64,000 nt of DNA from Hydrogenophilales bacterium (GTDB lineage Bacteria > Pseudomonadota > Gammaproteobacteria > Burkholderiales > Thiobacillaceae): assembly GCA_023258975.1 (NCBI GenBank), contig JAHFRD010000008.1, positions 62,001 through 126,000 of the forward strand, in the 5' to 3' direction. The position numbers were made by a program, and so were the translations under genes. Below the pieces are notes generated by a model. That model searched no databases and was not told the origin of the DNA. It was given only the letters and a program-made list of their open reading frames with translations. Position 1 is the stretch's first letter; the number at the start of each line of letters is the position of its first letter. Positions 1 to 64,000 of this stretch are shown one piece after another.

Positions 1-24
1 AGCATCGCATCCATCAAGGCGGCC

Positions 25-222
25 ATGCACTGGCAGCCACTCAAACGCCGCGCGGCGTGCGTCAATTGCATGCACGTCGAGGAGCGCCTCACGGTGGGAA
101 TCTCCACCTGGTGGTGCAAATCCGGGAATTTTCTGACCCATGCGCTGGCGATCTGCAATCGCCACCACGGCATCGGTCAGGCGCCCAAGGTGATGCCGGA
201 CATGCCGGGGTCGCGCGCATGA
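25..222 (+). CDS. small Cys-containing Mu-like early protein (possibly 5' truncated by window)
   Basis: A 65-residue reading frame whose stop overlaps the start of the next gene as ATGA at 219-222, a sign of translational coupling within the phage early operon. The frame stays open to the left edge, so the true start may lie outside the window. Four Cys residues (two as Cys-x2-Cys near residues 12-15) could bind metal, but the spacing matches no family I recognise. The function is unknown. It is kept because of the coupling and its place in an uninterrupted operon. Confidence 0.4.
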   Translation: MHWQPLKRRAACVNCMHVEERLTVGISTWWCKSGNFLTHALAICNRHHGIGQAPKVMPDMPGSRA

Positions 223-788
223 GTTCCGGCCTGCCGCTGATCGCCTGCCCGGTCTGTCTGGCCGAGTACGGCCTGGAAGTCGCCCTGGGCCAGGACGATG
301 CGCGCGGGGTGATCCGCGAGATTGCGCGCTGCCCTGGTGATGCGGCGACGCGCAAGGCGCTGTTGCGCTACGCGGCACTGCATGCGCCGGCGAAGTCGCG
401 CCTGCGCTGGTCGCGGGTCGAGGCCATCATGGCCGAGATCAACGGCTGGATGGAGGCCGGGCGCATCGAGCGCGGTGGCCGTCTCTGGGCGGCGCCGGCG
501 GCGCTCTACCTGGCGGCGATAGAGGCCATCGAGGCGATGCCGGCGCTGCGCCGGCCGCTCAAGGGGCATGGCCTGTTGCTGGAGGTGCTCTCCGGCCAGG
601 TCGGCCGCGCCGACGCGCAGGCGGAGCGCGCCCAGGAGACCCGCGCGCGGGGCACCACGCCCGTCGGCGGCAGCGCCGCGCACAAACCCTTCGCCGCCGA
701 GCCGGCGCGGAAACCCACCCGTAACCCGGAGGCCGCCATTGCCGCGCTGGCAAAGGCGAAATCCATCGTTGGAGGCCGCAATGGCTAA
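219..788 (+). CDS. hypothetical Mu-like early-region protein
   Basis: A 189-residue protein starting at the ATG that overlaps the previous stop (ATGA). The N-terminus has a Cys-Pro-x-Cys pair (CPVCLAEYG) and a further Cys near residue 37, suggesting a small zinc-binding knuckle. The C-terminal 60 residues are rich in Ala, Arg and Pro and look disordered. The end overlaps the gam start by 8 bases. The frame extends upstream to 57, but that part is read in the preceding gene's DNA and is not needed. No function can be assigned. The position between early genes of a Mu-like element suggests a replication or host-takeover accessory. Confidence 0.6.
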   Translation: MSSGLPLIACPVCLAEYGLEVALGQDDARGVIREIARCPGDAATRKALLRYAALHAPAKSRLRWSRVEAIMAEINGWMEAGRIERGGRLWAAPAALYLAAIEAIEAMPALRRPLKGHGLLLEVLSGQVGRADAQAERAQETRARGTTPVGGSAAHKPFAAEPARKPTRNPEAAIAALAKAKSIVGGRNG

Positions 789-1308
789 ATCCGTGAGCAA
801 GTCCCGCATCAAATCCGCCGCGCTGGAGGCCGGCACCCCGCAATCCCGCGAGGAGGTGGCGGCGCTGATCCGCCGCATCGGCGATGTCTCGCGCGACTTC
901 GAGCGCCGGCGTGCGGCGATGAACGACGAGATCGCTGCCATCACCGCGCGCTATCAGCCCGATCTGGAGGCGCTGGACAAGGAGGCCCAGTCCATGCAGC
1001 AGGGTGTGCAGACCTGGTGCGAGGCGAATCGCGACGAGTTGACGCGCGGCGGCCGGGTGAAATCCGCCAACCTGGTCACCGGCGAGGTGCAGTGGCGGCA
1101 GCGCCCACCGAGCGTGCGGGTGCGGGCGCTGGAGATGGTGATCGAGACCCTGGAGCGCCTGGGCCTGGGGCGCTTCCTGCGGGTGAAGACCGAGATCAAC
1201 AAGGAAGCGGTGCTGGCCGATCCCAAGGCGGTGGAGGGCATCGTCGGCCTGGTGGTGGTGACCGGGGTAGTGGATTTCGTGATCGTGCCGTTCGAGCAGG
1301 AGGCGTGA
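781..1308 (+). CDS. gam: host-nuclease inhibitor protein Gam (Mu Gam family)
   Basis: 175 residues, matching the usual length of Mu Gam (about 174). Gam binds double-stranded DNA ends and shields them from exonucleases, and is a relative of eukaryotic Ku. The sequence shows the family layout: a Lys/Ser-rich start, a long charged helical region around residues 20-80 with heptad-like spacing, then a compact C-terminal part with the segment RVKSANLVTGEVQWRQRPP and a hydrophobic stretch near residues 145-165. It overlaps the preceding gene by 8 bases and is followed one base later by the next start, so it is part of the same operon. The Gam call rests on overall resemblance and genomic position in a Mu-type early region. 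Confidence 0.85.
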   Translation: MAKSVSKSRIKSAALEAGTPQSREEVAALIRRIGDVSRDFERRRAAMNDEIAAITARYQPDLEALDKEAQSMQQGVQTWCEANRDELTRGGRVKSANLVTGEVQWRQRPPSVRVRALEMVIETLERLGLGRFLRVKTEINKEAVLADPKAVEGIVGLVVVTGVVDFVIVPFEQEA

Positions 1309-1309
1309 C

Positions 1310-1693
1310 ATGCGCAACATCAACTTCCTTCCCCGATTCGCCGATGCCGTGCAGATGGGCAAGAAGCGTCAGACCATCCGCAAGCGCGGTAAGCAGGCAC
1401 CGCCCACTGTGGGTGACGCGCTCATGCTGTTCACTGGCCTGCGCACCAGCAGTAGCCGCAGGTTGCGTGCCGCGACGGCGACTAGCGTGGAGAGCATCAC
1501 CATTACATGCTCCACACGCCAGGTGTTCATCGCCCGGCCCAGTAATGGGCAGCTGGCTTACTTTGCCTTGGCCGCCGAAGAGATTGAACAACTGGCGCGT
1601 GAGGATGGGTTCTACAACGCCGATGAGTTCTTCCGCTTCTTTCATGATGTGCATGACGGCGGATTGTGCGGCTACCTGCTCAAGTGGGATTGA
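1310..1693 (+). CDS. ASCH-like domain protein of Mu-like element
   Basis: A 127-residue protein beginning one base after the gam stop. The N-terminal segment KKRQTIRKRGK followed by a Gly-Asp and LMLFTGLRTSSSRRL resembles the ASCH/PUA-like fold, in which a Lys-x-QTIR signature precedes a beta strand ending in Gly-Asp. Such domains are thought to bind RNA or modified bases. The C-terminal part (EEIEQLAREDGFYNADEFFRFF) matches the helical tail common in phage-encoded members. Family membership is inferred from the motif; the biological role is unknown. It sits between gam and gemA, where Mu-like phages often carry variable accessory genes. Confidence 0.6.
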   Translation: MRNINFLPRFADAVQMGKKRQTIRKRGKQAPPTVGDALMLFTGLRTSSSRRLRAATATSVESITITCSTRQVFIARPSNGQLAYFALAAEEIEQLAREDGFYNADEFFRFFHDVHDGGLCGYLLKWD

Positions 1694-1694
1694 G

Positions 1695-2294
1695 ATGCCC
1701 AGTTCGCGTGCCAGCCTGATCAAGCTCATCCACGTCGGACGCCGCGAGCTGGCGCTGGATGATGACACCTACCGCGCCATCATCCAGGCCAAGGCCGGCG
1801 GCAAGACCTCCAGCGCCGATTGCACGCTGGAGGAACTGGATGCGGTGGTGAAGTACCTCAAGCGTAGCGGCTTCCAGGTGCGCCACTCCAAGCCGCAGAA
1901 ATCCCGGAAGCTCGATACCAGTGCTGAGGCCACCAAGGTGCGCGCCCTCTGGCTGCTGCTGCATCAGATCGGCGAGGTTCGCGACCCGTCCGAGGCGGCG
2001 CTGGCCAGCTACGTCAGGCGTATGGCGAAGGTGGACGACCTGCACTGGGCCGGTCCGAAGATTTACACCCTGATCGAGACGCTGAAGAAGTGGGCGCAAC
2101 GCAAGCTGCCCACCGCTCTGGCCGCGCGCATGGCGTTGATGCGGCAATCCGGCCTGATCGACCCGCGCAACACCGTTCGCGGCCTCTGTATTCATGTGGC
2201 GCCGAAGCGCGACCCCGAAACGTTCGACCCGATGTGGTTGGCGTGGGATTACCTCAATGACCTGGAGCGTGAACATGGCCGCCAGCAAACCTAA
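1695..2294 (+). CDS. gemA: GemA/gp16-like regulator of Mu-like phage (DUF1018)
   Basis: 199 residues. Starts at ATG 1695, two bases after the previous stop codon. The N-terminus (LIKLIHVGRRELALDDDTYRAII) is typical of the gp16/GemA family, which in Mu modulates host gene expression and DNA supercoiling; the exact mechanism is not settled. A second conserved block lies near residues 80-130 (WLLLHQIGEVRDPSEAALA followed by YVRRM). The 3' end overlaps the mor start by 20 bases in another frame. No transmembrane or signal segments are seen. The family call is good; the function in this element is inferred. Confidence 0.8.
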   Translation: MPSSRASLIKLIHVGRRELALDDDTYRAIIQAKAGGKTSSADCTLEELDAVVKYLKRSGFQVRHSKPQKSRKLDTSAEATKVRALWLLLHQIGEVRDPSEAALASYVRRMAKVDDLHWAGPKIYTLIETLKKWAQRKLPTALAARMALMRQSGLIDPRNTVRGLCIHVAPKRDPETFDPMWLAWDYLNDLEREHGRQQT

Positions 2295-2637
2295 ACCCGG
2301 CACTGAACTTCTATCCGATCTTGCCGACCGTATCACCACCTATTTGGTCGGCCTGGGTCATCCTGAAGAATCCGCCCGCCACATCGCCGAGACCATCGCC
2401 CTCGACATGGCCAACAACTGGGGCGGTCAGTTGATTTATTTCCCCAAGGGCCGGTTCGTGCTCTTACCCCGGCGCGATCGCCAGATCTACGCCGCTTTCA
2501 ACGGCAGCAACATCAAGGATCTCGTCCAGCAATACGGCGTGTGCGAACAGCATATTTACCGCATCATCAAAGCCATGCGCCGCAGTGACCTAGCCGACCG
2601 TCACGACAACCTTTTCCCGCCAGATCAGCCCGCTTAG
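2275..2637 (+). CDS. mor: Mor-family middle-operon transcription activator
   Basis: 120 residues from the ATG at 2275, overlapping gemA by 20 bases. The Mor/C family activates middle or late promoters of Mu by binding DNA as a dimer with a C-terminal helix-turn-helix. Here residues about 80-110 carry the helix-turn-helix (FNGSNIKDLVQQYGVCEQHI, then YRIIKAM). The N-terminal dimerisation part is about 75 residues long. In Mu the mor product drives expression of C and the late genes, yet no late genes follow: the element appears to end about 115 bases downstream. This mor gene therefore has no obvious local target, which fits a deleted or minimal Mu element. Confidence 0.85.
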   Translation: MAASKPKPGTELLSDLADRITTYLVGLGHPEESARHIAETIALDMANNWGGQLIYFPKGRFVLLPRRDRQIYAAFNGSNIKDLVQQYGVCEQHIYRIIKAMRRSDLADRHDNLFPPDQPA

Positions 2638-2709
2638 TTTTTTGCACTCTGCGCAATCTAATTGCATTCCCCATCCCTGATCACCCAACCTCTTCCAGGC
2701 TCTTCCCGT

Positions 2710-2752
2710 ATTTATCTCACGGATAGGGCTTCATTTATCTCACGTCCCATCA
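2710..2752 (+). repeat. putative Mu-type end with two transposase-site-like direct repeats
   Basis: ATTTATCTCACG occurs at 2710-2721 and again at 2733-2744, a period of 23 bases. The sequence after the second copy ends CCCATCA, so the last CA (2751-2752) can serve as the conserved terminal dinucleotide of Mu-type elements. The following bases GCAGG would be the target duplication, but the left copy lies outside the window. Repeat and spacing are seen directly; the role is inferred. Confidence 0.5.
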
Positions 2753-2755
2753 GCA

Positions 2756-2781
2756 GGAACATACTGGAACACGTTGGAACA
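2756..2781. repeat. three GGAACA repeats at exact 10-bp spacing
   Basis: GGAACA starts at 2756, 2766 and 2776, so the three copies lie on the same face of the helix just upstream of the EVE-protein gene. Such phased repeats can be operator or iteron-like sites. No binding protein can be named. Confidence 0.4.
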
Positions 2782-2803
2782 TAAGGATCACAGAGGAATA
2801 GAC

Positions 2804-3256
2804 ATGCGTTACTGGCTGATGAAATCCGAACCCGCTGAATTCAGCATCGACGATCTGGCGCGCGCGGGGCATGTGGCGTGGTTTGGCGTGCGTAACTATC
2901 AGGCGCGCAATTTCATGCGCGATCAGATGCGGGCGGGGGATGGGGTGCTGTTCTACCACTCGACCTGCGCGGAGCCGGGCATTGCCGGGCTGGCGGAGGT
3001 AAGCACGACGGCCTATCCGGACACGACCCAGTTCGAGGCCGGCGGCAAGTATTTCGATCCCAAGGCGACCCAGGAAAACCCGCGCTGGTTCAACGTGGAA
3101 GTGAAATATGTGAAGCACACCCGTCTGCTGCCGATCGGCGAATTGCGCGGTTACCCGGAACTGGCGACCATGCGCATCCTGGCCAAGGGCAACCGCCTGT
3201 CGATCACGCCGGTGGATCCGGACGAGTGGAATTTCATCCTGGGCAAGCTGGGCTGA
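2804..3256 (+). CDS. EVE domain-containing protein
   Basis: 150 residues, the usual length of single-domain EVE (thymocyte nuclear protein 1-like) proteins. EVE is a PUA-like fold that recognises modified bases in DNA or RNA. The start MRYWLMKSEPAEFSIDDL, followed by WFGVRNYQARNFMRDQM and GDGVLFYHSTC, are hallmark blocks. Residues 75-110 hold the beta strands with the conserved Trp. The ATG at 2804 is chosen because the protein family begins here and AGAGGA lies 7-12 bases upstream; an in-frame codon at 2774 would add ten unrelated residues. It stands directly beyond the Mu-like element and is followed after 21 bases by the TSUP transporter gene. The cellular role of free-standing EVE proteins is not established. 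Confidence 0.9.
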   Translation: MRYWLMKSEPAEFSIDDLARAGHVAWFGVRNYQARNFMRDQMRAGDGVLFYHSTCAEPGIAGLAEVSTTAYPDTTQFEAGGKYFDPKATQENPRWFNVEVKYVKHTRLLPIGELRGYPELATMRILAKGNRLSITPVDPDEWNFILGKLG

Positions 3257-3277
3257 TCCGTAGGCCGGCGCTACAAG

Positions 3278-4078
3278 ATGGAATGGATTGCGTTGTATTT
3301 CACCCTGGGCCTGGCGGCGGGTTTCATGGCCGGGCTGTTGGGGGTCGGCGGCGGCCTGCTCATGGTGCCGGTGCTGACCTGGGCTTTTCTGGAACAGGGG
3401 TTTGCGGCAGCCTACAACATCCATCTGGCGCTGGGAACTTCGCTGGGAGTCATCGTCATCACCTCCATTTCCAGCCTGAAGGCGCATCACGCGCATGGCG
3501 CGGTGGACTGGCAGGTGGTTCGGCGCATCACGCCCGGAATCGTGGCGGGAACCCTGGCGGGGGCCTGGCTGGCGGCGTATTTCTCGGATCGGGGCTTGAA
3601 GGTGTTTTTCACCTGTTTCCTGTTCTATGTCGCCACCCAGATGCTGCTGGGCTTCCGGCCCAAGGCCTCGCGCGGCTTGCCCGGTTTGCCGGGAATGTCG
3701 GTGGCGGGCGGGGTGATCGGCATGGTGTCGAGCTGGGTGGGGATCGGCGGCGGCACGCTGACCGTGCCCTTCCTGACCTGGTGCAACGCGCGCATGCGGG
3801 CCGCCATCGGCACCTCGGCGGCGGTGGGCCTGCCCATCGCCATCTCCGGCGCGGTCGGCTACATGCTCTCGGGTCGCGGCATTGCCGGACTGCCGGAATG
3901 GAGTCTGGGCTTCGTCTACCTGCCGGCGTTGGCGGCCATCGCGGCGGGCAGCTGGCTGACCGCCCCCTTCGGCGCGCGCAAGACCCACACCTGGCCGGTG
4001 GCGCGCTTGAAACGCATCTTCGCCGGCCTGCTCTACCTGCTGGGTGTACGAATGGCCTATGGCCTGCTGCACGGCTGA
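3278..4078 (+). CDS. TauE/SafE (TSUP) family membrane transporter
   Basis: 266 residues with about eight hydrophobic membrane segments arranged as two homologous halves. Each half has the family glycine motif, GLLGVGGGLLMVP near residue 20 and SWVGIGGGTLTVP near residue 155. TSUP proteins move small organic or sulfur anions such as sulfite, sulfoacetate or thiosulfate across the inner membrane. The substrate cannot be read from the sequence. It follows the EVE gene by 21 bases and precedes a secreted hydrolase by 39 bases, all on the plus strand, but a common function is not evident. Confidence 0.85.
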   Translation: MEWIALYFTLGLAAGFMAGLLGVGGGLLMVPVLTWAFLEQGFAAAYNIHLALGTSLGVIVITSISSLKAHHAHGAVDWQVVRRITPGIVAGTLAGAWLAAYFSDRGLKVFFTCFLFYVATQMLLGFRPKASRGLPGLPGMSVAGGVIGMVSSWVGIGGGTLTVPFLTWCNARMRAAIGTSAAVGLPIAISGAVGYMLSGRGIAGLPEWSLGFVYLPALAAIAAGSWLTAPFGARKTHTWPVARLKRIFAGLLYLLGVRMAYGLLHG

Positions 4079-4117
4079 AGGCTAGAACACCGCCTCGTTC
4101 GCCACCGGAGTTTTTCC

Positions 4118-4858
4118 ATGCGCCTGTTCGCCTTGTTGCTTGCCCCGTTGCTCGCCCTTCTCCTCGCCCTGCCCGCCGCCGCCGCCGCCGCCGATTACGC
4201 ACGAGAAAAGAAGTGGGCGGACGAGGTGTTGCCCACCGTGCTGACCGGCGACCCGGTGTGGCTGGAACTTCCGAACGGGCACAAATTCCTCACGCTCTAC
4301 ACGGAAGCGCCCCAGGCCAAGGCGGGGGTGATCGTGGTGCACGGCATGGGCGTACACCCGGACTGGGGACTGATCGGGCCGTTGCGGCAAAACCTGCCGG
4401 AACTCGGCTATGCCACCCTGTCGGTTCAAATGCCGGTATTGCGGGCGGATGCCAGGGGCGAGGATTACCCCGCCACGTTCGGCGAGGCGGCCGCGCGCAT
4501 CGGCCAGGCGGTGGCGTTCATGGAAGCCAAGGGCTACGGGAAGATCGCGCTGGTGACCCACAGCCTGGGTTGCCGCATGGCGGATCGTTATCTGGCGCTG
4601 CACCCGAATGCGCCGATCGCCGCGTGGGTGGCCATCGGCGCGTCGGGCGCGCCGGATTACGCCAAGCTGAAGTTCCCGGTGCTGGATATGTATGGGGAGA
4701 ACGATCTGCCGCAAGTGCTGAAAGGCGCCGCACAACGCGCCGGGGGGCTCAAGGGAAAATCCGCGCAGGTGGTCGTGCCCAAGGCCGATCACTTCTTCGA
4801 GGGCCGCGACAAGGCGCTGCTGGAGGGCGTGAAAGGGTTTCTCGACAAGTCACTGTAG
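4118..4858 (+). CDS. secreted DUF3530-type alpha/beta hydrolase
   Basis: 246 residues. A long hydrophobic Ala/Leu signal peptide covers residues 1-25. Alpha/beta-hydrolase marks follow: HGMG near residue 76 (oxyanion strand), the nucleophile elbow THSLGC near residues 147-152 (Ser), an acidic residue in MYGEND, and a final His in ADHFF. The product is expected in the periplasm. DUF3530 proteins are uncharacterised. The gene is convergent with pilU, and the 90-base gap holds a palindromic repeat that may terminate both. The nucleophile context is SxG-like (H-S-L-G), so the enzyme should be active. The substrate is unknown. Confidence 0.75.
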   Translation: MRLFALLLAPLLALLLALPAAAAAADYAREKKWADEVLPTVLTGDPVWLELPNGHKFLTLYTEAPQAKAGVIVVHGMGVHPDWGLIGPLRQNLPELGYATLSVQMPVLRADARGEDYPATFGEAAARIGQAVAFMEAKGYGKIALVTHSLGCRMADRYLALHPNAPIAAWVAIGASGAPDYAKLKFPVLDMYGENDLPQVLKGAAQRAGGLKGKSAQVVVPKADHFFEGRDKALLEGVKGFLDKSL

Positions 4859-4878
4859 CCGTCGCGGTTACCCGGTTG

Positions 4879-4948
4879 TGTAGCGCCGGCGTCTCGCCGG
4901 CTCGTAGTCCCAATCAGAAAAACGAGCCGGCGGGACGCCGGCGCTACA
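4879..4948. repeat. palindromic repeat, family A (GTAGCGCCGGCG...)
   Basis: Two 27-base arms (4879-4905 and 4922-4948) are near-perfect reverse complements around a 16-base loop. The same arms recur at 11601, 17895 and in altered form at 42058 and 57946/58180. It lies between the convergent DUF3530 gene and pilU and could act as a bidirectional terminator, though it has no T-run. Confidence 0.8.
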
Positions 4949-6079
4949 TCAGACGATATCCAGGTGATCCAGCCCCGAGAGCGGCGATTCGCCGCGTTCT
5001 TCCTTGGTATGCAGCTTGATCTTGAGGCGCAGATCGTTGAAGGAATCGGCGTTGCGCAGGGCATCTTCGGGGCTGATGATGCCGATGTTGTTGAGGTCGT
5101 AGAGCGACTGGTCGAAGGTCTGCATGCCCAGGTCACGCGAGCGGGCCATGATGTCGCGGATTTCGTCGAGGCGGCCTTTCATGATCAGGTCGGATATCAA
5201 CGGCGAGTTGAGCATGACTTCCGCCGCCGGAATGCGGCCCTTGCCGTCGGTGCGCGGCACCAGGCGTTGCGAGACGATGGAGCGCAGATTCAGCGAGAGA
5301 TCGAGCAACAACTGATCGCGACGGTCGCGCGGGAAGAAACTGAGAATACGGTCGAGCGTCTGGCTGCCGTTGTTGGCGTGCACCGTGGACAGGCACAGGT
5401 GGCCGGTTTCGGCGTAGGACAGCGCGTATTCCATAGTTTCCCGGTCACGAATTTCACCGATCATGATCACGTCCGGCGCCTGCCGCAGGGTGTTCTTCAG
5501 GGCGACTTCCCAGGAATCGGTATCGGTGCCGATTTCACGCTGGGTGATGATGCACTTGCCGTGCTGGTGCACGAATTCGATGGGGTCTTCCACCGTGACG
5601 ATGTGTTCGCTGGCGAGGGCATTGCGGTAGCCGATCATGGCCGCCAGCGTGGTGGACTTGCCGGAACCGGTGGCGCCCGCCAGCAACACCAGGCCACGCG
5701 GCATCATGCTGACGTCGCGCAGGATGGGCGGCAGATGCAACGAATCCAGCTTCGGGATCACGGTGTTGATAAGACGAAACACCAGGCCGGTACGCCCCTG
5801 CTGGATGAAGGCGTTGACCCGGAAACGGCCTATGTCGTGTTCGTGCACGGCAAAGTTGGCTTCCTTGGTTGCCAGGAACTCCACCCGTTGTTTTTCCGTC
5901 ATCACCACCTTGGCGAATTCCAGCGTCTCGGAAGGCGTCAGGCTCTGTTTGGTGATGGGGGAAACCTTGCCGTCCAGCTTGATGGCGGCGGGAAAACCCG
6001 CCGTGATGAACAAGTCGGAAGCGCCGCGCGCCACCATGAAACGCAGCCATTCGAAGATTTGTTTATGGAAATCGTTCAT
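4949..6079 (-). CDS. pilU: type IV pilus retraction ATPase PilU
   Basis: 376 residues. A hexameric PilT-like ATPase that assists pilus retraction and twitching at the inner-membrane base. Visible marks: Walker A GATGSGKST near residue 138, the Asp box TVEDPIEF, Walker B IMIGEIRDRETM, and His-box AETGHLCLSTVHAN. A C-terminal extension of about 30 residues beyond the PilT core distinguishes PilU. The start codon overlaps the pilT stop (ATGA at 6076-6079), so the two are translationally coupled, with pilT upstream. The stop codon abuts a palindromic repeat. Confidence 0.93.
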   Translation of the reverse strand: MNDFHKQIFEWLRFMVARGASDLFITAGFPAAIKLDGKVSPITKQSLTPSETLEFAKVVMTEKQRVEFLATKEANFAVHEHDIGRFRVNAFIQQGRTGLVFRLINTVIPKLDSLHLPPILRDVSMMPRGLVLLAGATGSGKSTTLAAMIGYRNALASEHIVTVEDPIEFVHQHGKCIITQREIGTDTDSWEVALKNTLRQAPDVIMIGEIRDRETMEYALSYAETGHLCLSTVHANNGSQTLDRILSFFPRDRRDQLLLDLSLNLRSIVSQRLVPRTDGKGRIPAAEVMLNSPLISDLIMKGRLDEIRDIMARSRDLGMQTFDQSLYDLNNIGIISPEDALRNADSFNDLRLKIKLHTKEERGESPLSGLDHLDIV

Positions 6080-7119
6080 GCCGGGAACATGTCCTTGTTC
6101 ATCGCTGCGGAGCGGGCATCGGCGGAGGCGATCACGTTGCGCTTCACCAGTTCCATCAGCGCCTGATCCAGGGTCTGCATGCCGATGGATTGGCCGGTCT
6201 GGATCGAGGAATACATCTGCGCCACCTTGTTCTCGCGGATCAGGTTACGGATCGCGGGCGTGCCGATCATGATCTCGTGCGCAGCCACCCGGCCGCCGCC
6301 ATCCTTGCGCTTCAACAGGGTCTGGGAAATCACCGCGCGCAGCGATTCGGACAACATCGAACGCACCATTTCCTTCTCCGCCGCCGGGAACACGTCGACG
6401 ATCCGGTCGACCGTCTTGGCGGCCGACGAGGTATGCAGCGTGGCGAATACCAGATGACCGGTTTCCGCGCCGGTCAGCGCCAGGCGAATGGTTTCCAGAT
6501 CGCGCAGTTCGCCGACCAGGATGATGTCCGGGTCTTCGCGCAGCGCGGAACGCAGCGCCTCCGAGAAACCATGCGTGTGCGGCCCCACCTCGCGCTGGTT
6601 GATCAGGCACTTCTTGCTCTTGTGCACGAATTCGATGGGGTCCTCGATGGTGAGGATGTGGCCGAACATGTTTTCGTTGATGTAGTCGACCATCGCCGCC
6701 AGCGTGGTCGATTTGCCGGAGCCGGTGGGGCCGGTGACCAGGACGATGCCGCGCGGCTGATCGGAGATGTCCTTGAAAATACGCGGCGCCTCCAGTTCCT
6801 CCAGGGTCAGCACCTGGCTGGGAATGGTCCGGAACACCGCGCCGGCGCCGCGTCCCTGGGTAAAGGCGTTGACCCGGAACCGCGCGATATTGGGCAGTTC
6901 GAACGCGAAATCGACTTCCAGATGCTCTTCATAGTGCTTGCGCTGCGAATCGCTCATGACGTCGTAGATCATGGCGCGGGTCGAGGAGTTGTCGAGCGCG
7001 GGCAGATTGATGCGGCGAATATCGCCATGCACCCGAATCATGGGAGGCAGGCCGGCGGAGAGATGCAGGTCGGAGGCTTGGTTCTTGACCGAGAAGGCAA
7101 GGAGCTCGGAAATTTCCAT
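6076..7119 (-). CDS. pilT: type IV pilus twitching motility ATPase PilT
   Basis: 347 residues, typical for PilT (about 344). Powers pilus disassembly and retraction. Motifs: N-terminal PAS-like domain beginning MEISELLAFSVKNQASDLHL, Walker A GPTGSGKST near residue 131, Asp box TIEDPIEFVH, Walker B ILVGELRDLETI, and His box AETGHLVFATLHT. The C-terminus contains the AIRNLIRE motif needed for retraction in characterised PilT. It is the first gene of a pilT-pilU pair and is divergent from yggS with 47 bases between starts, the arrangement common in betaproteobacteria. Confidence 0.96.
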   Translation of the reverse strand: MEISELLAFSVKNQASDLHLSAGLPPMIRVHGDIRRINLPALDNSSTRAMIYDVMSDSQRKHYEEHLEVDFAFELPNIARFRVNAFTQGRGAGAVFRTIPSQVLTLEELEAPRIFKDISDQPRGIVLVTGPTGSGKSTTLAAMVDYINENMFGHILTIEDPIEFVHKSKKCLINQREVGPHTHGFSEALRSALREDPDIILVGELRDLETIRLALTGAETGHLVFATLHTSSAAKTVDRIVDVFPAAEKEMVRSMLSESLRAVISQTLLKRKDGGGRVAAHEIMIGTPAIRNLIRENKVAQMYSSIQTGQSIGMQTLDQALMELVKRNVIASADARSAAMNKDMFPA

Positions 7120-7125
7120 TATAAT
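7120..7125 (+). promoter_or_regulatory. TATAAT -10-like hexamer in pilT/yggS divergent gap
   Basis: A perfect TATAAT sits 41 bases before the yggS start. No good -35 lies 16-18 bases upstream, because that stretch is already pilT coding. A yggS promoter here is plausible but unproven. Confidence 0.35.
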
Positions 7126-7166
7126 TCGCAGAGTTACGTGATTTTCCCACGAGGGTTCGAGGCATT

Positions 7167-7880
7167 ATGGGTGCGATAGCGGCCGCCGTGCAAGCCTGCC
7201 GAAAACGCATCGACGCAGCCTGCGCCGTGGCGGGACGGCCCGCCGGTTGCGCGCGTTTGCTGGCCGTCGGCAAGACCTTTCCCGCCACGGCCATCCGCGA
7301 GGCTCACGCCGCCGGATTGACGGCTTTCGGTGAAAGCTACCTGCGCGAAGCGCTGGACAAACTCGACGCCCTCGCCGACCTTCCCCTGGAATGGCATTTC
7401 ATCGGCCCGCTGCAAAGCAACAAGACGCGCCCGATCGCGGAACGTTTCGCCTGGGTGCATGGCGTGGAGCGGGAGAAAATCGCTCGCCGCCTGTCCGAAC
7501 AGCGCCCGGCCGGGCTCCCCCCCCTCAATGTCTGCGTGCAGATCAATGTCAGCGGCGAAGCCAGCAAGCATGGCGCCCCGCCACGAGAGGCGCTGGCGCT
7601 GGCGCGGTTGGTGGCGGAACTGCCCGGCCTGCGACTGCGTGGCTTCATGGCCATTCCGGAAGCCACTCCCGACCTCGCCACGCAACGTTCCCGTTTTTCG
7701 CTCCCGCGCGCTTTGCTGGAGCAGGCCCTCGCGGAGAACTTGCCCGTGGACACCTTGTCCATGGGCATGTCGGCCGATCTGGAATCCGCGATCCTGGAAG
7801 GGTCCACGATGGTGCGCGTCGGCAGCGCGCTGTTCGGCACCCGTCCCTACCCCGCGCAAGAACAAGGAAAAACCCCATGA
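7167..7880 (+). CDS. yggS: pyridoxal phosphate homeostasis protein YggS (PLPBP)
   Basis: 237 residues. A single-domain TIM-barrel PLP-binding protein that controls free PLP and amino-acid balance without known catalysis. The PLP lysine is seen in LLAVGKTF (Lys36), followed by the family blocks FGESYLREALDK and EWHFIGPLQSNK. The C-terminal SMGMSADLESAILEGSTMVRVGSALFG is the phosphate-binding signature (split here: SMGMSADLESAI and VRVGSALFG). The stop overlaps the proC start (ATGA at 7877-7880). Gly replaces the more usual Ser before the PLP lysine, a conservative change. Confidence 0.94.
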   Translation: MGAIAAAVQACRKRIDAACAVAGRPAGCARLLAVGKTFPATAIREAHAAGLTAFGESYLREALDKLDALADLPLEWHFIGPLQSNKTRPIAERFAWVHGVEREKIARRLSEQRPAGLPPLNVCVQINVSGEASKHGAPPREALALARLVAELPGLRLRGFMAIPEATPDLATQRSRFSLPRALLEQALAENLPVDTLSMGMSADLESAILEGSTMVRVGSALFGTRPYPAQEQGKTP

Positions 7881-8692
7881 AACTCGGCTTTATCGGTGGC
7901 GGCAACATGGCGGCCGCCATGATCGGCGGCCTGCTGCAAAAAGGCTTTGCGCGACAGGACATCGTGGTCGCGGAACAACAGGCGGATCGGCGGGCCTGGA
8001 TGGCAAGCGAATTCGGTGTGAACGTCGTCGATATGGCCGGCGCGGCATTGGCCGCCGACGTCGTGGTTCTGGCCGTGAAGCCGCAGCAGTTGCGCGGCGT
8101 GCTGTGCGATCTGCCGCCGCTCCGGCCTGAGCAACTGATCGTCTCGATCGCGGCGGGCGCGCGCGCCGACGACATCTCCCGTTGGCTGCGCGGGCATCCC
8201 ATCGTGGTGCGCGCCATGCCCAACACGCCGGCCCTGGTCGGCGCCGGCATCACCGGCCTGTACGCCCTGCCCTCCGTCAACGAGGCGCGGAAAGCACAGG
8301 CCACTCAACTTCTGGAAGCCGTGGGCGGCGTGGTCTGGGTGGATAGCGAAGCCCAGATCGATGCCGTCACCGCCATTTCCGGGAGTGGCCCGGCCTATGT
8401 CTTCCTGTTCATCGAGGCGCTGCAGCAGGCGGCCATCGACCTCGGCCTGCCCGCCGAGACCGCGCGCCAGCTCACCCTGCACACCTTTCTCGGCGCCTCC
8501 GCCCTGGCGATCAAGGACAAATCCAGCGTGGCCGAACTGCGCGCCCGCGTCACCTCCAAGGGCGGCACCACCGAGCGCGGCCTGCTGGCGCTGGAAGAAG
8601 GCGGCGTGAAGTACGTCATCGGCCTGGCCGCGCGCGCGGCGGCGGAACGCGCCCAGGAGATGGGCGTTCTGTTGGGGAAGGACGGATGCTGA
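7877..8692 (+). CDS. proC: pyrroline-5-carboxylate reductase
   Basis: 271 residues, standard for ProC. Catalyses the last step of proline synthesis, NAD(P)H reduction of pyrroline-5-carboxylate in the cytoplasm. The Rossmann motif GFIGGGNMAAAMIGG is at residues 4-18. The signatures VRAMPNTPALVGAG, ISGSGPAYVF and the C-terminal VTSKGGTTERGL are present. It is coupled to yggS by ATGA and overlaps yggT by 7 bases. The longer frame beginning at 7391 is read out of phase through yggS and is not used. Confidence 0.96.
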   Translation: MKLGFIGGGNMAAAMIGGLLQKGFARQDIVVAEQQADRRAWMASEFGVNVVDMAGAALAADVVVLAVKPQQLRGVLCDLPPLRPEQLIVSIAAGARADDISRWLRGHPIVVRAMPNTPALVGAGITGLYALPSVNEARKAQATQLLEAVGGVVWVDSEAQIDAVTAISGSGPAYVFLFIEALQQAAIDLGLPAETARQLTLHTFLGASALAIKDKSSVAELRARVTSKGGTTERGLLALEEGGVKYVIGLAARAAAERAQEMGVLLGKDGC

Positions 8693-9264
8693 CCGACGCC
8701 GCCCAGTTCCTGTTGCGCACGGCGTTCGATCTGATCGCCTGCGCCCTGTTCCTGCGCTTCTGGATGCAATGGGTACGAGTGCCCTTCCACAATCCCTTCG
8801 CCCAATTCGTGCTGCGTGTGACCGATTTCGCGGTGCGCCCCCTGCGCCGGGTGGTTCCCGGCTATTTCGGACTCGATTGGGCCAGTCTGATCCCGTTCTA
8901 TGCCGCAGAACTGCTTTCCGTGCTGGGCAGCCATTGGCTGCTGGATTATCCGTTCGCGGCGGCGGGGGTTTCCGTGCTGCCCGCCTTCCTGCTGCTGGCC
9001 CTGGCCGCCGCCGCGCGCCTGGCGCTGTATCTGTTGATCGGCTTCATCCTGCTGCAAGCCGTACTGAGCTGGGTCAACCCGTTTTCGCCGCACGCCCCCC
9101 TGTTCTACGCGCTGGCGCGCCCGGTGCTGAAACCGTTCCAGAAGCTGGTTCCGCCCATCGGCGGCATCGACATCACGCCGATGGTCGCCCTGATCGTGGT
9201 GCAATTGCTGCTGATTGCTCCGGTTTCCGCCCTGGAGCGCATGGCCAGGGCGATGGTGTGGTGA
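8686..9264 (+). CDS. yggT: YggT family membrane protein
   Basis: 192 residues with two copies of the YGGT unit: hydrophobic pairs around residues 1-75 and 95-190. Each carries the family phrase around FHNPFAQFVLRVTDFAVRPL or VNPFSPHAPLFYALARPVL followed by Pro-rich turns. YggT proteins are inner-membrane proteins linked to cell division or osmotic tolerance in a few species; the mechanism is unknown. The start overlaps the proC end by 7 bases, and the end overlaps yggU as GTGA at 9261-9264. Confidence 0.9.
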   Translation: MLTDAAQFLLRTAFDLIACALFLRFWMQWVRVPFHNPFAQFVLRVTDFAVRPLRRVVPGYFGLDWASLIPFYAAELLSVLGSHWLLDYPFAAAGVSVLPAFLLLALAAAARLALYLLIGFILLQAVLSWVNPFSPHAPLFYALARPVLKPFQKLVPPIGGIDITPMVALIVVQLLLIAPVSALERMARAMVW

Positions 9265-9644
9265 CGCCCTGGTTGCGGCCCGTGAACGATGGCGTCGAGA
9301 TCACCGTGCATATCCAGCCCGGCGCCTCGCGCAGCGAGTTGGCGGGTGAATTCGACATAGCCCTCAAGGTGCGCATCTCGGCGCGCGCGGTGGAAGGGGC
9401 GGCCAATACCGCCTTGACGGAATTCATGGCGCGATGCCTTGGTGTGGCGCGGCGTGAGGTTAGAATCGTGCGCGGTGAGAAATCCCGCCATAAAGTACTC
9501 TGGGCGCCTGTTGCTCCAGATCTGGCGCGACGGAGATTGGCGGCGCCCCCGGCGCGGGAACAAGACCCGATCCGCCCCCCCAAGGGAGCAAGTCGTTCCC
9601 GGGGCGGCGCGGCGAACGATTTGATAGAGGGGAATATCCAATGA
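9261..9644 (+). CDS. yggU: DUF167 family protein YggU with C-terminal extension
   Basis: 127 residues from a GTG at 9261 that overlaps the yggT stop. Residues 8-85 show the DUF167 fold: VEITVHIQPGASRSELAG, KVRISARAVEGAANTALTEF and REVRIVRGEKSRHKVL. DUF167 proteins normally end at about 95-100 residues; here about 30 extra Arg/Pro/Ala-rich residues follow. The DNA for this tail contains an imperfect inverted repeat (around GGCGCGGGAAC and GTTCCCGGGGCGG), so the extension may come from a repeat insertion. The stop overlaps the dynamin-like gene start (ATGA). The function of the family is unknown. Confidence 0.85.
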   Translation: MTPWLRPVNDGVEITVHIQPGASRSELAGEFDIALKVRISARAVEGAANTALTEFMARCLGVARREVRIVRGEKSRHKVLWAPVAPDLARRRLAAPPAREQDPIRPPKGASRSRGGAANDLIEGNIQ

Positions 9645-11596
9645 ATTACGGTCTGGAAAGCGGCATTACCCGGTTCCGGCATAGGCGTGACCGGCTGGTC
9701 AAGGTGGTCACCACCTACAAGGACTGGCTGGAGAAATACTCCGACGCGGAACCGGTGCAATTGCTGCGGCTGTTCGACCTGACCGAAAACCTGAAGAAAG
9801 ACCGGCTCATGCTGGCCTTCGTGGCCGAATTCAGCCGTGGCAAGACCGAACTCATCAACGCCCTGTTCTTCTCCGACTTCAAGCAGCGCCTGCTGCCCTC
9901 GGATGCCGGCCGCACCACCATGTGTCCGACGGAAATTTTCTACGACACCGACACCGAACCCTATATTCGCCTGCTGCCCATCGAAACCCGCTTCCGCGAC
10001 GACAGCATCACCACCCTGAAACGCCTGCCGGTGGAATGGAGCACCATCAAACTTGACGTCGGCGACCCCGGCGCGATGGTCAGCGCCATGCGCAAGCTGG
10101 CGGAAACCAAGGTGGTGTTCAAGGTGGAAGCGCGCGCCCTCGGCCTGTGGGATGAAAACGACCCCAACCTGGGCTACATGGTGAAAGATCAGGATCGCGT
10201 GGAGATCCCGGCCTGGCGTTACGCCCTGATCAACTACTCGCACCCGCTGCTGGAATCCGGCCTCGCCATCCTCGACACCCCCGGACTCAACGCGATGGGC
10301 GCGGAACCGGAGCTGACCCTGTCCGTGATCCACAACGCGCACGCGCTGCTGTTCCTGCTGGCCACCGACACCGGCGTCACCCAGTCCGACTTTGAAATCT
10401 GGAACAAATGGGTCTCCAAGCACGCCAGCCAGCACTATGCGGTGCTGAACAAGATCGACATGCTCTGGGACGACCTCAAGACGCCCGAGGAAATCGGCCG
10501 CACCATCCAGCGCCAGATCGAATCCACCGCCACCCAGCTCAACATCCCCACGTCCAGCGTCATGGCCATCTCCGCCCAGAAGGCGCTGGTCGGCAAGATC
10601 CGCAACGACGCCGACATGCTCAAGCGTTCCGGCATCCAGGCCCTGGAAGTCATGCTGGCGCGGGAAATCATCCCGTCGCGGGAAAAAATCATGCGCGAGG
10701 CCGTGGTGCGCGAGGTCGGCCCGCTACTCACGGAAGCGCGCGACACCGCGCACAACCGCCTCCTGGCTGCGCGCCAATCGCTCATGGACCTGCATGCCCT
10801 GTCCGGCAAGAACCAGCAGATCGTCGGCCAGATGCGGGAAAAGATGCTGGGCGATAAACAGCTCTACGAAGAAACCGCGCGCAACTTCAACGTCACCCGC
10901 AAGATCGTCGCGCAACAGGGCTGGGAACTGCTCACCCACCTGGATGACGACCGCATGGACAAGATCATCGAAGAATCCATGATGGCCATCAACGACAGCT
11001 GGACCACCGCCGGGCTGATCAAGGGCATGCATCTCATGATCCGCCGCATGGGCGCCGAATTCGACCATGCCAACCAGCAGAGCGGTGGCATCAAGCAACT
11101 GCTCAACGCCGCCTATCAACGCTTCCACGACGTCCACGGCCTGGAGCGCATGGACCCACCGATTCTGGAACTCTCGCGCTACCGGGCCCGCCTCGACGAA
11201 CTGATGGTGAGTACCCAGGAATTCTGCTCCGACCCGCTCAACATCATGTTGGAGAAGCGCTTCATGGTGAAGAAGTTCTATATCGCCCTGGTCACCCAGG
11301 CGCGCATCGTGTTCCAGCAAGTCCGTCTGGAGACTGAAACCTGGCTGCGCCTCACCCTCGACCCCATCGTCGCGCGCATCAAGGAACACAAGACCCAATT
11401 GGAGCACCGCCTGGAGAACCTCAACAAGGTGCACACCAACCTCAGCTCCATCCAGGAGCGCAGCGCCGTGATCAGCCGCGACATGGTGGGCATCAAGGCG
11501 CAGTGCGACCAGATCGAGGAAGTCGCCAAGGAATTCTCCCTGCTCACCGGAATCGCCTTCCGCGCGCTGGAGGGCATGCCGCAGACGGCGGCGTAG
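9641..11596 (+). CDS. bacterial dynamin-like GTPase
   Basis: 651 residues. GTPase motifs are G1 AEFSRGKTEL at about 62-71, G2 in GRTTMCPTEI, G3 DTPGLN near 208, and G4 LNKIDML near 273. The remaining 350 residues are mostly helical and charged with long heptad-like stretches (for instance residues 575-625), as in the stalk regions of dynamin-like proteins. Such proteins remodel membranes or respond to membrane stress. No clear transmembrane paddle is visible, so membrane contact is not shown. The start overlaps the yggU stop (ATGA), placing it in the yggS-proC-yggT-yggU operon. The exact role is unknown. Confidence 0.85.
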   Translation: MNYGLESGITRFRHRRDRLVKVVTTYKDWLEKYSDAEPVQLLRLFDLTENLKKDRLMLAFVAEFSRGKTELINALFFSDFKQRLLPSDAGRTTMCPTEIFYDTDTEPYIRLLPIETRFRDDSITTLKRLPVEWSTIKLDVGDPGAMVSAMRKLAETKVVFKVEARALGLWDENDPNLGYMVKDQDRVEIPAWRYALINYSHPLLESGLAILDTPGLNAMGAEPELTLSVIHNAHALLFLLATDTGVTQSDFEIWNKWVSKHASQHYAVLNKIDMLWDDLKTPEEIGRTIQRQIESTATQLNIPTSSVMAISAQKALVGKIRNDADMLKRSGIQALEVMLAREIIPSREKIMREAVVREVGPLLTEARDTAHNRLLAARQSLMDLHALSGKNQQIVGQMREKMLGDKQLYEETARNFNVTRKIVAQQGWELLTHLDDDRMDKIIEESMMAINDSWTTAGLIKGMHLMIRRMGAEFDHANQQSGGIKQLLNAAYQRFHDVHGLERMDPPILELSRYRARLDELMVSTQEFCSDPLNIMLEKRFMVKKFYIALVTQARIVFQQVRLETETWLRLTLDPIVARIKEHKTQLEHRLENLNKVHTNLSSIQERSAVISRDMVGIKAQCDQIEEVAKEFSLLTGIAFRALEGMPQTAA

Positions 11597-11600
11597 GTCT

Positions 11601-11672
11601 TGTAGCGCCGGCGTCTCGCCGGCTTTGTGGGTCTGATTGGAAAAACGAAGCCGGCGAGACGCCGGCGCTACA
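11601..11672. repeat. palindromic repeat, family A, between convergent genes
   Basis: 25-base arms at 11601-11625 and 11648-11672 around a short loop. The rng stop codon (11668-11670) lies inside the right arm, so the repeat supplies the stop. The loop carries TCTGATTGG, the reverse complement of the loop core in the copy at 4879. Confidence 0.8.
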
Positions 11673-13119
11673 GCAGGATGATGTCGTACTGCTCCTGGGT
11701 GAAGATGCTCTCCACCTGAAGTGAAATCGGCTTGCCGATGAAATCGGAAAGCTGCGCCAGGCTTTGCGATTCCTCGTCCAGATACAGGTCGATCACGGTC
11801 TGCGAAGCCATGATGCGGAACTCGCGCGCGCTGAACTGGCGTGCCTCGCGCAGGATGGAACGCAGGATTTCATAGCACACGGTCTGCGCCGTCTTGATCT
11901 GGCCGCGCCCCTGGCAGGTGGGACAGGGCTCGCACAACACGCGGGTCAGGCTTTCGCGGGTGCGTTTGCGCGTCATCTCCACCAACCCCAGCGAAGTGAA
12001 GCCGTTGATGGTCATGCGCGTGTGGTCACGCGCCAGGGCCTTCGACAATTCCGCCAGCACGGCCTGTTTATGCTCGATGCTGTCCATGTCGATGAAATCC
12101 AGGATGATGATGCCGCCCAGATTGCGCAAGCGCAGTTGCCGGGCGATGGTCTGGGCCGCTTCCAGGTTGGTCTTGAAGATGGTCTCGTCGAAGGTGCGGC
12201 CGCTGGTGTAGCTGCCGGTGTTCACGTCGATGGTGGTCAGCGCCTCGGTCTGGTCGACGATCAGATAGCCGCCCGACTTGAGATCCACGCGCCGCCCCAG
12301 CGCCTTCTCGATTTCCTCCTCCACCCCGTACAGATCGAACAGCGGCCGCTCGGCGGCATAGTGGTTGATCTTGCCGTGCACGTTGTGGGTGAACTCTTCC
12401 GCGAAGGCGTCCAGGCGCAGGAAGGTCTCGCGCGAATCCACCAGGATGCGGGAGGTTTCCGCCGTCGCGAAGTCACGCAACACACGGTGCGCCAGATCCA
12501 GCTCCTGGTAGATCGCCTTCGGCCCCGAGGTGTTCTCGGAACGCGCCCGAATCGCGTCCCACAACGTGCGCAGATAGTCCACGTCGGCGGCCAGTTCGGC
12601 GTCGTCGGCGATGTTGGCCATGGTGCGGATGATGAAACCGCCCTGCTCCCCCTCGGGCAGGAGCCGGGTCAGACGCTCGCGCAGCAACTCGCGCTCCGCC
12701 TCGTCCTCGATCTTCTGCGAGATGCCGATGCGCGTTTCCTGCGGCAGGAACACGAGAAAGCGCCCGGCCATGCTGATCTGCGTCGACAGGCGCGCGCCCT
12801 TGGTGCCGATCGGATCCTTGATGACCTGCACCAGCACGCTCTGGCCCTCGTGCAACACCTTTTCGATCGGGCGCGGGCTATTGTCGCAACGCGCCTCGAC
12901 GATGTCGCCGACATGCAGGAACGCGGCGCGGTCCAGGCCGATGTCCACGAACGCCGACTGCATCCCCGGCAACACGCGACTCACCTTGCCCTGGTAGACG
13001 TTGCCCACCAGGCCGCGACCGCCGGAGCGCTCGATGTGCAGTTCCTGCACCACGCCCAGATACAACACCGCGACCCGCGTTTCCTGCGGCGTCACGTTAA
13101 TCAGAATTTCTTCGCTCAT
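11668..13119 (-). CDS. rng: ribonuclease G
   Basis: 483 residues, normal for RNase G. An endoribonuclease that matures the 5' end of 16S rRNA and degrades some mRNAs. The N-terminal S1 domain spans roughly residues 35-125 (GNVYQGKVSRVLPGMQSAFV). The catalytic DNase-I-like part carries the metal ligands within TTIDVNTGSY and GGIIILDFIDMD. The zinc-link motif is CEPCPTCQGRG near residue 405, the Cys-x2-Cys that joins protomers. It lacks the long C-terminal scaffold of RNase E. It follows maf by 57 bases, in a conserved maf-rng pair. Confidence 0.95.
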   Translation of the reverse strand: MSEEILINVTPQETRVAVLYLGVVQELHIERSGGRGLVGNVYQGKVSRVLPGMQSAFVDIGLDRAAFLHVGDIVEARCDNSPRPIEKVLHEGQSVLVQVIKDPIGTKGARLSTQISMAGRFLVFLPQETRIGISQKIEDEAERELLRERLTRLLPEGEQGGFIIRTMANIADDAELAADVDYLRTLWDAIRARSENTSGPKAIYQELDLAHRVLRDFATAETSRILVDSRETFLRLDAFAEEFTHNVHGKINHYAAERPLFDLYGVEEEIEKALGRRVDLKSGGYLIVDQTEALTTIDVNTGSYTSGRTFDETIFKTNLEAAQTIARQLRLRNLGGIIILDFIDMDSIEHKQAVLAELSKALARDHTRMTINGFTSLGLVEMTRKRTRESLTRVLCEPCPTCQGRGQIKTAQTVCYEILRSILREARQFSAREFRIMASQTVIDLYLDEESQSLAQLSDFIGKPISLQVESIFTQEQYDIILL

Positions 13120-13138
13120 GGCTCAAACAGGTAGTCGA

Positions 13139-13172
13139 GAGTCGGGAGTGGAGCGCGCTCCACTCCCGACTC
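13139..13172. repeat. perfect 34-bp palindrome between maf and rng
   Basis: Arms of 17 bases (13139-13155 and 13156-13172) pair perfectly with no loop. It does not belong to repeat families A or B. In the maf-rng transcript it would form a hairpin just before the rng start (13119), so it could lower rng expression or be a protein-binding site. Confidence 0.7.
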
Positions 13173-13176
13173 GCGG

Positions 13177-13785
13177 CTAGATCACGGGGAAACCGATCTC
13201 CCGCAGCAGGCGCGCCGTCTCGAACAGGGGCAAGCCCATCACCCCGGAATAACTGCCGGACAGATGCTCGATGAACATCGCCGCGTGGCCCTGGATGCCA
13301 TAACCGCCCGCCTTGTCGAACGGCTCTCGGGTAGCCACATAAGCGGCAATCTCGGCTTCCGAGAGAGGTTGGAAAGTCACCGCGCTCTCCGACAACGCCA
13401 CCTTCAGGCGCCCCTGAAAAGCTACCGCCACCCCGGTCAGCACGCTGTGCGAACGCCCCGAATAGTGGCGCAGCATCGCCGCCGCTTCCTCGGCATCCGC
13501 CGGTTTGCCGAGAATCCGGCCATCCAGAGTCACCGTGGTATCCGCCGCCACGATCGGCCAGGCCGCCAGATTGCGCCGATGCCGCGCCGACTCCCCCGCC
13601 TCGGCCTTCGCGCGCGCCAGGCGCAAAACATACTCCAGCGCCGGCTCGTTCGGCTTCGGTGTCTCATCCACATCCACCCGCCCAGAGCCATTGCGCAGGA
13701 GCAGCACCGCCGGCGCCAGGCCGATCTGGCGCAACAATTCCAGCCGGCGAGGGCTTTGCGAGGCGAGATAGAGCGGTTTCAACAT
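13177..13785 (-). CDS. maf: Maf family nucleotide pyrophosphatase
   Basis: 202 residues. Maf proteins hydrolyse non-canonical or canonical nucleoside triphosphates to monophosphates and affect division. Seen: the N-terminal PLYLASQSPRRLELL loop, the catalytic region IVAADTTVTLDGRILGKP, the HSVLTGVAV strand, and the EPFDKAGGYGIQG motif. Start chosen at 13785 because the family begins MLKPLYLASQSPRR; the 35 upstream codons look non-conserved. Which Maf subfamily (YhdE or YceF type) is not decided. It lies upstream of rng, as in many proteobacteria. Confidence 0.93.
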   Translation of the reverse strand: MLKPLYLASQSPRRLELLRQIGLAPAVLLLRNGSGRVDVDETPKPNEPALEYVLRLARAKAEAGESARHRRNLAAWPIVAADTTVTLDGRILGKPADAEEAAAMLRHYSGRSHSVLTGVAVAFQGRLKVALSESAVTFQPLSEAEIAAYVATREPFDKAGGYGIQGHAAMFIEHLSGSYSGVMGLPLFETARLLREIGFPVI

Positions 13786-13923
13786 GAACGGAACACGGCA
13801 ATTGGACTCCGATGCAGCCCCGCATTTTCCACTTATTCGGCGAGCCGTGTCGCCGCTGGATTGAGCACCGAGCATGGACACGCGACGCAACGAATCCCAT
13901 CTTGATTAAAACAAAACAACCTG

Positions 13924-13942
13924 GATAATGATAACCGCTCTC
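13924..13942 (+). promoter_or_regulatory. Fur-box-like operator
   Basis: GATAATGATAACCGCTCTC matches the 19-base Fur consensus GATAATGATAATCATTATC at 15 positions, including the whole first half. It sits 18 bases before the start of the outer-membrane protein gene. Iron repression of that gene is therefore likely, but this is inference. Confidence 0.55.
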
Positions 13943-13960
13943 ATTTATAAGAAAGACCCC

Positions 13961-14722
13961 ATGCACTCCAGACTCGCTCTCCTCGTTTGCCTCGCCGCCC
14001 TGTCCGGGCAGACACTGGCTGCCCCCGACGAAATCCAGGTGTACGACGATGAACTGAATTCGCCTGGCGCGTTCGGCATTGAATTGCACAGCAACTATGT
14101 CCTTTCCGGCAGCCGCACGCCTGCTTACAGCGGGGAAACCCCGACCAACCATGTGTTGCAGGTCACGCCCGAGTTTTCTTATGGCATCAACAAACAATGG
14201 GAAGCCGGGCTCTATTTCCCTCCCCTGGCGCTGACCCCCGGCGGCAAGATTGATGTCAACGGTCTGCGGCCAAGACTCAAGTACATCGCGCCCAAGGAAG
14301 GTGAGGAAGGATTCTTCTGGGGGGTGAATATCGAGGCCGGCTACTTCTCGCGCCGCGTATCGGAGAGCCACTGGGCGGGTGAAATCCGCCCCATCCTCGG
14401 TTACCGCTCGGGCTCCTGGACCACCGTCGTCAACCCCATCCTGGATTTTTCACTGTCCGGCAATGTCCCGCGCACGCCGGAATTCGCCCCATGCATCAAA
14501 GTTTCCCACCAATTGAACGAGGAACTGGCCATCGGACTGGAGCACTATGCCGCGCTGGGCCCGATCAACCATCCGCTGCCCGCGCATGAACAGGCACGAT
14601 CCACGTTCGTCGTGGCGGACTGGAAATACAAGGGTTATGACCTCAACTTCGGCACCGGTTACGGCAACCGCCAGAACGGCGACCGTGGCATCGTCAAGCT
14701 GATTCTCGCCCTACCTCTGTAG
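13961..14722 (+). CDS. putative outer-membrane beta-barrel protein, possibly iron-regulated
   Basis: 253 residues. A signal peptide (MHSRLALLVCLAALSGQTLA) is followed by alternating beta-strand segments rich in aromatic residues and ending with a short hydrophobic strand. The mature start DEIQVYDDELNSPGAFGIEL followed by LHSNYV is a recurrent opening in uncharacterised proteobacterial barrel proteins. Start chosen at 13961 because it begins the signal peptide; the frame upstream overlaps the Fur-box-like site. The gene converges on an ABC permease gene with only 4 bases between stops. No substrate can be proposed beyond a link to iron response. Confidence 0.6.
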   Translation: MHSRLALLVCLAALSGQTLAAPDEIQVYDDELNSPGAFGIELHSNYVLSGSRTPAYSGETPTNHVLQVTPEFSYGINKQWEAGLYFPPLALTPGGKIDVNGLRPRLKYIAPKEGEEGFFWGVNIEAGYFSRRVSESHWAGEIRPILGYRSGSWTTVVNPILDFSLSGNVPRTPEFAPCIKVSHQLNEELAIGLEHYAALGPINHPLPAHEQARSTFVVADWKYKGYDLNFGTGYGNRQNGDRGIVKLILALPL

Positions 14723-14726
14723 CCGC

Positions 14727-15929
14727 CTATTCGGCGCGCAACGCTTCCACCGGATCGAACCTTGCCGCCTTTCTGGCCGGCGCCACGCCAGCCGCCAGGC
14801 CGATGCACACGGCGACGGCTTCGGCGGCGAGGATGTAGTCCCAGGCCAGGCGCACCGGAAGGGCGGGCAACAGGAGGTTGAGGAGTTCGGCCAGGCCGAC
14901 ACCCAGCGCCAATCCGGCGGCGCCGCCCAAGGCGGCGAGCCCGGCGGCTTCCACGAGGAACAGGGCCATGATCTGGCCGTGCCGCGCGCCGAGGGCGTTC
15001 AGCAGGCCGATTTCGCCGGTGCGTTCGGTGACGGTGATGGTCATCAGGGTGAGGATGCCGACCCCGCCGACCACCAGGGAAATGCTGCCGAGAGCGGCAA
15101 CGGCGAAGGTGAGCACACCCAGGATCGAATCCAGCACGGCCAACTGCTGTTTCTGCGGGGTGACGGTGAAATCCTCGCCGCCGTGGCGCGCGGCGAGCAG
15201 GCGGCGAATACCCGCTTCGACGTGCTCCGGGTTGGCTTCCGGATCGTGGGCGATGTCGATTTCCATCAAGCCTTCGCGGTTGAACAACTCCAGCGCGCGC
15301 GCGGCGGGCAGGTAGACGGTGTCGTCGAGGTCGAAACCGAGTACCTGGCCCTTGCTCGCCATCACGCCGACCACGCGATAGCGCTGGCCGCCGACTCGGA
15401 TCATGGCGCCGAGCGGGTTCTCGCCGCCGAACAGTTCGGCGCGCACCTTGGCGCCAAGCACGGCGAAGGCGCGCGGGCTACGCACATCGTCGGCGGGAAG
15501 AAAACCGCCGACAGCGACGTCCATGCGGAACGTCTCGGCAAACGCCTGGCCGACGCCGTAGACGGTGACCCTGCGCCCGCGCCCCAGCGCCTCCACCTCC
15601 GCGTTGCCCTGGACCACCGGGCACACGCTCTCGACTTGCGGCACCTGGCGCAGCGCCTGTGCATCGTCCAGGGACAGCGGCCGCGCGCTGCCGAACATGC
15701 CGACCGCGCCGCCGTGGGTCTTGGTTTTGCCGGGAGTGACGCCGATCAGATTGGTGCCGAACTGGGTGAATTCCGACAGCACGAACTGGTGCAGGCCTTC
15801 GCCCAGGGCGGTCAGCAGGATGACCGCCGCGACGCCGACCGCGATGCCCAGGGCCGAGAGGAAACTGCGGCCTGGATGGTGGGCCAGGGCGCCGAGGGAG
15901 AGATGCAGGAGATCGCCTGGGCGCATCAC
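14727..15929 (-). CDS. ABC exporter permease, FtsX/MacB type (second)
   Basis: 400 residues. An N-terminal membrane helix (residues 20-42), a large periplasmic MacB_PCD-like domain (about 50-245), then three helices near 270-290, 325-350 and 360-385 form the FtsX topology. It is a paralogue of the permease at 16015-17223, sharing the start pattern LSLGALAHHPGR and ALGIAVGVAAVILLTALGEG. Such permeases couple ATPase cycles to mechanical export by a TolC-linked adaptor, as in MacAB. The gap to the first permease (15930-16014) holds a palindromic repeat. The substrate is unknown. Confidence 0.85.
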   Translation of the reverse strand: MMRPGDLLHLSLGALAHHPGRSFLSALGIAVGVAAVILLTALGEGLHQFVLSEFTQFGTNLIGVTPGKTKTHGGAVGMFGSARPLSLDDAQALRQVPQVESVCPVVQGNAEVEALGRGRRVTVYGVGQAFAETFRMDVAVGGFLPADDVRSPRAFAVLGAKVRAELFGGENPLGAMIRVGGQRYRVVGVMASKGQVLGFDLDDTVYLPAARALELFNREGLMEIDIAHDPEANPEHVEAGIRRLLAARHGGEDFTVTPQKQQLAVLDSILGVLTFAVAALGSISLVVGGVGILTLMTITVTERTGEIGLLNALGARHGQIMALFLVEAAGLAALGGAAGLALGVGLAELLNLLLPALPVRLAWDYILAAEAVAVCIGLAAGVAPARKAARFDPVEALRAE

Positions 15930-15988
15930 GTGGGAGCGGGCTTGCCCGCGATGTCCCCGTTGTAATCGCGGGCAAGCCCGCTCCCACG
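15929..15988. repeat. palindromic repeat, family B (GGAGCGGGCTTGCCCGCGAT)
   Basis: 24-base arms (15929-15952 and 15965-15988) with a 12-base loop. It sits between two permease genes of one operon, so it would fold in the transcript. The same arms recur at 28136, 42136 and 57996. Confidence 0.85.
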
Positions 15989-16014
15989 CTGGGGGATGCT
16001 TCCGCGCATCGGCA

Positions 16015-17223
16015 TCATCGCCGCGCCAGCGCCAGCGCCGCGTCCAGCTTCGCCGCCCTTCTCGCCGGCAACCAGGCGAACAGCATGCCGGCGACCAGGG
16101 CGGTGGCGACGGCGGCGGCCACCGCCCAAAGCGGCGGGATGATGGGCAGGGCCGGGTAGATCCGGCCCAGCGCGAAACTGGCGGCCAGACCCAGGATCAG
16201 CCCCCCCGCCGCACCGAGGAGGGAAATCAGGCCGGCCTCCGCCAGGAACAGGCGACGCACGCTGGCGGCCGGCGCGCCCAACGCCTTGAGCAGGCCGATT
16301 TCTGAACGCCGCTGCGCCACCGAGACCAGCATCACGTTCATGATGAGGACGCCGGCCACACCCAGGCTGATGGCGGCGATGCCGGCCACCGCCAGGGTCA
16401 GCGCGGTGAGGATTCTGTCGAAAGTGGCGAGTACCGCATCCTGGGTGATGACGGTGACGTCCGCCTCGCCCTCATGGCGGGTCTTGAGCAACTCCAGCAC
16501 GCTGGCCCTCACCTCCGGCACGGCGGCCCTGCCGCGCGCCTCCACCAAAATGCGGAACAGCGATTCGGTGTTGAACAACTGCTGCGCCGCCGCCACCGGA
16601 ATCGCCACCGTCTCGTCGGTATTGAAACCCATCTGCTGGCCCTGGCTGGCGAGGATGCCAACCACGCGAAAGCGGCGGTCGCCGATGCGCACCCATTCAC
16701 CCAGGGCGTTGCCGGCGCCGAACAACTCGGCGCGGATGCGTTCGCCCAGCACGCACACCGGCGTCGCCTGGTTGCTTGGGCCGGGAGGCAGATAACGCCC
16801 CTGGCCGAGGCGCATGTGGCGGATTTCCAGCATGTCGGCGGTGGAACCCAGCAACACCACCTCGCGGCTCAAACCGCCGCGCGACACCCGCGCGACGCCG
16901 ACATTGAGCGGCGCCGCCCGCGCCACGCCGCGCAGGCGCATGACGGCATCGGCGTCCGCCAGGGTGAGAGCGCGCGTGGTCTGGCCGGTGAGGACGCCGG
17001 GCGCCATCCCCGAGGTTTCGGCGCGGCCGGGAAGAACGATGAGCAGATTGGTGCCGAGCGAGGCGAACTGTTCCAACACATAACGCCGCGCGCCCTCGCC
17101 CAGCGCGGTGAGCACCACCACGGCGCCGACGCCGATGCTCATGGCCAGGGCGATGAGCAGGGTGCGGCGGGGTTGGTGCGCGAGGCTGCCCCAGGCGAGC
17201 GCGAGGGTGTCGCGGAGGGTCAT
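16015..17223 (-). CDS. ABC exporter permease, FtsX/MacB type (first)
   Basis: 402 residues with FtsX topology: helix at about 22-45, periplasmic domain to about 260, then three helices (270-300, 320-345, 360-385). The periplasmic domain contains the MacB_PCD features TNLLIVLPGR and VCVLGERIRAELFG. The start overlaps the ATPase gene stop (ATGA at 17220-17223). A paralogue follows downstream, so the exporter probably works as a heterodimer of permeases. In MacB, ATPase and permease are one chain; here they are separate, as in the LolCDE or YknXYZ arrangement. Confidence 0.87.
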   Translation of the reverse strand: MTLRDTLALAWGSLAHQPRRTLLIALAMSIGVGAVVVLTALGEGARRYVLEQFASLGTNLLIVLPGRAETSGMAPGVLTGQTTRALTLADADAVMRLRGVARAAPLNVGVARVSRGGLSREVVLLGSTADMLEIRHMRLGQGRYLPPGPSNQATPVCVLGERIRAELFGAGNALGEWVRIGDRRFRVVGILASQGQQMGFNTDETVAIPVAAAQQLFNTESLFRILVEARGRAAVPEVRASVLELLKTRHEGEADVTVITQDAVLATFDRILTALTLAVAGIAAISLGVAGVLIMNVMLVSVAQRRSEIGLLKALGAPAASVRRLFLAEAGLISLLGAAGGLILGLAASFALGRIYPALPIIPPLWAVAAAVATALVAGMLFAWLPARRAAKLDAALALARR

Positions 17224-17891
17224 GCGCCATCCTCCACCACCCGCCCGTCCTCCATCACGATGCGGCGCCCCGCGCGCGCGCCGATTTCCTGGTCATGAGT
17301 CACCACGATCAACGTCATACCGCGCTGGTTGAGGTCTTCCAGCAGGGCCAGCACCTCGCGGCCGGTGGCGCGGTCGAGGTTGCCCGTGGGTTCGTCGGCC
17401 AGCAGCAGGGCGGGGCTCATGGACATGGCGCGGGCGATGGCCACGCGCTGCAACTGGCCGCCGGAAAGTTGCGAGGGCAGGTGGTCGGCGCGCTCCGACA
17501 GCCCGACATCCGCCAGCAATTGCGCCACCCTTGCCTTGCGTTCGGCCGGCGCCACCCCGGCCAGCAGCATCGGCAAAGCGACATTGCCGGCGGCGGTGAG
17601 GCGCGGCACCAGGTGGAAAAACTGGAATACGAAGCCGATCTTCTCGCGCCGCACCCGCGCGGTTTCCGCGTCACCCAGGTCGGTCACGTCCGCGCCATCC
17701 AGGCGATAGGTGCCGCTGTCGGGGCGGTCGAGCAGGCCCAGCAGATTGAGCAGGGTGGATTTTCCGGAACCGGACGGCCCCATGATGGAGACGAACTCGC
17801 CGGCCGCGATGGAAAGGCTCACCTCGCGTAGCGCATGGACGTGTTGATCGCCGACCTGGAACGTGCGGCTGAGGCGGTCGAGCTCGATCAT
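17220..17891 (-). CDS. ABC exporter ATP-binding protein, MacB/LolD type
   Basis: 223 residues. Walker [13 protein letters not shown] near residue 38, Q-loop region [10 protein letters not shown], signature [14 protein letters not shown] near 139, Walker [13 protein letters not shown] near 160, and the H-loop VTHDQE. The [15 protein letters not shown] segment is typical of the LolD/MacB/FtsE branch. It energises the two FtsX-type permeases encoded downstream. It is separated from the adaptor gene by 91 bases holding a family A palindrome. Confidence 0.92.
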
Positions 17892-17894
17892 CCC

Positions 17895-17962
17895 TGTAGC
17901 GCCGGCGACTCGCCGGCAAGTTTGTCGCGCCGAAAAGACGCCGGCGAGTCGCCGGCGCTACA
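17895..17962. repeat. palindromic repeat, family A, within the exporter operon
   Basis: About 26-base arms at both ends of 17895-17962 pair around a loop that includes TTTGTCGCGCCGAAAA. It fills most of the gap between the adaptor and ATPase genes, both minus strand, and may tune relative expression. Confidence 0.8.
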
Positions 17963-17982
17963 TGAGCGGCATTGTTGCCCCC

Positions 17983-19155
17983 TCATTTCGCCACAGCCTG
18001 ATTTGCCACCGCCCGCGCACCCGCCTTCACTCCTTCCTTCTCCAGCGACACCACCACCGAGTCGCCCGCCTTCAGGCCCCGGCTGATTTCCGTGTGTTGC
18101 CAGTTGGCCAGGCCCACGCCGACCTCGCGTTCGTACAGTACGCCGTCCCGCAGCAGCAGCACCTTGTTGCCACTGAGCAGCGCCTGAGTGGGAATGCGCA
18201 ATACCCGCTCACGGCTCTCCAGGACGATTTCCGCGTCGGCGCTGTAGCCCACCAGCAGGGTTTGCGATTCGGCAGGCTGGGTGAAATCGACTTCCGCTTC
18301 CACCGTGCGCGCCTGCTTTTCCACTTCCAGCACATAAGGGGCGATACGCCGCACGCGACCCGCGAAATGCTTGCCGGGAAAGGCATCGAGCGCGATGCGC
18401 GCGGGCAGGCCGACGCGGATTTTCGGGGCATCCACTTCGTCAATGGGCGCGGTGACGTAAAGGCAGGTGTCGTCGATCAGGTCGATGGCCGGCGGCGTGG
18501 GAATGCCGGGGGGCGAGGGTGTGGTGTATTCGCCCTGCTCGCCGGTGACTTCCGCGACGATGCCGGCGAACGGCGCCTTGAGCACACCGCGCGCCAGGGT
18601 GGCGCGCGCCGTCTCCAGGCGCGCGATGGCCGTGGCGATCTCGGCTTCGGCGGCGCGGCAGCCGGCTTCCTTCACATCGGCCTCGCTGACGGCGGCATCC
18701 ACCTTGGCGGCGCTGACGAAGCCCTGGGCGGCGAGTTTCTCCTGGCGCCCCGCCTCGCGCCGCGCCGCCTGGGCCGCCGCGCAAGCTTCGGCCCGGCGCG
18801 CGCGGGCGGCGCGGATCTGTTCCTCCGCCTGGCGCGCCTGGGCGACGAGATCGACATTCCACAGTTCCAGCAGTACCTGCCCGGCCTTCACCCGATCCCC
18901 CTCACGCACCCGGAGCTTCGCGATCTGGCCGCCGCCCTGCGGCGCCAGCCTGGCGCGGCGGCAGGCTTTCACAGTGCCGGCGCGGGTGTTGGCGACCGTG
19001 GCCTCGACCCGGCCGAGGCTGGCTTGCGCCACGCTCACCTCGATCGGCTTGGGTTTTCCGTAATGGCGCCAGGCGGCATAGCCGCCGCCAATGACGACCG
19101 CCAACACGACAAGGCGCCAGAACCAGCGACGCAGGGTGATTTTCGACATAATCAT
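17983..19155 (-). CDS. HlyD/MacA-type periplasmic adaptor of ABC exporter
   Basis: 390 residues. One N-terminal membrane anchor (residues 10-28), then a lipoyl-like half (PQGGGQIAKLRVREGDRVKAG), an Ala/Arg-rich coiled-coil hairpin of about 100 residues, the second lipoyl half (KAPFAGIVAEVTGEQGEY), and beta-barrel domains. The coiled hairpin would contact a TolC-type duct. The start overlaps the rlmH stop as ATGA (19152-19155); a second ATG at 19149 is equally possible. Together with the ATPase and two permeases it forms a MacAB-like export system. No dedicated outer-membrane channel is adjacent. Confidence 0.88.
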   Translation of the reverse strand: MIMSKITLRRWFWRLVVLAVVIGGGYAAWRHYGKPKPIEVSVAQASLGRVEATVANTRAGTVKACRRARLAPQGGGQIAKLRVREGDRVKAGQVLLELWNVDLVAQARQAEEQIRAARARRAEACAAAQAARREAGRQEKLAAQGFVSAAKVDAAVSEADVKEAGCRAAEAEIATAIARLETARATLARGVLKAPFAGIVAEVTGEQGEYTTPSPPGIPTPPAIDLIDDTCLYVTAPIDEVDAPKIRVGLPARIALDAFPGKHFAGRVRRIAPYVLEVEKQARTVEAEVDFTQPAESQTLLVGYSADAEIVLESRERVLRIPTQALLSGNKVLLLRDGVLYEREVGVGLANWQHTEISRGLKAGDSVVVSLEKEGVKAGARAVANQAVAK

Positions 19156-19619
19156 TCCCGATGGTAGGGGTGGTTGTTGAGCAGGCTCACGGCGCGGTAG
19201 AGCTGTTCCACCAACAATACCCGCGCCAGCGCGTGCGGCAAGGTCAGGCGCGACAACGAGAGTTTGGCCTCGGCCTTGTCCAGCAATCCAGGCGCCAGGC
19301 CGTCGGCGCCGCCGATCACCAGGGCCACATCGCGGCCATCCGCCATCCAGCGCGCCAGGAGATCGGCCAGTTCCCGCGTCGTCACTTCGCGCCCATGCTC
19401 ATCCAGCGCCACCAGGCGAGCCCCGGCGGGCAGCTTGTCGAGCAGGCGCGCGGCCTCGGTCGTCTTGATCGAATCGGGCGACTGGCCGGCGCGCTTCTCC
19501 GGCCTGATTTCCACCAGATCGACGCGCGCCTCGCGCGGCATCCGCTTCAGATACTCCGCCACCGCCGTATTGGCCCAGGCCGGCAGCTTGTCTCCCACGG
19601 AGAGCAGCGTGAGCTTCAT
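19152..19619 (-). CDS. rlmH: 23S rRNA (pseudouridine-1915-N3)-methyltransferase
   Basis: 155 residues, exactly the normal length. RlmH is a SPOUT-fold enzyme that uses S-adenosylmethionine to methylate pseudouridine 1915 of 23S rRNA. Seen: start MKLTLLSVGDKLPAW, YLKRMP, and the knot region LVIGGADGL with the C-terminal LSLSRLTLPHALARVLLVEQ followed by LYRA. The start at 19619 overlaps the upstream glycosyltransferase stop (ATGA), and the end overlaps the adaptor start. In many betaproteobacteria rlmH adjoins maf and rng; here the exporter genes separate them. Confidence 0.96.
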   Translation of the reverse strand: MKLTLLSVGDKLPAWANTAVAEYLKRMPREARVDLVEIRPEKRAGQSPDSIKTTEAARLLDKLPAGARLVALDEHGREVTTRELADLLARWMADGRDVALVIGGADGLAPGLLDKAEAKLSLSRLTLPHALARVLLVEQLYRAVSLLNNHPYHRE

Positions 19620-20557
19620 GTGAATTCCTCCAGCAACGCCTTGACCGCCGCCGCCTCGCGCTCCGGCGTGAACAGCGGCGCCCGCGCCGCGCATTGCCGC
19701 CGCAGCAGATCAAGAAAAGCGGGATCGGATTCGGCGCGCCACAACAACGTCGCCAGGGCGGACTCGTCCCCGAGCGGAAAATAGCCGGCATAGTCCTCGC
19801 CCAACATGCCCACATTGCCGGAGATACGCGAGGCCAGCACCGGCGTGCCGGACGCCACCGCCTCGCAGATCACATTGGCGCCGCCTTCCATGCGCGAACT
19901 GATTACCAGCAGATGCGCCCGCGCGATCCTTTGCCGCGCCGCGCCATGCGGCAGCGCGCCCAACCAGCGCCAGCGGGCGGATTCCAGCTTGCGGGCTTCG
20001 TCATCCATACCGACTTGCAGCGGCCCGCCCACATGACGGACACGAATCCGGCTCGCCTCCGGCAACAAGCGGGCCGCGTAGGCGGCGCGAAACGGGTCCT
20101 TTTCCGCGCGCAGATGCGCGACGACGCAGACATCGAAGGTTCTCGCCGGCCTCGGCGCCGCTTGCAACGTGGGCGCGGATTGGTGGATCACCCGCGCCTT
20201 CGCCCGATACGCCAGCGGCAATTCGTCCACCCCCTTGTCCTGCAACACCACCAGGCGGCTGGCCAACTTGAGGGAATCCCGAGCATCGGCATCGACATGG
20301 ATGTCGCGGTAGACATCAGTGCCGGTCAACACCACCACCAGTGGGCGTTTCGGGTGAAGCGCGGCAAAACGGGCGGCGCTGGAATGGCTGCGGCGCGCAT
20401 GCAGCGCGATCATGGCGTCCACCGGCCGCCCATCCCATTCCATCATCATCTCGACCCGATGCCCGGCCCAGCGAAGAAAATGCCGCCAGCGCAAAGCGGT
20501 ATGGGCGTTACCGTTGCGCGCGGCGGGCGGATAGGGTGTCACCAGAGCAATACGCAT
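19616..20557 (-). CDS. senB: SenB-like glycosyltransferase (TIGR04348 family, selenosugar synthase)
   Basis: 313 residues, GT-B fold. Conserved family blocks: RIALVTPYPPAARNGN, ALHARRSHSSAARFA, VVVLTGTDVYRDIH, VAHLRAEKDPFRAAYAARLL, and SRMEGGANVICEAVASG, which holds the donor-binding Glu pair. These match the group named TIGR04348, whose studied member SenB makes a selenosugar from selenophosphate and a UDP-sugar in selenoneine synthesis. The partners senA (EgtB-like) and senC (SelD-like) are not in this window, so function is by family only. Start chosen at 20557 (MRIALVTPY). The stop overlaps rlmH (ATGA). Confidence 0.65.
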   Translation of the reverse strand: MRIALVTPYPPAARNGNAHTALRWRHFLRWAGHRVEMMMEWDGRPVDAMIALHARRSHSSAARFAALHPKRPLVVVLTGTDVYRDIHVDADARDSLKLASRLVVLQDKGVDELPLAYRAKARVIHQSAPTLQAAPRPARTFDVCVVAHLRAEKDPFRAAYAARLLPEASRIRVRHVGGPLQVGMDDEARKLESARWRWLGALPHGAARQRIARAHLLVISSRMEGGANVICEAVASGTPVLASRISGNVGMLGEDYAGYFPLGDESALATLLWRAESDPAFLDLLRRQCAARAPLFTPEREAAAVKALLEEFT

Positions 20558-20672
20558 GGCCGGAATATAGCCCACCCACCCTTCCCCCACCTCAGCCTGG
20601 AAAAATGTGCCATGAGCGCAAAAAGCCTCTTTACAAGGTTCAATGCCGTCAATAGAATGCGCGCTCTCTTGT

Positions 20673-20748
<76 letters not shown>

Positions 20749-20790
20749 CGAAACGAGAAGGCTCGGGAAACCGGGCCTTCGGCCTCATAA

Positions 20791-20866
20791 GTCCCTATCG
20801 TCTAGAGGCCTAGGACATCGCCCTTTCACGGCGGTAACCGGGGTTCGAATCCCCGTGGGGACGCCA
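20791..20866 (+). tRNA. tRNA-Glu (TTC)
   Basis: A 76-base cloverleaf: acceptor GTCCCTA pairs with TGGGGAC, loop CTTTCAC carries anticodon TTC at 20825-20827, T-arm GGGTTCGAATCC, and encoded CCA. It lies 42 bases after tRNA-Ala, so the pair is probably co-transcribed. A recombinase remnant abuts its 3' end. Confidence 0.96.
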
Positions 20867-20867
20867 A

Positions 20868-21022
20868 TCTAGGATGAACCCGGGAACCGTGGACACGGTT
20901 TCCAGGTTCAACTCCTTCACCGCTTTTTCCAGACTTTCGACGCTGCCTCGCACCGTCATTTCATCTGTATTCACCCGTATATCCTCAACCAGGAAGCGCT
21001 GCAGCTGCTTGCCGTAGCCCAA
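20868..21022 (-). pseudogene. C-terminal remnant of a site-specific recombinase at tRNA-Glu
   Basis: On the minus strand the frame reads LQRFLVEDIRVNTDEMTVRG, then SVESLEKAVKELN and a tail that continues into the reverse complement of the tRNA (RPHGDSNPGYRR). This tail pattern is typical of recombinases or integrases whose genes end against a tRNA attachment site. Only about 60 residues remain, with no catalytic domain. I infer a decayed integrative element that used tRNA-Glu. The recombinase class (probably the serine type) is uncertain. Confidence 0.45.
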
Positions 21023-21204
21023 GGCTCGCGTCCAGCAACAGGGCCTTCAGCCTTGAGTGTCTTGTAGATAGTCAAAGCGCACTTCCGCAGAAACACGGCC
21101 AATGCATTCAGCGACCACCCGCCAGCGCCACCGGCAATGGCGCCCGCATCCCCTCCGAATGGAACCAGGCCCGACGCGAGGCCATTACCAGCCGCCCCTG
21201 GTTG

Positions 21205-21342
21205 ATCCTAGAAACGGCAGTTGAACGCTGATTCGCCCTCGTGAGGCCGCGTGGATGCGGGCGAAAGTGCCTTCGATCACGCTCACCCATTGGGTGAGCC
21301 CGCTACGCACCAGCAGGCGCGTTCAACTGCCGTTTCTAGGTT
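21205..21342. repeat. inverted-repeat-bounded element, family C (MITE-like)
   Basis: Arms of 24 bases (21205-21228 and 21319-21342), both containing AAACGGCAGTTGAACGC or its complement, enclose about 90 bases. The left arm plus its flank (to GCTGATTCG) recurs at 43408-43439, and degenerate right-arm pieces occur near 20900, 21600 and 58140. There is no coding capacity. Confidence 0.6.
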
Positions 21343-21640
21343 GATGGCTTCGGTGGGACGCCGGACCGAGCATGCCGGCCAGACCACACTCACGCTGACC
21401 GGTTTGCATGCCGAATTCGAGAAGGCGCGGGCCGCCCTCATGCGCGTATCCGCCTTGCTTCAGGACTGGTTGGCCGGCACAGCGGAGCAGTTGCAGCCCC
21501 GTTCCGTGTGGAACCAGTGCTGCGACCACCTCAAGCTGATACTCACCGGAATTGGCCCGCCTTCTTCTCTATTGCTTCCCCTCCAGCCCGTCGTATCAGA
21601 CGGCAACTGCGGTTTCTAGGGTGAACCGAGGTTTCCAGGT

Positions 21641-22045
21641 TCACCGCTCAATGGCGAGCAGTTCGACTTCAAAGATCAACACGCTGTGCGGCGGGATGAC
21701 GCCGGGAACGCCGCGCGCCCCATACCCGGTGGTAGCCGGACAGGTGAGCCTGGCTTTGCCGCCTACCCGCATCTTTTGCACGCCCTGGGTCCAGCAGGGG
21801 ATGACGCCGCGCAGCGGGAACGAGATGGGTTGGTTACGCCGGTATGAGCTGTCGAACTCGGCGCCGTCCGGCAGCGTGCCGCGGTAGTGCACGCGAACCG
21901 TGCTGTCGGCCGTGGGTGAAGCGCCCTGCCCTTGCATGACATGCGTCACCACAACGCCGGAGGGCAAGGTTTCCGCGTTTTCGGCCAGAACTTGGGCGCT
22001 GATACCGACGGCGGTGATGGCGGCGAGAATTTGAAGGGCGCGCAT
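21641..22045 (-). CDS. periplasmic FKBP-type peptidyl-prolyl isomerase
   Basis: 134 residues. Signal peptide (residues 1-21), then one FKBP domain: VRVHYRGTLPDGAEFDSS, the active-site turn ISFPLRGVIPCWTQGVQKM, ATTGYGARGVPGVIPPHS and the closing strand LIFEVELLAIE. Catalyses prolyl cis-trans isomerisation and can act as a folding helper in the periplasm. It is a short FKBP without the long N-terminal dimerisation helices of Mip or FkpA. An in-domain Cys replaces the common Gly of the PGW motif (IPCW). The upstream 216 bases to the deaminase gene hold no recognised gene. Confidence 0.9.
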   Translation of the reverse strand: MRALQILAAITAVGISAQVLAENAETLPSGVVVTHVMQGQGASPTADSTVRVHYRGTLPDGAEFDSSYRRNQPISFPLRGVIPCWTQGVQKMRVGGKARLTCPATTGYGARGVPGVIPPHSVLIFEVELLAIER

Positions 22046-22261
22046 TGGACAATTTCCTTATCGAGTGTGAGTGGAGAGGGGTTCCGCCCGCGCGGAGCCG
22101 GGCTTCGATGAAGTTATCAGAAGGCTCTGTTCGTGTCTTCCGTTGGCCCGCGTGTGACCGGGCGCGGGCAGGTTGGCTTAAAACGGCGCTCCTGCCGGGG
22201 AGGAGGTATCCGAAGGTGAAAAACCCGCCGTCATTCATGCGTCGGCGTGAATTCACCCCGA

Positions 22262-22825
22262 TCAGTAAAGGCGCCCGCCCTGTTGCCGATACAGGTCGAA
22301 CACTTCCCGCGCTTCCTCGCGCAACACGCCATGCGCCAGTTCGATGCCGCGCGCTTCGAGATAGCGATGCGAGGCGGGAAAAACGGGGCCTTCGTCGAAG
22401 CCGGCCTGTTCGGCATCTTCGCGCAAGGCGCCGCCGACCACCCGCTTGAGGCCGCTCCAGAGGATCGCTCCCAGACACATGGCGCAGGGCTCGCAGGAAC
22501 TGACCAGGCATAGCCGGGGCAGGCCAGGCCCGCTCAGGTTGTGGCTGGCGTAGTGCTTTTCGGCCAGCATGATGGCCAGCACCTCGGCATGCAGCAGGGA
22601 GTTCCGCTCGGGCAACACGCGGTTGACGCCCACCGCGACCGCCCGGCCCGCCGCGAAGACCGCCGCCGCGAAAGGGCCGCCGCCATCCCGTTGCACGTTC
22701 TCCCGCGCCAGGCCCAGTACCAGGCGCATGCGTGCCCGGTCGTCCGGGGCTTGCGGCCAGGTGGCGACATGGGGCGCCACCCAATCGGGCAAGGCGAGGG
22801 CGAGATGGATGGGCAGGGTATTCAT
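22262..22825 (-). CDS. cytidine/deoxycytidylate-deaminase-fold nucleoside deaminase
   Basis: 187 residues. Zinc-deaminase motifs are HAEVLAI (His and catalytic Glu, near residue 84) and SSCEPCAMCLGAIL (two Cys ligands). The fold is shared by guanine deaminase, tRNA adenosine deaminase TadA and related enzymes. The 50-residue N-terminal extension and the C-terminal FDLYRQQGGRLY argue for a free nucleobase or nucleoside deaminase rather than TadA. The substrate is not certain. It lies 30 bases upstream of the hslU stop region and on the same strand, with hslU upstream. Confidence 0.82.
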   Translation of the reverse strand: MNTLPIHLALALPDWVAPHVATWPQAPDDRARMRLVLGLARENVQRDGGGPFAAAVFAAGRAVAVGVNRVLPERNSLLHAEVLAIMLAEKHYASHNLSGPGLPRLCLVSSCEPCAMCLGAILWSGLKRVVGGALREDAEQAGFDEGPVFPASHRYLEARGIELAHGVLREEAREVFDLYRQQGGRLY

Positions 22826-22855
22826 GTGGCGGCGTTCGGCCCGCGAGCGAACCGC

Positions 22856-24196
22856 CTACAGCACATAACGCGCCAGATCCTCACTCGCGGCCAGTTCTTT
22901 CAGGCGGGCATCGACATAGCCGGCGTCGATGTCGAGGGTGTCGCCACCACGCCGGTCGGCGTCGAAGGAGAGGTCATCAAGGAGGCGTTCCATCACCGTG
23001 TAGAGGCGACGGGCGCCGATGTTTTCGGTGCGTTCGTTGACGCTCCAGGCGATCTCGGCGAGGCGGCGGATGGCCTCGGGGGTGAACCCCAGTTTCACGC
23101 CTTCGGTTTCCATCAGAGCCTGGTACTGCCGGGTCAGGCAGGCATCGGTGCCGGTGAGGATGCGCTCGAAGTCGGCGACGGAGAGGCTGCCGAGTTCCAC
23201 CCGGATCGGGAAGCGGCCCTGCAATTCCGGGATGAGGTCGGACGGTTTGGAGAGGTGGAAGGCGCCGCTGGCGATGAACAGGATATGGTCGGTTTTTATC
23301 ATGCCGAGTTTGGTGGAGACGGTGGCGCCTTCCACCAGCGGCAGCAGGTCGCGCTGCACGCCCTGGCGCGACACGTCGGCGCCTTGGGCTTCGCGGCCGG
23401 CGATCTTGTCCACTTCATCGAGGAAGACGATGCCGTTGGATTCGACGTTGCGCAGCGCGGCGAGCTTCAACTCCTCCTCATTCACCAACTTGCCGGCTTC
23501 CTCGTCAATCAGCAGCTTCATGGCTTCGGCGATCTTCAGCTTCTTCTTCTGGGTGCGGCGGTTGCCCAGGTTCTGGAACATGCCCTGAAGCTGGGTGGTG
23601 AGTTCTTCCATGCCGGGTGGCGCGAAGATTTCCATGCTCGCGGAAGTCGCGGCCAGATCGAGTTCGATTTCCTTGTCGGCCAGTTGCCCCTCGCGCAGCA
23701 TCTTGCGGAATTTCTGGCGGGTGGCGGATTCTTCCTTGTTCGCTCCGCCCGTTTTTTCGTCAACTTCCCAGGCGTCCCGCGCGCCGGGCAGCAGGGCGTC
23801 GAGGATGCGTTCCTCGGCCCCTTCCTCGGCGCGCATCGCCACCTTGCGGGTGGCCGCCTCGCGTTCCTGTTTGAGGGCGATTTCCGCGAGATCGCGGATG
23901 ATGCTGTCGACATCCTTGCCGACATAACCCACTTCGGTGAACTTGGTGGCTTCCACCTTGATGAACGGTGCCCCGGACAGGCGCGCCAGGCGCCGCGCGA
24001 TTTCGGTCTTGCCGACCCCGGTGGGGCCGATCATGAGGATGTTCTTGGGGGTGATTTCCTGGCGCAGGTTGCCCTCCACCCGCATGCGCCGCCAACGGTT
24101 GCGCAAGGCGATGGCGCAGGCGCGCTTGGCGGCATTCTGGCCGACGATGTTCTTGTCGAGTTCGTGAACGATTTCCTGGGGAGTCATCTGGGTCAT
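22856..24196 (-). CDS. hslU: HslU, ATPase subunit of the HslUV protease
   Basis: 446 residues (family about 443). AAA+ unfoldase that feeds proteins to the HslV peptidase. Start [20 protein letters not shown], Walker A GPTGVGKT at 57-64, the I-domain region with [14 protein letters not shown], Walker [13 protein letters not shown], and sensor residues in the C-terminal third. The C-terminus ends LARYVL, the tail that inserts into HslV. No hslV precedes it: the upstream 150 bases are non-coding and then a plus-strand gene starts. Start chosen at 24196; the 19 upstream codons are not family-like. Confidence 0.94.
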
Positions 24197-24348
24197 GGGG
24201 GTTCGGGATAAAAAACGGACGGGGCAGTTTATCCTGAACTCCGCAGCCTCCACAGGCTCGGCGCCCGCCCTGCGGGGAGGGGGTTACCCCGGAGAAACCC
24301 TTGCCAAGCTATAGTGGCGACTGAGAAACCAACTTCCAGGAGACTGCC

Positions 24349-24807
24349 ATGACCATCCGCCGCGCGCTATTGCTGCTCGCCGCCGTGCTTGCCACCCAGG
24401 CCCAGGCCAACGACCGCTACTCGACCAGGGATATCGAGTTGTACAGCGTCGCGTTGCCCACCACGGAACTCACCGCTGAGGCCGCGAAGAACTACAACGT
24501 GGAACGCAGCCCGACCCGTGGCCTGCTGACCGTCACCCTGGTGAAAAAAGGCAAGTCCGGCGGCAACGAAACCGTCGTCGGCCAGGTGTATGCCGGCGCC
24601 ATCAATCTGAACAACAACCTGTCCAACATCCCCATCCGCGAAGTCCATGAAGGCGGTTCGGTCTATTACCTGGGCGAATTCCAGGTCGCCACGCCGGATA
24701 CCCTGCGCTTCCTGGTCAACGCCAACGTGCTGGGTAAGGTCATGAAGAGCGAATTCGCGCGCGAGTTCCACGGCCCGCGCGACGTTTCAGCGCAGCAACT
24801 GAAATAG
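24349..24807 (+). CDS. exported DUF4426 protein
   Basis: 152 residues. Signal peptide (MTIRRALLLLAAVLATQAQA), then a beta-rich domain with the DUF4426 pattern: YSVALPTTELTAEAAKNYNV, ERSPTRGLLTVTLV and a strand-rich C-terminal half. DUF4426 proteins are uncharacterised periplasmic proteins. A good GGAG ribosome site precedes the ATG by 7 bases. The last 21 bases overlap the convergent TauE-like gene on the other strand. Function unknown. Confidence 0.8.
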   Translation: MTIRRALLLLAAVLATQAQANDRYSTRDIELYSVALPTTELTAEAAKNYNVERSPTRGLLTVTLVKKGKSGGNETVVGQVYAGAINLNNNLSNIPIREVHEGGSVYYLGEFQVATPDTLRFLVNANVLGKVMKSEFAREFHGPRDVSAQQLK

Positions 24808-25449
24808 CCCCCACCCCCCCATTGAGGCCACCCCCAGGCCGGCCACACGCTTCACCCAGACCCGACGCACCCATTCCCGCAGCGAGTTCGCCGCCCAGCC
24901 CATGAGCAACAGATTGGGCAGGGTTCCCAGGCCGAACAGCAGCAACAGCGTGGCGCCCCGCCCCGCCCCGCCGGAAGCCAGGGCGGACACCAGCACGCTG
25001 TAGACCAGCCCGCACGGCAGCCAGCCCCACAGAGCCCCGGCCGCCAGGGCTTGCGCCAGGGTGCGAATCGGCATCACCCGCGCGAGCAGCGGTTGCACCC
25101 GCCGCCACAGCGCCCCGCCCGCCCGTTCCAGCCACAACACGCTCTGATTCAGGCCGGCGAGATAGAGGCCAAGCAGAATCAGCACGATCTGCGCCAGGAG
25201 GTAGAGCCCCTGTTGCACCGGGTAGAGCGTGTCGGAAAGAAACGCCGCCGACCCGACCAGCCCCGCCAACGCCCCCGCCGCCGCGTAACTGGCGATGCGC
25301 CCGATGCTATAAGCCAGATGAAACACGAACGGCTGGTTGCCCCCCGGCTGCAGGGAAATCGCCGCGACGATGCCGCCACACATGCCCACGCAATGCGCGC
25401 CCCCGAGCAGGCCGGTGAGAAAAACAGCGAGAAAGGAGAGTTCAGGCAT
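24787..25449 (-). CDS. sulfite exporter TauE/SafE family (COG2836) membrane protein
   Basis: 220 residues with six hydrophobic segments. The first carries LLGGAHCVGMCGGIVAA, a Cys-x3-Cys motif typical of the DsbD-like COG2836 group often found near cytochrome oxidase assembly genes. The second half has GALWGWLPCGLVYSVL, a second Cys. Members are thought to handle metals or reducing equivalents during cytochrome maturation; this is by family association only. It is upstream-adjacent (64 bases) to a diheme cytochrome gene on the same strand, which fits that idea. Confidence 0.8.
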   Translation of the reverse strand: MPELSFLAVFLTGLLGGAHCVGMCGGIVAAISLQPGGNQPFVFHLAYSIGRIASYAAAGALAGLVGSAAFLSDTLYPVQQGLYLLAQIVLILLGLYLAGLNQSVLWLERAGGALWRRVQPLLARVMPIRTLAQALAAGALWGWLPCGLVYSVLVSALASGGAGRGATLLLLFGLGTLPNLLLMGWAANSLREWVRRVWVKRVAGLGVASMGGWGLFQLLR

Positions 25450-25512
25450 GGAAGGCCGGGGCCAGGCAACAGGCCATTCCTTGCCTCGCATCCCTTGCCC
25501 CCCGCGCCTCTC

Positions 25513-25998
25513 TCACTCGCACAGCATCCCGTCATCCAGCCATTCCCGGGCCTGCCTGGCGAACTCGGCGTAGCCGCCGGGAACGGAGGGGAAGCGGCCG
25601 CCCGGGGTCATGCCGTTGTCCAGCGCCCAGCGGATGCGGACGTCGCGCAGCAGGTGCTCGCGCAGGTTCGCCGCCAGGTCGCCGCGAGACAGGTTGCGCT
25701 TGATGAGCCGGCAGGTTTCCTGGGCATTCAGGCTGGTCCAGTCCATTGCCTCCGGCGGCGCGATCCACTCGCCGCGCGGCAGGCCGGTGAGGTTGGCGCT
25801 ATGGCATTTGTCGCAGAGGTAGCGGGCGCTATGCGTGTTGTAGGCGCGGCCCTGGTGCGCGGCGCTGTTGAACTGGTGGCATTGCAGGCAACGCGGGTGA
25901 TGAAACTTCTGGTTGAGCGCATCGCCGAATTTCACCGGATCGGCGGCCGGCGCGGCGCCGGCGGCCAGGAGAACGGCGAAAAGCAACGGCATTCTCAT
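25513..25998 (-). CDS. periplasmic diheme c-type cytochrome
   Basis: 161 residues with a signal peptide (residues 1-18). Two heme c sites, CLQCH near residue 38 and CDKCH near 62. His residues in NQKFHHP and HLLRD could be axial ligands. The C-terminal half has no heme site. No close match to a named cytochrome is recognised. The start overlaps the stop of the upstream membrane protein gene (ATGA at 25995-25998). Likely an electron carrier in the periplasm. Confidence 0.8.
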   Translation of the reverse strand: MRMPLLFAVLLAAGAAPAADPVKFGDALNQKFHHPRCLQCHQFNSAAHQGRAYNTHSARYLCDKCHSANLTGLPRGEWIAPPEAMDWTSLNAQETCRLIKRNLSRGDLAANLREHLLRDVRIRWALDNGMTPGGRFPSVPGGYAEFARQAREWLDDGMLCE

Positions 25999-26759
25999 GG
26001 CGATTCGCCGCCCTCCCTCGCCGGATCTTCAATGGGCGTAAAGATCATCCGGAAGGCGGCATAGGTGGAGATCAAGGTCACCGGCAGGAAGACCAGCATG
26101 CCCAGGCCGAAGGGAATGATCAGGGCCAGCATGCCGAACACGCCGAGAACCAGACTGTAGGCCAGGAGCGGGCGCCAGTTCACCCAGCAGGCCCACAGGC
26201 TCCACCAGAGCGCGCGGCCGGGTGGAAAATCCTCGAACAAGGCCAGGCCGGGGGAAAACCAGGTGGCCATGAGCAGGGGCGTGAGCAGCGTCGCCACCAG
26301 CAGCATGCCCGGCAGGGCGGTGGCCACGATCTGGTTGAGTTGTTCCGGCGTGAGCGCGGCCGGATCCTGCGCCTGGCGCAGCAACTCGCGCACATCGGCG
26401 CCGACCAGGTGGCTGGCCAGGGCGAAAACGAGCAGCGAACACACCAGATAGACGCCGCCTATGCCCAGCAGGCTATCGCGGCCGCGTTGCAATCCGGCGC
26501 CCAGATGGATGAAGGTGACCGGCTCGCCCGCCAGGGCCGCGCGGCTGGCGGAAAAATAGCCGGCAACCAGAAACGGGGAAAGCAGCTCGATGGCGTGGCG
26601 TCCGATCCAGGGGATCAGGTTCACGCCGATGATCACCATGAAAACCAGGGCGGTCATGCCCGCCCAGGGAGCCGGCGCCTCCTTGAACAGACGCCAGCCT
26701 TCCTTGATCCAGACCATGCCGGCGGAAGCTGGGGAACGGGAGATGGTGAGTGGTCGCAT
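25995..26759 (-). CDS. BPSS1780 family inner-membrane protein
   Basis: 254 residues with about six hydrophobic segments. The N-terminal block GMVWIKEGWRLFKEAPAPW followed by WAGMTALVF, the GRALWWSLWACWVNWRPLLA segment, and a final amphipathic stretch match the betaproteobacterial BPSS1780 family of unknown function. It is followed by the cytochrome gene with an ATGA overlap. Upstream (higher coordinates) lies the DUF2782 gene, separated by a terminator at 26768-26796. Confidence 0.75.
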   Translation of the reverse strand: MRPLTISRSPASAGMVWIKEGWRLFKEAPAPWAGMTALVFMVIIGVNLIPWIGRHAIELLSPFLVAGYFSASRAALAGEPVTFIHLGAGLQRGRDSLLGIGGVYLVCSLLVFALASHLVGADVRELLRQAQDPAALTPEQLNQIVATALPGMLLVATLLTPLLMATWFSPGLALFEDFPPGRALWWSLWACWVNWRPLLAYSLVLGVFGMLALIIPFGLGMLVFLPVTLISTYAAFRMIFTPIEDPAREGGESP

Positions 26760-26767
26760 GGTTTCAC

Positions 26768-26796
26768 AAAAAACAAACGCCGCCGGTCAGGCGGCG
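26768..26796 (-). terminator. Rho-independent terminator after the DUF2782 gene
   Basis: Read on the minus strand, CGCCGCC-TGAC-C-GGCGGCG forms a 7-bp GC stem followed by TTTGTTTTTT. It lies directly after the DUF2782 stop (26815) and separates it from the BPSS1780 gene. Confidence 0.75.
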
Positions 26797-26814
26797 CGGA
26801 AGGAGGAGGGCCGT

Positions 26815-27150
26815 TCAGAACTCCGCGATGACCCACATGGGCACCTGGAAGTTCGGGGAGAGGTCGTCATAACGACGCATCGCGCCGTCCCCCCGTTGAT
26901 CCACCAGGTAGTAGGAGCGGCCATGAGAAGGCGTGACCCGAATCATGTACAGCTTGCCCTTGATGCGGAACTCCTCCACCCGATCACTCCCCCGCTGGAT
27001 GATGGTGATTTGTGGCTCCAGCGACGGATCGACCATGCCGGGCGGCGGCGGAATGTCGGGCAGCGGTTCGAGACGGGGTTTGTCGGCCTGGGCCGACAGG
27101 GTGAAAAGCAAGGCCAGCAGAGCGGCGATCAGGAGGGCGGGAGTGCGCAT
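26815..27150 (-). CDS. exported DUF2782 protein
   Basis: 111 residues. Signal peptide (1-22), then a Pro-rich linker (EPLPDIPPPPGM) and a small beta domain (ITIIQRGSDRVEEFRIKGKL). The final part, YMIRVTPSHGRSYYLVDQRG, completes the DUF2782 pattern. In other betaproteobacteria this gene is close to polA; here polA lies 12 kb away beyond the giant surface genes. Function unknown. Confidence 0.85.
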   Translation of the reverse strand: MRTPALLIAALLALLFTLSAQADKPRLEPLPDIPPPPGMVDPSLEPQITIIQRGSDRVEEFRIKGKLYMIRVTPSHGRSYYLVDQRGDGAMRRYDDLSPNFQVPMWVIAEF

Positions 27151-27331
27151 GATGGTTGTCTCGTAAGAGGTGAATTGATTCTAGCAGCCGCACGCGGGAA
27201 ACCGCACCGTACCCCGGTAGGAGCGCCGCTCGCGGCGCGATTACGCCCATCACGAAGGCCAGGTATCAATCGCCCAGGCAACCGTAGCGATCGGCCCGCA
27301 AGCGGGCCTCCTACCTTGGCCGCGCCACGCC

Positions 27332-28060
27332 TCACAGGTTGAACAGAATCTCCCGTTCCTGCGGCGAAGGCTCGAAGCCACGGGTTTCGTAGTGGCTGAA
27401 GATGGCGGCGACCACCTGGTCGGGTTCGTCGATCACCTGAATCAGGTTCATGTCGGCGGGGTCGATCATGCCCTCCTCCACCAGGCGCGCCCGGAACCAC
27501 TCCACCAGCCCCCCCCAGAACGACGATTGCACCAGGATGATGGGGATGCGAGGGGTCTTGCCGGTCTGCACCAGGGTCAGCGCTTCCATGAGTTCGTCCA
27601 GGGTGCCGAAGCCGCCCGGCATCACCACGTAGGCGCTGGCGAACTTCACAAACATGACCTTGCGCGCGAAGAAGTGGCGGAAGGTCTGGCTGATGTCCTG
27701 GAACGGGTTGGAGCGCTGCTCGTGCGGCAACTGGATGTTGAGGCCAACGCTGGGCGAGTGGCCAAAGAAGGCGCCCTTGTTGGCCGCCTCCATGACCCCC
27801 GGCCCACCTCCGGAGATCACCGCGAAGCCGGCATCCGAGAGCTTGCGGGCGATGCTTTCGGTGAGCATGTAATAGGCCGAATCCGGCTCGATCCGCGCGC
27901 TGCCGAAAATGGAAACCGCCGGGCGGATCGGCCCCAGGCGCTCGGTGGCCTCGACGAACTCGGCCATGATCTCGAACACGCGCCAGGATTCACGCGCGGA
28001 GAGATTGGCCTCCTGGCTGCCGCCGGGGTCGACCATCGAGGGGAGTTTGGGCTTGATCAT
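27332..28060 (-). CDS. LOG family protein (TIGR00730 Rossmann fold)
   Basis: 242 residues. The LOG motifs SGGGPGVMEAANKGAF (near residue 100) and PGGFGTLDELMEALT (near 165) are intact, including the catalytic Arg and Glu. LOG enzymes release free base from nucleoside 5'-monophosphates; in plants this makes cytokinin, and in bacteria the physiological substrate is open. Start chosen at 28060 (MIKPKLPSM). The upstream frame to 28114 overlaps a repeat region and is not conserved-looking. The 3' neighbour is the DUF2782 gene, 181 bases away. Confidence 0.88.
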   Translation of the reverse strand: MIKPKLPSMVDPGGSQEANLSARESWRVFEIMAEFVEATERLGPIRPAVSIFGSARIEPDSAYYMLTESIARKLSDAGFAVISGGGPGVMEAANKGAFFGHSPSVGLNIQLPHEQRSNPFQDISQTFRHFFARKVMFVKFASAYVVMPGGFGTLDELMEALTLVQTGKTPRIPIILVQSSFWGGLVEWFRARLVEEGMIDPADMNLIQVIDEPDQVVAAIFSHYETRGFEPSPQEREILFNL

Positions 28061-28089
28061 GGCCTGGGCCGGTGGAAAAAGTGGTGGGA

Positions 28090-28195
28090 TTGTAGCGCCG
28101 ACATCCCGGCGCACTATCGCGGCGACCTCCCGGATCGTAGGAGCGGGCTTGCCCGCGATGCAGCGGTGGCTATCGCGGGCAAGCCCGCTCCTACG
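28090..28195. repeat. degenerate family A arm plus family B palindrome (28136-28195)
   Basis: 28136-28159 and 28172-28195 form 24-base arms of family B with loop GCAGCGGTGGCT. The preceding bases from 28090 start with TTGTAGCGCCG and look like a decayed family A copy. Fills the gap between the LOG gene and the giant OmpA-type gene. Confidence 0.8.
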
Positions 28196-28212
28196 CCGCG
28201 GTCGACCGCGGC

Positions 28213-31200
28213 TCAGAGCTTCCCGATCAAATTGATGAACCAGCCACGCGAACGGTAGGACAGGTCGGTGAGGTCATCGGAGAAGCGGGTGAAGTTGTAA
28301 CCGGCGCCCAGTTTCACCTGCTTGTTCAGGTGCTTGTACACCCCGACCAACGCTCCGGCCTGGCTGTCACTGGCGGCATCCACGTTCAGCATGCGCAGTT
28401 CGGTGAGGATGTCCCACTCATGCACCCAATGCCAGTCGGCGCGCAGGATGCCCAGCCAGGCGGTGGAGGCGTACCAGTCGCCACTCGCCTTGGCGTCCTT
28501 CAACTCGCCCCGGCGCACCCCCAGCTTGCCGCCCACCGAAACCCAGGGACGGATGTCGTAGATGGTATCCACGGCGAGCACATGGCTCTTCTGGGCGAAG
28601 TCCGCCGCCAGGCTGTTGGAAAGCTGGCCCGGCGAGGGCAGGTTATAGAGGTAGGTGTACTTGAACAGGGTGTTCCAGCGGTCGTTCTTCACCGGGCGCC
28701 AGGCGTAGCCGGTGACCAGCTCCAGATACTCGCCGTCCTGGAAAGCGCCGCCGCTGCTGTGGGATGTGGAGAAGTTGAGGCGCCCGAGGAAGCGCCAATC
28801 CGGGTCGATCTGGTAGCCCAGGGTGTTCTTCATCAGCCAGGTTTCGCGGATGCCCGTGCTGCCCGCGCTGGTGTTGCTGTCCTCGTGCCGGTACTCCAGG
28901 GCGCCGGCATAGCGGGTGGCATCCTTGCGGTAGCCGACGGTCAAGCCCACCGCCTGGCGATCCATGTCCCCCGCCGCCGGGTCGGACAGCTTGCCGGACT
29001 CCAGCTTGAGCCCGTAGCTCCAGCGTTCATTGGGCGACAGATCGAGGCCGAAGGCGTGGATCAGGCCGGAGGGGCCGTCACCGTGCTGGTAGCGTTCCTC
29101 GGCATTGAGGCTGATCGCGTCGTTGAAACGGGTCTTGCCGCCCGTCGTGAGCAGGCCGGCGCGGCCGCGGAAACCGTCGTCGGTGCGATCCGGAGTCAGC
29201 GTGTAGTTGGTGTAGAGGCTGGAACGGTCATCCACCCGCCAATCACCGGAGACGCGCGCGCCGAAGCCGCCGTCGCCGTCGGACACCTCGCCGCCCAGCT
29301 TGAAGCGGTCGTTGACGCGCCGCTCGCCGCCGACGCCGTAGCGATCATTGCCCTTGCGGCTACCCGTTTTTTCCAGGGTGCCCTGGCCGAAGCCATAGGC
29401 GCTCCAGCCGGCTTTCTCCCCGGCGTCGGGCGTGTAATCCATGCGCAGCACGGCATCCTCGCGGCGGCCGGATTGCGCCAGGGTCGGGCTGATGCCGGCG
29501 CTGGTGTTCACGCCGGTGGCGCGCGTCGCGACATCGTCGCCGCGCAGCCCGACCCCGGCCTTCCAGTTGGCGTTGAGGGTGTGGCCGACGTTCACCTCGG
29601 CCGCCTTCCGGGTCTGGCTGGTGGCGTCCTTCTCGTCGAGTTTCAGTTTGAGTTCGGTGGCATCCGTCGCCTGCCAGGTGACACTGCCACCCTGTTGCGT
29701 GATGGCCTCGCCGCCGCTGCTGATCTGGCCGGGGCCGGAAAAACCGGCCTCGCGATCCTGCCAGTAGAAGGTCGCCTTGCCCTTGGCGCCTTCCGTGACC
29801 TCGGCGAAGTCGACGCCGGCTTCCACACGTTGCGCGTCGGCCTTGCCGCCTGCGGAGGTCACGCTATTGAAGCCGAAGCCGCCATTCTGCGAAGTCTGAA
29901 AACCGGAACCGGCGCCATCGGAACGCGCGCCTTCCACCTTCACGTAAGTGCCGGGCTTGTAACGCAGGGTGGCATCCACCCCCTTGAGGCGCTGGCGCGG
30001 GCCGTCCTGGCGGTAGCCGCTGGCGCCCACTTGCAGGTGGTCGTTCACCCAGGCACTGGCGCGGCCGCCCACCACCATGTTCTCCACGGCGGTCACCCCG
30101 GGCGCGTATTCATAGGTGGCGATCAGGTACACCGGATGCCCGGAAAGGTTGCCGGATTGCACCAGAGTGCCCGCGCCCGCCGTCGAGGCCAGCGCCTCGC
30201 GCAGGATGATGCGGCCTTGCAGCGCGTTCACCTCGTAATCCTGCACCGCGACGAGTTGCTGGGTCTTCAGCACCAGACCGGAGTCCTTGTCGCGGATTTC
30301 CACCCAGACCCGTTCCGAACCCGGCGTGATGTCCATGTTATGCAGGTAATAGAGGGAGCCGCCGGTGCCGCGAAATTCCTCGCGCGATTGCAGGGTGCCG
30401 GGGTCGGCGGCGAACACTTCCAGATTGCCGCGCTTCTCGCCGTATTTCGTCGCGGAATCGGACACCAGTTTGGCGCGCGCGCCATAGAGCGCGCGATTGA
30501 AGTTGGCGAACTCCGTGCCGGTCAGGCTGGTCTTGAAACTGCCCCACATCACCTGCGAATCGCCGCGCGCCAGGCGCACGAAGAACTTGCCCTGGGTGGG
30601 CGCGTCGTCGATGGCCGTGGAGTCGTCACCGTAGACCGGGTAGTACTTGTCCGGGTCGAGGCTGCGCAACAGATAGCGCGGATCCTTCTCGGCGAAGTTG
30701 CTGAACAGGCTCTTCAACGGCTGCTCGCGGGTATCGGCGCTGGCGGTGAGCAGCCAGTCGTTTTGCAACACCCCCCCCTTCACCTTGCCCTTGAGATAGA
30801 AGGCCAGACGGCCATCGACATACATCTTGTTGTCGAAATGGTCGGTCGCGTCCGCCGTCACCAGTTTGGCCGGGCCCGAGGTGGAATTGCGCCCCAGGGT
30901 GAGGTCGGCAATGCCCAGATAGAACCAGTCGTCGGCGGCGATGGAGAGGTTGCGCGAAAAACGCGCGATCCGGCCATCGGCCTTCCTGACCTCGACTTCC
31001 ACCACATGCGGCCCGGCGGGCAGAATCTGGCGCGCGGCGAAGTCGCCCTTGGCATCCAGCGGCACCGGCTGGCCGAGGAAATAAACGGCTTCGCCCGGCT
31101 TGATGCCGCCGCCGTTGGCGGTCACCGCGCCGCCGTGGGTCTGGATGTTATGGATGGCGAGGCTGTTCTCGCCGTAACCGGCCAGCACATTATTGACCAA

Positions 31201-32640
31201 CGACTCACGTTCGCGCTTCTCCACGTCGTCGGTCGGGCGCGCCTTGTCGGTCAGGTCGATGCGCTTGGGCCGGGTCTCGTCGAAACGGCCGCGCGCGTCG
31301 TAGACCCGCAGCACATAAACCACATGATCGTCCTTCAAACCTTTCGGCATCCAGGCGGCCGCCTGCCCCAGTTCCAGCGGCAACACCGCCAGCGGCGCGC
31401 CCTGGGTGGACACGCCCGGCGCGAACAGGCGCACCTCGGCCTTGGCGATGAACGCCGCGTAATTGCTCCAGCCAGTGATTTCCACCTGGCCGTCGCGCGG
31501 CACGGCGTTGGGCCAGGCATGAGCGTTGAGCACCGGGGTCTGTTCCAGTGCGTCGTAACGAATCTGGATGTCGGCCTTTTCCAGGGAAACATCGGTACAG
31601 CGCTGAATGTCCGGGTCGATCACCCCGGTATCGTCTTGTGGCACACCGTCGATGCTGATGCGAAACGGCACGTCTTCCGCCCGAATCCGCGTGGCCAACA
31701 CCTCCTCGCAACTACGCGGGGGCGGTGGCGCGGCGGGCCGGGCCACGACCGCGACGGGAGACGTGGGGGCCGGCGTGGGTTCGGGCACGGGCACTGCCTC
31801 GACTAGCGGCGGCACCGGCACCACCACTTCTTCCCGATGCACCACCACGTCCTCGTACCAGGCGCGGATTTCCACGCGCCGGTTCTGCGCCATGCCTTCC
31901 GGGGTGTCGTTGCTCGCGAGCGGTTGAGCCGGGCCTTTGGAGTCGCTGCTGATGCGTTCCGCCGCCAAACCGAGTTGCGTCCCCAGATAGCCCGCGACGG
32001 TCTCGGCGCGAGCCTGGCCGAGGCCCTGGTTGTCGCCGTATTTCACCTTGCTGCGCGGCGACAGGCGCTGCGTGTCGGTATGGCCGATCACCTCGATACG
32101 CAGGTTCTGGCGCCCCTTCAAATGCGCCACCAGTTCATCCAGACGCGCCTTGAGCGGCGCGCCCAACTCGCTGCCGCCGGAGACAAAGGAAGAAGGCGCC
32201 AACTCGGTGCGCTCACCCGGCCGCGTTTCACGACGTTCTACGATGCGTCCATGTAGCGCAGGCGTCTCGCCTGCATTTTTGGCTTGCGGGAGCGGGGACG
32301 CCGGCGCCACCTCCGGCGACGCTGCAGGCGAGGACGCCTGCGCTACATGGGGTGTCGGTATCGCGGTCGCCTTCTTTCCCTGCGTTTGCAGGTCGGCATC
32401 CGACAACACAAAGGTTTCCGTCGCCAGCACCTGCTCGGCGTTGCTCGGCGTACCGCGCGCGCCCAGGCTGGCGCCGTGGTCGATGCGTTTGCCGTTCACT
32501 TGGCGGCAGGATTTCTCCTCCTTGCCATCCTTGTCCTTCTCGCACGGCACACAGGCGCCATCCACCTGGCAGAAACGTGGTTCCTCGGCGGCGAACAGCG
32601 GGGTGGAAGCCAACAGCAGACAGAGCAGTTTCTTGTTCAT
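28213..32640 (-). CDS. giant OmpA-domain/beta-barrel surface protein
   Basis: 1475 residues. Signal peptide (1-18), a Cys-rich stretch (24-46), a repeat-derived insert (98-130), and an OmpA-like peptidoglycan-binding domain (about 150-265: RIEVIGHTDTQ, QGLGQARAETVAGYLG, NRRVEIRAW). Next come Pro/Val-rich and Ig-like segments (270-570). A long region of amphipathic strands (580-1475) ends in a Trp/Phe-rich strand, consistent with a large outer-membrane barrel. The upstream gene (stop 32661) encodes a DUF11/SdrD repeat protein, 20 bases away. I infer that the two form one surface structure, this one anchoring in the outer membrane and cell wall. No characterised homologue is recognised. Confidence 0.7.
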   Translation of the reverse strand: MNKKLLCLLLASTPLFAAEEPRFCQVDGACVPCEKDKDGKEEKSCRQVNGKRIDHGASLGARGTPSNAEQVLATETFVLSDADLQTQGKKATAIPTPHVAQASSPAASPEVAPASPLPQAKNAGETPALHGRIVERRETRPGERTELAPSSFVSGGSELGAPLKARLDELVAHLKGRQNLRIEVIGHTDTQRLSPRSKVKYGDNQGLGQARAETVAGYLGTQLGLAAERISSDSKGPAQPLASNDTPEGMAQNRRVEIRAWYEDVVVHREEVVVPVPPLVEAVPVPEPTPAPTSPVAVVARPAAPPPPRSCEEVLATRIRAEDVPFRISIDGVPQDDTGVIDPDIQRCTDVSLEKADIQIRYDALEQTPVLNAHAWPNAVPRDGQVEITGWSNYAAFIAKAEVRLFAPGVSTQGAPLAVLPLELGQAAAWMPKGLKDDHVVYVLRVYDARGRFDETRPKRIDLTDKARPTDDVEKRERESLVNNVLAGYGENSLAIHNIQTHGGAVTANGGGIKPGEAVYFLGQPVPLDAKGDFAARQILPAGPHVVEVEVRKADGRIARFSRNLSIAADDWFYLGIADLTLGRNSTSGPAKLVTADATDHFDNKMYVDGRLAFYLKGKVKGGVLQNDWLLTASADTREQPLKSLFSNFAEKDPRYLLRSLDPDKYYPVYGDDSTAIDDAPTQGKFFVRLARGDSQVMWGSFKTSLTGTEFANFNRALYGARAKLVSDSATKYGEKRGNLEVFAADPGTLQSREEFRGTGGSLYYLHNMDITPGSERVWVEIRDKDSGLVLKTQQLVAVQDYEVNALQGRIILREALASTAGAGTLVQSGNLSGHPVYLIATYEYAPGVTAVENMVVGGRASAWVNDHLQVGASGYRQDGPRQRLKGVDATLRYKPGTYVKVEGARSDGAGSGFQTSQNGGFGFNSVTSAGGKADAQRVEAGVDFAEVTEGAKGKATFYWQDREAGFSGPGQISSGGEAITQQGGSVTWQATDATELKLKLDEKDATSQTRKAAEVNVGHTLNANWKAGVGLRGDDVATRATGVNTSAGISPTLAQSGRREDAVLRMDYTPDAGEKAGWSAYGFGQGTLEKTGSRKGNDRYGVGGERRVNDRFKLGGEVSDGDGGFGARVSGDWRVDDRSSLYTNYTLTPDRTDDGFRGRAGLLTTGGKTRFNDAISLNAEERYQHGDGPSGLIHAFGLDLSPNERWSYGLKLESGKLSDPAAGDMDRQAVGLTVGYRKDATRYAGALEYRHEDSNTSAGSTGIRETWLMKNTLGYQIDPDWRFLGRLNFSTSHSSGGAFQDGEYLELVTGYAWRPVKNDRWNTLFKYTYLYNLPSPGQLSNSLAADFAQKSHVLAVDTIYDIRPWVSVGGKLGVRRGELKDAKASGDWYASTAWLGILRADWHWVHEWDILTELRMLNVDAASDSQAGALVGVYKHLNKQVKLGAGYNFTRFSDDLTDLSYRSRGWFINLIGKL
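32251..32348. repeat. in-frame palindromic repeat insert inside giant OmpA-type gene
   Basis: Arms ATGTAGCGCAGGCGTC... (32251-32276) and its complement (32324-32348) resemble family A. The insert is translated as residues 98-130 (HVAQASSPAASPEVAPASP and NAGETPALH) without breaking the frame. Confidence 0.75.
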
Positions 32641-32660
32641 GGTTTTGCGTCCGGCGGCTC

Positions 32661-35600
32661 TCATTTCGCGCTCCCGCGCACGGCGCGCTCAAAGATTTCT
32701 TCCTCGAACACCAGGGTGTAGCAACACCCCTGGGCCTTCCACAGTTCCTCCAGGCGTTCCCTGACCGCGCGCAGACGCGCCTTCGCCAGATCGCCCCCTT
32801 CCTTGCCGGACTGATAGGCCAGCCGCACGACCGAAGGCTTGGCGCGCAGGGTCTCCGGCAGCTTGTCCAGCGCCCCCGCCAGAGCGGCGGCGGGATCGGC
32901 CTTGCCGGCCTGGAAGGCCGCGTCAGACAACTCCAGGCGCACCACGCGGTGGATGGCCGCGCCGAAGTTCAGCTTCACCATCTTGCCGCGCGTGGTGCGC
33001 ACCTCACGCGGATTCTCGGTGGTCAGGCGGTAACCGGAAGGCAGGCTGCGCTCATCCAGCTTCATGATGAAGTTGGAACCGCGCTGCGCCTGCGGGATGT
33101 CGGCACAGGCCACATGGAAGCGCCCGTCCTTGTCCGTGGTCACCAACAGGCCGCGCGCGGTGGCGACGCGCACATTGGGAATGCCCGGCTCGCCCTCGTC
33201 CTGGTAACCGTTGGCGTTCTTGTCATCGAACACCTTGCCGATGAGGTCGGAGCAATCGAAGGTGGGGTCGGGAACGACGCGGACGGTGGCGGCGGCGGTG
33301 TTGGAAATCTGCGTATTGACCACAGTATTCACCGCCCAGATCTGGTTGGTGTACTCACCCTCGCCCACGCCCGCGCCTACCACCAGCAGCAGCTTGATCC
33401 GCTTGCACGACTGGGCCGTGCCGCTGGCGGTGAAGGTGCGATTCGTCCAAGTCAGGGTACGGCCATTGACCGTCGGTTCCAGATGCACGGGCGCGATCGG
33501 TCCGTTGCAGTCGTCGTCCCAGGTCGCGCTTCCCGTTTTGTACTTGAAGCCCGGCGGCAACAGATCGGGCAAATCGACGTTACTGAGGGTGCCGTTCAGC
33601 GTATTGGTCGCGGTGATGGTGTAAGGCACCAGGTCGCCCTTGGAGACGTTGATCAGCGGCGTCGTCTTGGTCATCCGGATGGCGCCGGAGAGCACCGGAT
33701 CGAGCGGGATGTGGTTGTTGACGACGTTGGCGGAGGTACCCAAGGTGATCGAAAAATCGTAAAAATACTGGCTCGAAGCCTGGTTGCCCGCTGCCAGTAA
33801 CCCCGTATCCACGGGGCAGGCGCCGGCCAGACCGACATGCGAGGTGACCGCCCGGTAATCGGTTACGGCCGGCCCCGTGTCAAGGCTGCGCACCTTGGCC
33901 GGGCTAGGCACACCCAGCACACCCAGAACGCCTCCGCAGGCAGGCACCAGAGCCGAGGGAGCGGGCAGATAGCCACCAGGAACAACAGTCACTTTAAGGG
34001 TATAGGTGGTTGAGCCTGGGCAACCCGGCGGCGGGCCGGGCAGCAGCCAGAATTCATAGTAACCATCACTTCCCGTAGTGACAGGATTGCCACCCAACAG
34101 ACAGGAGGCGGGCACCGTGCCGCCGGGGTAGCGCAATTCCACCACCGCGCCCTGAAGTGGTTTCCCGGTCACGGAGTCGTAGACCACCCCGGAAGGATCC
34201 AGTGGCAGATTCTGGTTCACCACGTTATCCCCGGACGCCAGTGTCAGATTGCGAATCGTGCCGTAGGTGAGGTCTACGCCGGGCTGGGCTGAAACCGGCT
34301 TGCCATAAACACTGCTGGTTTCAGGGTGAAGAAAGCGGACTTCATAAGTCCCAGGTATCAACTGGGTAAAACGGTAGTTGCCACTGGCATCCGTCGTGGT
34401 ACTGGCGAGCAGCGTATAGCGGGTATCTGTCGGCAAATCGCGCTGGATCAATTCCACCGTCCAACTCGCACAGCGAGCACCACAAGATGCGTCGTTATTG
34501 GCGCGGTCATGGTTGGAATCTAGCCAGACCGTGCCAGACAACTGGGCCGGCGCGGCCATTCGTTCACCGAAGTCGTAGCCCGTGCCATTGGCGCCGGCGG
34601 CGGGGAAGGGGATGGCGCTGATCACGTCGTTGCCCAGGGTGCCGCCCAGGCTACCCACCTTGTCTTGGCCGTCGGTAAATCCAGTCGGCGCACTGGGAGG
34701 GTTGTACTCGGTGAGGGTGTAACCCGTCCCATTCGGCACGGGCAATCCGGGGAAGCTGTAGGTGCCGTCCACGCCGGTGGTCGCGGTGCGCGAGACCGGC
34801 TGGTCGTTGGCATCGGTACCGGCCAGCGTGAGCGTCACGCCGGCAATGCCCGGTTCATCCGGCTGGCGTATGCCATCGGTGTTGCCGTCGTGGTACACCC
34901 GCCCGGCCAGACTGCCGCCCAGTTCGCCGAAGTTGTAGTTGACGGCGGCCTGGCCGTAGCTCGACAGCACGATGCCGGTGATGGTGTCGTTGCCCGCGAC
35001 TCCCGCCGTGGTCGCCCCCGTGCCGGCCTTGTCGATGCCATCGACCCAGGCGGTGGGATGGGTTTCTGTCAGGGTGTAGGTGCCGGGACGCACGCCGGCA
35101 AAGCTGTAAGCGCCGCTATCGTTGGAAGTGGACGTGGTAGTGGTGCGGTCGACCAGCTGCCCCAGATCATCGGTGCCGGTCAGGTGGATGCTGACGCCAC
35201 GGATGCCGAGCGTTTCCCCGCTTTCCTTGTCGCCATTGTTGTTGGCGTCGAACCAGACAAAACCGGAAATACCCGCCTCCACCCGTTCGCCGAACAGATA
35301 ACCGCTGGCAGCGGTATTTCCAGGCAGGGTGATGCTGGTAATCGTGTCGGTCAATTTGCTGCCGACAACCACCGTGCCCGCCTTGTTGTCGAGGCCATCG
35401 ACGTAGCCTGTGGGCTGCGTCTCGGTAAGGGTGTAGCCGCCAGCACCGGAGGGGGACAGGTCGCTGAAGGTAAAGATACCGCCACCCGCCGTGGCGACCG
35501 TGGTATCCACGGTATTGTCGTAAGCGTCGGTGCCGGTGAGGCGGACGTTCACCCCGTCAATGCCAGTTTCGGCAACCCCCGCCATGCTGCCGTCGTCATC

Positions 35601-38600
35601 GGCGTCGTCGTAGACGAAGCCGGTCAGGCTGGAACGCTGCACGGGGAGATCGAGACACTGATTGGTGCTGTTGCCTGAAACGTTGTCCACTTCACTGGTG
35701 CTGGCCGTGGCGCAGTTCTGTTTGGTGGCCGTGTAGGCGGTGACCCGGGAGGGGATGGTGACGGTGACCACCTGGCCATTGGTGACCTGGCCGAAATTAC
35801 AACTGAGGACTTGCCCGCTGGTGGCGCAAGTACCGGAACCGCCGCCGGAATTGCTCCAGCTCGGGGCCGCGCCAAAGAAATCCACCCCCGCCGGCAGAGT
35901 GTCGGTCACGGTGGTCTGGTTGCTATCCCCGGGGCCCAGGTTGGTTACGGTGAGCAACCAGTTGAACGGCTGGCGCAACTGCACCGGATTGACGCTGGCG
36001 CTTTTTACCAGCCGCAGATCGACCAGCGCGCGCACCGTGGTGGTTTCAACCGCCACGTTGTTCGGGAGGGCGGTATCCGTCTCATTGCTGGAAACCGTCG
36101 CGCTGTTGCTGAAGATGCTGCCGCCGGTGGCGGGCGCCTCGTTGACCCGGAAACGCAGGTAACGATCCACAGAGGCATTGGCCTCCACGCTGGCGGGAAG
36201 GGTACAGGTCAGATTGAGGGCGACGCCGGCACCGGAAGTCGTCCCCACGTTATTGCAGATGTCGCCATCGACCGCGCCGATGCTGGCGTCATCGCCCAGA
36301 AAGGTGATGGTCTTGCCGGCGGGGGGGGTGATGCTGTCGGTGAAGGCTACCCCCGTGGCGAGGGAAGGCCCACGGTTGGTGATGCGCAGCTTGTAGGTGA
36401 TGACGTTATTGGCGGGGGTGAGCGGATCGTAGCCCATGGGGTCGGGCCCGGATGGCGGGAGGTCGTTCTTGTTCACCAGCACATCCACCTCGGCGGGCTG
36501 GATGGTGAGCGTGGCGGTCTTGCTGTTGTTGCCGTTGTCGGTGATGTCGCTCACGGACTCGAACGTTGTGGTGTCGATAGTGGCGGTATTCGACAGGGTG
36601 CGGTTACCCCCCTGGCCCGCCTGCCAGTTCGGGCGGATCACCACCGTGACGGTGTGCGAGGCGCCGCTGGCCATGCTGCCGATAACGCAATTCAGGGTAG
36701 GACTGCCGGGGCCGTAGCTGTTGCCGGCGGTCAGGCCTGAACAACTGCCATGGCTCGCGGAATAGGAAATCAGGGTAAAGCCGGCGTCGCCGCCGGGCAC
36801 GGTAAACACATCATCCACCGTGACGGCGGCGGCTGTGGCGGGGCCATTGTTGCGGAAGGTGAGGACATAGGTGGCGTTCACCCCCGCTTTCACCGTATCG
36901 GGGATGACGAGCTTGCTCTGCAGTTCGACATCGGCGATGGCTTGCGACGTCACGGTGGCCGACGCGCTGTTGTTGCTGGGATCAGGGTCGCCCAGGGTAG
37001 TGGAGGTGACCGTGGCGGTATTGTTCAGCGTGCCTTCGGTCAGCGGCCGAGTGACCATGATGGTGAAGGTGGCGCTCTTGCCGTTCTCGATCACGCCACC
37101 GGTCTGGGTGCAGGTCACGGTGGAGCCGGTCGTGCAACTGAACGTGGGTTGCGCGCCCGCGTTATTGCTGGCGGTCATGCTGGCGCTGACGCCGGTGCCG
37201 GCGACATAACCGGGAATGGGGTCGCTGACCACCACGCCGTCGGCACCGCCGGGGCCGTCGTTGGTGACGACCAGGGTGTAGGTGATCGACGATTCGTTGT
37301 TGGTCAGAACGGTATCGCCGCCGGCATCGGCGGTTTTACTGATCCGGAGGTCAACGACCTGGGCGCTTGGCGTCGATGTGACGCTGCGGGTCTGGCAATT
37401 GTTGCCCGGCACCGCGTCAAACGGGGGGCCTCCGGCATAGACCGCGCAGGCGGTGTTGGACAGCGAACCCGATGCACCTGCGGTAGTGGTGATGATCAAG
37501 TCCGTCGTCACCGCCCCCATCGCCAGCGCGGCGCTGTAGGTACAGGTCACGATTTGCGGAGCGCCCGCCACCAGGCAACTCCAATTGCTGCCTGAGTGGG
37601 AAACATAAGTCTCGCTGGCGGACAACAGCGTATCGGTCACCGTCACCGTACCCGCGCCGGCGCTGCTGGGGCCGTTGTTGGTGACCCGCATGGTACTGGT
37701 CATGTTCGCGCCTTCCGCCACCGGATTGGGTGTCTTGGTCTTGCTCACGGACAGGTCAACACCGTCCGGCGCCACGTTGAAAGTGAGGTCGTACTGATTG
37801 TTGGCCGGATCGGGATCCGCCTGAACCGCGCTCGCGATCTCGACGTGGTTGGTGTACGCCGTGCTCGTCGCCACCACGGGAGCGGTCGCGGTAAGGGTGA
37901 TGGGAACGCTGGCACCGACGCTGAAACTCGCGCGGGTACAGGTCACCACCCCTGCGGCCTCGTTACACGTCCAGCCGCTGCCACTGGCGCTGACGTAGGT
38001 GAAGCCGGCCGGCAGGGTGTCGGCGAGGGTGACGCTGGTCGCGGTGAAGGGGCCGCCATTGACCGGCGTGATGGTGAAGGTGGCGGCCTGCCCGCTGATG
38101 ACGGGCGAGGGCGACACGGTCTTGTTCACGCGCAGATCGGCCCCCTGGGTTACTGAAATATCGGCGGTTCGGGTGTTGTTGTTCGGTTCCGGGTCATTGA
38201 CGGTGGACGCGACCGTGGCGGTATTGGTCAAGGTGCCGGTCACCGCGCCGGTGACCCGGCCGACCACGGTAATGTCTGCCGCAGCGGTGCCGTTGGCCAG
38301 CGCCACGCGAGTGCAGGTCACCACTTGCCCGGCGACGCCACAGCCCCAGCCCGTACCCGAGGCAGAGACATAGGTCATGTTGGTGGGCAATGTGTCGGTG
38401 ACCGTCACCACCCCCGAATCGTTGGGGCCGGCGTTGTTCACCGCCAGGGTGAAGGACGCAGTGGCGCCCGCCACCACGCTGGAGGGAGGCGCGGGCGTCG
38501 CGGTCTTGAGCAGCACCAGATCGGCGCCGTTATCAATGGTGGTGTTTTGCGTCAGGCTGTTGTTGCCGGTGTTGGCGCCTTCATTGCTGGCCGTCACGCT

Positions 38601-39014
38601 GGCGCTCGCGTTGAGCGTGTCCCCGGTGCTGGCGGTGGTTCGCACCACGACGTTGATGGATTTGACCGGCCCGCCGGCCAGGCTGCCCAGCATGCTCCCC
38701 AGGTTACAGGTCACCGTGCCGGGGGTGGCACCGTTGTGGGTACACCCCTGGCCGCTGGTTACCGAGACAAACTGGGTCGTGGCCGGCAGCGGCAGGGTCA
38801 GCACCACCCCGTTAGCAGTATCCCCGGCGTTGTTTTCCACATTGAGGGTGTAAGTAAACGTCCCTCCTCGGGTGGCCGGATCCGGATCATCGACGAATTG
38901 GGATAGTTGGATGTCAACCGCGTGTGACTGAGAAAACACACTCAATAGAACAACGCTCAGAACCCCGCGCAGCAGATGGCCGAATTTGCCAAGACTGGAT
39001 ATTTGGACAGACAT
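32661..39014 (-). CDS. giant DUF11/SdrD-type repeat surface protein
   Basis: 2117 residues. Signal peptide in residues 1-31. Residues about 35-1120 hold eight DUF11-type Ig-like repeats, each with a pattern like DLxxxKT...VTDTLP...YVSASG...TNTATV and N-rich ends. Residues 1125-1770 hold SdrD_B/Cna_B-like modules with calcium-loop motifs (DANNNGDKESGE, DGNTDGIRQPDEPG). A ninth DUF11-like repeat (1775-1915) and one more SdrD_B module (DDKNANGYQDEGEPG) follow. The last 90 residues look like a degenerate OmpA-type domain. Such repeats make long, stiff, calcium-stabilised fibres for adhesion. Start chosen at 39014, which has a GGAAGG ribosome site and begins the signal peptide. Confidence 0.8.
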   Translation of the reverse strand: MSVQISSLGKFGHLLRGVLSVVLLSVFSQSHAVDIQLSQFVDDPDPATRGGTFTYTLNVENNAGDTANGVVLTLPLPATTQFVSVTSGQGCTHNGATPGTVTCNLGSMLGSLAGGPVKSINVVVRTTASTGDTLNASASVTASNEGANTGNNSLTQNTTIDNGADLVLLKTATPAPPSSVVAGATASFTLAVNNAGPNDSGVVTVTDTLPTNMTYVSASGTGWGCGVAGQVVTCTRVALANGTAAADITVVGRVTGAVTGTLTNTATVASTVNDPEPNNNTRTADISVTQGADLRVNKTVSPSPVISGQAATFTITPVNGGPFTATSVTLADTLPAGFTYVSASGSGWTCNEAAGVVTCTRASFSVGASVPITLTATAPVVATSTAYTNHVEIASAVQADPDPANNQYDLTFNVAPDGVDLSVSKTKTPNPVAEGANMTSTMRVTNNGPSSAGAGTVTVTDTLLSASETYVSHSGSNWSCLVAGAPQIVTCTYSAALAMGAVTTDLIITTTAGASGSLSNTACAVYAGGPPFDAVPGNNCQTRSVTSTPSAQVVDLRISKTADAGGDTVLTNNESSITYTLVVTNDGPGGADGVVVSDPIPGYVAGTGVSASMTASNNAGAQPTFSCTTGSTVTCTQTGGVIENGKSATFTIMVTRPLTEGTLNNTATVTSTTLGDPDPSNNSASATVTSQAIADVELQSKLVIPDTVKAGVNATYVLTFRNNGPATAAAVTVDDVFTVPGGDAGFTLISYSASHGSCSGLTAGNSYGPGSPTLNCVIGSMASGASHTVTVVIRPNWQAGQGGNRTLSNTATIDTTTFESVSDITDNGNNSKTATLTIQPAEVDVLVNKNDLPPSGPDPMGYDPLTPANNVITYKLRITNRGPSLATGVAFTDSITPPAGKTITFLGDDASIGAVDGDICNNVGTTSGAGVALNLTCTLPASVEANASVDRYLRFRVNEAPATGGSIFSNSATVSSNETDTALPNNVAVETTTVRALVDLRLVKSASVNPVQLRQPFNWLLTVTNLGPGDSNQTTVTDTLPAGVDFFGAAPSWSNSGGGSGTCATSGQVLSCNFGQVTNGQVVTVTIPSRVTAYTATKQNCATASTSEVDNVSGNSTNQCLDLPVQRSSLTGFVYDDADDDGSMAGVAETGIDGVNVRLTGTDAYDNTVDTTVATAGGGIFTFSDLSPSGAGGYTLTETQPTGYVDGLDNKAGTVVVGSKLTDTITSITLPGNTAASGYLFGERVEAGISGFVWFDANNNGDKESGETLGIRGVSIHLTGTDDLGQLVDRTTTTSTSNDSGAYSFAGVRPGTYTLTETHPTAWVDGIDKAGTGATTAGVAGNDTITGIVLSSYGQAAVNYNFGELGGSLAGRVYHDGNTDGIRQPDEPGIAGVTLTLAGTDANDQPVSRTATTGVDGTYSFPGLPVPNGTGYTLTEYNPPSAPTGFTDGQDKVGSLGGTLGNDVISAIPFPAAGANGTGYDFGERMAAPAQLSGTVWLDSNHDRANNDASCGARCASWTVELIQRDLPTDTRYTLLASTTTDASGNYRFTQLIPGTYEVRFLHPETSSVYGKPVSAQPGVDLTYGTIRNLTLASGDNVVNQNLPLDPSGVVYDSVTGKPLQGAVVELRYPGGTVPASCLLGGNPVTTGSDGYYEFWLLPGPPPGCPGSTTYTLKVTVVPGGYLPAPSALVPACGGVLGVLGVPSPAKVRSLDTGPAVTDYRAVTSHVGLAGACPVDTGLLAAGNQASSQYFYDFSITLGTSANVVNNHIPLDPVLSGAIRMTKTTPLINVSKGDLVPYTITATNTLNGTLSNVDLPDLLPPGFKYKTGSATWDDDCNGPIAPVHLEPTVNGRTLTWTNRTFTASGTAQSCKRIKLLLVVGAGVGEGEYTNQIWAVNTVVNTQISNTAAATVRVVPDPTFDCSDLIGKVFDDKNANGYQDEGEPGIPNVRVATARGLLVTTDKDGRFHVACADIPQAQRGSNFIMKLDERSLPSGYRLTTENPREVRTTRGKMVKLNFGAAIHRVVRLELSDAAFQAGKADPAAALAGALDKLPETLRAKPSVVRLAYQSGKEGGDLAKARLRAVRERLEELWKAQGCCYTLVFEEEIFERAVRGSAK

Positions 39015-39189
39015 TTGAACCTTCCCGTATTGGTTTTCCACCCGCGTCCCGCGAGCAAACGGGGCGAGTATATCGACATGCACATCGGCTTAGTGTGAGG
39101 CGGGTCATACGCCACCGCATCAGCCACCCCGGCCCATGCCCGCGCCGCGTTGACACTACAATCGCCGCCTCGTTTCGATGGAATTCGCC

Positions 39190-42003
39190 ATGCCTCACAC
39201 CCTCCTGCTGGTCGACGGTTCCAGTTATCTCTATCGCGCCTTCCACGCCCTGCCCGACCTGCGTTCGCCCGAGGGCGCGCCGACCGGCGCGCTGTATGGC
39301 GTCATCAACATGCTGAAGCGGCTGCGCCGCGATTACCCCAGCGCCTACGCGGCCTGTGTGTTCGACGCCAAGGGCAAGACCTTCCGCGACGACTGGTATC
39401 CCGAGTACAAGGCACACCGCCCGCCGATGCCGGACACCCTGTCCTGCCAGATCGCGCCGCTGCATGAAGCGGTGGTCGCCCTGGGCTGGCCGCTGTTGAT
39501 GCTGGACGGAGTGGAGGCCGACGACGTGATCGGCACCCTGGCGGTTCAGGCCGAGGCGGCGGGGATGGAGACGGTGGTGTCCACCGGCGACAAGGATCTG
39601 GCGCAACTGGTGACGCCGAAGGTGCGCCTCATCAACACCATGACCAACGAGGTGCTGGACGAGGCGGGCGTGCTGGCCAAATTCGGCGTGCCGCCCGCGC
39701 GCATCGTCGAATACCTGACCCTGGTGGGCGACACGGTGGACAACGTGCCGGGCGTGGACAAGGTGGGGCCGAAGACGGCGGTGAAGTGGCTGGCCGAGTT
39801 CGACGGCCTCGACGCGCTCATGGCGCGCGCCGGCGAGGTCAAGGGCAAGGCTGGCGAGAACCTGCGCGCGGCACTCGACTGGCTGCCGATGGCGCGCAGG
39901 CTGGTGACGGTGAAGACGGATGTGGCCCTGCCTTCTCATGTGAATAATCTGGGCTGGCGCGAAGAAGACCGGGAAAAGCTGGCTGAACTGTTTGAGAAGT
40001 ACGGGTTCCGAACCTGGCTGCGGGAGGTTTCACTCCCCTCTCCTGCGGGCGGGATACCGAAGGGCAGGGGTTTCATCAGAGGGGCCGGGGGTGATGGCAT
40101 ATCCGTGACTGATGCAGCGGCCAATCCCCCTCACCCCGGCCCTCTCCCGCCCGCGGGAGAGGGAGAAAACCCGCGTGGTGCGGTCGAACGCCGCTACGAG
40201 TCCATCCTTGATGAAGCCACCCTGACCCGCTGGCTGGACAAGCTGGAGAAGGCCGAACTGATCTGCCTCGACACCGAAACCACCAGCCTCGATCCGATGC
40301 GGGCGCAACTGGTGGGCATGTCGTTTTCCATCGAATCCGGCGAGGCCGCCTATCTGCCCCTCGCCCACCACTACGCCGGGGCGCCGGCGCAGTTGCCGCT
40401 GGCCGCGACCCTGGCGCGGCTGAAGCCGCTGCTGGAGGACGCCAGCCGGCCCAAGGTCGGGCAGAACCTGAAATACGACTGGCATGTATTGATGAACCAC
40501 GGCGTCGATCTGCAAGGCATCGTCCACGACACCCTGTTGCAGTCCTACGTGCTGGAGGCGCATCAGCGCCACGACATGGACACGCTGGCGGCGCGGCACC
40601 TGGGGGAAACCACCATCAAATATGAGGAGGTGTGCGGCAAGGGCGCCAACCAGATCGGTTTCGATCAGGTCAGCGTGGAGCACGCCACCGCCTACGCGGC
40701 GGAGGACGCCGACATCACGCTCAGGCTGCATCAGGCCATGTACCCGTCCATCGCCCGCGAATCCGGCCTCGACAAGGTCTACCGCGACATCGAGATGCCC
40801 CTGCTGCCCATCCTGGCGAGGATGGAGCGCACCGGGGTGAAACTGGACGCCGATCTGCTGCGCGCGCATTCCGTCACTCTCGGCCGCGAGATGCTGGAGA
40901 TCGAAAAGAAGGTGCATACGGCCGCCGGGCAGCCGTTCAACCTCAACTCGCCCAAGCAACTGGGCGAAATCCTGTTCGGCCAGTTGGGCCTGAAACCGAA
41001 GAAGAAGACGCCCGGCGGCGCGCCTTCCACCAATGAAGACGCCTTGCAGGAACTGGCGCTGGATCACCCCCTGCCGAAACTGATCCTGGAATACCGCGGC
41101 CTGGCCAAGCTGAAATCGACCTACACCGACAAGCTGCCGGGCATGGTCAACCCGGCCACCGGGCGGGTGCATACCACCTATTCGCAGGCGGTGGCGGTCA
41201 CCGGCCGGCTGGCCAGTTCCGACCCCAACCTGCAGAACATCCCGGTACGCACGATGGAGGGCCGCAAGATCCGCGAGGCGTTCATCGCCGAGCCAGGGCA
41301 TGTCATCGTCTCCGCCGATTACTCGCAGATCGAGTTGCGGATCATGGCGCACCTGTCCAATGACGCCGGCCTGCTCAAGGCCTTCTCCGAGGACGCCGAC
41401 ATCCACGCCGCCACCGCCGCCGAGGTGCAGGGCGTGGCGCTGGAAGCCGTGACGCCGGACATGCGGCGCATGGCCAAGGCGGTGAATTTCGGCCTGATCT
41501 ACGGCATGTCCGCATTCGGCCTTGCCGCGCAACTGAACGTCGAGCGCGGCGTCGCGCAGGTCTACATCGACCGCTATTTCGCGCGCTATCCCGGCGTCGC
41601 CGAATACATGGCGCGCACTCGCGAACAGGCGAAAACCCAGGGCTATGTGGAAACCCTGTTCGGCCGCCGCCTCTACCTGCCGGAACTTCTTGGCGGGAGT
41701 GGAGGCAACGGCGCCGCCCGCCGCCAGGGCGCCGAACGCGCCGCCATCAACGCGCCCATGCAGGGCACGGCGGCCGACCTGATCAAACTGGCGATGATCG
41801 CGGTGCGCGGCTGGCTGGACGGGGCCAGGCTGAAATCGAAACTCATCATGCAGGTGCATGATGAACTGGTGCTGGAAGTACCCGAGGACGAGCTGGAAAT
41901 CATCCGCGCCGGCCTGCCGGCGCGGATGGCGGAGGTGGCGCGGCTGGCCGTGCCGTTGAGGGCGGAAGTGGGCGTGGGCGCGAACTGGGAGGCTGCGCAC
42001 TGA
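39190..42003 (+). CDS. polA: DNA polymerase I
   Basis: 937 residues. The 5' nuclease domain (1-280) starts MPHTLLLVDGSSYLYRAFHA. The proofreading exonuclease keeps its acidic residues: DTETTSL (Exo I), NLKYDWHVL (Exo II) and YAAEDADIT (Exo III). Polymerase motifs A (VSADYSQIELRIM), B (RRMAKAVNFGLIYG) and C (LIMQVHDELVLEV) are intact. The linker at residues 282-325 is a translated palindromic repeat containing HPGPLPPAGEG. Start at 39190 is preferred over 39178 because GGAA lies 7 bases before it. Fills gaps and removes primers in replication and repair. Confidence 0.95.
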   Translation: MPHTLLLVDGSSYLYRAFHALPDLRSPEGAPTGALYGVINMLKRLRRDYPSAYAACVFDAKGKTFRDDWYPEYKAHRPPMPDTLSCQIAPLHEAVVALGWPLLMLDGVEADDVIGTLAVQAEAAGMETVVSTGDKDLAQLVTPKVRLINTMTNEVLDEAGVLAKFGVPPARIVEYLTLVGDTVDNVPGVDKVGPKTAVKWLAEFDGLDALMARAGEVKGKAGENLRAALDWLPMARRLVTVKTDVALPSHVNNLGWREEDREKLAELFEKYGFRTWLREVSLPSPAGGIPKGRGFIRGAGGDGISVTDAAANPPHPGPLPPAGEGENPRGAVERRYESILDEATLTRWLDKLEKAELICLDTETTSLDPMRAQLVGMSFSIESGEAAYLPLAHHYAGAPAQLPLAATLARLKPLLEDASRPKVGQNLKYDWHVLMNHGVDLQGIVHDTLLQSYVLEAHQRHDMDTLAARHLGETTIKYEEVCGKGANQIGFDQVSVEHATAYAAEDADITLRLHQAMYPSIARESGLDKVYRDIEMPLLPILARMERTGVKLDADLLRAHSVTLGREMLEIEKKVHTAAGQPFNLNSPKQLGEILFGQLGLKPKKKTPGGAPSTNEDALQELALDHPLPKLILEYRGLAKLKSTYTDKLPGMVNPATGRVHTTYSQAVAVTGRLASSDPNLQNIPVRTMEGRKIREAFIAEPGHVIVSADYSQIELRIMAHLSNDAGLLKAFSEDADIHAATAAEVQGVALEAVTPDMRRMAKAVNFGLIYGMSAFGLAAQLNVERGVAQVYIDRYFARYPGVAEYMARTREQAKTQGYVETLFGRRLYLPELLGGSGGNGAARRQGAERAAINAPMQGTAADLIKLAMIAVRGWLDGARLKSKLIMQVHDELVLEVPEDELEIIRAGLPARMAEVARLAVPLRAEVGVGANWEAAH
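40034..40164. repeat. in-frame palindromic repeat insert inside polA
   Basis: About 20-base arms (from 40034, TCCCCTCTCCTGCGGGCGGG, and ending 40164) are inverted complements around 85 bases. The insert lies in the linker between the 5' nuclease and proofreading domains and adds about 44 residues without a stop. Confidence 0.75.
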
Positions 42004-42406
42004 GCACACACTGCGCGCGCCTTATCGGCGAAATCGCAAGGGAGCGGCCGCACCCCCTGTAGCGCCGGCGTCCCGCCGGCTCGTCCTTCCAATCAGACCG
42101 GCGAGCCTTGAACCTATTTCCCGCAGTTGCAGGTGCCGTAGGAGCGGGCTTGCCCGCGATAGAACGCAGCCATTCGCGGGCAAGCCCGCTCCTACGAGTG
42201 ACGTTTCCACTCACCCCGCAGGTGAAGCGAACAATCACCGGTCATGCCTTTGCCCACGCAGCTTTCGAGCTGCGTGGCATGGTCGTACTGGTCGAAAAAT
42301 CTTTTCGCCATTAAGCGTCCGTTAAGTCTCGGCGCGAATAATGACCCTACCGAACGCCAAGACGGACGGTAGTTCACCCCCCCCCGTACATCCTCTGGAG
42401 ACACTC
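42004..42406. other. 403-base intergenic region with repeats, no gene seen
   Basis: Contains a decayed family A repeat (42058-42110) and a family B element with its flanks (42113-42270). The 136 bases before the small exported-protein gene hold TTAAG direct repeats at 42311 and 42324 and a possible promoter around GAATAATG, but no confident hexamers. Confidence 0.5.
42113..42270. repeat. 158-bp repeat copy 1 containing family B hairpin
   Basis: Nearly identical over its whole length to 57971-58128. The hairpin arms are GTAGGAGCGGGCTTGCCCGCG and complement; the loop at 42159-42174 reads atagaacgcagccatt. In the other copy this loop is inverted. Confidence 0.85.
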
Positions 42407-42619
42407 ATGAACAAGACCCTGATCGCCCTGCTGACCGCCGCTTCCTTCCTGACCCTCGGCGCCGCCCAAGCTGCTGACAAGCCGATGGACAAGCCCGCCG
42501 CCGAAGCCGCTTCCCCCGCCGATGCCGGCGCCAAGCCCGCGAAGCATGCCAAGAAGGCCAAGCACAGCAAGAAGGCCAAGAAAACCGAAGAGAAGAAAAC
42601 CGAAGGCGCCGCCAAGTAA
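42407..42619 (+). CDS. small exported Lys/Ala-rich protein
   Basis: 70 residues. Signal peptide MNKTLIALLTAASFLTLGAA-QA is followed by a mature part of about 45 residues made almost only of Ala, Lys, Pro and Glu (DKPMDKPAAEAAS, then AKHAKKAKHSKKAKK). It should be periplasmic, basic and unstructured. A GGAG ribosome site lies 8 bases upstream and a strong terminator follows at 42636. Similar small Lys/Ala/Pro proteins are common in betaproteobacteria, but no function is known. The frame upstream of 42407 is not used because the signal peptide starts here. Confidence 0.75.
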   Translation: MNKTLIALLTAASFLTLGAAQAADKPMDKPAAEAASPADAGAKPAKHAKKAKHSKKAKKTEEKKTEGAAK

Positions 42620-42635
42620 TCGGCCGCGCACTCTG

Positions 42636-42669
42636 AAAAGCCGGGCGACGCGAGTCGCCCGGCTTTTTT
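42636..42669 (+). terminator. Rho-independent terminator after small exported protein gene
   Basis: AAAAGCCGGGCGAC-GCGA-GTCGCCCGGCTTTTTT: a 10-bp or longer GC stem with a tetraloop and T-run, 17 bases after the stop. Confidence 0.92.
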
Positions 42670-42695
42670 ATGGCCACCGGAGAGAAAATGGCGCA

Positions 42696-43409
42696 ATGAT
42701 TCCTTCCACCCCCCGGCGCACCTGGTTGTTTCTCGGCGCCAGTTGCCTGTTCTATTTCGCTCCCGATCTGTTGCTGCCCTCAGACTGGAGCCAGGCCCGC
42801 ATTTACCCGCTGTTGTCTTCCCTGTACCAGGGCGTGCTGGTGCTGCTCGGTTTCGGCTTCGCGCCATCCATCTGCCGCGCGCTCGTTGTGCGCGAGGTCA
42901 ATGACGGGCCGTTGCCGTTGGCCGTGGATCGGGCGCGGGCGCTATTGCCCGGCGAGGCGTATCCACTTCCACCGCTGGTGATTGCCGATCACCCTCTTCC
43001 CTTCGCGCTGACCGCCGGTTTGCTGCCGAAACATTGCCGGATCTTCGTTTCATCCGCCCTGGTCAGCCGCCTCTCCGGCACGGGACTGCGTTTCCTTCTT
43101 GCCCGAGCTGTCGTGCATGCCTCGTTACGCCAAAGGTTGGTGGCGCTCCTGCCCATCCTGGCTTTCACCGTACTGGTGCCGGACAACCCCAAGGGGCTGA
43201 ATACCTGGCTGGTTCTGGGTGGATTTCTTGTGCTCTGGCTGCTCCTGCACTGGTTGTTCGAACTGGATGCGGATCGGCGCGCCGCCCGCCTCATGGGTTC
43301 AGGCGGCGGGGATGGCTTGCGTGAAGTGGTGGCCGCCAGCCACTCCGCGCCGGGCTGGCTGACCCCACGTCCACCGTTGCGCTGGCGTTTGCGAGTGGTT
43401 GACCATTGA
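42696..43409 (+). CDS. membrane protein resembling M48 metallopeptidase but lacking HExxH
   Basis: 237 residues. Membrane helices near residues 9-28, 37-57, 148-162 and 171-188. The segment FELDADRRAARLMG (E189) matches the downstream glutamate motif of M48 peptidases. At the expected zinc site the sequence is RAVVHASLRQR (H141): only the first His of HExxH is present, the Glu and second His being replaced by Ala and Arg. Peptidase activity is therefore unlikely. It may be a pseudoenzyme or the resemblance may be superficial. Start at 42696 follows GAGAAAATGGCGC. Upstream is a terminator, so it needs its own promoter. Confidence 0.6.
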   Translation: MIPSTPRRTWLFLGASCLFYFAPDLLLPSDWSQARIYPLLSSLYQGVLVLLGFGFAPSICRALVVREVNDGPLPLAVDRARALLPGEAYPLPPLVIADHPLPFALTAGLLPKHCRIFVSSALVSRLSGTGLRFLLARAVVHASLRQRLVALLPILAFTVLVPDNPKGLNTWLVLGGFLVLWLLLHWLFELDADRRAARLMGSGGGDGLREVVAASHSAPGWLTPRPPLRWRLRVVDH

Positions 43410-43520
43410 TCCTGGAAACGGCAGTTGAACGCTGATTCGTACACCTGCCGGCGTTTCCACATGCGGGTTGAGCCGACGCCGGCGCCAAGCCCGCGAAGAA
43501 AGCCAAACCACGGCCATGCC
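43408..43520. repeat. family C repeat arm plus fragment of the small Lys/Ala-rich gene
   Basis: 43408-43439 repeats the left arm and flank of the element at 21201. 43471-43511 contains GCCGGCGCCAAGCCCGCGAA, identical to part of the gene at 42407, and would read DAGAKPAKKAK. It looks like a partial duplication now lying next to a repeat arm. Confidence 0.5.
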
Positions 43521-43545
43521 GCCATCAATACTTCAGGGAGAGGAA

Positions 43546-44766
43546 TCAGTCCTGTCGACGAAACGCGAGTACGGCGTTGCCGCCGCCGAAGGCGAAGGAG
43601 TTGCTGATGGCGGCGCGCAGATCCGGCGCTTCGCGGCCCGCGCCTCTCACCACGGGCACGGCGCAGGCCGGGTCGAGAGCGGAACAATGGGCGGTGGGCG
43701 GAATCCGCCGGTACCGCAACGCCAGCACCGTGATGGCGGCCTCCAGAGCGCCGGTCGCGCCGAGCAGATGGCCGTGCATGGATTTGCTCGAACTGACCGC
43801 CAGCCCGTCGAGGTGTTCACCCCAGACTTCGGCCAATGCCTGACACTCGACTTCGTCGCCCGCGCGGGTGGCGGTGGCGTGGGCGTTGCAATAACCGACC
43901 TCGGCCGGATGCAGACCGGCGGAGGCCAGCGCCGCCCGCATCGCGGCGGCCTGCCCGGACGCGGCCGGTTTGCTGAGATGGCTGGCGTCACTACTCATGC
44001 CGATGCCCGCGACCAGCGCATGGATGCGGGCGCCGCGCGCCAGGGCGCGCTCGACCCGTTCCAGGATCAGCACCGCCGCTCCCTCGGCCAGAACCAGGCC
44101 GGTGCGGTCGCTGGAGAATGGCCGGCAAGCTGAAGCCGGGTCAAGCGGATCGGGCGCGGCGAGTGTTCGCATGGCCTGCCAGGCCCGTACCACGCCCGTT
44201 GCCAGCGGCGCCTCGGCGCCGCCGGCATAAGCTACATCGACATCGCCACGTTGCACCGCGCGAAAAGCTTCGCCAATGGCGACGTTGGAAGAAGCGCAGG
44301 CAACGGAATAGGTCAGCGCCGGCCCGGTGATGCCCAGGCGCATGGCCAGATGCGCCGCCGGGGCGTTGGTCATGCCGGCGAGAACCGAAAGGGGGGGCAG
44401 GCGTTGCGAGCCGAAATGCGCCGCGTAAGCGGCCTCGACCGACAGCGCGCCGCCCATCGCACAGCCGAAGTAGATGCCGGTGCGTTCCGGCGCGGCATCC
44501 AAACCCTGCCCGGCATCGCGGCGCGCCAGTTCCGCCGCGACCACCGCGAACTGGCTGACGCGATCGACCCCGAGGAGTTGCAAGCGGTTGAACCAGGGTG
44601 CCGGGTCAAAATCCACCTGCCCAGCGACGGCCGGGGTATCGCCAAACGCTCCCTCCAGCGGGCCGATGCCGGAGCGCCCCGCCATCAGCGCCACGAAGAG
44701 ATCCTCCGGCGTGTTGCCCAGCGGCGAGATCAGGCCAAGGCCGGTAACGGCAACCACCCTGTTCAT
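43546..44766 (-). CDS. beta-ketoacyl-ACP synthase (KAS I/II type)
   Basis: 406 residues, full length. Condenses acyl-ACP with malonyl-ACP. The catalytic triad is complete: Cys157 in YSVACASSN, His296 in NAHATATRAGDE, and His333 in KSMHGHLLGATGA, with Lys328. N-terminal VVAVTGLGLISPLG and C-terminal NSFAFGGGNAVL are intact. It is the last gene of a six-gene minus-strand operon and starts 2 bases after the ACP stop. The preceding genes code an ACP and a Cys-nucleophile hydrolase, so it probably acts in a dedicated acyl pathway rather than general fatty-acid synthesis. No ketoreductase or dehydratase is adjacent. Confidence 0.9.
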   Translation of the reverse strand: MNRVVAVTGLGLISPLGNTPEDLFVALMAGRSGIGPLEGAFGDTPAVAGQVDFDPAPWFNRLQLLGVDRVSQFAVVAAELARRDAGQGLDAAPERTGIYFGCAMGGALSVEAAYAAHFGSQRLPPLSVLAGMTNAPAAHLAMRLGITGPALTYSVACASSNVAIGEAFRAVQRGDVDVAYAGGAEAPLATGVVRAWQAMRTLAAPDPLDPASACRPFSSDRTGLVLAEGAAVLILERVERALARGARIHALVAGIGMSSDASHLSKPAASGQAAAMRAALASAGLHPAEVGYCNAHATATRAGDEVECQALAEVWGEHLDGLAVSSSKSMHGHLLGATGALEAAITVLALRYRRIPPTAHCSALDPACAVPVVRGAGREAPDLRAAISNSFAFGGGNAVLAFRRQD

Positions 44767-44768
44767 AT

Positions 44769-45005
44769 TCAGATTGTCGCGGCCAGGGTTTCGTCGACCA
44801 AGGCAGCCAGTTCGGTCAGATTATTGATGGGCCGGTCTTCGGGGAGATCGACGTCGAAATATTCCCCGATGTCGAACAACAACTCGATCAGGCCGAGGGA
44901 ATCCAGGCCGAAATCGGAGAACGGCCGGTTCGGATCGAGATCCGCCGTGGCGATGCCGAATTTTTCGGCGATCCGTTGTTGGATCGTTTCCAGTGTGGTG
45001 GTCAT
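44769..45005 (-). CDS. acyl carrier protein
   Basis: 78 residues. The phosphopantetheine site is GLDSLGLIE (Ser36), with helices typical of ACP before and after. The acidic patch is weaker than in housekeeping AcpP and the DSL motif (instead of the DSLD/DSLE of AcpP) suggests a specialised carrier. Its start overlaps the hydrolase stop (ATGA at 45002-45005). It would carry the acyl chain for the adjacent ketoacyl synthase. Confidence 0.9.
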   Translation of the reverse strand: MTTTLETIQQRIAEKFGIATADLDPNRPFSDFGLDSLGLIELLFDIGEYFDVDLPEDRPINNLTELAALVDETLAATI

Positions 45006-45955
45006 GGCGCGGGCGGTCGGATAGCAAGGAGGGAATCGGAAGTTAACGACTCGTTAGCGGAAATTTGCCGCATGAAGCCGGCAATTTCACTGACGACCGT
45101 GTGGCGATCATTATCCAGGGTAATCATGTGGTAACTGTTTTCCAGCACCACCAGCCGTTTGTCCGCCGTGGCCAGTTGCCGCATGAGCAGTTCCGGGCCG
45201 CGCAGGCTGGTGACTTCATCCTCGCGGGCATGCAGGATCAGCGTGGGGGCATGGATGCGCGGCAGGGAAAGGCGCACGTGCCGGATCAGGCGTTCGGCTT
45301 CGTGGATGGCCCATAACGGCAGGTGCGATGCTCCCGCGCCGGACAAGTGGCGCTCGCGCATTTCGCGGGCAACCCATTTGCGTATTTGCGGGTTCTTGAC
45401 GCCATAGGGCTCCTGTTCGGCGAACTTGATCCAGCGCCGCAAGCCCGGCAGATAGCCGATGTGGCGCAGATGGCGCAAACGCGGCAGGCCCCAACCGTCG
45501 TAGTACAGCGTGGGCGAGAGCAGGATCAGGCCGGCGACCCGCTTCGGATTGGCCAGCGCCAACGCCAGCGCCAACGCCAGCGCCAAGACAGCGCCGATGC
45601 ACAGGCCGCCCAGCACCACCGGGCCATCGCCATCGCTCAGGCGATGCAGTTCCCGCTGTCCGGCGGCGAGCCAGTTGCGCCAGGAATGCGGCCGCATCGG
45701 CCCGGTGGCGGAATAATCGGGCAATTCCGGGGTGTGGATCGCGACGCCCTCGCGCAGCAAAGTGTTGCGGATGGTCGAGAACTCCCGGGGCGAACTGGCC
45801 AGGCCATGCAGCAACATGCAGGGCGCGCAGGCATCCGTTCGCGACGCGGCGAGCCCGCCCACCGATGGCGCCGATCCGGGCAGGGGCTGGCGCTCGGCGA
45901 GACCCCGGATTTCCCCGCCGGCCCGGAAGTGGGCGATCGCCGTGGCCGGGCTCAT
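45002..45955 (-). CDS. alpha/beta hydrolase with Cys nucleophile (carboxylesterase-like)
   Basis: 317 residues. The oxyanion region is LLHGLASSPREF. The nucleophile elbow reads GGLCIG, so Cys119 replaces the usual Ser (GxCxG as in dienelactone hydrolases and PHA synthases). The acid is probably in HAREDEVT and the His in NSYHMITLDND, the Est30-type end. Directly after the nucleophile is a hexanucleotide-repeat tract giving alternating Leu-Ala. With ACP and KAS next to it, a thioesterase or acyltransferase role is plausible. The start overlaps the RND pump stop as ATGA (45952-45955); a codon at 45973 is an alternative. Confidence 0.78.
   Translation of the reverse strand: MSPATAIAHFRAGGEIRGLAERQPLPGSAPSVGGLAASRTDACAPCMLLHGLASSPREFSTIRNTLLREGVAIHTPELPDYSATGPMRPHSWRNWLAAGQRELHRLSDGDGPVVLGGLCIGAVLALALALALALANPKRVAGLILLSPTLYYDGWGLPRLRHLRHIGYLPGLRRWIKFAEQEPYGVKNPQIRKWVAREMRERHLSGAGASHLPLWAIHEAERLIRHVRLSLPRIHAPTLILHAREDEVTSLRGPELLMRQLATADKRLVVLENSYHMITLDNDRHTVVSEIAGFMRQISANESLTSDSLLAIRPPAP
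45549..45588. repeat. hexanucleotide tandem repeat (GCCAGC/GCCAAC) inside hydrolase gene
   Basis: About six in-frame 6-base units encode alternating Leu-Ala after the catalytic elbow. Unit number can change by slippage without altering the frame. Confidence 0.7.
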
Positions 45956-48900
45956 CGTTTGTCTCCGCCCCATTGATGGGCCATGGCATAGAGGGTCGGC
46001 AACACCACCAGGGTGAGCAGGGTCGCGCTAATCAGGCCGCCGATCACCACCACCGCCAGGGGACGCTGGGTTTCCGCGCCGATGGCGTGCGACAGGGCCA
46101 TCGGCAGCAGCCCCAGCATGGCCAGCAGACCGGTCATGAGCACCGTGCGCATGCGCAGCATCGCGCCATTGGTCACGGCATCCACCCAGGACTGGCCTTC
46201 ACCACGCAACTGGTTGAAGGTGGTGATCATCACCACCCCGTTGAGAACCGCCTGGCCGAACAGGGCGATGAAGCCGATGGCCGCCGACACCGACAGGGGA
46301 ATCCCGGTGAGGAACAGGCCGAGGATGCCGCCGATCATGGCGAAGGGGATGTTGAGCAGGATCAGCGCGGCGTTCTTGAACGATTTGAAGGCGTCGAACA
46401 GCAGCACGAAGATGAGCAGCACACTGATCGGCACGATCACCGCCAGGCGCGCCATCGCGCGTTCCTGGTTTTCAAACTCGCCCGACCAGGTGATGCGGTA
46501 CTCGGGCGGCAACTTCACCCTGGCTTGCACGGCCTGCTGCATGTCGGCCACCACGCTGCCCATGTCGCGGTCGCGGATGAACACGCCGATGGCCATGACC
46601 CGGCCACCGTTCTCGCGGGCGATGTTCATGGCCCCCGAGGCGGCGGAAAAACGCGCCACCTCGTCGAGCGGAACGTGGGCGCCACTGGGTGTGCTAATCA
46701 GGATGTCATGCATCCGCGCCAGCACCCGATCCGGTTCCGCCAGCCGCACCATGACCACGAAGCGGCGCTCACCTTCCCATATCTGGGTGGCTTCCTTGCC
46801 GCCCAGCGCGGTCTCGATCATGTCCTGGATGTCGGCCACGCGCAGCCCGTAGCGCGCCGCCTTGTCGCGATCCACCTCGATGCGCCATTGCGGCAACGTG
46901 CCGGCGCGGTCGATGAAGGCGCGATTGACGCCGCGCACATGGGAAATGGCGCCCAGTATTTCCTGGGACGTCTGGCGCAGGGTTTCGCTATCCGCGCCGA
47001 AAACCTTGATCACGATCTGGCCGTCGATCTGGGAGATGTTCTCCAGGACGTTGTCGCGGATCGGCTGGGAAAAGCTGGCATCCACGCCGGGCAGTTTTTC
47101 CACCTCGGCTTCCATCTGCCGCAACAGATCTTCCTTCTTCATGCCGGAGCGCCAGGTATCGGCCTCTTTCAGGTCCACCAGCACCTCGGCCATGTTGATC
47201 GCCTTGGGATCGGTGCCGTCCTCCGGGCGGCCGGCCTTGGACACCACCGACGCCACCTCCGGCACGCGGCGCAGCGCCTCGCGGATCTGGCGGGTCAGAG
47301 ACTTGGCCTCCGGGATGGAAATACTGTTGGGCATGGTGACGTTGACCCAGATCGAGCCCTCGTCCAGCTCCGGCAGGAACTCGGTGCCCAGGCGCGGCAC
47401 CAGCGCCAGACTGGCCACCAGGGCGGCCAGGGCGACGCCCAGCACGGCGCGGCGATGGCCGAGCGCCCAGGCCAGGCTCGGCCGGTAGACGCGGGCAAAC
47501 GCCTCGACCAGGCGGTTGTGTTCGTGCGGCAGGTGCTTGGGCAGGAAATAGCGCGCGAGCAGCGGCACCAGGGTCAGCGACAGGATCAGCGCCACCACCA
47601 GGGCCGACACCACCGACCAGGCCATCGGCGAGAAGATGCGCCCCTCGTGGCGTTGCAGGGTGAAGATGGGCAGGTGCGCGGCGATGATGATAAGCATCGA
47701 GAAGAAGGTGGGCCGCCCCACTTCCGTGGCCGCCTCCTGGATGATCTTCAGGCGCGACTTGCCGGAGTGCTCGCTGGCTTCGGACAGGCGCCGGAAGATG
47801 TTCTCCATGACGATCACGGCGCCGTCGACGATGATGCCGAAGTCCATCGCTCCCAAAGACAGGAGGTTGGCCGGGATGCCCTTGAAGGTCAGCCCGAGGA
47901 AGGTGCCAAGCAGGGACAGCGGAATCACCAGGGCGACGATGAGGGCGGCGCGCAGGTTGCCGAGGAACAGGAACAGCACCAGCGACACCAGCAGCGCGCC
48001 TTCCACCAGGTTGCCGAACACGGTATGCAGGGTCTTGTCGATGAGCCAGGCGCGATCGTAGAACGGCTCGATGCTCACTCCCGGCGGCAGAATGCCGTGG
48101 TTGAGCTGGGCCACCTTGTCCTTGACCCCCTTGAGCACGTCGGAGGGGTTCTCGCCCTTGCGCATGACCACGATGCCGGTGACGGCGTCGTCGTCATCAT
48201 CGCGCCCGACGATGCCCTGGCGCGGGATGTTGCCCACCCCCACGGAAGCCACATCACGCACCAGCACCGGCACGCCGTCGCGCGCGAGCACCACCACGTT
48301 CTCGATGTCCCTGGCGCCGGTGAGCAGGCCGATGCCGCGAATCAGGTATTGCTGGCTGCCCTGGGCCACATAACCGCCGCCGGCGTTGGCGTTGCCGCGC
48401 TGCAAGGCGGTCACCAGATCCTGCAGGCCAATGCCACGGTCGCGCAATTTGGCCGGGTTGGGGCGCACCTCGTAGGTCTTGATGCTGCCGCCCATGGTGA
48501 CCAGGTCGGCGACGCCGGGCACCTGGCGCAGTTGCCGTTCCACCACCCAGTCCTGCAGTGTGCGCAGGTCCTGCGAGGACATGCCCTTGCCGCGCAACTG
48601 GAAGCGAAATATCTCGCCGATGGAGGTGGACAACGGCGCCAACTGCGGCTCGACCCCATCCGGCAGGGCCGCGCCACGCAGGCGCTCGTTGACCTGCTGG
48701 CGAGCGAAATAGGCATCCGCCTGATCGTCGAAGGTGATGGTCAGAAACGACAGGCCGAACTGGGTGTGGGAGAACACCCGCACCGAATGGGGCAGTCCGG
48801 ACAGAGCCACCTCCAGGGGAATGCTGACCTGCTTTTCCACTTCCTCGGCGGCGCGGCCGGGGTAGAGGGTGATGACCGTCACCTGAGTGTCGGAGACGTC

Positions 48901-49020
48901 CGGAAAAGCCTCGACCGGCAGCGCCTTGAACGCCGCGATGCCGGCGCCGATGAACAGCAGCAGCCCCAGCACGACGAACATCGGCTGGTTGAGCGCGAGA
49001 TTGACCAGGCGGCGGATCAT
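45952..49020 (-). CDS. RND efflux pump, heavy-metal (CzcA/CusA) type
   Basis: 1022 residues with 12 predicted membrane helices and two large periplasmic loops. The heavy-metal subfamily signature is present in the fourth helix: D393-FGIIV-D399-GAVIVM-E406, the Asp/Asp/Glu set of CzcA. The N-terminus MIRRLVNLALNQPMFVVLG and TQVTVITLYPGRAAEEVE are family marks. It should export divalent cations from periplasm or cytoplasm with proton influx. The start overlaps the adaptor stop (ATGA at 49017-49020), and the end overlaps the hydrolase start. Coupling of a metal-type pump to acyl-chain genes is unusual, and the substrate may differ from that of CzcA. Confidence 0.9.
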   Translation of the reverse strand: MIRRLVNLALNQPMFVVLGLLLFIGAGIAAFKALPVEAFPDVSDTQVTVITLYPGRAAEEVEKQVSIPLEVALSGLPHSVRVFSHTQFGLSFLTITFDDQADAYFARQQVNERLRGAALPDGVEPQLAPLSTSIGEIFRFQLRGKGMSSQDLRTLQDWVVERQLRQVPGVADLVTMGGSIKTYEVRPNPAKLRDRGIGLQDLVTALQRGNANAGGGYVAQGSQQYLIRGIGLLTGARDIENVVVLARDGVPVLVRDVASVGVGNIPRQGIVGRDDDDDAVTGIVVMRKGENPSDVLKGVKDKVAQLNHGILPPGVSIEPFYDRAWLIDKTLHTVFGNLVEGALLVSLVLFLFLGNLRAALIVALVIPLSLLGTFLGLTFKGIPANLLSLGAMDFGIIVDGAVIVMENIFRRLSEASEHSGKSRLKIIQEAATEVGRPTFFSMLIIIAAHLPIFTLQRHEGRIFSPMAWSVVSALVVALILSLTLVPLLARYFLPKHLPHEHNRLVEAFARVYRPSLAWALGHRRAVLGVALAALVASLALVPRLGTEFLPELDEGSIWVNVTMPNSISIPEAKSLTRQIREALRRVPEVASVVSKAGRPEDGTDPKAINMAEVLVDLKEADTWRSGMKKEDLLRQMEAEVEKLPGVDASFSQPIRDNVLENISQIDGQIVIKVFGADSETLRQTSQEILGAISHVRGVNRAFIDRAGTLPQWRIEVDRDKAARYGLRVADIQDMIETALGGKEATQIWEGERRFVVMVRLAEPDRVLARMHDILISTPSGAHVPLDEVARFSAASGAMNIARENGGRVMAIGVFIRDRDMGSVVADMQQAVQARVKLPPEYRITWSGEFENQERAMARLAVIVPISVLLIFVLLFDAFKSFKNAALILLNIPFAMIGGILGLFLTGIPLSVSAAIGFIALFGQAVLNGVVMITTFNQLRGEGQSWVDAVTNGAMLRMRTVLMTGLLAMLGLLPMALSHAIGAETQRPLAVVVIGGLISATLLTLVVLPTLYAMAHQWGGDKR

Positions 49021-50121
49021 TTGGACTCCAGCATCTGCTGGAGCAGGAGCGCGCCTTCGGTCACCACCTTCTCACCGGCTTGCAGGCCGTCCCGGATCAG
49101 TGTGCGCCTGTCGTTGCGGACCTCGCCGCTGACCAGGCGGCGCTGGAAGCGGCCACGACCCGCCTCGACGAACACATACTGTTTCTGGCCGATGAGAATC
49201 ACCGCCGCGTCGGGCACCTCGACACCACCCGCAGCCGGCTTGCCGACCAGGCCGGAGGCGAACATCTCGCCTTTCAGCTTGCGCTCGCGGTTATCCACCC
49301 GCGCCCGCACCGTGAGCGTGCGTTTGTCCGCATCGACGAAATCGGCTACCTGGATGACGCGCGCCTGGAAGCGCTGGCCGGGCCAGGCGCTCACCGTGAA
49401 CTCGACTTTCTGGCCGGTCTGGAAATAGCCGATGTCGCCCTCGGGTACGTCGAGCTGCAACCACAGCGTGGTCGGATCGGTCACCACGAACAACGGCTTG
49501 TCCATGTCCGGGCGGATTTCCTGGCCGGGGTTGATGCGTCGCTCCACCACGGTGCCGGCGATGGATGCGCGCAACGGCAGCCCCTCATCCACCTCGTGGA
49601 TACCCGCGCCCAGGGCGCCCAGGCGGCTGGCGGCGCGGGCGTAATCGGCATCGGCCTGGGCCAGATCGGCCTGCGCGGATTCCAGATCCTTGCGCGGAGC
49701 GACGCCATGCTCGACCAGTTCCCCGGCGCGCGACGCCTGCTTGCGCGCCCGCTCGCGCCCGGCCTGGGCGCGTTGCAGGTCGGCCTGCAGGCCGCCCACC
49801 TCGCCCGCGCGCCAGGGGCGCGCCCGCGTGAACCCGCTCGCCGACCCGGGCCAGGATCGTGGTAACCCGCCCGGCCAGCGGCGAAAAAACGCGAACGGTG
49901 TGCTCCTCGTCCCAGACCAGGCGACCGGCCACGCTGGCTTCGCTCGGCCCGGCCGCAGTAGCGGACTCCACCTTCAAACCGGGCAGCCGGCTTGCGCCGG
50001 CCGCGAAGGTGATGCTGTCGCCGCCGATCGTGGCCTTGGGCGCCTCGACTGGCGGAGCCTCCTTGCCGCAGCCCAGGAGCAAGGCCGGCAACAGCAGCAG
50101 GGGGAGATAGGTTTTTTTCAT
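49017..50121 (-). pseudogene. RND periplasmic adaptor (CusB/CzcB type), frameshifted
   Basis: The N-terminal part starts at 50121 with a lipoprotein signal (MKKTYLPLLLLPALLLGCGK, lipobox LLGC) and continues to RVHAGAPLA. The rest (GGLQADLQRAQAGRERARKQ to the C-terminus at 49017) is in another frame. An extra G/C in the run at 49804-49806 (TCGCCCGCGC) breaks the frame; removing one base restores a continuous protein of about 367 residues with lipoyl, coiled-coil and beta-barrel parts. It may be a real mutation, a programmed shift or an assembly error. If real, the pump lacks a full adaptor. The start overlaps the TolC gene stop (ATGA). Confidence 0.8.
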
Positions 50122-51410
50122 CGTGATTCCTCCAGCGCAAGGCTGGCCTGGTAAGCCGCGAGGGATTTGGCGTGGCCGGCCCGTGCCTCGACCGCCTCGA
50201 CCTGGACGGCGCGCAGGGTGCGGCGCGCATCGAGCAGATCCACCAGGCCGATGGCGCCACGCCGGTAGGCGAACTCGGCGGCCTGGGCGCCGCTCTCCGC
50301 CTCGCCCAGCAGCCCAGCCTCGAAACGGCGCCCCTGCTCCAGCGCGGCGCGCAGGTCGCTGGCCGCTCTGAGCCGCTCGGCGCGAGCCTGGCCCCGGACT
50401 TGTTGCAGCGCCTCGCGGGCGGCGTCGAGATCGGCCTCGGCGCGACGCACTTCGCCCTCGTATTCGTGATGGATGAACAGCGGAATGCTCACGCCGAAGC
50501 CCAGCGTGTCGGTCGGTGGGCTGCAACTGGGCGCGCGGCAATGTTCGTATTGCACGCCCACGCTCACGTCCCGTTTGCGCAACGCCAGGGCCAGGGCGCG
50601 CGCCTGCTCGGCGGCCTGGACGCGCGCCAGGGCGGCTTGCACGTCGGCGCGTTGTTCGATCCCGGTTTCCTGGTCGGAGGGATCGGCCAGGCTTGGCCAG
50701 GGATCCGCCGCGCGCAGCCGCGCTGCTTCGTTTTCCACGCCGATCAGGTAGGCCAGCGCGGTCTGCGCTTTTTCCAGATCGGCCCGCGTCTGGCGGGCAT
50801 CGTTCTCGGCGCGCAAGGCTTCCACCTTGAGACGGGCCAGGTCGGACGTTGACAGATCGCCGGCCTTCACCCGCAACGCCGCCGCCTCGACGCTTTTCCG
50901 GTACAGGGCGGCGCTTTCCAGCAGGATGCGGGACCGCTCCTGCGTTCTCAGCAGATCGTAGTAGGCCTGGCGCATCGCCAGACGCTGCTGCCGCCCGACC
51001 TCGTCCTGGTCGCCGCGCGCTGCGGCCAGGCGCGCGTCCGCCGCCTTCGCGCGCAGGGCGCGCTTGTCACCGCGCTCGAACAATTGCTCCACGCGGTAGG
51101 TGTAATCCGCCGTCCGCTCCCAAGGCGCGCCGGCGCCCGGTTTGCCGGGCTGGAACGCGGCCAGATTCAGCGACAACTGAGGATTGGGGCGTGCTCCCGC
51201 GCTGGCGATGTCGGCCTGGGCGCCCTGTGTCACCGCCTGGGCAACACGAAGTTCCCGATTGTTGGCACGCAAGAGCGCTTCGGCGTCGTTCAGCGCCAGG
51301 TGGCCGAGGTCGGCAGGCGCCGCCATGAGCAGGCCCGGCCAGAGCAGACCGGTGTAGAGCAGCAGACGGGGGAGAGAAGAGGGCTTGGAGCGTGTGTTCG
51401 AGTACAGCAT
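50118..51410 (-). CDS. TolC/CzcC-type outer-membrane channel
   Basis: 430 residues. Signal peptide in residues 1-32 (SLPRLLLYTGLLWPGLLMAA), then the duplicated outer-membrane efflux domain with long Ala/Arg-rich helical hairpins (ADARLAAARGDQDEVGRQQR, LAMRQAYYDLL) and a short strand set. The second repeat has GFGVSIPLFIHHEYEGEV. It forms the exit duct of the RND pump. It is the first gene of the six-gene operon. Start chosen at 51410 for the signal peptide; longer starts at 51443 and 51491 exist. Its promoter region is shared with the divergent response regulator. Confidence 0.85.
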   Translation of the reverse strand: MLYSNTRSKPSSLPRLLLYTGLLWPGLLMAAPADLGHLALNDAEALLRANNRELRVAQAVTQGAQADIASAGARPNPQLSLNLAAFQPGKPGAGAPWERTADYTYRVEQLFERGDKRALRAKAADARLAAARGDQDEVGRQQRLAMRQAYYDLLRTQERSRILLESAALYRKSVEAAALRVKAGDLSTSDLARLKVEALRAENDARQTRADLEKAQTALAYLIGVENEAARLRAADPWPSLADPSDQETGIEQRADVQAALARVQAAEQARALALALRKRDVSVGVQYEHCRAPSCSPPTDTLGFGVSIPLFIHHEYEGEVRRAEADLDAAREALQQVRGQARAERLRAASDLRAALEQGRRFEAGLLGEAESGAQAAEFAYRRGAIGLVDLLDARRTLRAVQVEAVEARAGHAKSLAAYQASLALEESR

Positions 51411-51519
51411 GTTGCGAGCTACGGATGGTTTCAGAACGGCCATCCAGGCATCGGCCCGGATAGAGAGGAGGAGGGATTGTCTCTGGCGCAAGCCTACGGA
51501 TCGCGCCGCGCGTCGTCCT

Positions 51520-51533
51520 TTACCATTTGGTAA
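51520..51533. promoter_or_regulatory. TTAC-N6-GTAA site in the RND/regulator divergent promoter
   Basis: TTACCATTTGGTAA, a perfect inverted repeat, midway between the TolC gene start (51410) and the response-regulator start (51631). The same pattern occurs twice upstream of the cytochrome-porin gene (53715, 53804). A response-regulator operator is inferred. Confidence 0.6.
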
Positions 51534-51630
51534 GAATCGAAACGTTGCCCGAACGCCTGCCGGAAAATGCCCGGATAGTCAGCACACCCGAAATCGCCGG
51601 ACAACCCGCCCCGCCCCTATGGAAACTCAC

Positions 51631-52296
51631 ATGCGCATTCTGGTCATTGAGGACGACGAGAAGATCGCCTCGTTCGTGGTGAAAGGTCTGAAGCAGGCGG
51701 GCCACCAGACGGATCTGGCCATTGACGGCGAGCTTGGCCTGGCGCGCCTGAGAACCGCGAACCACGATGCCGCCGTGGTCGACATCATGCTGCCCCATCT
51801 CGACGGCCTCACTCTGGTGCAGCGCGCCCGCCAGGCGGGGGTGACGACCCCGATCATCTTTTTATCCGCGCGCCGCGAACTGGACGACCGCATCCGCGGC
51901 CTGGGCGCCGGGGGCGACGACTATCTGGTCAAGCCGTTCGCCTTTTCCGAGTTGCTGGCCCGCCTGCAAGCGCTGGTGCGGCGCGCCACCGGCGCCCTGG
52001 AACCGGTGCGGCTGGGCGTCGGCGAGCTGGAGATGGATCTGATGAAGCGCCGCGTGCTCTGGCGCGGCCAGGAAATCACCCTGCAACCCAGGGAATTCGC
52101 CTTGCTGGAGTACCTGCTGCGCAACAAGGGCCGCGTCGTCTCCAAGGTCATGATCATGGAGCACGTCTGGGATTACGGTTTCGATCCGGAAACCAGCCTG
52201 GTGGAAACCACGGTCAGCCGCCTGCGCGGCAAACTCCTGGAGGGCGCCGAGTTGATCGAGACGGTGCGCGGAGTGGGCTATGTTCTTGGGCGCTAA
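51631..52296 (+). CDS. OmpR-family response regulator
   Basis: 221 residues. Receiver domain with acidic pair IEDDEK (residues 5-10), phospho-acceptor Asp in VVDIMLPHLDGL (near 51), Thr/Ser in IFLSAR and Lys in YLVKPF. The C-terminal winged helix ends with VETTVSRLRGKL and GVGYVLG. Adjacent to a metal-type RND operon, it resembles CusR/CzcR. Start at 51631 (MRILVIEDD), although an ATG at 51619 is also in frame. It overlaps the histidine kinase gene by 17 bases. It probably binds the TTAC-N6-GTAA motif nearby. Confidence 0.93.
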   Translation: MRILVIEDDEKIASFVVKGLKQAGHQTDLAIDGELGLARLRTANHDAAVVDIMLPHLDGLTLVQRARQAGVTTPIIFLSARRELDDRIRGLGAGGDDYLVKPFAFSELLARLQALVRRATGALEPVRLGVGELEMDLMKRRVLWRGQEITLQPREFALLEYLLRNKGRVVSKVMIMEHVWDYGFDPETSLVETTVSRLRGKLLEGAELIETVRGVGYVLGR

Positions 52297-53686
52297 GAGT
52301 TCCGTCGCCCTGCGGCTGACCCTGTTCTACGCGCTGTTCTTCGGCCTCGTCACCGCCGGTGGCGGCATCCTGCTCTACCATCTGGTGCGGATTCATCTTT
52401 TGGAAGAAATCGACCAGGATCTCCTGCGGCAACAGCAAGGTTTCGCCAGCATCCTCGCCGCCCACGACGGCCGCGCGCTGCGTACCGAACTGGCTTCGAG
52501 CACCGCCGACGGCGGCCGCGAGGATTACTTTGTCCGCATCCTCGACGCCACCGGCCATGTGGAACTGTCTTCCGACCTGCGCTCCTGGAAAGCCCCTCTT
52601 CCCGGCATCCCCGCTGGCGGATTGAGAATCGGACAACACGCCTATCTCACCGTGGACATTCCGGATGCGCGGCGGCAGGCTCGCGTATTGACCAGCGCGG
52701 TAGCGCCCGGACGTTATCTGCAAATCGGCCTTTCCCTGGCCGACAGCATGGCCTTCCTGCGCCATTTCCAGCACTACGGCCTGATTATCCTGGGCACCAT
52801 GCTCAGTCTCGGCACTCTGGCCGGCTGGGCGCTGGCGCGCAAGGCCATGGCCGGGGTCGAGGCGGTGGCGCGCGCCGCCGACCGCATCGCCGACGGCCAC
52901 TTCTCCGACCGCGTGAGGGTAGGCGACCAGGGCAGCGAGATCGACCACCTGGTCAATACCTTCAACCGCATGGCGGAACACGTGCAGACCGTGATGGCGG
53001 AGATGCGCCAGGTCAACGACCACATCGCGCATGACTTGCGCAGCCCCCTGACGCGCATGCGCGGCCTCGCGGAAAACGCCGCCATCCAGGCCACGCAGGG
53101 TAGCGAACGCGCGGAACTGGCCGGCAGCATCGTCGAGGAATGTGATCGGCTCGGGATGTTGATCGACACCATGCTGGAAATCGCCGAGGCCGAGGCGGGC
53201 GTACAGCGCCTGGCGCTGGCGCGGCTGGAGCCGACGGTGCTGGTGGCGCAGGCGCTGGAACTCTATGAAGGCGTGGCCGAGGAACGCCATGTCGCCCTGA
53301 GCGGCGACCTGCCCCCAACCCCCGCCCTGGAAGGCGACCGTCGCCGCCTGCTGCGCGCGCTGGCCAACCTGATCGATAACGCCATCAAATACACCCCGGC
53401 CGGCGGCCGGGTGGAAGTGCTTCTGCGACAGCGCACGGGCCGTGTGGAAATCATCGTGCGCGACAACGGCCCCGGCATCCCCGCCGCCGAAGTACCACAT
53501 CTGTTTGAACGTTTCTACCGTGGCGACCGCAGCCGCCATCTGCCCGGCAACGGCCTCGGCCTCAGCCTGGCGCGCGCGGTGGCGCATGCCCACGGCGGCG
53601 AGATTCGCATGGAATCCAGTCACGGCGTCGGCAGCACCTTCATTCTGAGCCTCCCCCTCCTGGCGCGCGCTTCGCCACCGGCCTGA
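52280..53686 (+). CDS. sensor histidine kinase
   Basis: 468 residues. Membrane helices near 10-34 and 160-185 flank a periplasmic sensor of about 125 residues, then a HAMP-like region. H-box HDLRSPLTR (near 253), N-box NLIDNAIKY, G1 DNGPGI and G2 GNGLGLSLA are intact. The sensor domain has no obvious metal-binding His cluster or CxxC, so its signal is unclear. It overlaps the response regulator gene, with which it forms a two-component system. Downstream, after 202 bases, is the cytochrome-porin operon. Confidence 0.93.
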   Translation: MFLGAKSSVALRLTLFYALFFGLVTAGGGILLYHLVRIHLLEEIDQDLLRQQQGFASILAAHDGRALRTELASSTADGGREDYFVRILDATGHVELSSDLRSWKAPLPGIPAGGLRIGQHAYLTVDIPDARRQARVLTSAVAPGRYLQIGLSLADSMAFLRHFQHYGLIILGTMLSLGTLAGWALARKAMAGVEAVARAADRIADGHFSDRVRVGDQGSEIDHLVNTFNRMAEHVQTVMAEMRQVNDHIAHDLRSPLTRMRGLAENAAIQATQGSERAELAGSIVEECDRLGMLIDTMLEIAEAEAGVQRLALARLEPTVLVAQALELYEGVAEERHVALSGDLPPTPALEGDRRRLLRALANLIDNAIKYTPAGGRVEVLLRQRTGRVEIIVRDNGPGIPAAEVPHLFERFYRGDRSRHLPGNGLGLSLARAVAHAHGGEIRMESSHGVGSTFILSLPLLARASPPA

Positions 53687-53714
53687 TCGGGCGCGGCATG
53701 CGCCGCGCCCAAGC

Positions 53715-53728
53715 TTACCGATCCGTAA
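53715..53728. promoter_or_regulatory. TTAC-N6-GTAA site upstream of cytochrome-porin operon (distal)
   Basis: TTACCGATCCGTAA. Second of three copies of this inverted pattern in the window; 160 bases before the 53889 start. Confidence 0.55.
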
Positions 53729-53803
53729 CCTGATTGCCCGCCCGATTACCCATCGGAGCCACGGCGGCCGTGTGGCACGGCCATCCAACCGCGATAACGC
53801 GGC

Positions 53804-53817
53804 TTACGAAACGGTAA
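53804..53817. promoter_or_regulatory. TTAC-N6-GTAA site upstream of cytochrome-porin operon (proximal)
   Basis: TTACGAAACGGTAA, about 25 bases upstream of a possible -10 (TATCCT at 53842), the right place for a class II activator. Third copy of the motif. Confidence 0.55.
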
Positions 53818-53888
53818 AAGTCGCCGCATGCCCGTCGCACCTATCCTCTCGCCATCCCCGATTTCCCTGATGACGAAAGGTTCACCCC

Positions 53889-55256
53889 ATGCGCACGATC
53901 CCGAATTGCATCTCCAGCCGGCGCTCACACGCCGCCTGGCCCCTTGCCGCCCTGCTCGCGGCCGCCAGTGTTCCGGCCCACGCGCTACCCAGTTTCGCCC
54001 GCCAGACCGGCGAGGAATGCGCCGCCTGCCACATCGGCGCGTTCGGCCCGCAACTCACGCCTCATGGCATGAAGTTCAAGCTGGGCGGTTACACCGACAG
54101 CAACGGCAAGAACGACAGCCTGCCGGTCTCCGCCATGCTGGTGGAATCCTGGTTTCATACCAGGAAGGATCAGCCGCCCGCCGATGGCCCCAACAACAAG
54201 GCGCTGATCCAGGAAGCCTCCCTGTTTCTGGCCGGGCGCCTGAGCGATCACGTGGGCAGCTTCGCGCAGGCCACCTGGGCGGATACCGGCAGGCGCAAGC
54301 TCACTCTGGACAACGTCGACGCGCGCTACGCCAACACCCTGCAACTGGCCGGCAAGAACACGGTTCTCGGTGTCAGCTTCAACAACAACCCGACGGTGAG
54401 CGACCCGTTCAACACGGTGCCGGCCTGGCGCTTTCCTTACATGGCGACGGAAATGGCCCCCGGCCCCGCCGCCTCACCCATCATCGACGGCGTTCTCGCC
54501 GGGCAGGTCGGCGGCCTGGCCGCATACGGCCTCTGGAACGACTCGATCTACGCCGAACTCGGCGGTTATCGCACCCTGGGCCGCAGCTTCCTGGAAAACG
54601 TCAACGTGCTCGCCAGCACGGACAACCTCGACAAGATTAGTGGCGTCGCCCCCTACTGGCGCGTGGGTTACTTTCAGGACAACCACAAGAGTGCCTGGCA
54701 TGTCGGCATGTTCGGCTTCGACCCGAACATGAAGCCTGGCGGCGCGGCCGGCCCGAGCGACAAATACCGCGACCTTGGCGTCGATGCGTCGTTCCAGTAT
54801 CTCGGCACGCGCAGACACGTATTCGCGCTGAATACCGCTTACATCCATGAAAAACGCAAATTCGACGCCTCCTTCGATTCGACCTGCGCAACCCCGGACG
54901 CGCCCTGCAACCTGAGCGGCAGCGTCAACCGCTTCGATGTCTCCGGCTCCTATCACTACGACCAGACCTGGGGCGTGAGCGCCGGGCTGTTCGGCGTCAA
55001 GGGCAGCGAAGACAGCGGCTTGTACAGCGGTGTGAGCACACTGAACAAGCCCAACTCCGATGGCTACATCCTGCAGGCCGACTGGACCCCGTGGGGCAAG
55101 GAAAGCTCCTGGGGCGCGCCTTGGGCCAACCTGCGCCTGGGCCTGCAATACACCGGCTACACCAGGTTCAACGGCCTGAAGAACAACTATGACGGCACGG
55201 GCCGCAACGCCAGCGACAACAACACCCTTTATGCCTTCGCCTGGGCCACATTTTGA
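53889..55256 (+). CDS. outer-membrane monoheme cytochrome-porin fusion (Cyc2-like architecture)
   Basis: 455 residues. Signal peptide (about 1-32), then LPSFARQTGEECAACHIGAF: one heme c site (CAACH) about 15 residues into the mature protein. The rest is beta-strand-rich with many Tyr/Trp/Gly and ends in Phe (LYAFAWATF), the mark of an outer-membrane barrel. A cytochrome plugged into a porin is the design of Cyc2, which oxidises iron outside the cell; other members of this wider family are unstudied. Homology to Cyc2 itself is not shown. It is the first of four genes encoding c-type cytochromes, so it probably starts an electron path across the outer membrane. Confidence 0.75.
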   Translation: MRTIPNCISSRRSHAAWPLAALLAAASVPAHALPSFARQTGEECAACHIGAFGPQLTPHGMKFKLGGYTDSNGKNDSLPVSAMLVESWFHTRKDQPPADGPNNKALIQEASLFLAGRLSDHVGSFAQATWADTGRRKLTLDNVDARYANTLQLAGKNTVLGVSFNNNPTVSDPFNTVPAWRFPYMATEMAPGPAASPIIDGVLAGQVGGLAAYGLWNDSIYAELGGYRTLGRSFLENVNVLASTDNLDKISGVAPYWRVGYFQDNHKSAWHVGMFGFDPNMKPGGAAGPSDKYRDLGVDASFQYLGTRRHVFALNTAYIHEKRKFDASFDSTCATPDAPCNLSGSVNRFDVSGSYHYDQTWGVSAGLFGVKGSEDSGLYSGVSTLNKPNSDGYILQADWTPWGKESSWGAPWANLRLGLQYTGYTRFNGLKNNYDGTGRNASDNNTLYAFAWATF

Positions 55257-55267
55257 GGAACCACGCC

Positions 55268-55651
55268 ATGCCACGCCGCAAACTCCAAATTTTCCCGCGA
55301 CTCCTCACTCTGATCCCGTTGCTCGGCGCTCCACTCGCCCACTCGGCCGATGCCGACCACGGCGCCAAGGTGTTCGCGGAGGAATGCGCCGAATGCCATA
55401 GTGCCAAGCCCGGCAAGAACAAGAAGGGGCCGACCCTGTTCGGCGTCTCCGGGCGCGGCGCCGCCGGCGTGCCGGACTACGTCTACTCCGACGCCATGAA
55501 GGGCAGTGGCGTGATCTGGACGGCCGACAAGCTGGACGCCTACATCGCCGCCCCGCGCAAGCTGGTGCCGGGCTGCAAGATGAAGTACGACGGCCTGGGC
55601 GATGCCGCCGCGCGCGCCGACCTCATCGAATTCCTGAACGCCACTCGCTGA
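55268..55651 (+). CDS. periplasmic class I cytochrome c
   Basis: 127 residues. Signal peptide (1-27), heme site CAECHSAKPG near residue 41, and the sixth ligand Met in KLVPGCKMKYDGL, the pattern of small soluble c2/c550-type cytochromes. Start at 55268 has GAGGAA 8 bases before; a TTG at 55253 would overlap the previous gene and is not preferred. It likely accepts or donates electrons between the outer-membrane cytochrome-porin and inner-membrane or periplasmic partners. It lies 11 bases after the previous stop. Confidence 0.9.
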   Translation: MPRRKLQIFPRLLTLIPLLGAPLAHSADADHGAKVFAEECAECHSAKPGKNKKGPTLFGVSGRGAAGVPDYVYSDAMKGSGVIWTADKLDAYIAAPRKLVPGCKMKYDGLGDAAARADLIEFLNATR

Positions 55652-56113
55652 ATGATCGACATGACACGCAAACCTCTGCTGTTTCCCCTCCTGGGCCTGG
55701 TCGCCTTGATTGCCCACACCGCCCACGCGGCCGACCCGGACGACATGGTCAAGTACCGCAGGAACGTGATGAGCGCCAATGGCGGCCTGATGGGCGCATG
55801 CAATGCCCTGATCCAGAACAAGGTCGAGTTCAAGGGTGCGGTTGGCAACACCGTGGCCGGTTATGCCAGGGCGCTGGAGACGCTCAACAAGGATTTGCCG
55901 GCGCTGTTTCCGAAAGGCGGCAACGGCGCCGACAGCGACGCCCAGCCCGATGTGTGGAGCAAGCGCGCGGAATTCGAGCACCGCGCCCGCGATACCCAGG
56001 CCAAAGCCGCAGCCTTCGCCAGGGCCGCCAGCGGCGGCGACCCGAGGCTGGCGGAGAAATTCAAGGAGCTGTCGGATTCCTGCAAGAGCTGCCACAAGGA
56101 CTTCCGCAAGTGA
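55652..56113 (+). CDS. cytochrome c' (class II)
   Basis: 153 residues. Signal peptide to about residue 26, a four-helix bundle pattern, and the heme site CKSCHKDFRK at the very C-terminus, the class II arrangement. Cytochromes c' are five-coordinate, bind NO and CO and may protect against NO. It begins directly after the previous stop, and its stop overlaps the next start (GTGA). A second start (MTRK at 55661) is possible. It may act as a sensor or scavenger beside the electron path. Confidence 0.9.
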   Translation: MIDMTRKPLLFPLLGLVALIAHTAHAADPDDMVKYRRNVMSANGGLMGACNALIQNKVEFKGAVGNTVAGYARALETLNKDLPALFPKGGNGADSDAQPDVWSKRAEFEHRARDTQAKAAAFARAASGGDPRLAEKFKELSDSCKSCHKDFRK

Positions 56114-57015
56114 AGGCGGCCTTGTTGGTGGCCGGCCTGGCCGCCACCTTCGCCGGCGGCGCCTGGGCGACCGCGCCGATGAGCCGGGGCGAGTACCTCT
56201 ACAAGCTGTCCGGCTGCGAGAACTGCCATAGCGACCGCGAACACGACGGCGCCCGTCTGGCCGGCGGGCGCCGGCTGGTCACCCCGCTGGGCACCTTTTT
56301 CACACCCAACATCACGCCGGACGCAGATACCGGCATCGGCCGCTGGAGCGAGGCGGACTTCATCCGCGCCCTGCGCGAAGGAAAAAGCCCGAGCGGTTCC
56401 AACTACTATCCCAGCTTCCCCTATACCTCCTATACGCGCCTGTCCGACTCCGACATGAAAGCGCTGTGGGCCTATCTGCGCACGGTTCCGGCCGCGCGCC
56501 AGGCCAACGAAGCGCACGAACTGCCGTGGTATCTGCGCTTCCGGCCCCTGCTGGCGATCTGGAAATGGCTGTATTTCGATGCCGGTGCCTATCAACCGGT
56601 GGCGGCGAAATCCGCCGAGTGGAATCGCGGCGCCTATCTGGTTCAGGGCGCCGCCCACTGCGGCGAATGCCATACCCCGCGCAACACGCTGGGCGGCTAC
56701 CGCAAGGGCGCCCTGCTGGCGGGAACCATGACCGGCCCGGAAGGCAACGTGGTTCCCAATATCACCCCGGACAAACCATTCGGCATCGGCAAGTGGAAAC
56801 GTTCGGAACTGGTTCAATACCTGGGCTCCGGCATCCGCTCCGACGGCGATTGCGCCGGCGGTCTGATGGCCGAGATCATCGACAACGGCCTGAAATACCT
56901 GCCGGCCGGCGACCTGGAAGCCATCACCACCTACGTCGCCGAGGTGCCCGCCGTGGCCAACCCGGTGCACAAGGCCAGAAAAGCCAGGAAAGCGAAGGAC
57001 GACTCGGGGTATTGA
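56110..57015 (+). CDS. periplasmic diheme cytochrome c
   Basis: 301 residues from a GTG at 56110 overlapping the preceding stop. Signal peptide 1-20. Two cytochrome c domains with CENCHSDREH (near 36) and CGECHTPRN (near 193), each followed by NITPD-type motifs (FFTPNITPDADTGIGRW; VVPNITPDKPFGIGKW). This is the layout of cytochrome subunits that serve membrane-bound alcohol or gluconate dehydrogenases, with two of the usual three hemes. The C-terminus is Lys-rich. Last gene of the operon, probably handing electrons onward. Confidence 0.88.
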   Translation: MKAALLVAGLAATFAGGAWATAPMSRGEYLYKLSGCENCHSDREHDGARLAGGRRLVTPLGTFFTPNITPDADTGIGRWSEADFIRALREGKSPSGSNYYPSFPYTSYTRLSDSDMKALWAYLRTVPAARQANEAHELPWYLRFRPLLAIWKWLYFDAGAYQPVAAKSAEWNRGAYLVQGAAHCGECHTPRNTLGGYRKGALLAGTMTGPEGNVVPNITPDKPFGIGKWKRSELVQYLGSGIRSDGDCAGGLMAEIIDNGLKYLPAGDLEAITTYVAEVPAVANPVHKARKARKAKDDSGY

Positions 57016-57037
57016 GCGTGGGAAATCCGCTTGCGAA

Positions 57038-57075
57038 GCGATGGTTGAGTTATTTACTCAACAATTAGCCATCGC
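57038..57075. promoter_or_regulatory. nested palindrome upstream of folE2
   Basis: Inner arms GTTGAGT (57044-57050) and ACTCAAC (57056-57062) around TATTT; outer arms GCGATGG and CCATCGC (57038-57044, 57069-57075). A possible -10 TATACT follows at 57077. It may be an operator for folE2 (in other bacteria often Zur-controlled) or a terminator of the cytochrome operon. Confidence 0.45.
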
Positions 57076-57111
57076 TTATACTCCGCGCATCCCGCATACA
57101 GGAACCCCGCC

Positions 57112-57948
57112 ATGAGCACCTGCGAATCGGTCTGTGAGACCGCCGCCCCCTGCCCCACCACACAGCCCATCGCCGATGTCCAAAGCTATCCGGACTCGCG
57201 CAAGATCGCCATCGACAAGGTCGGCATCAAGGCCATCCGCCATCCGGTGCGGGTGCTCGACAAGACCGGCGGCGCCCAGCACACCATCGCCACCTTCGGC
57301 ATGTATGTCTATCTGCCGCACCACTTCAAGGGGACGCACATGTCCCGCTTCATCGAGATTCTCAACGGCAACGAGCGGGAATTTTCGGTGGAATCGTTCG
57401 AGCAGACGTTGCGCCAGATGGTGGTGAAGCTGGAAGCCGAGTCCGGCCACGTCGAGATGAACTTCCCCTACTTCGTCAACAAGAAGGCGCCGGTGTCCGG
57501 GGTGGAAAGCCTGATGGACTACGACGTGACCTTCATCGGCGAGGTCAAGGACGGCGAATATCTGCAAACCATGAAGGTGCTGGTGCCCTGCACCAGCCTG
57601 TGCCCGTGTTCCAAGAAAATTTCCCAGTACGGCGCCCACAACCAGCGTTCCCACGTCACCATCACGGTACGCACCAATACCTTCGTGTGGATCGAGGACG
57701 TCATCAATATCGCCGAGGAGAACGCCTCCAGCCAGCTCTACGGCCTGTTGAAGCGCCCGGATGAGAAGTACGTCACGGAAAAGGCCTACGAGAATCCGAA
57801 ATTCGTGGAAGACCTGGTGCGCGACGTCGCCGCCGCGCTGAACCAGGACCAACGCATCGACGCCTACGTGGTGGAAGCGGAGAACTTCGAGTCCATCCAC
57901 AACCACAGCGCGTATGCCTTGATCGAGCGCGACAAGACCGCGAAGTAG
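57112..57948 (+). CDS. folE2: GTP cyclohydrolase FolE2
   Basis: 278 residues. Type IB GTP cyclohydrolase, first step of folate (and queuosine-type) pterin synthesis; it works with metals other than zinc. Marks: [19 protein letters not shown], the [21 protein letters not shown] catalytic Cys-containing segment (shown in part: [11 protein letters not shown]), and [13 protein letters not shown] at the C-terminus. The N-terminus has four Cys residues in [14 protein letters not shown], a variable tail. No folE1 is present in the window. The upstream palindrome may control it. Confidence 0.93.
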
Positions 57949-58205
57949 CGCCGGCGCCTCGCCGGCTCATCCTATTTCCCGCAGTTGCAGGTGCCGTAGG
58001 AGCGGGCTTGCCCGCGAATGGCCGCGTTCTATCGCGGGCAAGCCCGCTCCTACGAGTGACGTTTCCATTCACCCTGCGGGTGAAGCGAACAATCACCGGT
58101 CATGCCTTGGCCCACGCAGCTTTCGAGCGTTTTATGTATTACCAACTGCGGTTTCCAGGCTCATTCCACTTGCTAAAAATACGCCGGCGAGACGCCGGCG
58201 CTACA
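57946..58205. repeat. family A repeat split by a family B-containing repeat
   Basis: A left family A arm (57950-57968, GTAGCGCCGGCGCCTCGCCGG) and a right arm (58182-58205) are separated by the 158-bp element and a family C fragment (58140-58163). It looks like nested insertion of repeats. No gene seen. Confidence 0.7.
57971..58128. repeat. 158-bp repeat copy 2 with inverted hairpin loop
   Basis: Homologous to 42113-42270 on both flanks of the hairpin. Its loop at 58017-58032 reads aatggccgcgttctat, the reverse complement of the copy 1 loop with one mismatch. Confidence 0.85.
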
Positions 58206-59274
58206 GTCCGCGCAATAGCCGGATGTCCGCCATCACCCCGCTCACCACCGGCTCGATCTTGCGCCGCATCAGCGAGCCGATGGCGGTGCTGCGGGCGAAG
58301 ATGGGCGTGACCTGCTCCGCGTTCAACCGCGCCAACCTGATGGCGGCTTCCAGTTGCGGAGCCAGTGCTTGGCAGACATTCATCCGGGATTCAACTGACG
58401 CTGTGCCGCCGATGCTGAAATAGCGGCCGATGGCGTTGAGAGTACGGTTGACCACGTCCTGGGTTTCCGGCTTTTCCAGAATTTCGGCGGCTGCGGCCAG
58501 AAAGGTCTGGCCCTGGGCATCGGCGGCGAGTAGCAGGGCCCGGGCCGCCGCGTCGCCCGCATCCAGCGCGGAGGCCAAGTCGGCACGCAGGAATTCCATA
58601 TCCTGGCGCGCCGGAAGGGGAAGCGGTAGGGGCTGGGAGTTATCCCAGCCAGCCACCTCCAGAAATGCCACGTAATGCGTGTTGCCGCGCTTGCCACGGC
58701 GCCAGATGGCTTCGCGGCTGGCTTCGGACAAGGCTCTGGAATGCAGCAACACGACGACGGTATCCATGATGTCCTGGTGTTCGTCCTGCAGAAACGGCAG
58801 GTGTTCGACCAGGAAATCCGCCAGCACCGGCCCCATCGCGCCCCGCGCCACCTTTTCCCGACTCAGCATCAGCCGCGCGTTTTCGATGGACGGCATGGCC
58901 CACCAGGCATGGCGCGCCAGTTCGTCGGTGAGCGCGGGGGAATGCGCCACGGCCACCACCGCCTCGGGTTCCCCCGTAATCAGCAGGCGCCCCAGGTTGA
59001 GGCCCTCCATCTGGCCATGCCGGGTCCAGCGCGAGAGATAGACCGGATAGCCGCCCGGCGAGCCGAGGGCATGGCCGGACAGGAGTTCGCGGACATGGCG
59101 CAGGTATTTGTCCGGACGGCGGTTGGGGTTCAAGGGGATGCTGGCCTCACCCTTGTCGGTAAGGGCATGCAGCACCGGGCCGGCTTCGGATTCATCCAGC
59201 CGCACCGCCTTCAGATCCTGCGCGAGCAGGACTTGCAGGCGAAAGCTGTCTTCGGGGGAAAGGTCTTCGATCAT
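58201..59274 (-). CDS. dsrS: probable sulfur-oxidation-associated protein DsrS
   Basis: 357 residues, soluble, no signal peptide. Blocks such as [40 protein letters not shown] with [12 protein letters not shown], and [20 protein letters not shown] resemble the DsrS family, named from the dsr cluster of purple sulfur bacteria, where its role is unknown. It is the last gene of the thiD-thiE-hemL-dsrS operon, with ATGA coupling to hemL (59271-59274). No other dsr genes lie in the window. The name is by family resemblance only. Confidence 0.6.
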
Positions 59275-60557
59275 CCCGCCAGTTTTTCGAAGCAGCGCGC
59301 GGCGGCGGCGAGGGTGGCGTCGATGTCGGCATCCGTGTGCGCCGCCGAGACGAAGCCGGCCTCGAACGCGGAGGGCGCGAGGTAGACGCCTTCCAGCAAC
59401 ATCAGGTGGAAGAAACGGTTAAACGCCTCCTTGTCGCTGTCCATGACTTCCGCATAGGACGTGGGCGGGGTGGCGCGGAAGTAGATGCCGAACATGCCGC
59501 CGACGGAATCGGCGCAGGCCGCGATGCCGGCATCGCGCGCGGCGGCGTTGATGCCATCCACCAGACGTGTGGTCTGGGCGGTCAGCGCCTCGAAGAAGCC
59601 GGGCGCGGAAATCTTTTCCAGGGTTTTCAGGCCGGCGGCGACGGCCACCGGGTTGCCGGACAGGGTGCCGGCCTGATACACGGGGCCGAGCGGCGCCAGC
59701 TTGTCCATGATCTCGGCGCGGCCGCCGAAGGCCCCCACCGGCAGGCCGCCACCGATCACCTTGCCCAGGGTGGTGAGGTCGGGGGTGATGCCGTAGAGGC
59801 CCTGCACACAACCCGCGCCGACCCGGAATCCGGTCATCACCTCGTCGAAGATCAGCACGGCGTCGTGTTTGGTGCAATTCTCGCGCAGGGCTTCGAGGAA
59901 GCCGGGCTTCGGTTTGATGAGGTTCATGTTGCCGGCCACCGCTTCGACGATGACGCAGGCGATTTCATCGCCCTTTTCCGCGAACAGCCGGTTGACCTGC
60001 TCGATGTCGTTGTAATCCAGCACCAGGGTGTGGCCGGAGCAGTCGGCCGGCACACCGGCGGAACTCGGCTGGCCGAAAGTGAGCAGGCCGGATCCGGCTT
60101 TCACCAGCAGGCTGTCGGCGTGGCCGTGGTAGCAGCCCTCGAATTTGACCAGGGTGGAGCGGCCGGTGTGGCCGCGCGCCACGCGGATGGCGCTCATGGT
60201 GGCTTCGGTGCCGGAACTGACCAGACGCAGTTTCTCCATGCTGGGCAGCATGGCGACCAGTTGTTCCGCCATGCGCAATTCCATTTCCGTGGGGGCGCCG
60301 AAGGACAGCCCCAGCGCGGCGGTTTCCTGTACCGCGCGCACCACGTCCGCGTCGGCGTGGCCGAGAATCAGCGGCCCCCAGGAACCAACGTAGTCGAGAT
60401 AGCTCTTGCCGTCCGCGTCCCACACCCGGCTGCCGGCACCCTTGCTGAAGAAACGCGGCGTGCCGCCGACGGAACGGAAGGCGCGCACCGGCGAATTGAC
60501 GCCGCCGGGAATGACTTTCTGGGATTGCTCGAAAAGTTGGTCGTTGCGGGAACTCAT
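59271..60557 (-). CDS. hemL: glutamate-1-semialdehyde 2,1-aminomutase
   Basis: 428 residues. PLP enzyme of the C5 heme pathway that makes 5-aminolevulinate. PLP lysine in [18 protein letters not shown] (near 268), plus [10 protein letters not shown] at the start and [21 protein letters not shown] (in part: EGCYHGHAD). Length and order are standard. The start overlaps the thiE stop (ATGA at 60554-60557), and its stop overlaps the DsrS-like gene. Confidence 0.96.
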
Positions 60558-61234
60558 GGGGTCTCTTCCTCGAATAACTGGATGAATCGTTCGGCGGCAA
60601 GCCTGGGGTCGGCGGCCTCGTACAGCGCGGCAATCACCGCCAGCATATCCGCGCCCGCCCGCAGCAGCGGTGGCGCATTGTCCAGAGTGATGCCGCCGAT
60701 GCCACAGACCGGCAGGCCGGTCTCGTCACGCGCGGCGGCCAGCAGGCCCGGATCGGCGCGGCGCGCCAGCGGCTTGGTGGACGACGAATAAAAACTGCCA
60801 AAGGCGACGTAATCCACTCCGGCATCCGCCGCGCCACGGGCAAGATCCAGGCTCTGGTAGCACGAAGCGCCGAGGATTCTACCGGCACCCAGGCGGTCGC
60901 GCGCGGCGGCAAGCGCGCCGTCCTCCTCGCCCAGATGTACACCGTCAGCCTCGGAGTACAGGCACAGATCGACGTCGTCGTTGATGAGGAGCAGGGCGCC
61001 ATAACGCCGGGTCAGGCCGCGCAGGGCGACGGCCTGTTCCTGCCGATGGCAATCGCCGGCGGCCTTGTTGCGGTATTGCAGGATGCGGCAACCGCCGGCC
61101 AGGATGGCTTCCGTGGCGTCAAGCAGGCGGCGGCTGTCGGGCCAGTCGGGGGTGATCGCGTAGAGGCCGCGCAATCTCCCCCTCCCCCACGGATCATTCG
61201 CGCCGCTAGCGGCGCTCCTACTCATCGTCACCAT
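60554..61234 (-). CDS. thiE: thiamine-phosphate synthase
   Basis: 226 residues (or 223 if the ATG at 61225 is used). TIM-barrel enzyme that joins HMP-pyrophosphate and thiazole phosphate. Motifs: [40 protein letters not shown] with GEED, and the C-terminal [13 protein letters not shown]. The 5' end overlaps the thiD stop by 8-17 bases. It is coupled to hemL. Confidence 0.94.
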
Positions 61235-62081
61235 GAACCCAGTACATGCGATCCGGAATGAACTGGCCCATGCCGGGCCGATAGGCGTGTTTCAGGGTCT
61301 GCCAGGTGTAGGCCTGCGCTTCCCTGGCCGCCTCGGCCACATCCTGGCCGAGCGCGAGAAAACCGGCCAGCGCCGAGGCCAGGGTGCAGCCGGAGCCATG
61401 ATAGGAACCGGGCAGGCGTTCCCAGTTCTGGCGATGCACCACGCCACGCGTGTTGTAGAGCGTATTCACCACCTGCGCGCCCTGCTCGTGAGCGCCGGTA
61501 ATCAGCACGAATTCACAGCCCAGGTCGATCAACTCGCGCGCGCAATCGGCCAGTTCGGGCGCCGTTTCGGCTTCCGATGCCTCCTCGCCGTCGTCGGCCG
61601 GATCCTCCGCCAGACGGCGCGCTTCGATGCTGTTGGGAGTGAGCACCGTGGTCTGCGGAAACAGCAGGTCGATCAGGGCGCTCATCAACTCCTCGTTGGC
61701 CAGCGGGTCGCCGCGCCCGGAACTGAGCACCGGATCGAGCACGAGAGGAATGTCGGGATAGTCGGAAACCACTTCGGCGATGGCGGCGACCGCTTCGACG
61801 CTGCCGATCATGCCGATCTTGATCGCGGCCACCGGCATGTCCTCCAGCACGCCGCGCGCCTGATCGGCGATCCACTCGGGCTCCATCGGCAGAAAGTCAT
61901 CCACCCCCACGGTGTCCTGCACCGTGACGGCGGTCACGACGGAGAGCGGATGGCAACCCAGGCTGGCCAGCGTGAGGATGTCGGCCTGCAGGCCGGCCCC
62001 ACCGGTGGGGTCGGTGCCGGCAAAAACCAGCACGATGGGGGGGGGAATGTTGGAAGCCGGGGTGGAAACTGTGGCGGACAT
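61218..62081 (-). CDS. thiD: hydroxymethylpyrimidine (phosphate) kinase
   Basis: 287 residues. Ribokinase-fold enzyme that phosphorylates HMP and HMP-phosphate in thiamine synthesis. VFAGTDPTGGAGLQADI opens the substrate site; LDPVLSSGRGDPL and the anion-hole region LPGSYHGSGCTLASALAGFL are intact. An acidic insert (ADDGEEASEAETAPE) lies near residue 165. First gene of the thiD-thiE-hemL-dsrS operon, divergent from rubredoxin with 67 bases between starts. Confidence 0.94.
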   Translation of the reverse strand: MSATVSTPASNIPPPIVLVFAGTDPTGGAGLQADILTLASLGCHPLSVVTAVTVQDTVGVDDFLPMEPEWIADQARGVLEDMPVAAIKIGMIGSVEAVAAIAEVVSDYPDIPLVLDPVLSSGRGDPLANEELMSALIDLLFPQTTVLTPNSIEARRLAEDPADDGEEASEAETAPELADCARELIDLGCEFVLITGAHEQGAQVVNTLYNTRGVVHRQNWERLPGSYHGSGCTLASALAGFLALGQDVAEAAREAQAYTWQTLKHAYRPGMGQFIPDRMYWVHGDDE

Positions 62082-62148
62082 GCTTGGCGTTATCGAATTG
62101 GCGGGGCAGAATGCGATCTTATTACATAAGTACTAGCCCACTTCGCCA

Positions 62149-62319
62149 ATGGAATATCGAACCTGGATGTGCCTGCTGTGCGGTTACCTCTACGACGAGG
62201 CCAAGGGCAACCCGGATGAAGGCATCCCTCCCGGCACCCGTTGGAGTGACATACCGCCCGACTGGGTCTGCCCGGAGTGCGGTGCTCGAAAAGAAGATTT
62301 CGAGATGGTGGCAATTTGA
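62149..62319 (+). CDS. rubredoxin
   Basis: 56 residues, standard rubredoxin size. One iron held by four Cys in two knuckles: MCLLCGYLYDEAKGNPDEG and VCPECGARKEDF. Electron carrier in the cytoplasm. It lies divergent from thiD and 89 bases before the PhnD/rhodanese gene. Rubredoxin genes are often found beside pilG in betaproteobacteria, but why is not clear. Confidence 0.96.
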   Translation: MEYRTWMCLLCGYLYDEAKGNPDEGIPPGTRWSDIPPDWVCPECGARKEDFEMVAI

Positions 62320-62391
62320 GCACTATCCGTACAAAATGACCGCCGCCGCGGCCTGCCCGCTCCAGGGAGGAGTTCCGAGGGGAGCGGTAAC

Positions 62392-62400
62392 AAGGAGGAT
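62392..62400 (+). promoter_or_regulatory. perfect Shine-Dalgarno sequence AAGGAGGAT
   Basis: Fully complementary to the 3' end of 16S rRNA, 8 bases before the ATG at 62409. Far stronger than other sites in the window. A hairpin (CCGCTCC 62357-62363 with GGAGCGG 62381-62387) lies just upstream in the leader. Confidence 0.85.
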
Positions 62401-62408
62401 ATACATAT

Positions 62409-63599
62409 ATGCGCTGGATAATCGCCACACTCATAGCCCTGTTCGCGGCCACAACGGCCATCACCGCTCACGCGCGGGAAGAACTGCTTCTCAACGTCAC
62501 CCTCGATTACGACCAGGAGCGTGACCACATCGGCACCCAGGCCGTATTCAACGACCTCGCCAAATCCCTCTCAGGCGCCATCGGCCAGCCGGTAAAGCTG
62601 GTCATGACACAGAACGCGGAACGCGTGGGCGAGCGCATCCGCACCAACGCTTATTCCATGTTGCTGGCTCCCGCGCAACTGGTCGGCCTGGCCATGCGCA
62701 ATGGCTATGTGCCGGTCGCCAAATCCGAGCAACACACACGGGTGGTACTGGTGGCGCGCAACAGCGCCAAGGTCAAGTCGCTGGAAGACGCGCGCGGCAA
62801 GCGCATCGCCCTGCCGCACCGGGAATCCCTGGTTAGTTACATGTTCAAGGGCGAGATGAACGCGCTGGGCTTGTCGCCCACCACCTATTTCGGCCGCACC
62901 ATGCACATGACGCTGTATGGCGCGGTGCTCTATGCCATGTCGATAGGCCAGGCCGATCTCGCCGTGCTGCCGGAAGAAGAAGCGAATCAATGGATCAAAC
63001 GGGAACACAGCGGCGTCGTGGTAAAAGCCTTCCCTGACGTGCCAAGCGCCGGCGTGGTAGTCAGCGGCAAGCTCGACGAGGGTCTCAAGGACAAAATCCG
63101 TTCAGCCTTCACCCGGCTCGACAAAGACCTGGAAAAACGCCTGAATCGGGTCAAATTCGGCAGTTTCGACCCCGCCGACAGCCACGATTTCGAATACGTA
63201 TCCACACGCGGTTTCTTCACCCCCGAAATTCTGCCGGGCGCGACCATCGTCACCGCCGAACAGGTCAAGAAACTCATGGCCCAGGGCGTGCCTCTGTTCG
63301 ACGTGCGGCCGCTGGCGCACCGTCGCAACGGCTTCATCCCCGGCTCGGTGAGTGTGCCCTACGAGTTGAACAGCCCCAAGGAAGTGGATTACGACGACGT
63401 GGTCGACCGTTTCGATCTGGCCAAGCTGCCGCAGGATAAAAACGCTCCCATGATCTTCCAGTGCAACGGCGCGGAATGCTGGTTCAGCTACAAGGCGGCG
63501 CGCTACATGGTCAAGCGCGGCTACACGCGAGTCCACTGGTTCCGCACCGGACTACCCGCCTGGAAAGCATCCGGCTACGCGGTACAGCAAGGCTCCTGA
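62409..63599 (+). CDS. periplasmic PhnD/SsuA-like binding protein fused to a rhodanese domain
   Basis: 396 residues. Signal peptide (1-22). Residues 25-275 resemble the PhnD/transferrin-like substrate-binding fold (GTQAVFNDLAKSLSGAIGQP, LEDARGKRIALPHRESLVSY). Residues about 285-390 form a rhodanese domain (VPLFDVRPLAHRRNGFIPGS, and catalytic Cys in FQCNGAECWFSYKAARYM). A fused ligand-binder and sulfur-transfer domain in the periplasm suggests sensing or handling of a sulfur or phosphonate-like compound. It is followed after 28 bases by pilG, and preceded by rubredoxin. The ligand is unknown. Confidence 0.8.
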   Translation: MRWIIATLIALFAATTAITAHAREELLLNVTLDYDQERDHIGTQAVFNDLAKSLSGAIGQPVKLVMTQNAERVGERIRTNAYSMLLAPAQLVGLAMRNGYVPVAKSEQHTRVVLVARNSAKVKSLEDARGKRIALPHRESLVSYMFKGEMNALGLSPTTYFGRTMHMTLYGAVLYAMSIGQADLAVLPEEEANQWIKREHSGVVVKAFPDVPSAGVVVSGKLDEGLKDKIRSAFTRLDKDLEKRLNRVKFGSFDPADSHDFEYVSTRGFFTPEILPGATIVTAEQVKKLMAQGVPLFDVRPLAHRRNGFIPGSVSVPYELNSPKEVDYDDVVDRFDLAKLPQDKNAPMIFQCNGAECWFSYKAARYMVKRGYTRVHWFRTGLPAWKASGYAVQQGS

Positions 63600-63627
63600 C
63601 CTGAACCCCGAGAACACGGAGAGCGGA

Positions 63628-64000
63628 GTGGACAATTCCAACAATCTGGCCGGCGCCAAGGTGATGGTGATCGACGACAGCAACACCATCCGCCGCAGCG
63701 CCGAAATCTTTCTGTTGCAGACCGGCTGCGAGGTCATTCTGGCGGAAGACGGTTTCGACGCACTCGCGAAAATCGCCGACCATCTGCCCGAAGTGATCTT
63801 CGTGGACATCATGATGCCGCGCCTGGATGGCTATCAAACCTGCGCGCTAATCAAGAAGAACGCCCGCTTCCGCGATACGCCGGTCATCATGCTGTCGAGC
63901 AAGGATGGCCTGTTCGATCGGGCGCGCGGGCGCATGGTCGGCTCGGACGAGTACCTGACCAAACCCTTCACCAAAGACACCCTGCTCGACGCGGTGCGCC
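63628..64000 (+). CDS. pilG: twitching motility response regulator PilG (3' truncated by window)
   Basis: At least 124 residues from a GTG at 63628 with a GGAG site just before. CheY-like receiver: KVMVIDDSNTIRRSAEIFLL, phospho-acceptor Asp in VIFVDIMMPRLDGYQTC, IMLSSKDGLFDRARG and YLTKPFTKD. These residues are characteristic of PilG of the Pil-Chp chemosensory system, which controls pilus extension. The C-terminus runs off the window. Links to the pilT/pilU pair far upstream through pilus function only. Confidence 0.9.
   Translation, partial: MDNSNNLAGAKVMVIDDSNTIRRSAEIFLLQTGCEVILAEDGFDALAKIADHLPEVIFVDIMMPRLDGYQTCALIKKNARFRDTPVIMLSSKDGLFDRARGRMVGSDEYLTKPFTKDTLLDAVR

Follow-up and report, generated by a model that had tools for sequence, protein, structure and literature searches.

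How might a bacterium pass electrons across its outer membrane through a barrel protein with a single heme, and which partners would carry those electrons onward? Four consecutive genes raise this question in the window analyzed here, a 64,000-nucleotide stretch of a Hydrogenophilales contig (Table 1). What follows on gene order, protein families, the predicted barrel, the Cyc2 motif, and the pairing with a class I cytochrome was established by computation. We first ask what the proteins are, then which of them belong together, and finally which way the electrons would flow.

TABLE 1 Features of the window discussed in the text
Feature	Position	Strand	Basis
Heavy-metal RND efflux genes (CusA/CzcA family, adaptor, OEP), divergent	45952..51491	-	TIGR00914; OEP
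Response regulator, OmpR-type, nearest heavy-metal CopR/CzcR/SilR type	51631..52296	+	Response_reg and Trans_reg_C
Sensor histidine kinase, nearest CopS/CzcS/SilS type	52280..53686	+	Pfam HAMP, HisKA, HATPase_c
Cyc2-like fused cytochrome-porin, 455 aa	53889..55256	+	Motif, heme, AlphaFold, porin folds, relatives, trees
Cyc2 consensus ALPSFARQT, then CAACH	53982..54032	+	Sequence; consensus as in PMC8406198
CAACH heme site of the cytochrome-porin	54018-54032	+	Sequence
16-strand barrel segment (predicted)	54126..55250	+	DSSP on AlphaFold model
Class I cytochrome c (c550/c2 type), ATG start at 55268	55268..55651	+	Pfam; PDB class I cytochromes
CAECH of class I cytochrome c	55385-55399	+	
Conserved Met, presumed ligand, of class I cytochrome c	55580-55582	+	Invariant in alignment
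Class II cytochrome (cytochrome c'/c-556 family)	55652..56113	+	PF01322; PDB c' and c-556 matches; alignment of 4
Conserved Met40 of class II cytochrome	55769-55771	+	Alignment of 4
CKSCH of class II cytochrome	56081-56095	+	
Diheme cytochrome c, GTG start	56110..57015	+	8hdd_B match; alignment

A tight operon and its surroundings

The four genes are packed as closely as the original prediction had it: by ORF coordinates, they are joined by an 11-base gap, a 0-base junction, and a 4-base overlap. The same four genes occur in the same order in three other species, two of them with 45 to 67% identity in the small cytochromes, and thus we do not regard the set as a product of chance. Scans for sigma-70 promoters (1 versus 0.9 in shuffled sequences) and terminators (6 versus 4.1, with a standard deviation of 1.9) both returned counts within about one standard deviation of the shuffles.

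Ahead of the operon, on its strand and outside the coordinates of the original prediction, lies a two-component system (51631-53686). The start of its response regulator was picked by eye at 51631, and the profile searches used 51643; the regulator scored 204.7 bits against TIGR01387 (below the cut-off of 279.2), and the sensor kinase scored 225.5 bits against TIGR01386 (below the cut-off of 292.55). Beyond it, the divergent RND genes, whose permease scored 1044.4 bits against TIGR00914 (cut-off 701), are possible regulatory neighbors that lie outside the conduit.

A divergent member of the Cyc2 family

Is the 455-aa protein a cytochrome-porin fusion of the Cyc2 type? In profile searches, it matched no Pfam or NCBIfam family. 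Upstream of its single CXXCH is a strict match (ALPSFARQT-GEE-CAACH) to AXPXFAR[QK][TY], the Cyc2-specific consensus given in PMC8406198, and the strict motif is present in all four members of the four-gene operon type. The spacing from this motif to CXXCH is 3 residues, as in 7/7 canonical-looking rows, and the length exceeds the Cyc2 minimum of 365 aa. The PXL motif, here PQL, lies 5 residues past CXXCH rather than the 4 by which Cyc2 is recognized; a spacing of 5 is shared by 58 of 59 b561, NapC, and window-type rows and by 11 of 13 rows of a c4-linked sister branch, versus 4 in all seven canonical-looking rows. The N terminus is basic, with a hydrophobic helix at residues 8 to 26 followed by AHA ahead of the motif.

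The AlphaFold model (pLDDT 87.9, pTM 0.86; 47-row alignment) has an N-terminal helical heme segment and then 16 strands of barrel length by DSSP, so that a barrel does come after the heme segment. The Foldseek matches listed for this model are outer-membrane barrels, nearly all of them porins and most of them 16-stranded, at moderate query-normalized TM-scores of 0.38 to 0.51; OprP (0.51) and OprO (0.49) are among them. Published Cyc2 likewise has 16 strands and a likeness to OprO and OprP. Motif, predicted barrel, and single heme thus bear out the original prediction of a Cyc2-type fusion.

The protein is nevertheless far on the tree from the canonical-looking Cyc2 rows, a set of seven loci of family f60 whose label rests on the motif. 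The profile search matched 81 genomes, 57 of them under f60; the family profile picks up canonical-looking Cyc2 by its N-terminal part, with best per-genome E values of 6.5e-23 to 9.7e-10, and the barrel half has almost no sequence match there. Based on the presence of the AXPXFAR[QK][TY] motif, the 455-aa protein is, as judged from sequence and model, a divergent cytochrome-porin of the Cyc2 family.

Which partner is conserved?

The original prediction envisaged a fixed linkage to a cytochrome c' and a diheme carrier, and it would have been undone by homologues always lying beside unrelated neighbors. Neither came about: the fixed partner is the class I cytochrome c, the next gene after the cytochrome-porin in 62 of 64 loci. 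One exception, L045, was scored as lacking it on account of an apparently broken ORF, the gene itself being recovered by tblastn; the other, L062, had no class I cytochrome in the census. The identity of this partner is supported by Pfam Cytochrom_C (4.4e-7), by PDB matches to class I cytochromes, and by a Met that is invariant in 22 aligned sequences, which rules out a sphaeroides heme protein. That the pairing is exclusive to the clade was not upheld in full: 6 of the 13 rows scored as class I only fall outside it in the 110-row tree (L149, L150, L151, L165, L173, and L176), five of them weak at 36 to 58 bits and L165 at 123 bits. (A 77-row tree omits 33 of these 110 rows, namely, 12 canonical or canonical-like rows, near copies, and some long branches.)

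The version with cytochrome c' and the diheme cytochrome is a local variant. Of the 10 clade members fetched from the window's family, 4 have it, and a genome-wide scan of 67 loci (60 of them with at least 2 kb downstream) shows it in 2, L014 and L036. One of these, Parasulfuritortus cantonensis LSR1 (L036), is a named isolate. What most relatives have is a quinol dehydrogenase, found in 51 of 55 loci as either a cytochrome b561 (39 loci, several named isolates among them) or a tetraheme NapC/NirT protein (12 loci); a c4-like diheme partner occurs in a sister branch. A two-component system is nearby in 41 of 52 loci of relatives.

We consider this quinol-linked family a more interesting find than the four-gene form of the window. 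Among the best-ranked open-licence literature matches, no title or abstract described this module; in the one paper found to bring together Cyc2, b561, and porin, the b561 domain is part of an operon next to mto. Tentatively, we suggest that the clade may be a separate outer-membrane path, in which a one-heme porin works with a dedicated class I cytochrome c and either of two exchangeable quinol dehydrogenases (b561 or NapC/NirT), often under a sensor kinase. Ordinary heterotrophic Betaproteobacteria (Zoogloea, Thauera, Accumulibacter, Ideonella, and others) could thereby deliver quinone-pool electrons to acceptors outside the cell with no multiheme outer-membrane cytochrome. The window would then possibly be a sulfur-oxidizer version, with two other periplasmic cytochromes replacing the quinol dehydrogenase.

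As for these other cytochromes, the predicted families of all three small proteins stand in Pfam, although the diheme protein turns out to resemble a shortened dehydrogenase subunit and the cytochrome c' has a distal Met. The diheme cytochrome (Cytochrom_C, 1.8e-8) matches 8hdd_B at 2.3e-65, with residues 6 to 289 aligned to 9 to 299 of the 482-residue chain. A dehydrogenase cytochrome subunit is recognized by three heme domains and a membrane anchor; this protein has two CXXCH in 301 aa and stops after heme domain 2. By sequence, it resembles such a subunit reduced to its first two heme domains, minus the third heme and the C-terminal extension. No dehydrogenase gene was found in the flanking genes scanned by Pfam.

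Which way would the electrons flow?

The host looks like a sulfur-oxidizing denitrifier; its genome has SoxB, an aa3-type oxidase, two cbb3 oxidases, three Cytochrom_D1 matches (cd1-family genes), and a probable NO reductase. It has no second Cyc2-like match and no MtrB/PioB-type porin (PF11854), a family that was not matched by the 455-aa protein either. We propose that the operon encodes a Cyc2-type electron conduit with its own dedicated periplasmic carriers, a proposal that we hold to be evenly balanced between right and wrong. In this model, the cytochrome-porin would be an outer-membrane protein whose 16-strand barrel holds the one heme at its periplasmic mouth. The reductant that meets this heme in the pore would be small and soluble, Fe(II) or a similar metal ion being the likeliest. 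From there, the electron would go first to the class I cytochrome c of the operon, next to its class II cytochrome and soluble diheme protein, and finally to the cytochrome-c-dependent sinks (the oxidases, cd1-family genes, and NO reductase named above), and the adjacent two-component system would switch the operon on in response to a metal-type signal. Localization, substrate, inward direction, carrier order, and regulation are thus what we infer. Weighing against the proposal are the near absence of a sequence match in the barrel half and the presence of the gene in just 3 of the 23 genomes searched within the host's genus, our own included. In favor of the conduit, the class I cytochrome lies next to the porin gene in the position that Cyc1 has in the rus operon, as described in PMC10654088. 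The path is not as complete as originally predicted: the operon does not encode the inner-membrane step, for which b561 or NapC is a candidate in most relatives.

Can the same proteins work in the opposite direction? The quinol dehydrogenases of relatives from mostly heterotrophic hosts fit outward flow at least as well as the inward reading, and PMC10734462 states that the function of Cluster 2 Cyc2 depends on context. Electrons would then run from quinol through b561 or NapC/NirT and the class I cytochrome c to the cytochrome-porin and on to an acceptor of high potential outside the cell (Fe(III) chelates, Mn(IV), or oxidants are proposed), and the window would be a lineage variant with other periplasmic cytochromes where relatives have the quinol dehydrogenase. 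We consider such export doubtful, if deserving of serious attention. Two unrelated quinol dehydrogenase families fill the module, the distribution of the NapC label over the tree calls for no fewer than 3 gains or losses, and the named host genera are mostly heterotrophs (29 of 67 loci came with no genus). Conversely, none of the 10 clade members fetched from the window's family, several of which are on short contigs, was found to have a quinol dehydrogenase next to the gene. NapC/NirT gave no match in our genome either; b561-family proteins are encoded elsewhere in it (5 matches, 4 of them over the cut-off), which would allow a quinone link in trans. The potential of Cyc2 from strain PV-1 is 208 mV. 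Most Fe(III) minerals could not accept electrons at so high a potential. Moreover, CymA-type proteins can run either way, CymA being proposed in PMC6295460 as a quinone reductase in the inward Mto path.

Other readings dispense with a respiratory conduit. Could the protein be a porin whose one heme is purely structural, with no transmembrane electron transfer? The single heme and the dominance of porin folds among the Foldseek matches would suit this idea, but the heme motif is present in 71 of 76 clustered relatives (the other five are broken or cut by a contig end), and this conservation, with the near-constant class I pairing, makes it quite improbable. Somewhat less improbable, yet still unlikely, is a role in metal stress, in which the system would oxidize Cu(I) or another toxic reduced metal at the outer membrane under coregulation with the divergent RND pump. 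The CopRS/CzcRS-like system does sit between the CusA/CzcA-family efflux operon and the cytochrome operon, and the efflux outer-membrane gene is likewise placed in L014. In Dechloromonas L077 the module is followed by a related RND set, and L147 has an RND piece at a distance of about 3.5 kb. Across 192 loci, however, many of them overlapping and many with short flanks, the search for RND permease homologues gave the window copy, L077, and L147 alone, with just two weak adaptor matches otherwise (L064 and L155). The kinases of the one b561 locus and the one NapC locus tested are also of another type, with 2CSK_N versus HAMP in the window, L036, and L143, so the recurring two-component neighbors are not one orthologous set and their common ancestry was rejected. 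Fe-binding motifs in the kinases were rejected as a clue to iron sensing (RExxE in 0 and ExxE in 20 of 52 segments). Finally, the NO protection or sensing of the original prediction, in which cytochrome c' would bind NO and the operon defend a denitrifier, has no positive support past the family name. On its side, the class II cytochrome matches PF01322 (Cytochrom_C_2; 8.4e-25, 88.5 bits versus a cut-off of 26.5) with a C-terminal CXXCH, its best PDB matches are to the NO-binding Alcaligenes cytochrome c', with c-556 matches also found, and the genome has its Cytochrom_D1 matches. Against this, the residue that corresponds to distal Leu16 of the Alcaligenes protein is Met40, which is invariant (4/4); a Met ligand occupies this position in low-spin c-556, a distal Met may also be no ligand (R. 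molischianum c'), and a fragment search aimed at seeing the c-556 ligand directly found nothing. Given this conserved Met, an electron carrier would be at least as likely as an NO binder, and with a class II cytochrome in just 2 of the 67 scanned loci we consider NO defense very improbable.

Why does this clade matter? Cyc2 serves as a marker of microbial iron oxidation, and the hosts of this clade are, to our knowledge, mostly not known to oxidize iron. A large Cyc2-motif clade tied to quinol dehydrogenases in such hosts would warn against this use of the marker and would give a small, testable system for the role and electron direction of the many Cyc2 homologues outside the iron oxidizers.

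Comparison with known systems

Several known systems share parts of this architecture. The SHP/DHC/cytochrome b operon (described in PMC2909971) groups c-type cytochromes with a cytochrome b and a sensor kinase, QseC-like or other. That operon has no porin-cytochrome, and its SHP is an oxygen binder, unlike the class I cytochrome of the window, in which the Met is retained. The diheme cytochrome aligns nearly full-length with the first two heme domains of the cytochrome subunits of FAD-glucose, fructose, aldehyde, and alcohol dehydrogenases, although five of its six PDB matches are chains of 444 to 486 residues. The mtoABD-cymA cluster of Sideroxydans, with an outer-membrane conduit, a monoheme carrier, and a NapC/NirT-type protein, has the layout of the NapC form; MtoAB is a decaheme cytochrome in a separate 26-strand barrel, and our genome has no MtrB/PioB match. 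The cyc2-cyc1 pair of the Acidithiobacillus rus operon (PMC10654088) likewise places a periplasmic cytochrome gene after a cytochrome-porin gene, and no rusticyanin or oxidase genes are among the neighbors examined here. The closest likeness in the protein itself is to Cyc2 (Acidithiobacillus Cyc2, Mariprofundus PV-1 Cyc2, and Leptospirillum Cyt572), with which it shares one N-terminal CXXCH, AXPXFAR[QK][TY], PXL, and a 16-strand barrel, and some of whose systems also co-encode a periplasmic cytochrome. It differs in the one extra residue between CXXCH and PXL, in a divergent barrel, and in having a monoheme class I cytochrome rather than a diheme Cyc1/c4 as its partner, to which most of its relatives add a quinol dehydrogenase and a two-component system.

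Layout, predicted fold and Cyc2 motifs

The sequence confirms the four genes and the junctions originally predicted: the 455-aa porin-cytochrome is followed after 11 bases by a class I cytochrome c, with 0 bases between by a class II cytochrome, and through a 4-base overlap by a diheme cytochrome. A heavy-metal RND efflux set lies in divergent orientation beyond the two-component genes. The porin-cytochrome has no matching family in Pfam or NCBIfam. AlphaFold (47 sequences; pLDDT 87.9, pTM 0.86) predicts a helical N-terminal segment carrying CAACH and then 16 barrel-length strands, which agrees with the proposed barrel behind the heme segment. The Foldseek matches listed are outer-membrane barrels, nearly all porins (query TM-scores 0.38-0.51), and include OprP and OprO, the folds on which Cyc2 is modeled according to an excerpt of PMC8406198.

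In the profile comparison, canonical-looking Cyc2 align with the clade's profile in the N-terminal part, mostly inside its first 145 positions. An excerpt of PMC5566968 likewise reports likeness through the N-terminal part between Cyc2 of different clusters. The window's protein has the published Cyc2-specific motif, AXPXFAR[QK][TY], in its strict form; strict and relaxed forms (the latter permitting F or Y, A or S) were counted over 110 tree rows. Compared with the seven canonical-looking rows (reference loci labeled by motif), PXL is one residue more distant in the window's protein, a shifted spacing common to the c4-linked branch (11/13).

Cyc2 motif counts by partner label
Label	Relaxed	Strict
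NapC-linked	13/13	3/13
b561-linked	42/42	30/42
Window-type	4/4	4/4
c4-linked	12/13	11/13
Class I only	11/13	8/13
No partner seen	10/13	3/13
Canonical-looking	7/7	7/7
Canonical-like	3/5	3/5

Relatives and their gene neighborhoods

One genome per species was scanned; 69 stretches fitted a pattern, and they gave 67 loci, of which 50 have a Betaproteobacteria label; neighboring ORFs were clustered and labeled by cluster-built profiles, and chosen members were checked in Pfam. The class I cytochrome c comes next after the porin-cytochrome in 62 of the 64 loci with at least 600 bases downstream, and a quinol dehydrogenase adjoins it in 51 of the 55 whose flanks are long enough (39 cytochrome b561, PF01292; 12 tetraheme NapC/NirT, PF03264). 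The four loci with neither are L015, L071 and two of window type, namely L014, a genus mate of the window's genome with a Gallionellaceae record label, and L036, Parasulfuritortus cantonensis LSR1. Of the 52 loci with 3.5 kb of upstream sequence, 41 have a response regulator and a kinase inside that distance. The b561 form usually runs response regulator, kinase, b561, porin-cytochrome, cytochrome c on a single strand; the usual NapC arrangement is divergent, with kinase, response regulator and NapC opposite the porin-cytochrome and cytochrome c. A contig named Chitinophaga pinensis (L059) carries a b561-type module resembling those of Burkholderiales and is probably from a mis-binned or mis-named MAG.

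In the 110-row tree every b561, NapC and window-type row falls inside one group of 71 (SH-aLRT 99), which also takes in seven class-I-cytochrome-only rows and five for which no partner was seen, some of these rows being truncated. Its counterpart in a careful 77-row tree, a group of 62, is supported at 100/97, and the main NapC group there at 100/100. The NapC label requires at least three gains or losses, and thus b561 and NapC were most simply swapped for each other more than once. The four window-type rows make up one side of a modestly supported branch (75/87). The sister branch has a c4-like diheme cytochrome as partner instead. The class I model also matched a neighbor in six rows outside the group, weakly in five.

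Within the window's own family the profile matched in 29 of 101 genomes, 10 of them inside the clade. All 10 were examined, several on short contigs and one (G482) with its gene running off the contig. The class I cytochrome adjoins the porin-cytochrome in seven; the cytochrome c' and diheme genes do so in four (own genome, G020, G454, G483), G454 having the same set as Parasulfuritortus. Neither b561 nor NapC was seen beside it in any of the 10, short contigs included. In the first relatives search, 3 of the genus's 23 genomes had the gene, the window's genome among them.

Coordinates of features in the window and in relatives
Location	Strand	Feature	Reading
Window 28213-39083	-	Two very large adjacent ORFs, 1483 and 2140 aa	
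Window 43546-45005		ORF pair resembling ketosynthase and acyl carrier protein, judged from first residues	
Window 49017-50541	-	RND adaptor apparently in two frames (open 49017-49799; other frame further up)	Seems a frameshift or sequencing error
Window 57041-57112		Imperfect inverted repeat (GCGATGGTTGAGT ... ACTCAA ... CCATCGC, by eye) between operon and folE2; sole promoter-like match within 51300-57200 (chance mean 0.9)	Possibly folE2 control region
L044:5385-11348		Uliginosibacterium gangwonense, both branches in one genome, 1.4 kb apart: b561-linked porin-cytochrome with class I cytochrome; second porin-cytochrome with c4-like diheme cytochrome	
L077:7870-13347		Dechloromonas sp. CZR5, RND set	
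L144:1868-4518		Family member G514, one class I cytochrome gene between two porin-cytochrome genes, one cut by contig end	Looks like tandem duplication
L205:3906-6923		Caballeronia sp. locus	

The extra cytochromes

The best structure matches of the class II protein are cytochromes c', in which the original prediction saw NO protection or sensing. Yet Met40, invariant in all four class II proteins aligned, falls at Leu16 of Alcaligenes cytochrome c'. By match coordinates, Met40 coincides with residue 12 of R. palustris c-556, presumably the Met ligand of that protein; a search to see that ligand directly found nothing. A Met at the corresponding site also occurs in a five-coordinate c', so that either spin state would fit, and NO binding would be a tentative reading. 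The diheme protein resembles the cytochrome subunit of FAD-glucose, fructose, aldehyde and alcohol dehydrogenases (E down to 2.3e-65), matching that subunit's first two heme domains, but is without the third heme and C-terminal extension. The full-length subunits deliver electrons to quinone; the soluble short form could be an electron carrier.

Proposed electron path and known systems

That the porin-cytochrome is paired with a class I cytochrome retaining its Met suggests electron exchange between this carrier and the porin heme. Most relatives encode the carrier together with a quinol dehydrogenase, in place of which the window's lineage encodes two soluble cytochromes. The window's genome holds one aa3-type and two cbb3 oxidases, SoxB and, next to Cytochrom_D1 genes on contig 32, a fourth heme-copper subunit, which had no NCBIfam match at 1e-30 and is probably a NO reductase. 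Searches of this genome returned no NapC/NirT match and no MtrB/PioB porin; five b561-family matches lie elsewhere in it, four above the cut-off. We infer what looks like a sulfur-oxidizing denitrifier.

In which direction would electrons flow? Oxidases and denitrification genes are available elsewhere in this organism's genome. For this organism we favor electrons coming in from a dissolved reductant, Fe(II) for instance. An outward direction would suit the b561 and NapC forms no less well; CymA-type proteins work in both directions, as an excerpt of PMC6295460 has it, and thus a gene list cannot settle the matter. We also keep alive a role in metal stress, given the metal-type kinase and divergent RND pump near the operon, the pump's outer-membrane gene holding its place in L014, and, in Dechloromonas sp. 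CZR5, a NapC-type module with a heavy-metal RND set right behind it that shares 40-44% identity with the one in the window.

Among the best-ranked matches in the open-licence literature, we found neither the c'/diheme variant nor a link between the porin-cytochrome and b561 or NapC described. Cyc2-like genes outside iron oxidizers are already in print: an excerpt of PMC5566968 names Dechloromonas aromatica, Uliginosibacterium gangwonense and an Aquabacterium strain as holders, and so relatives of the clade or its sister branch have already been classed as Cyc2-like. The c4-like diheme partner of the sister branch recalls the cyc2-cyc1 pair, and the window's cytochrome-porin is a divergent member of the known Cyc2 kind.
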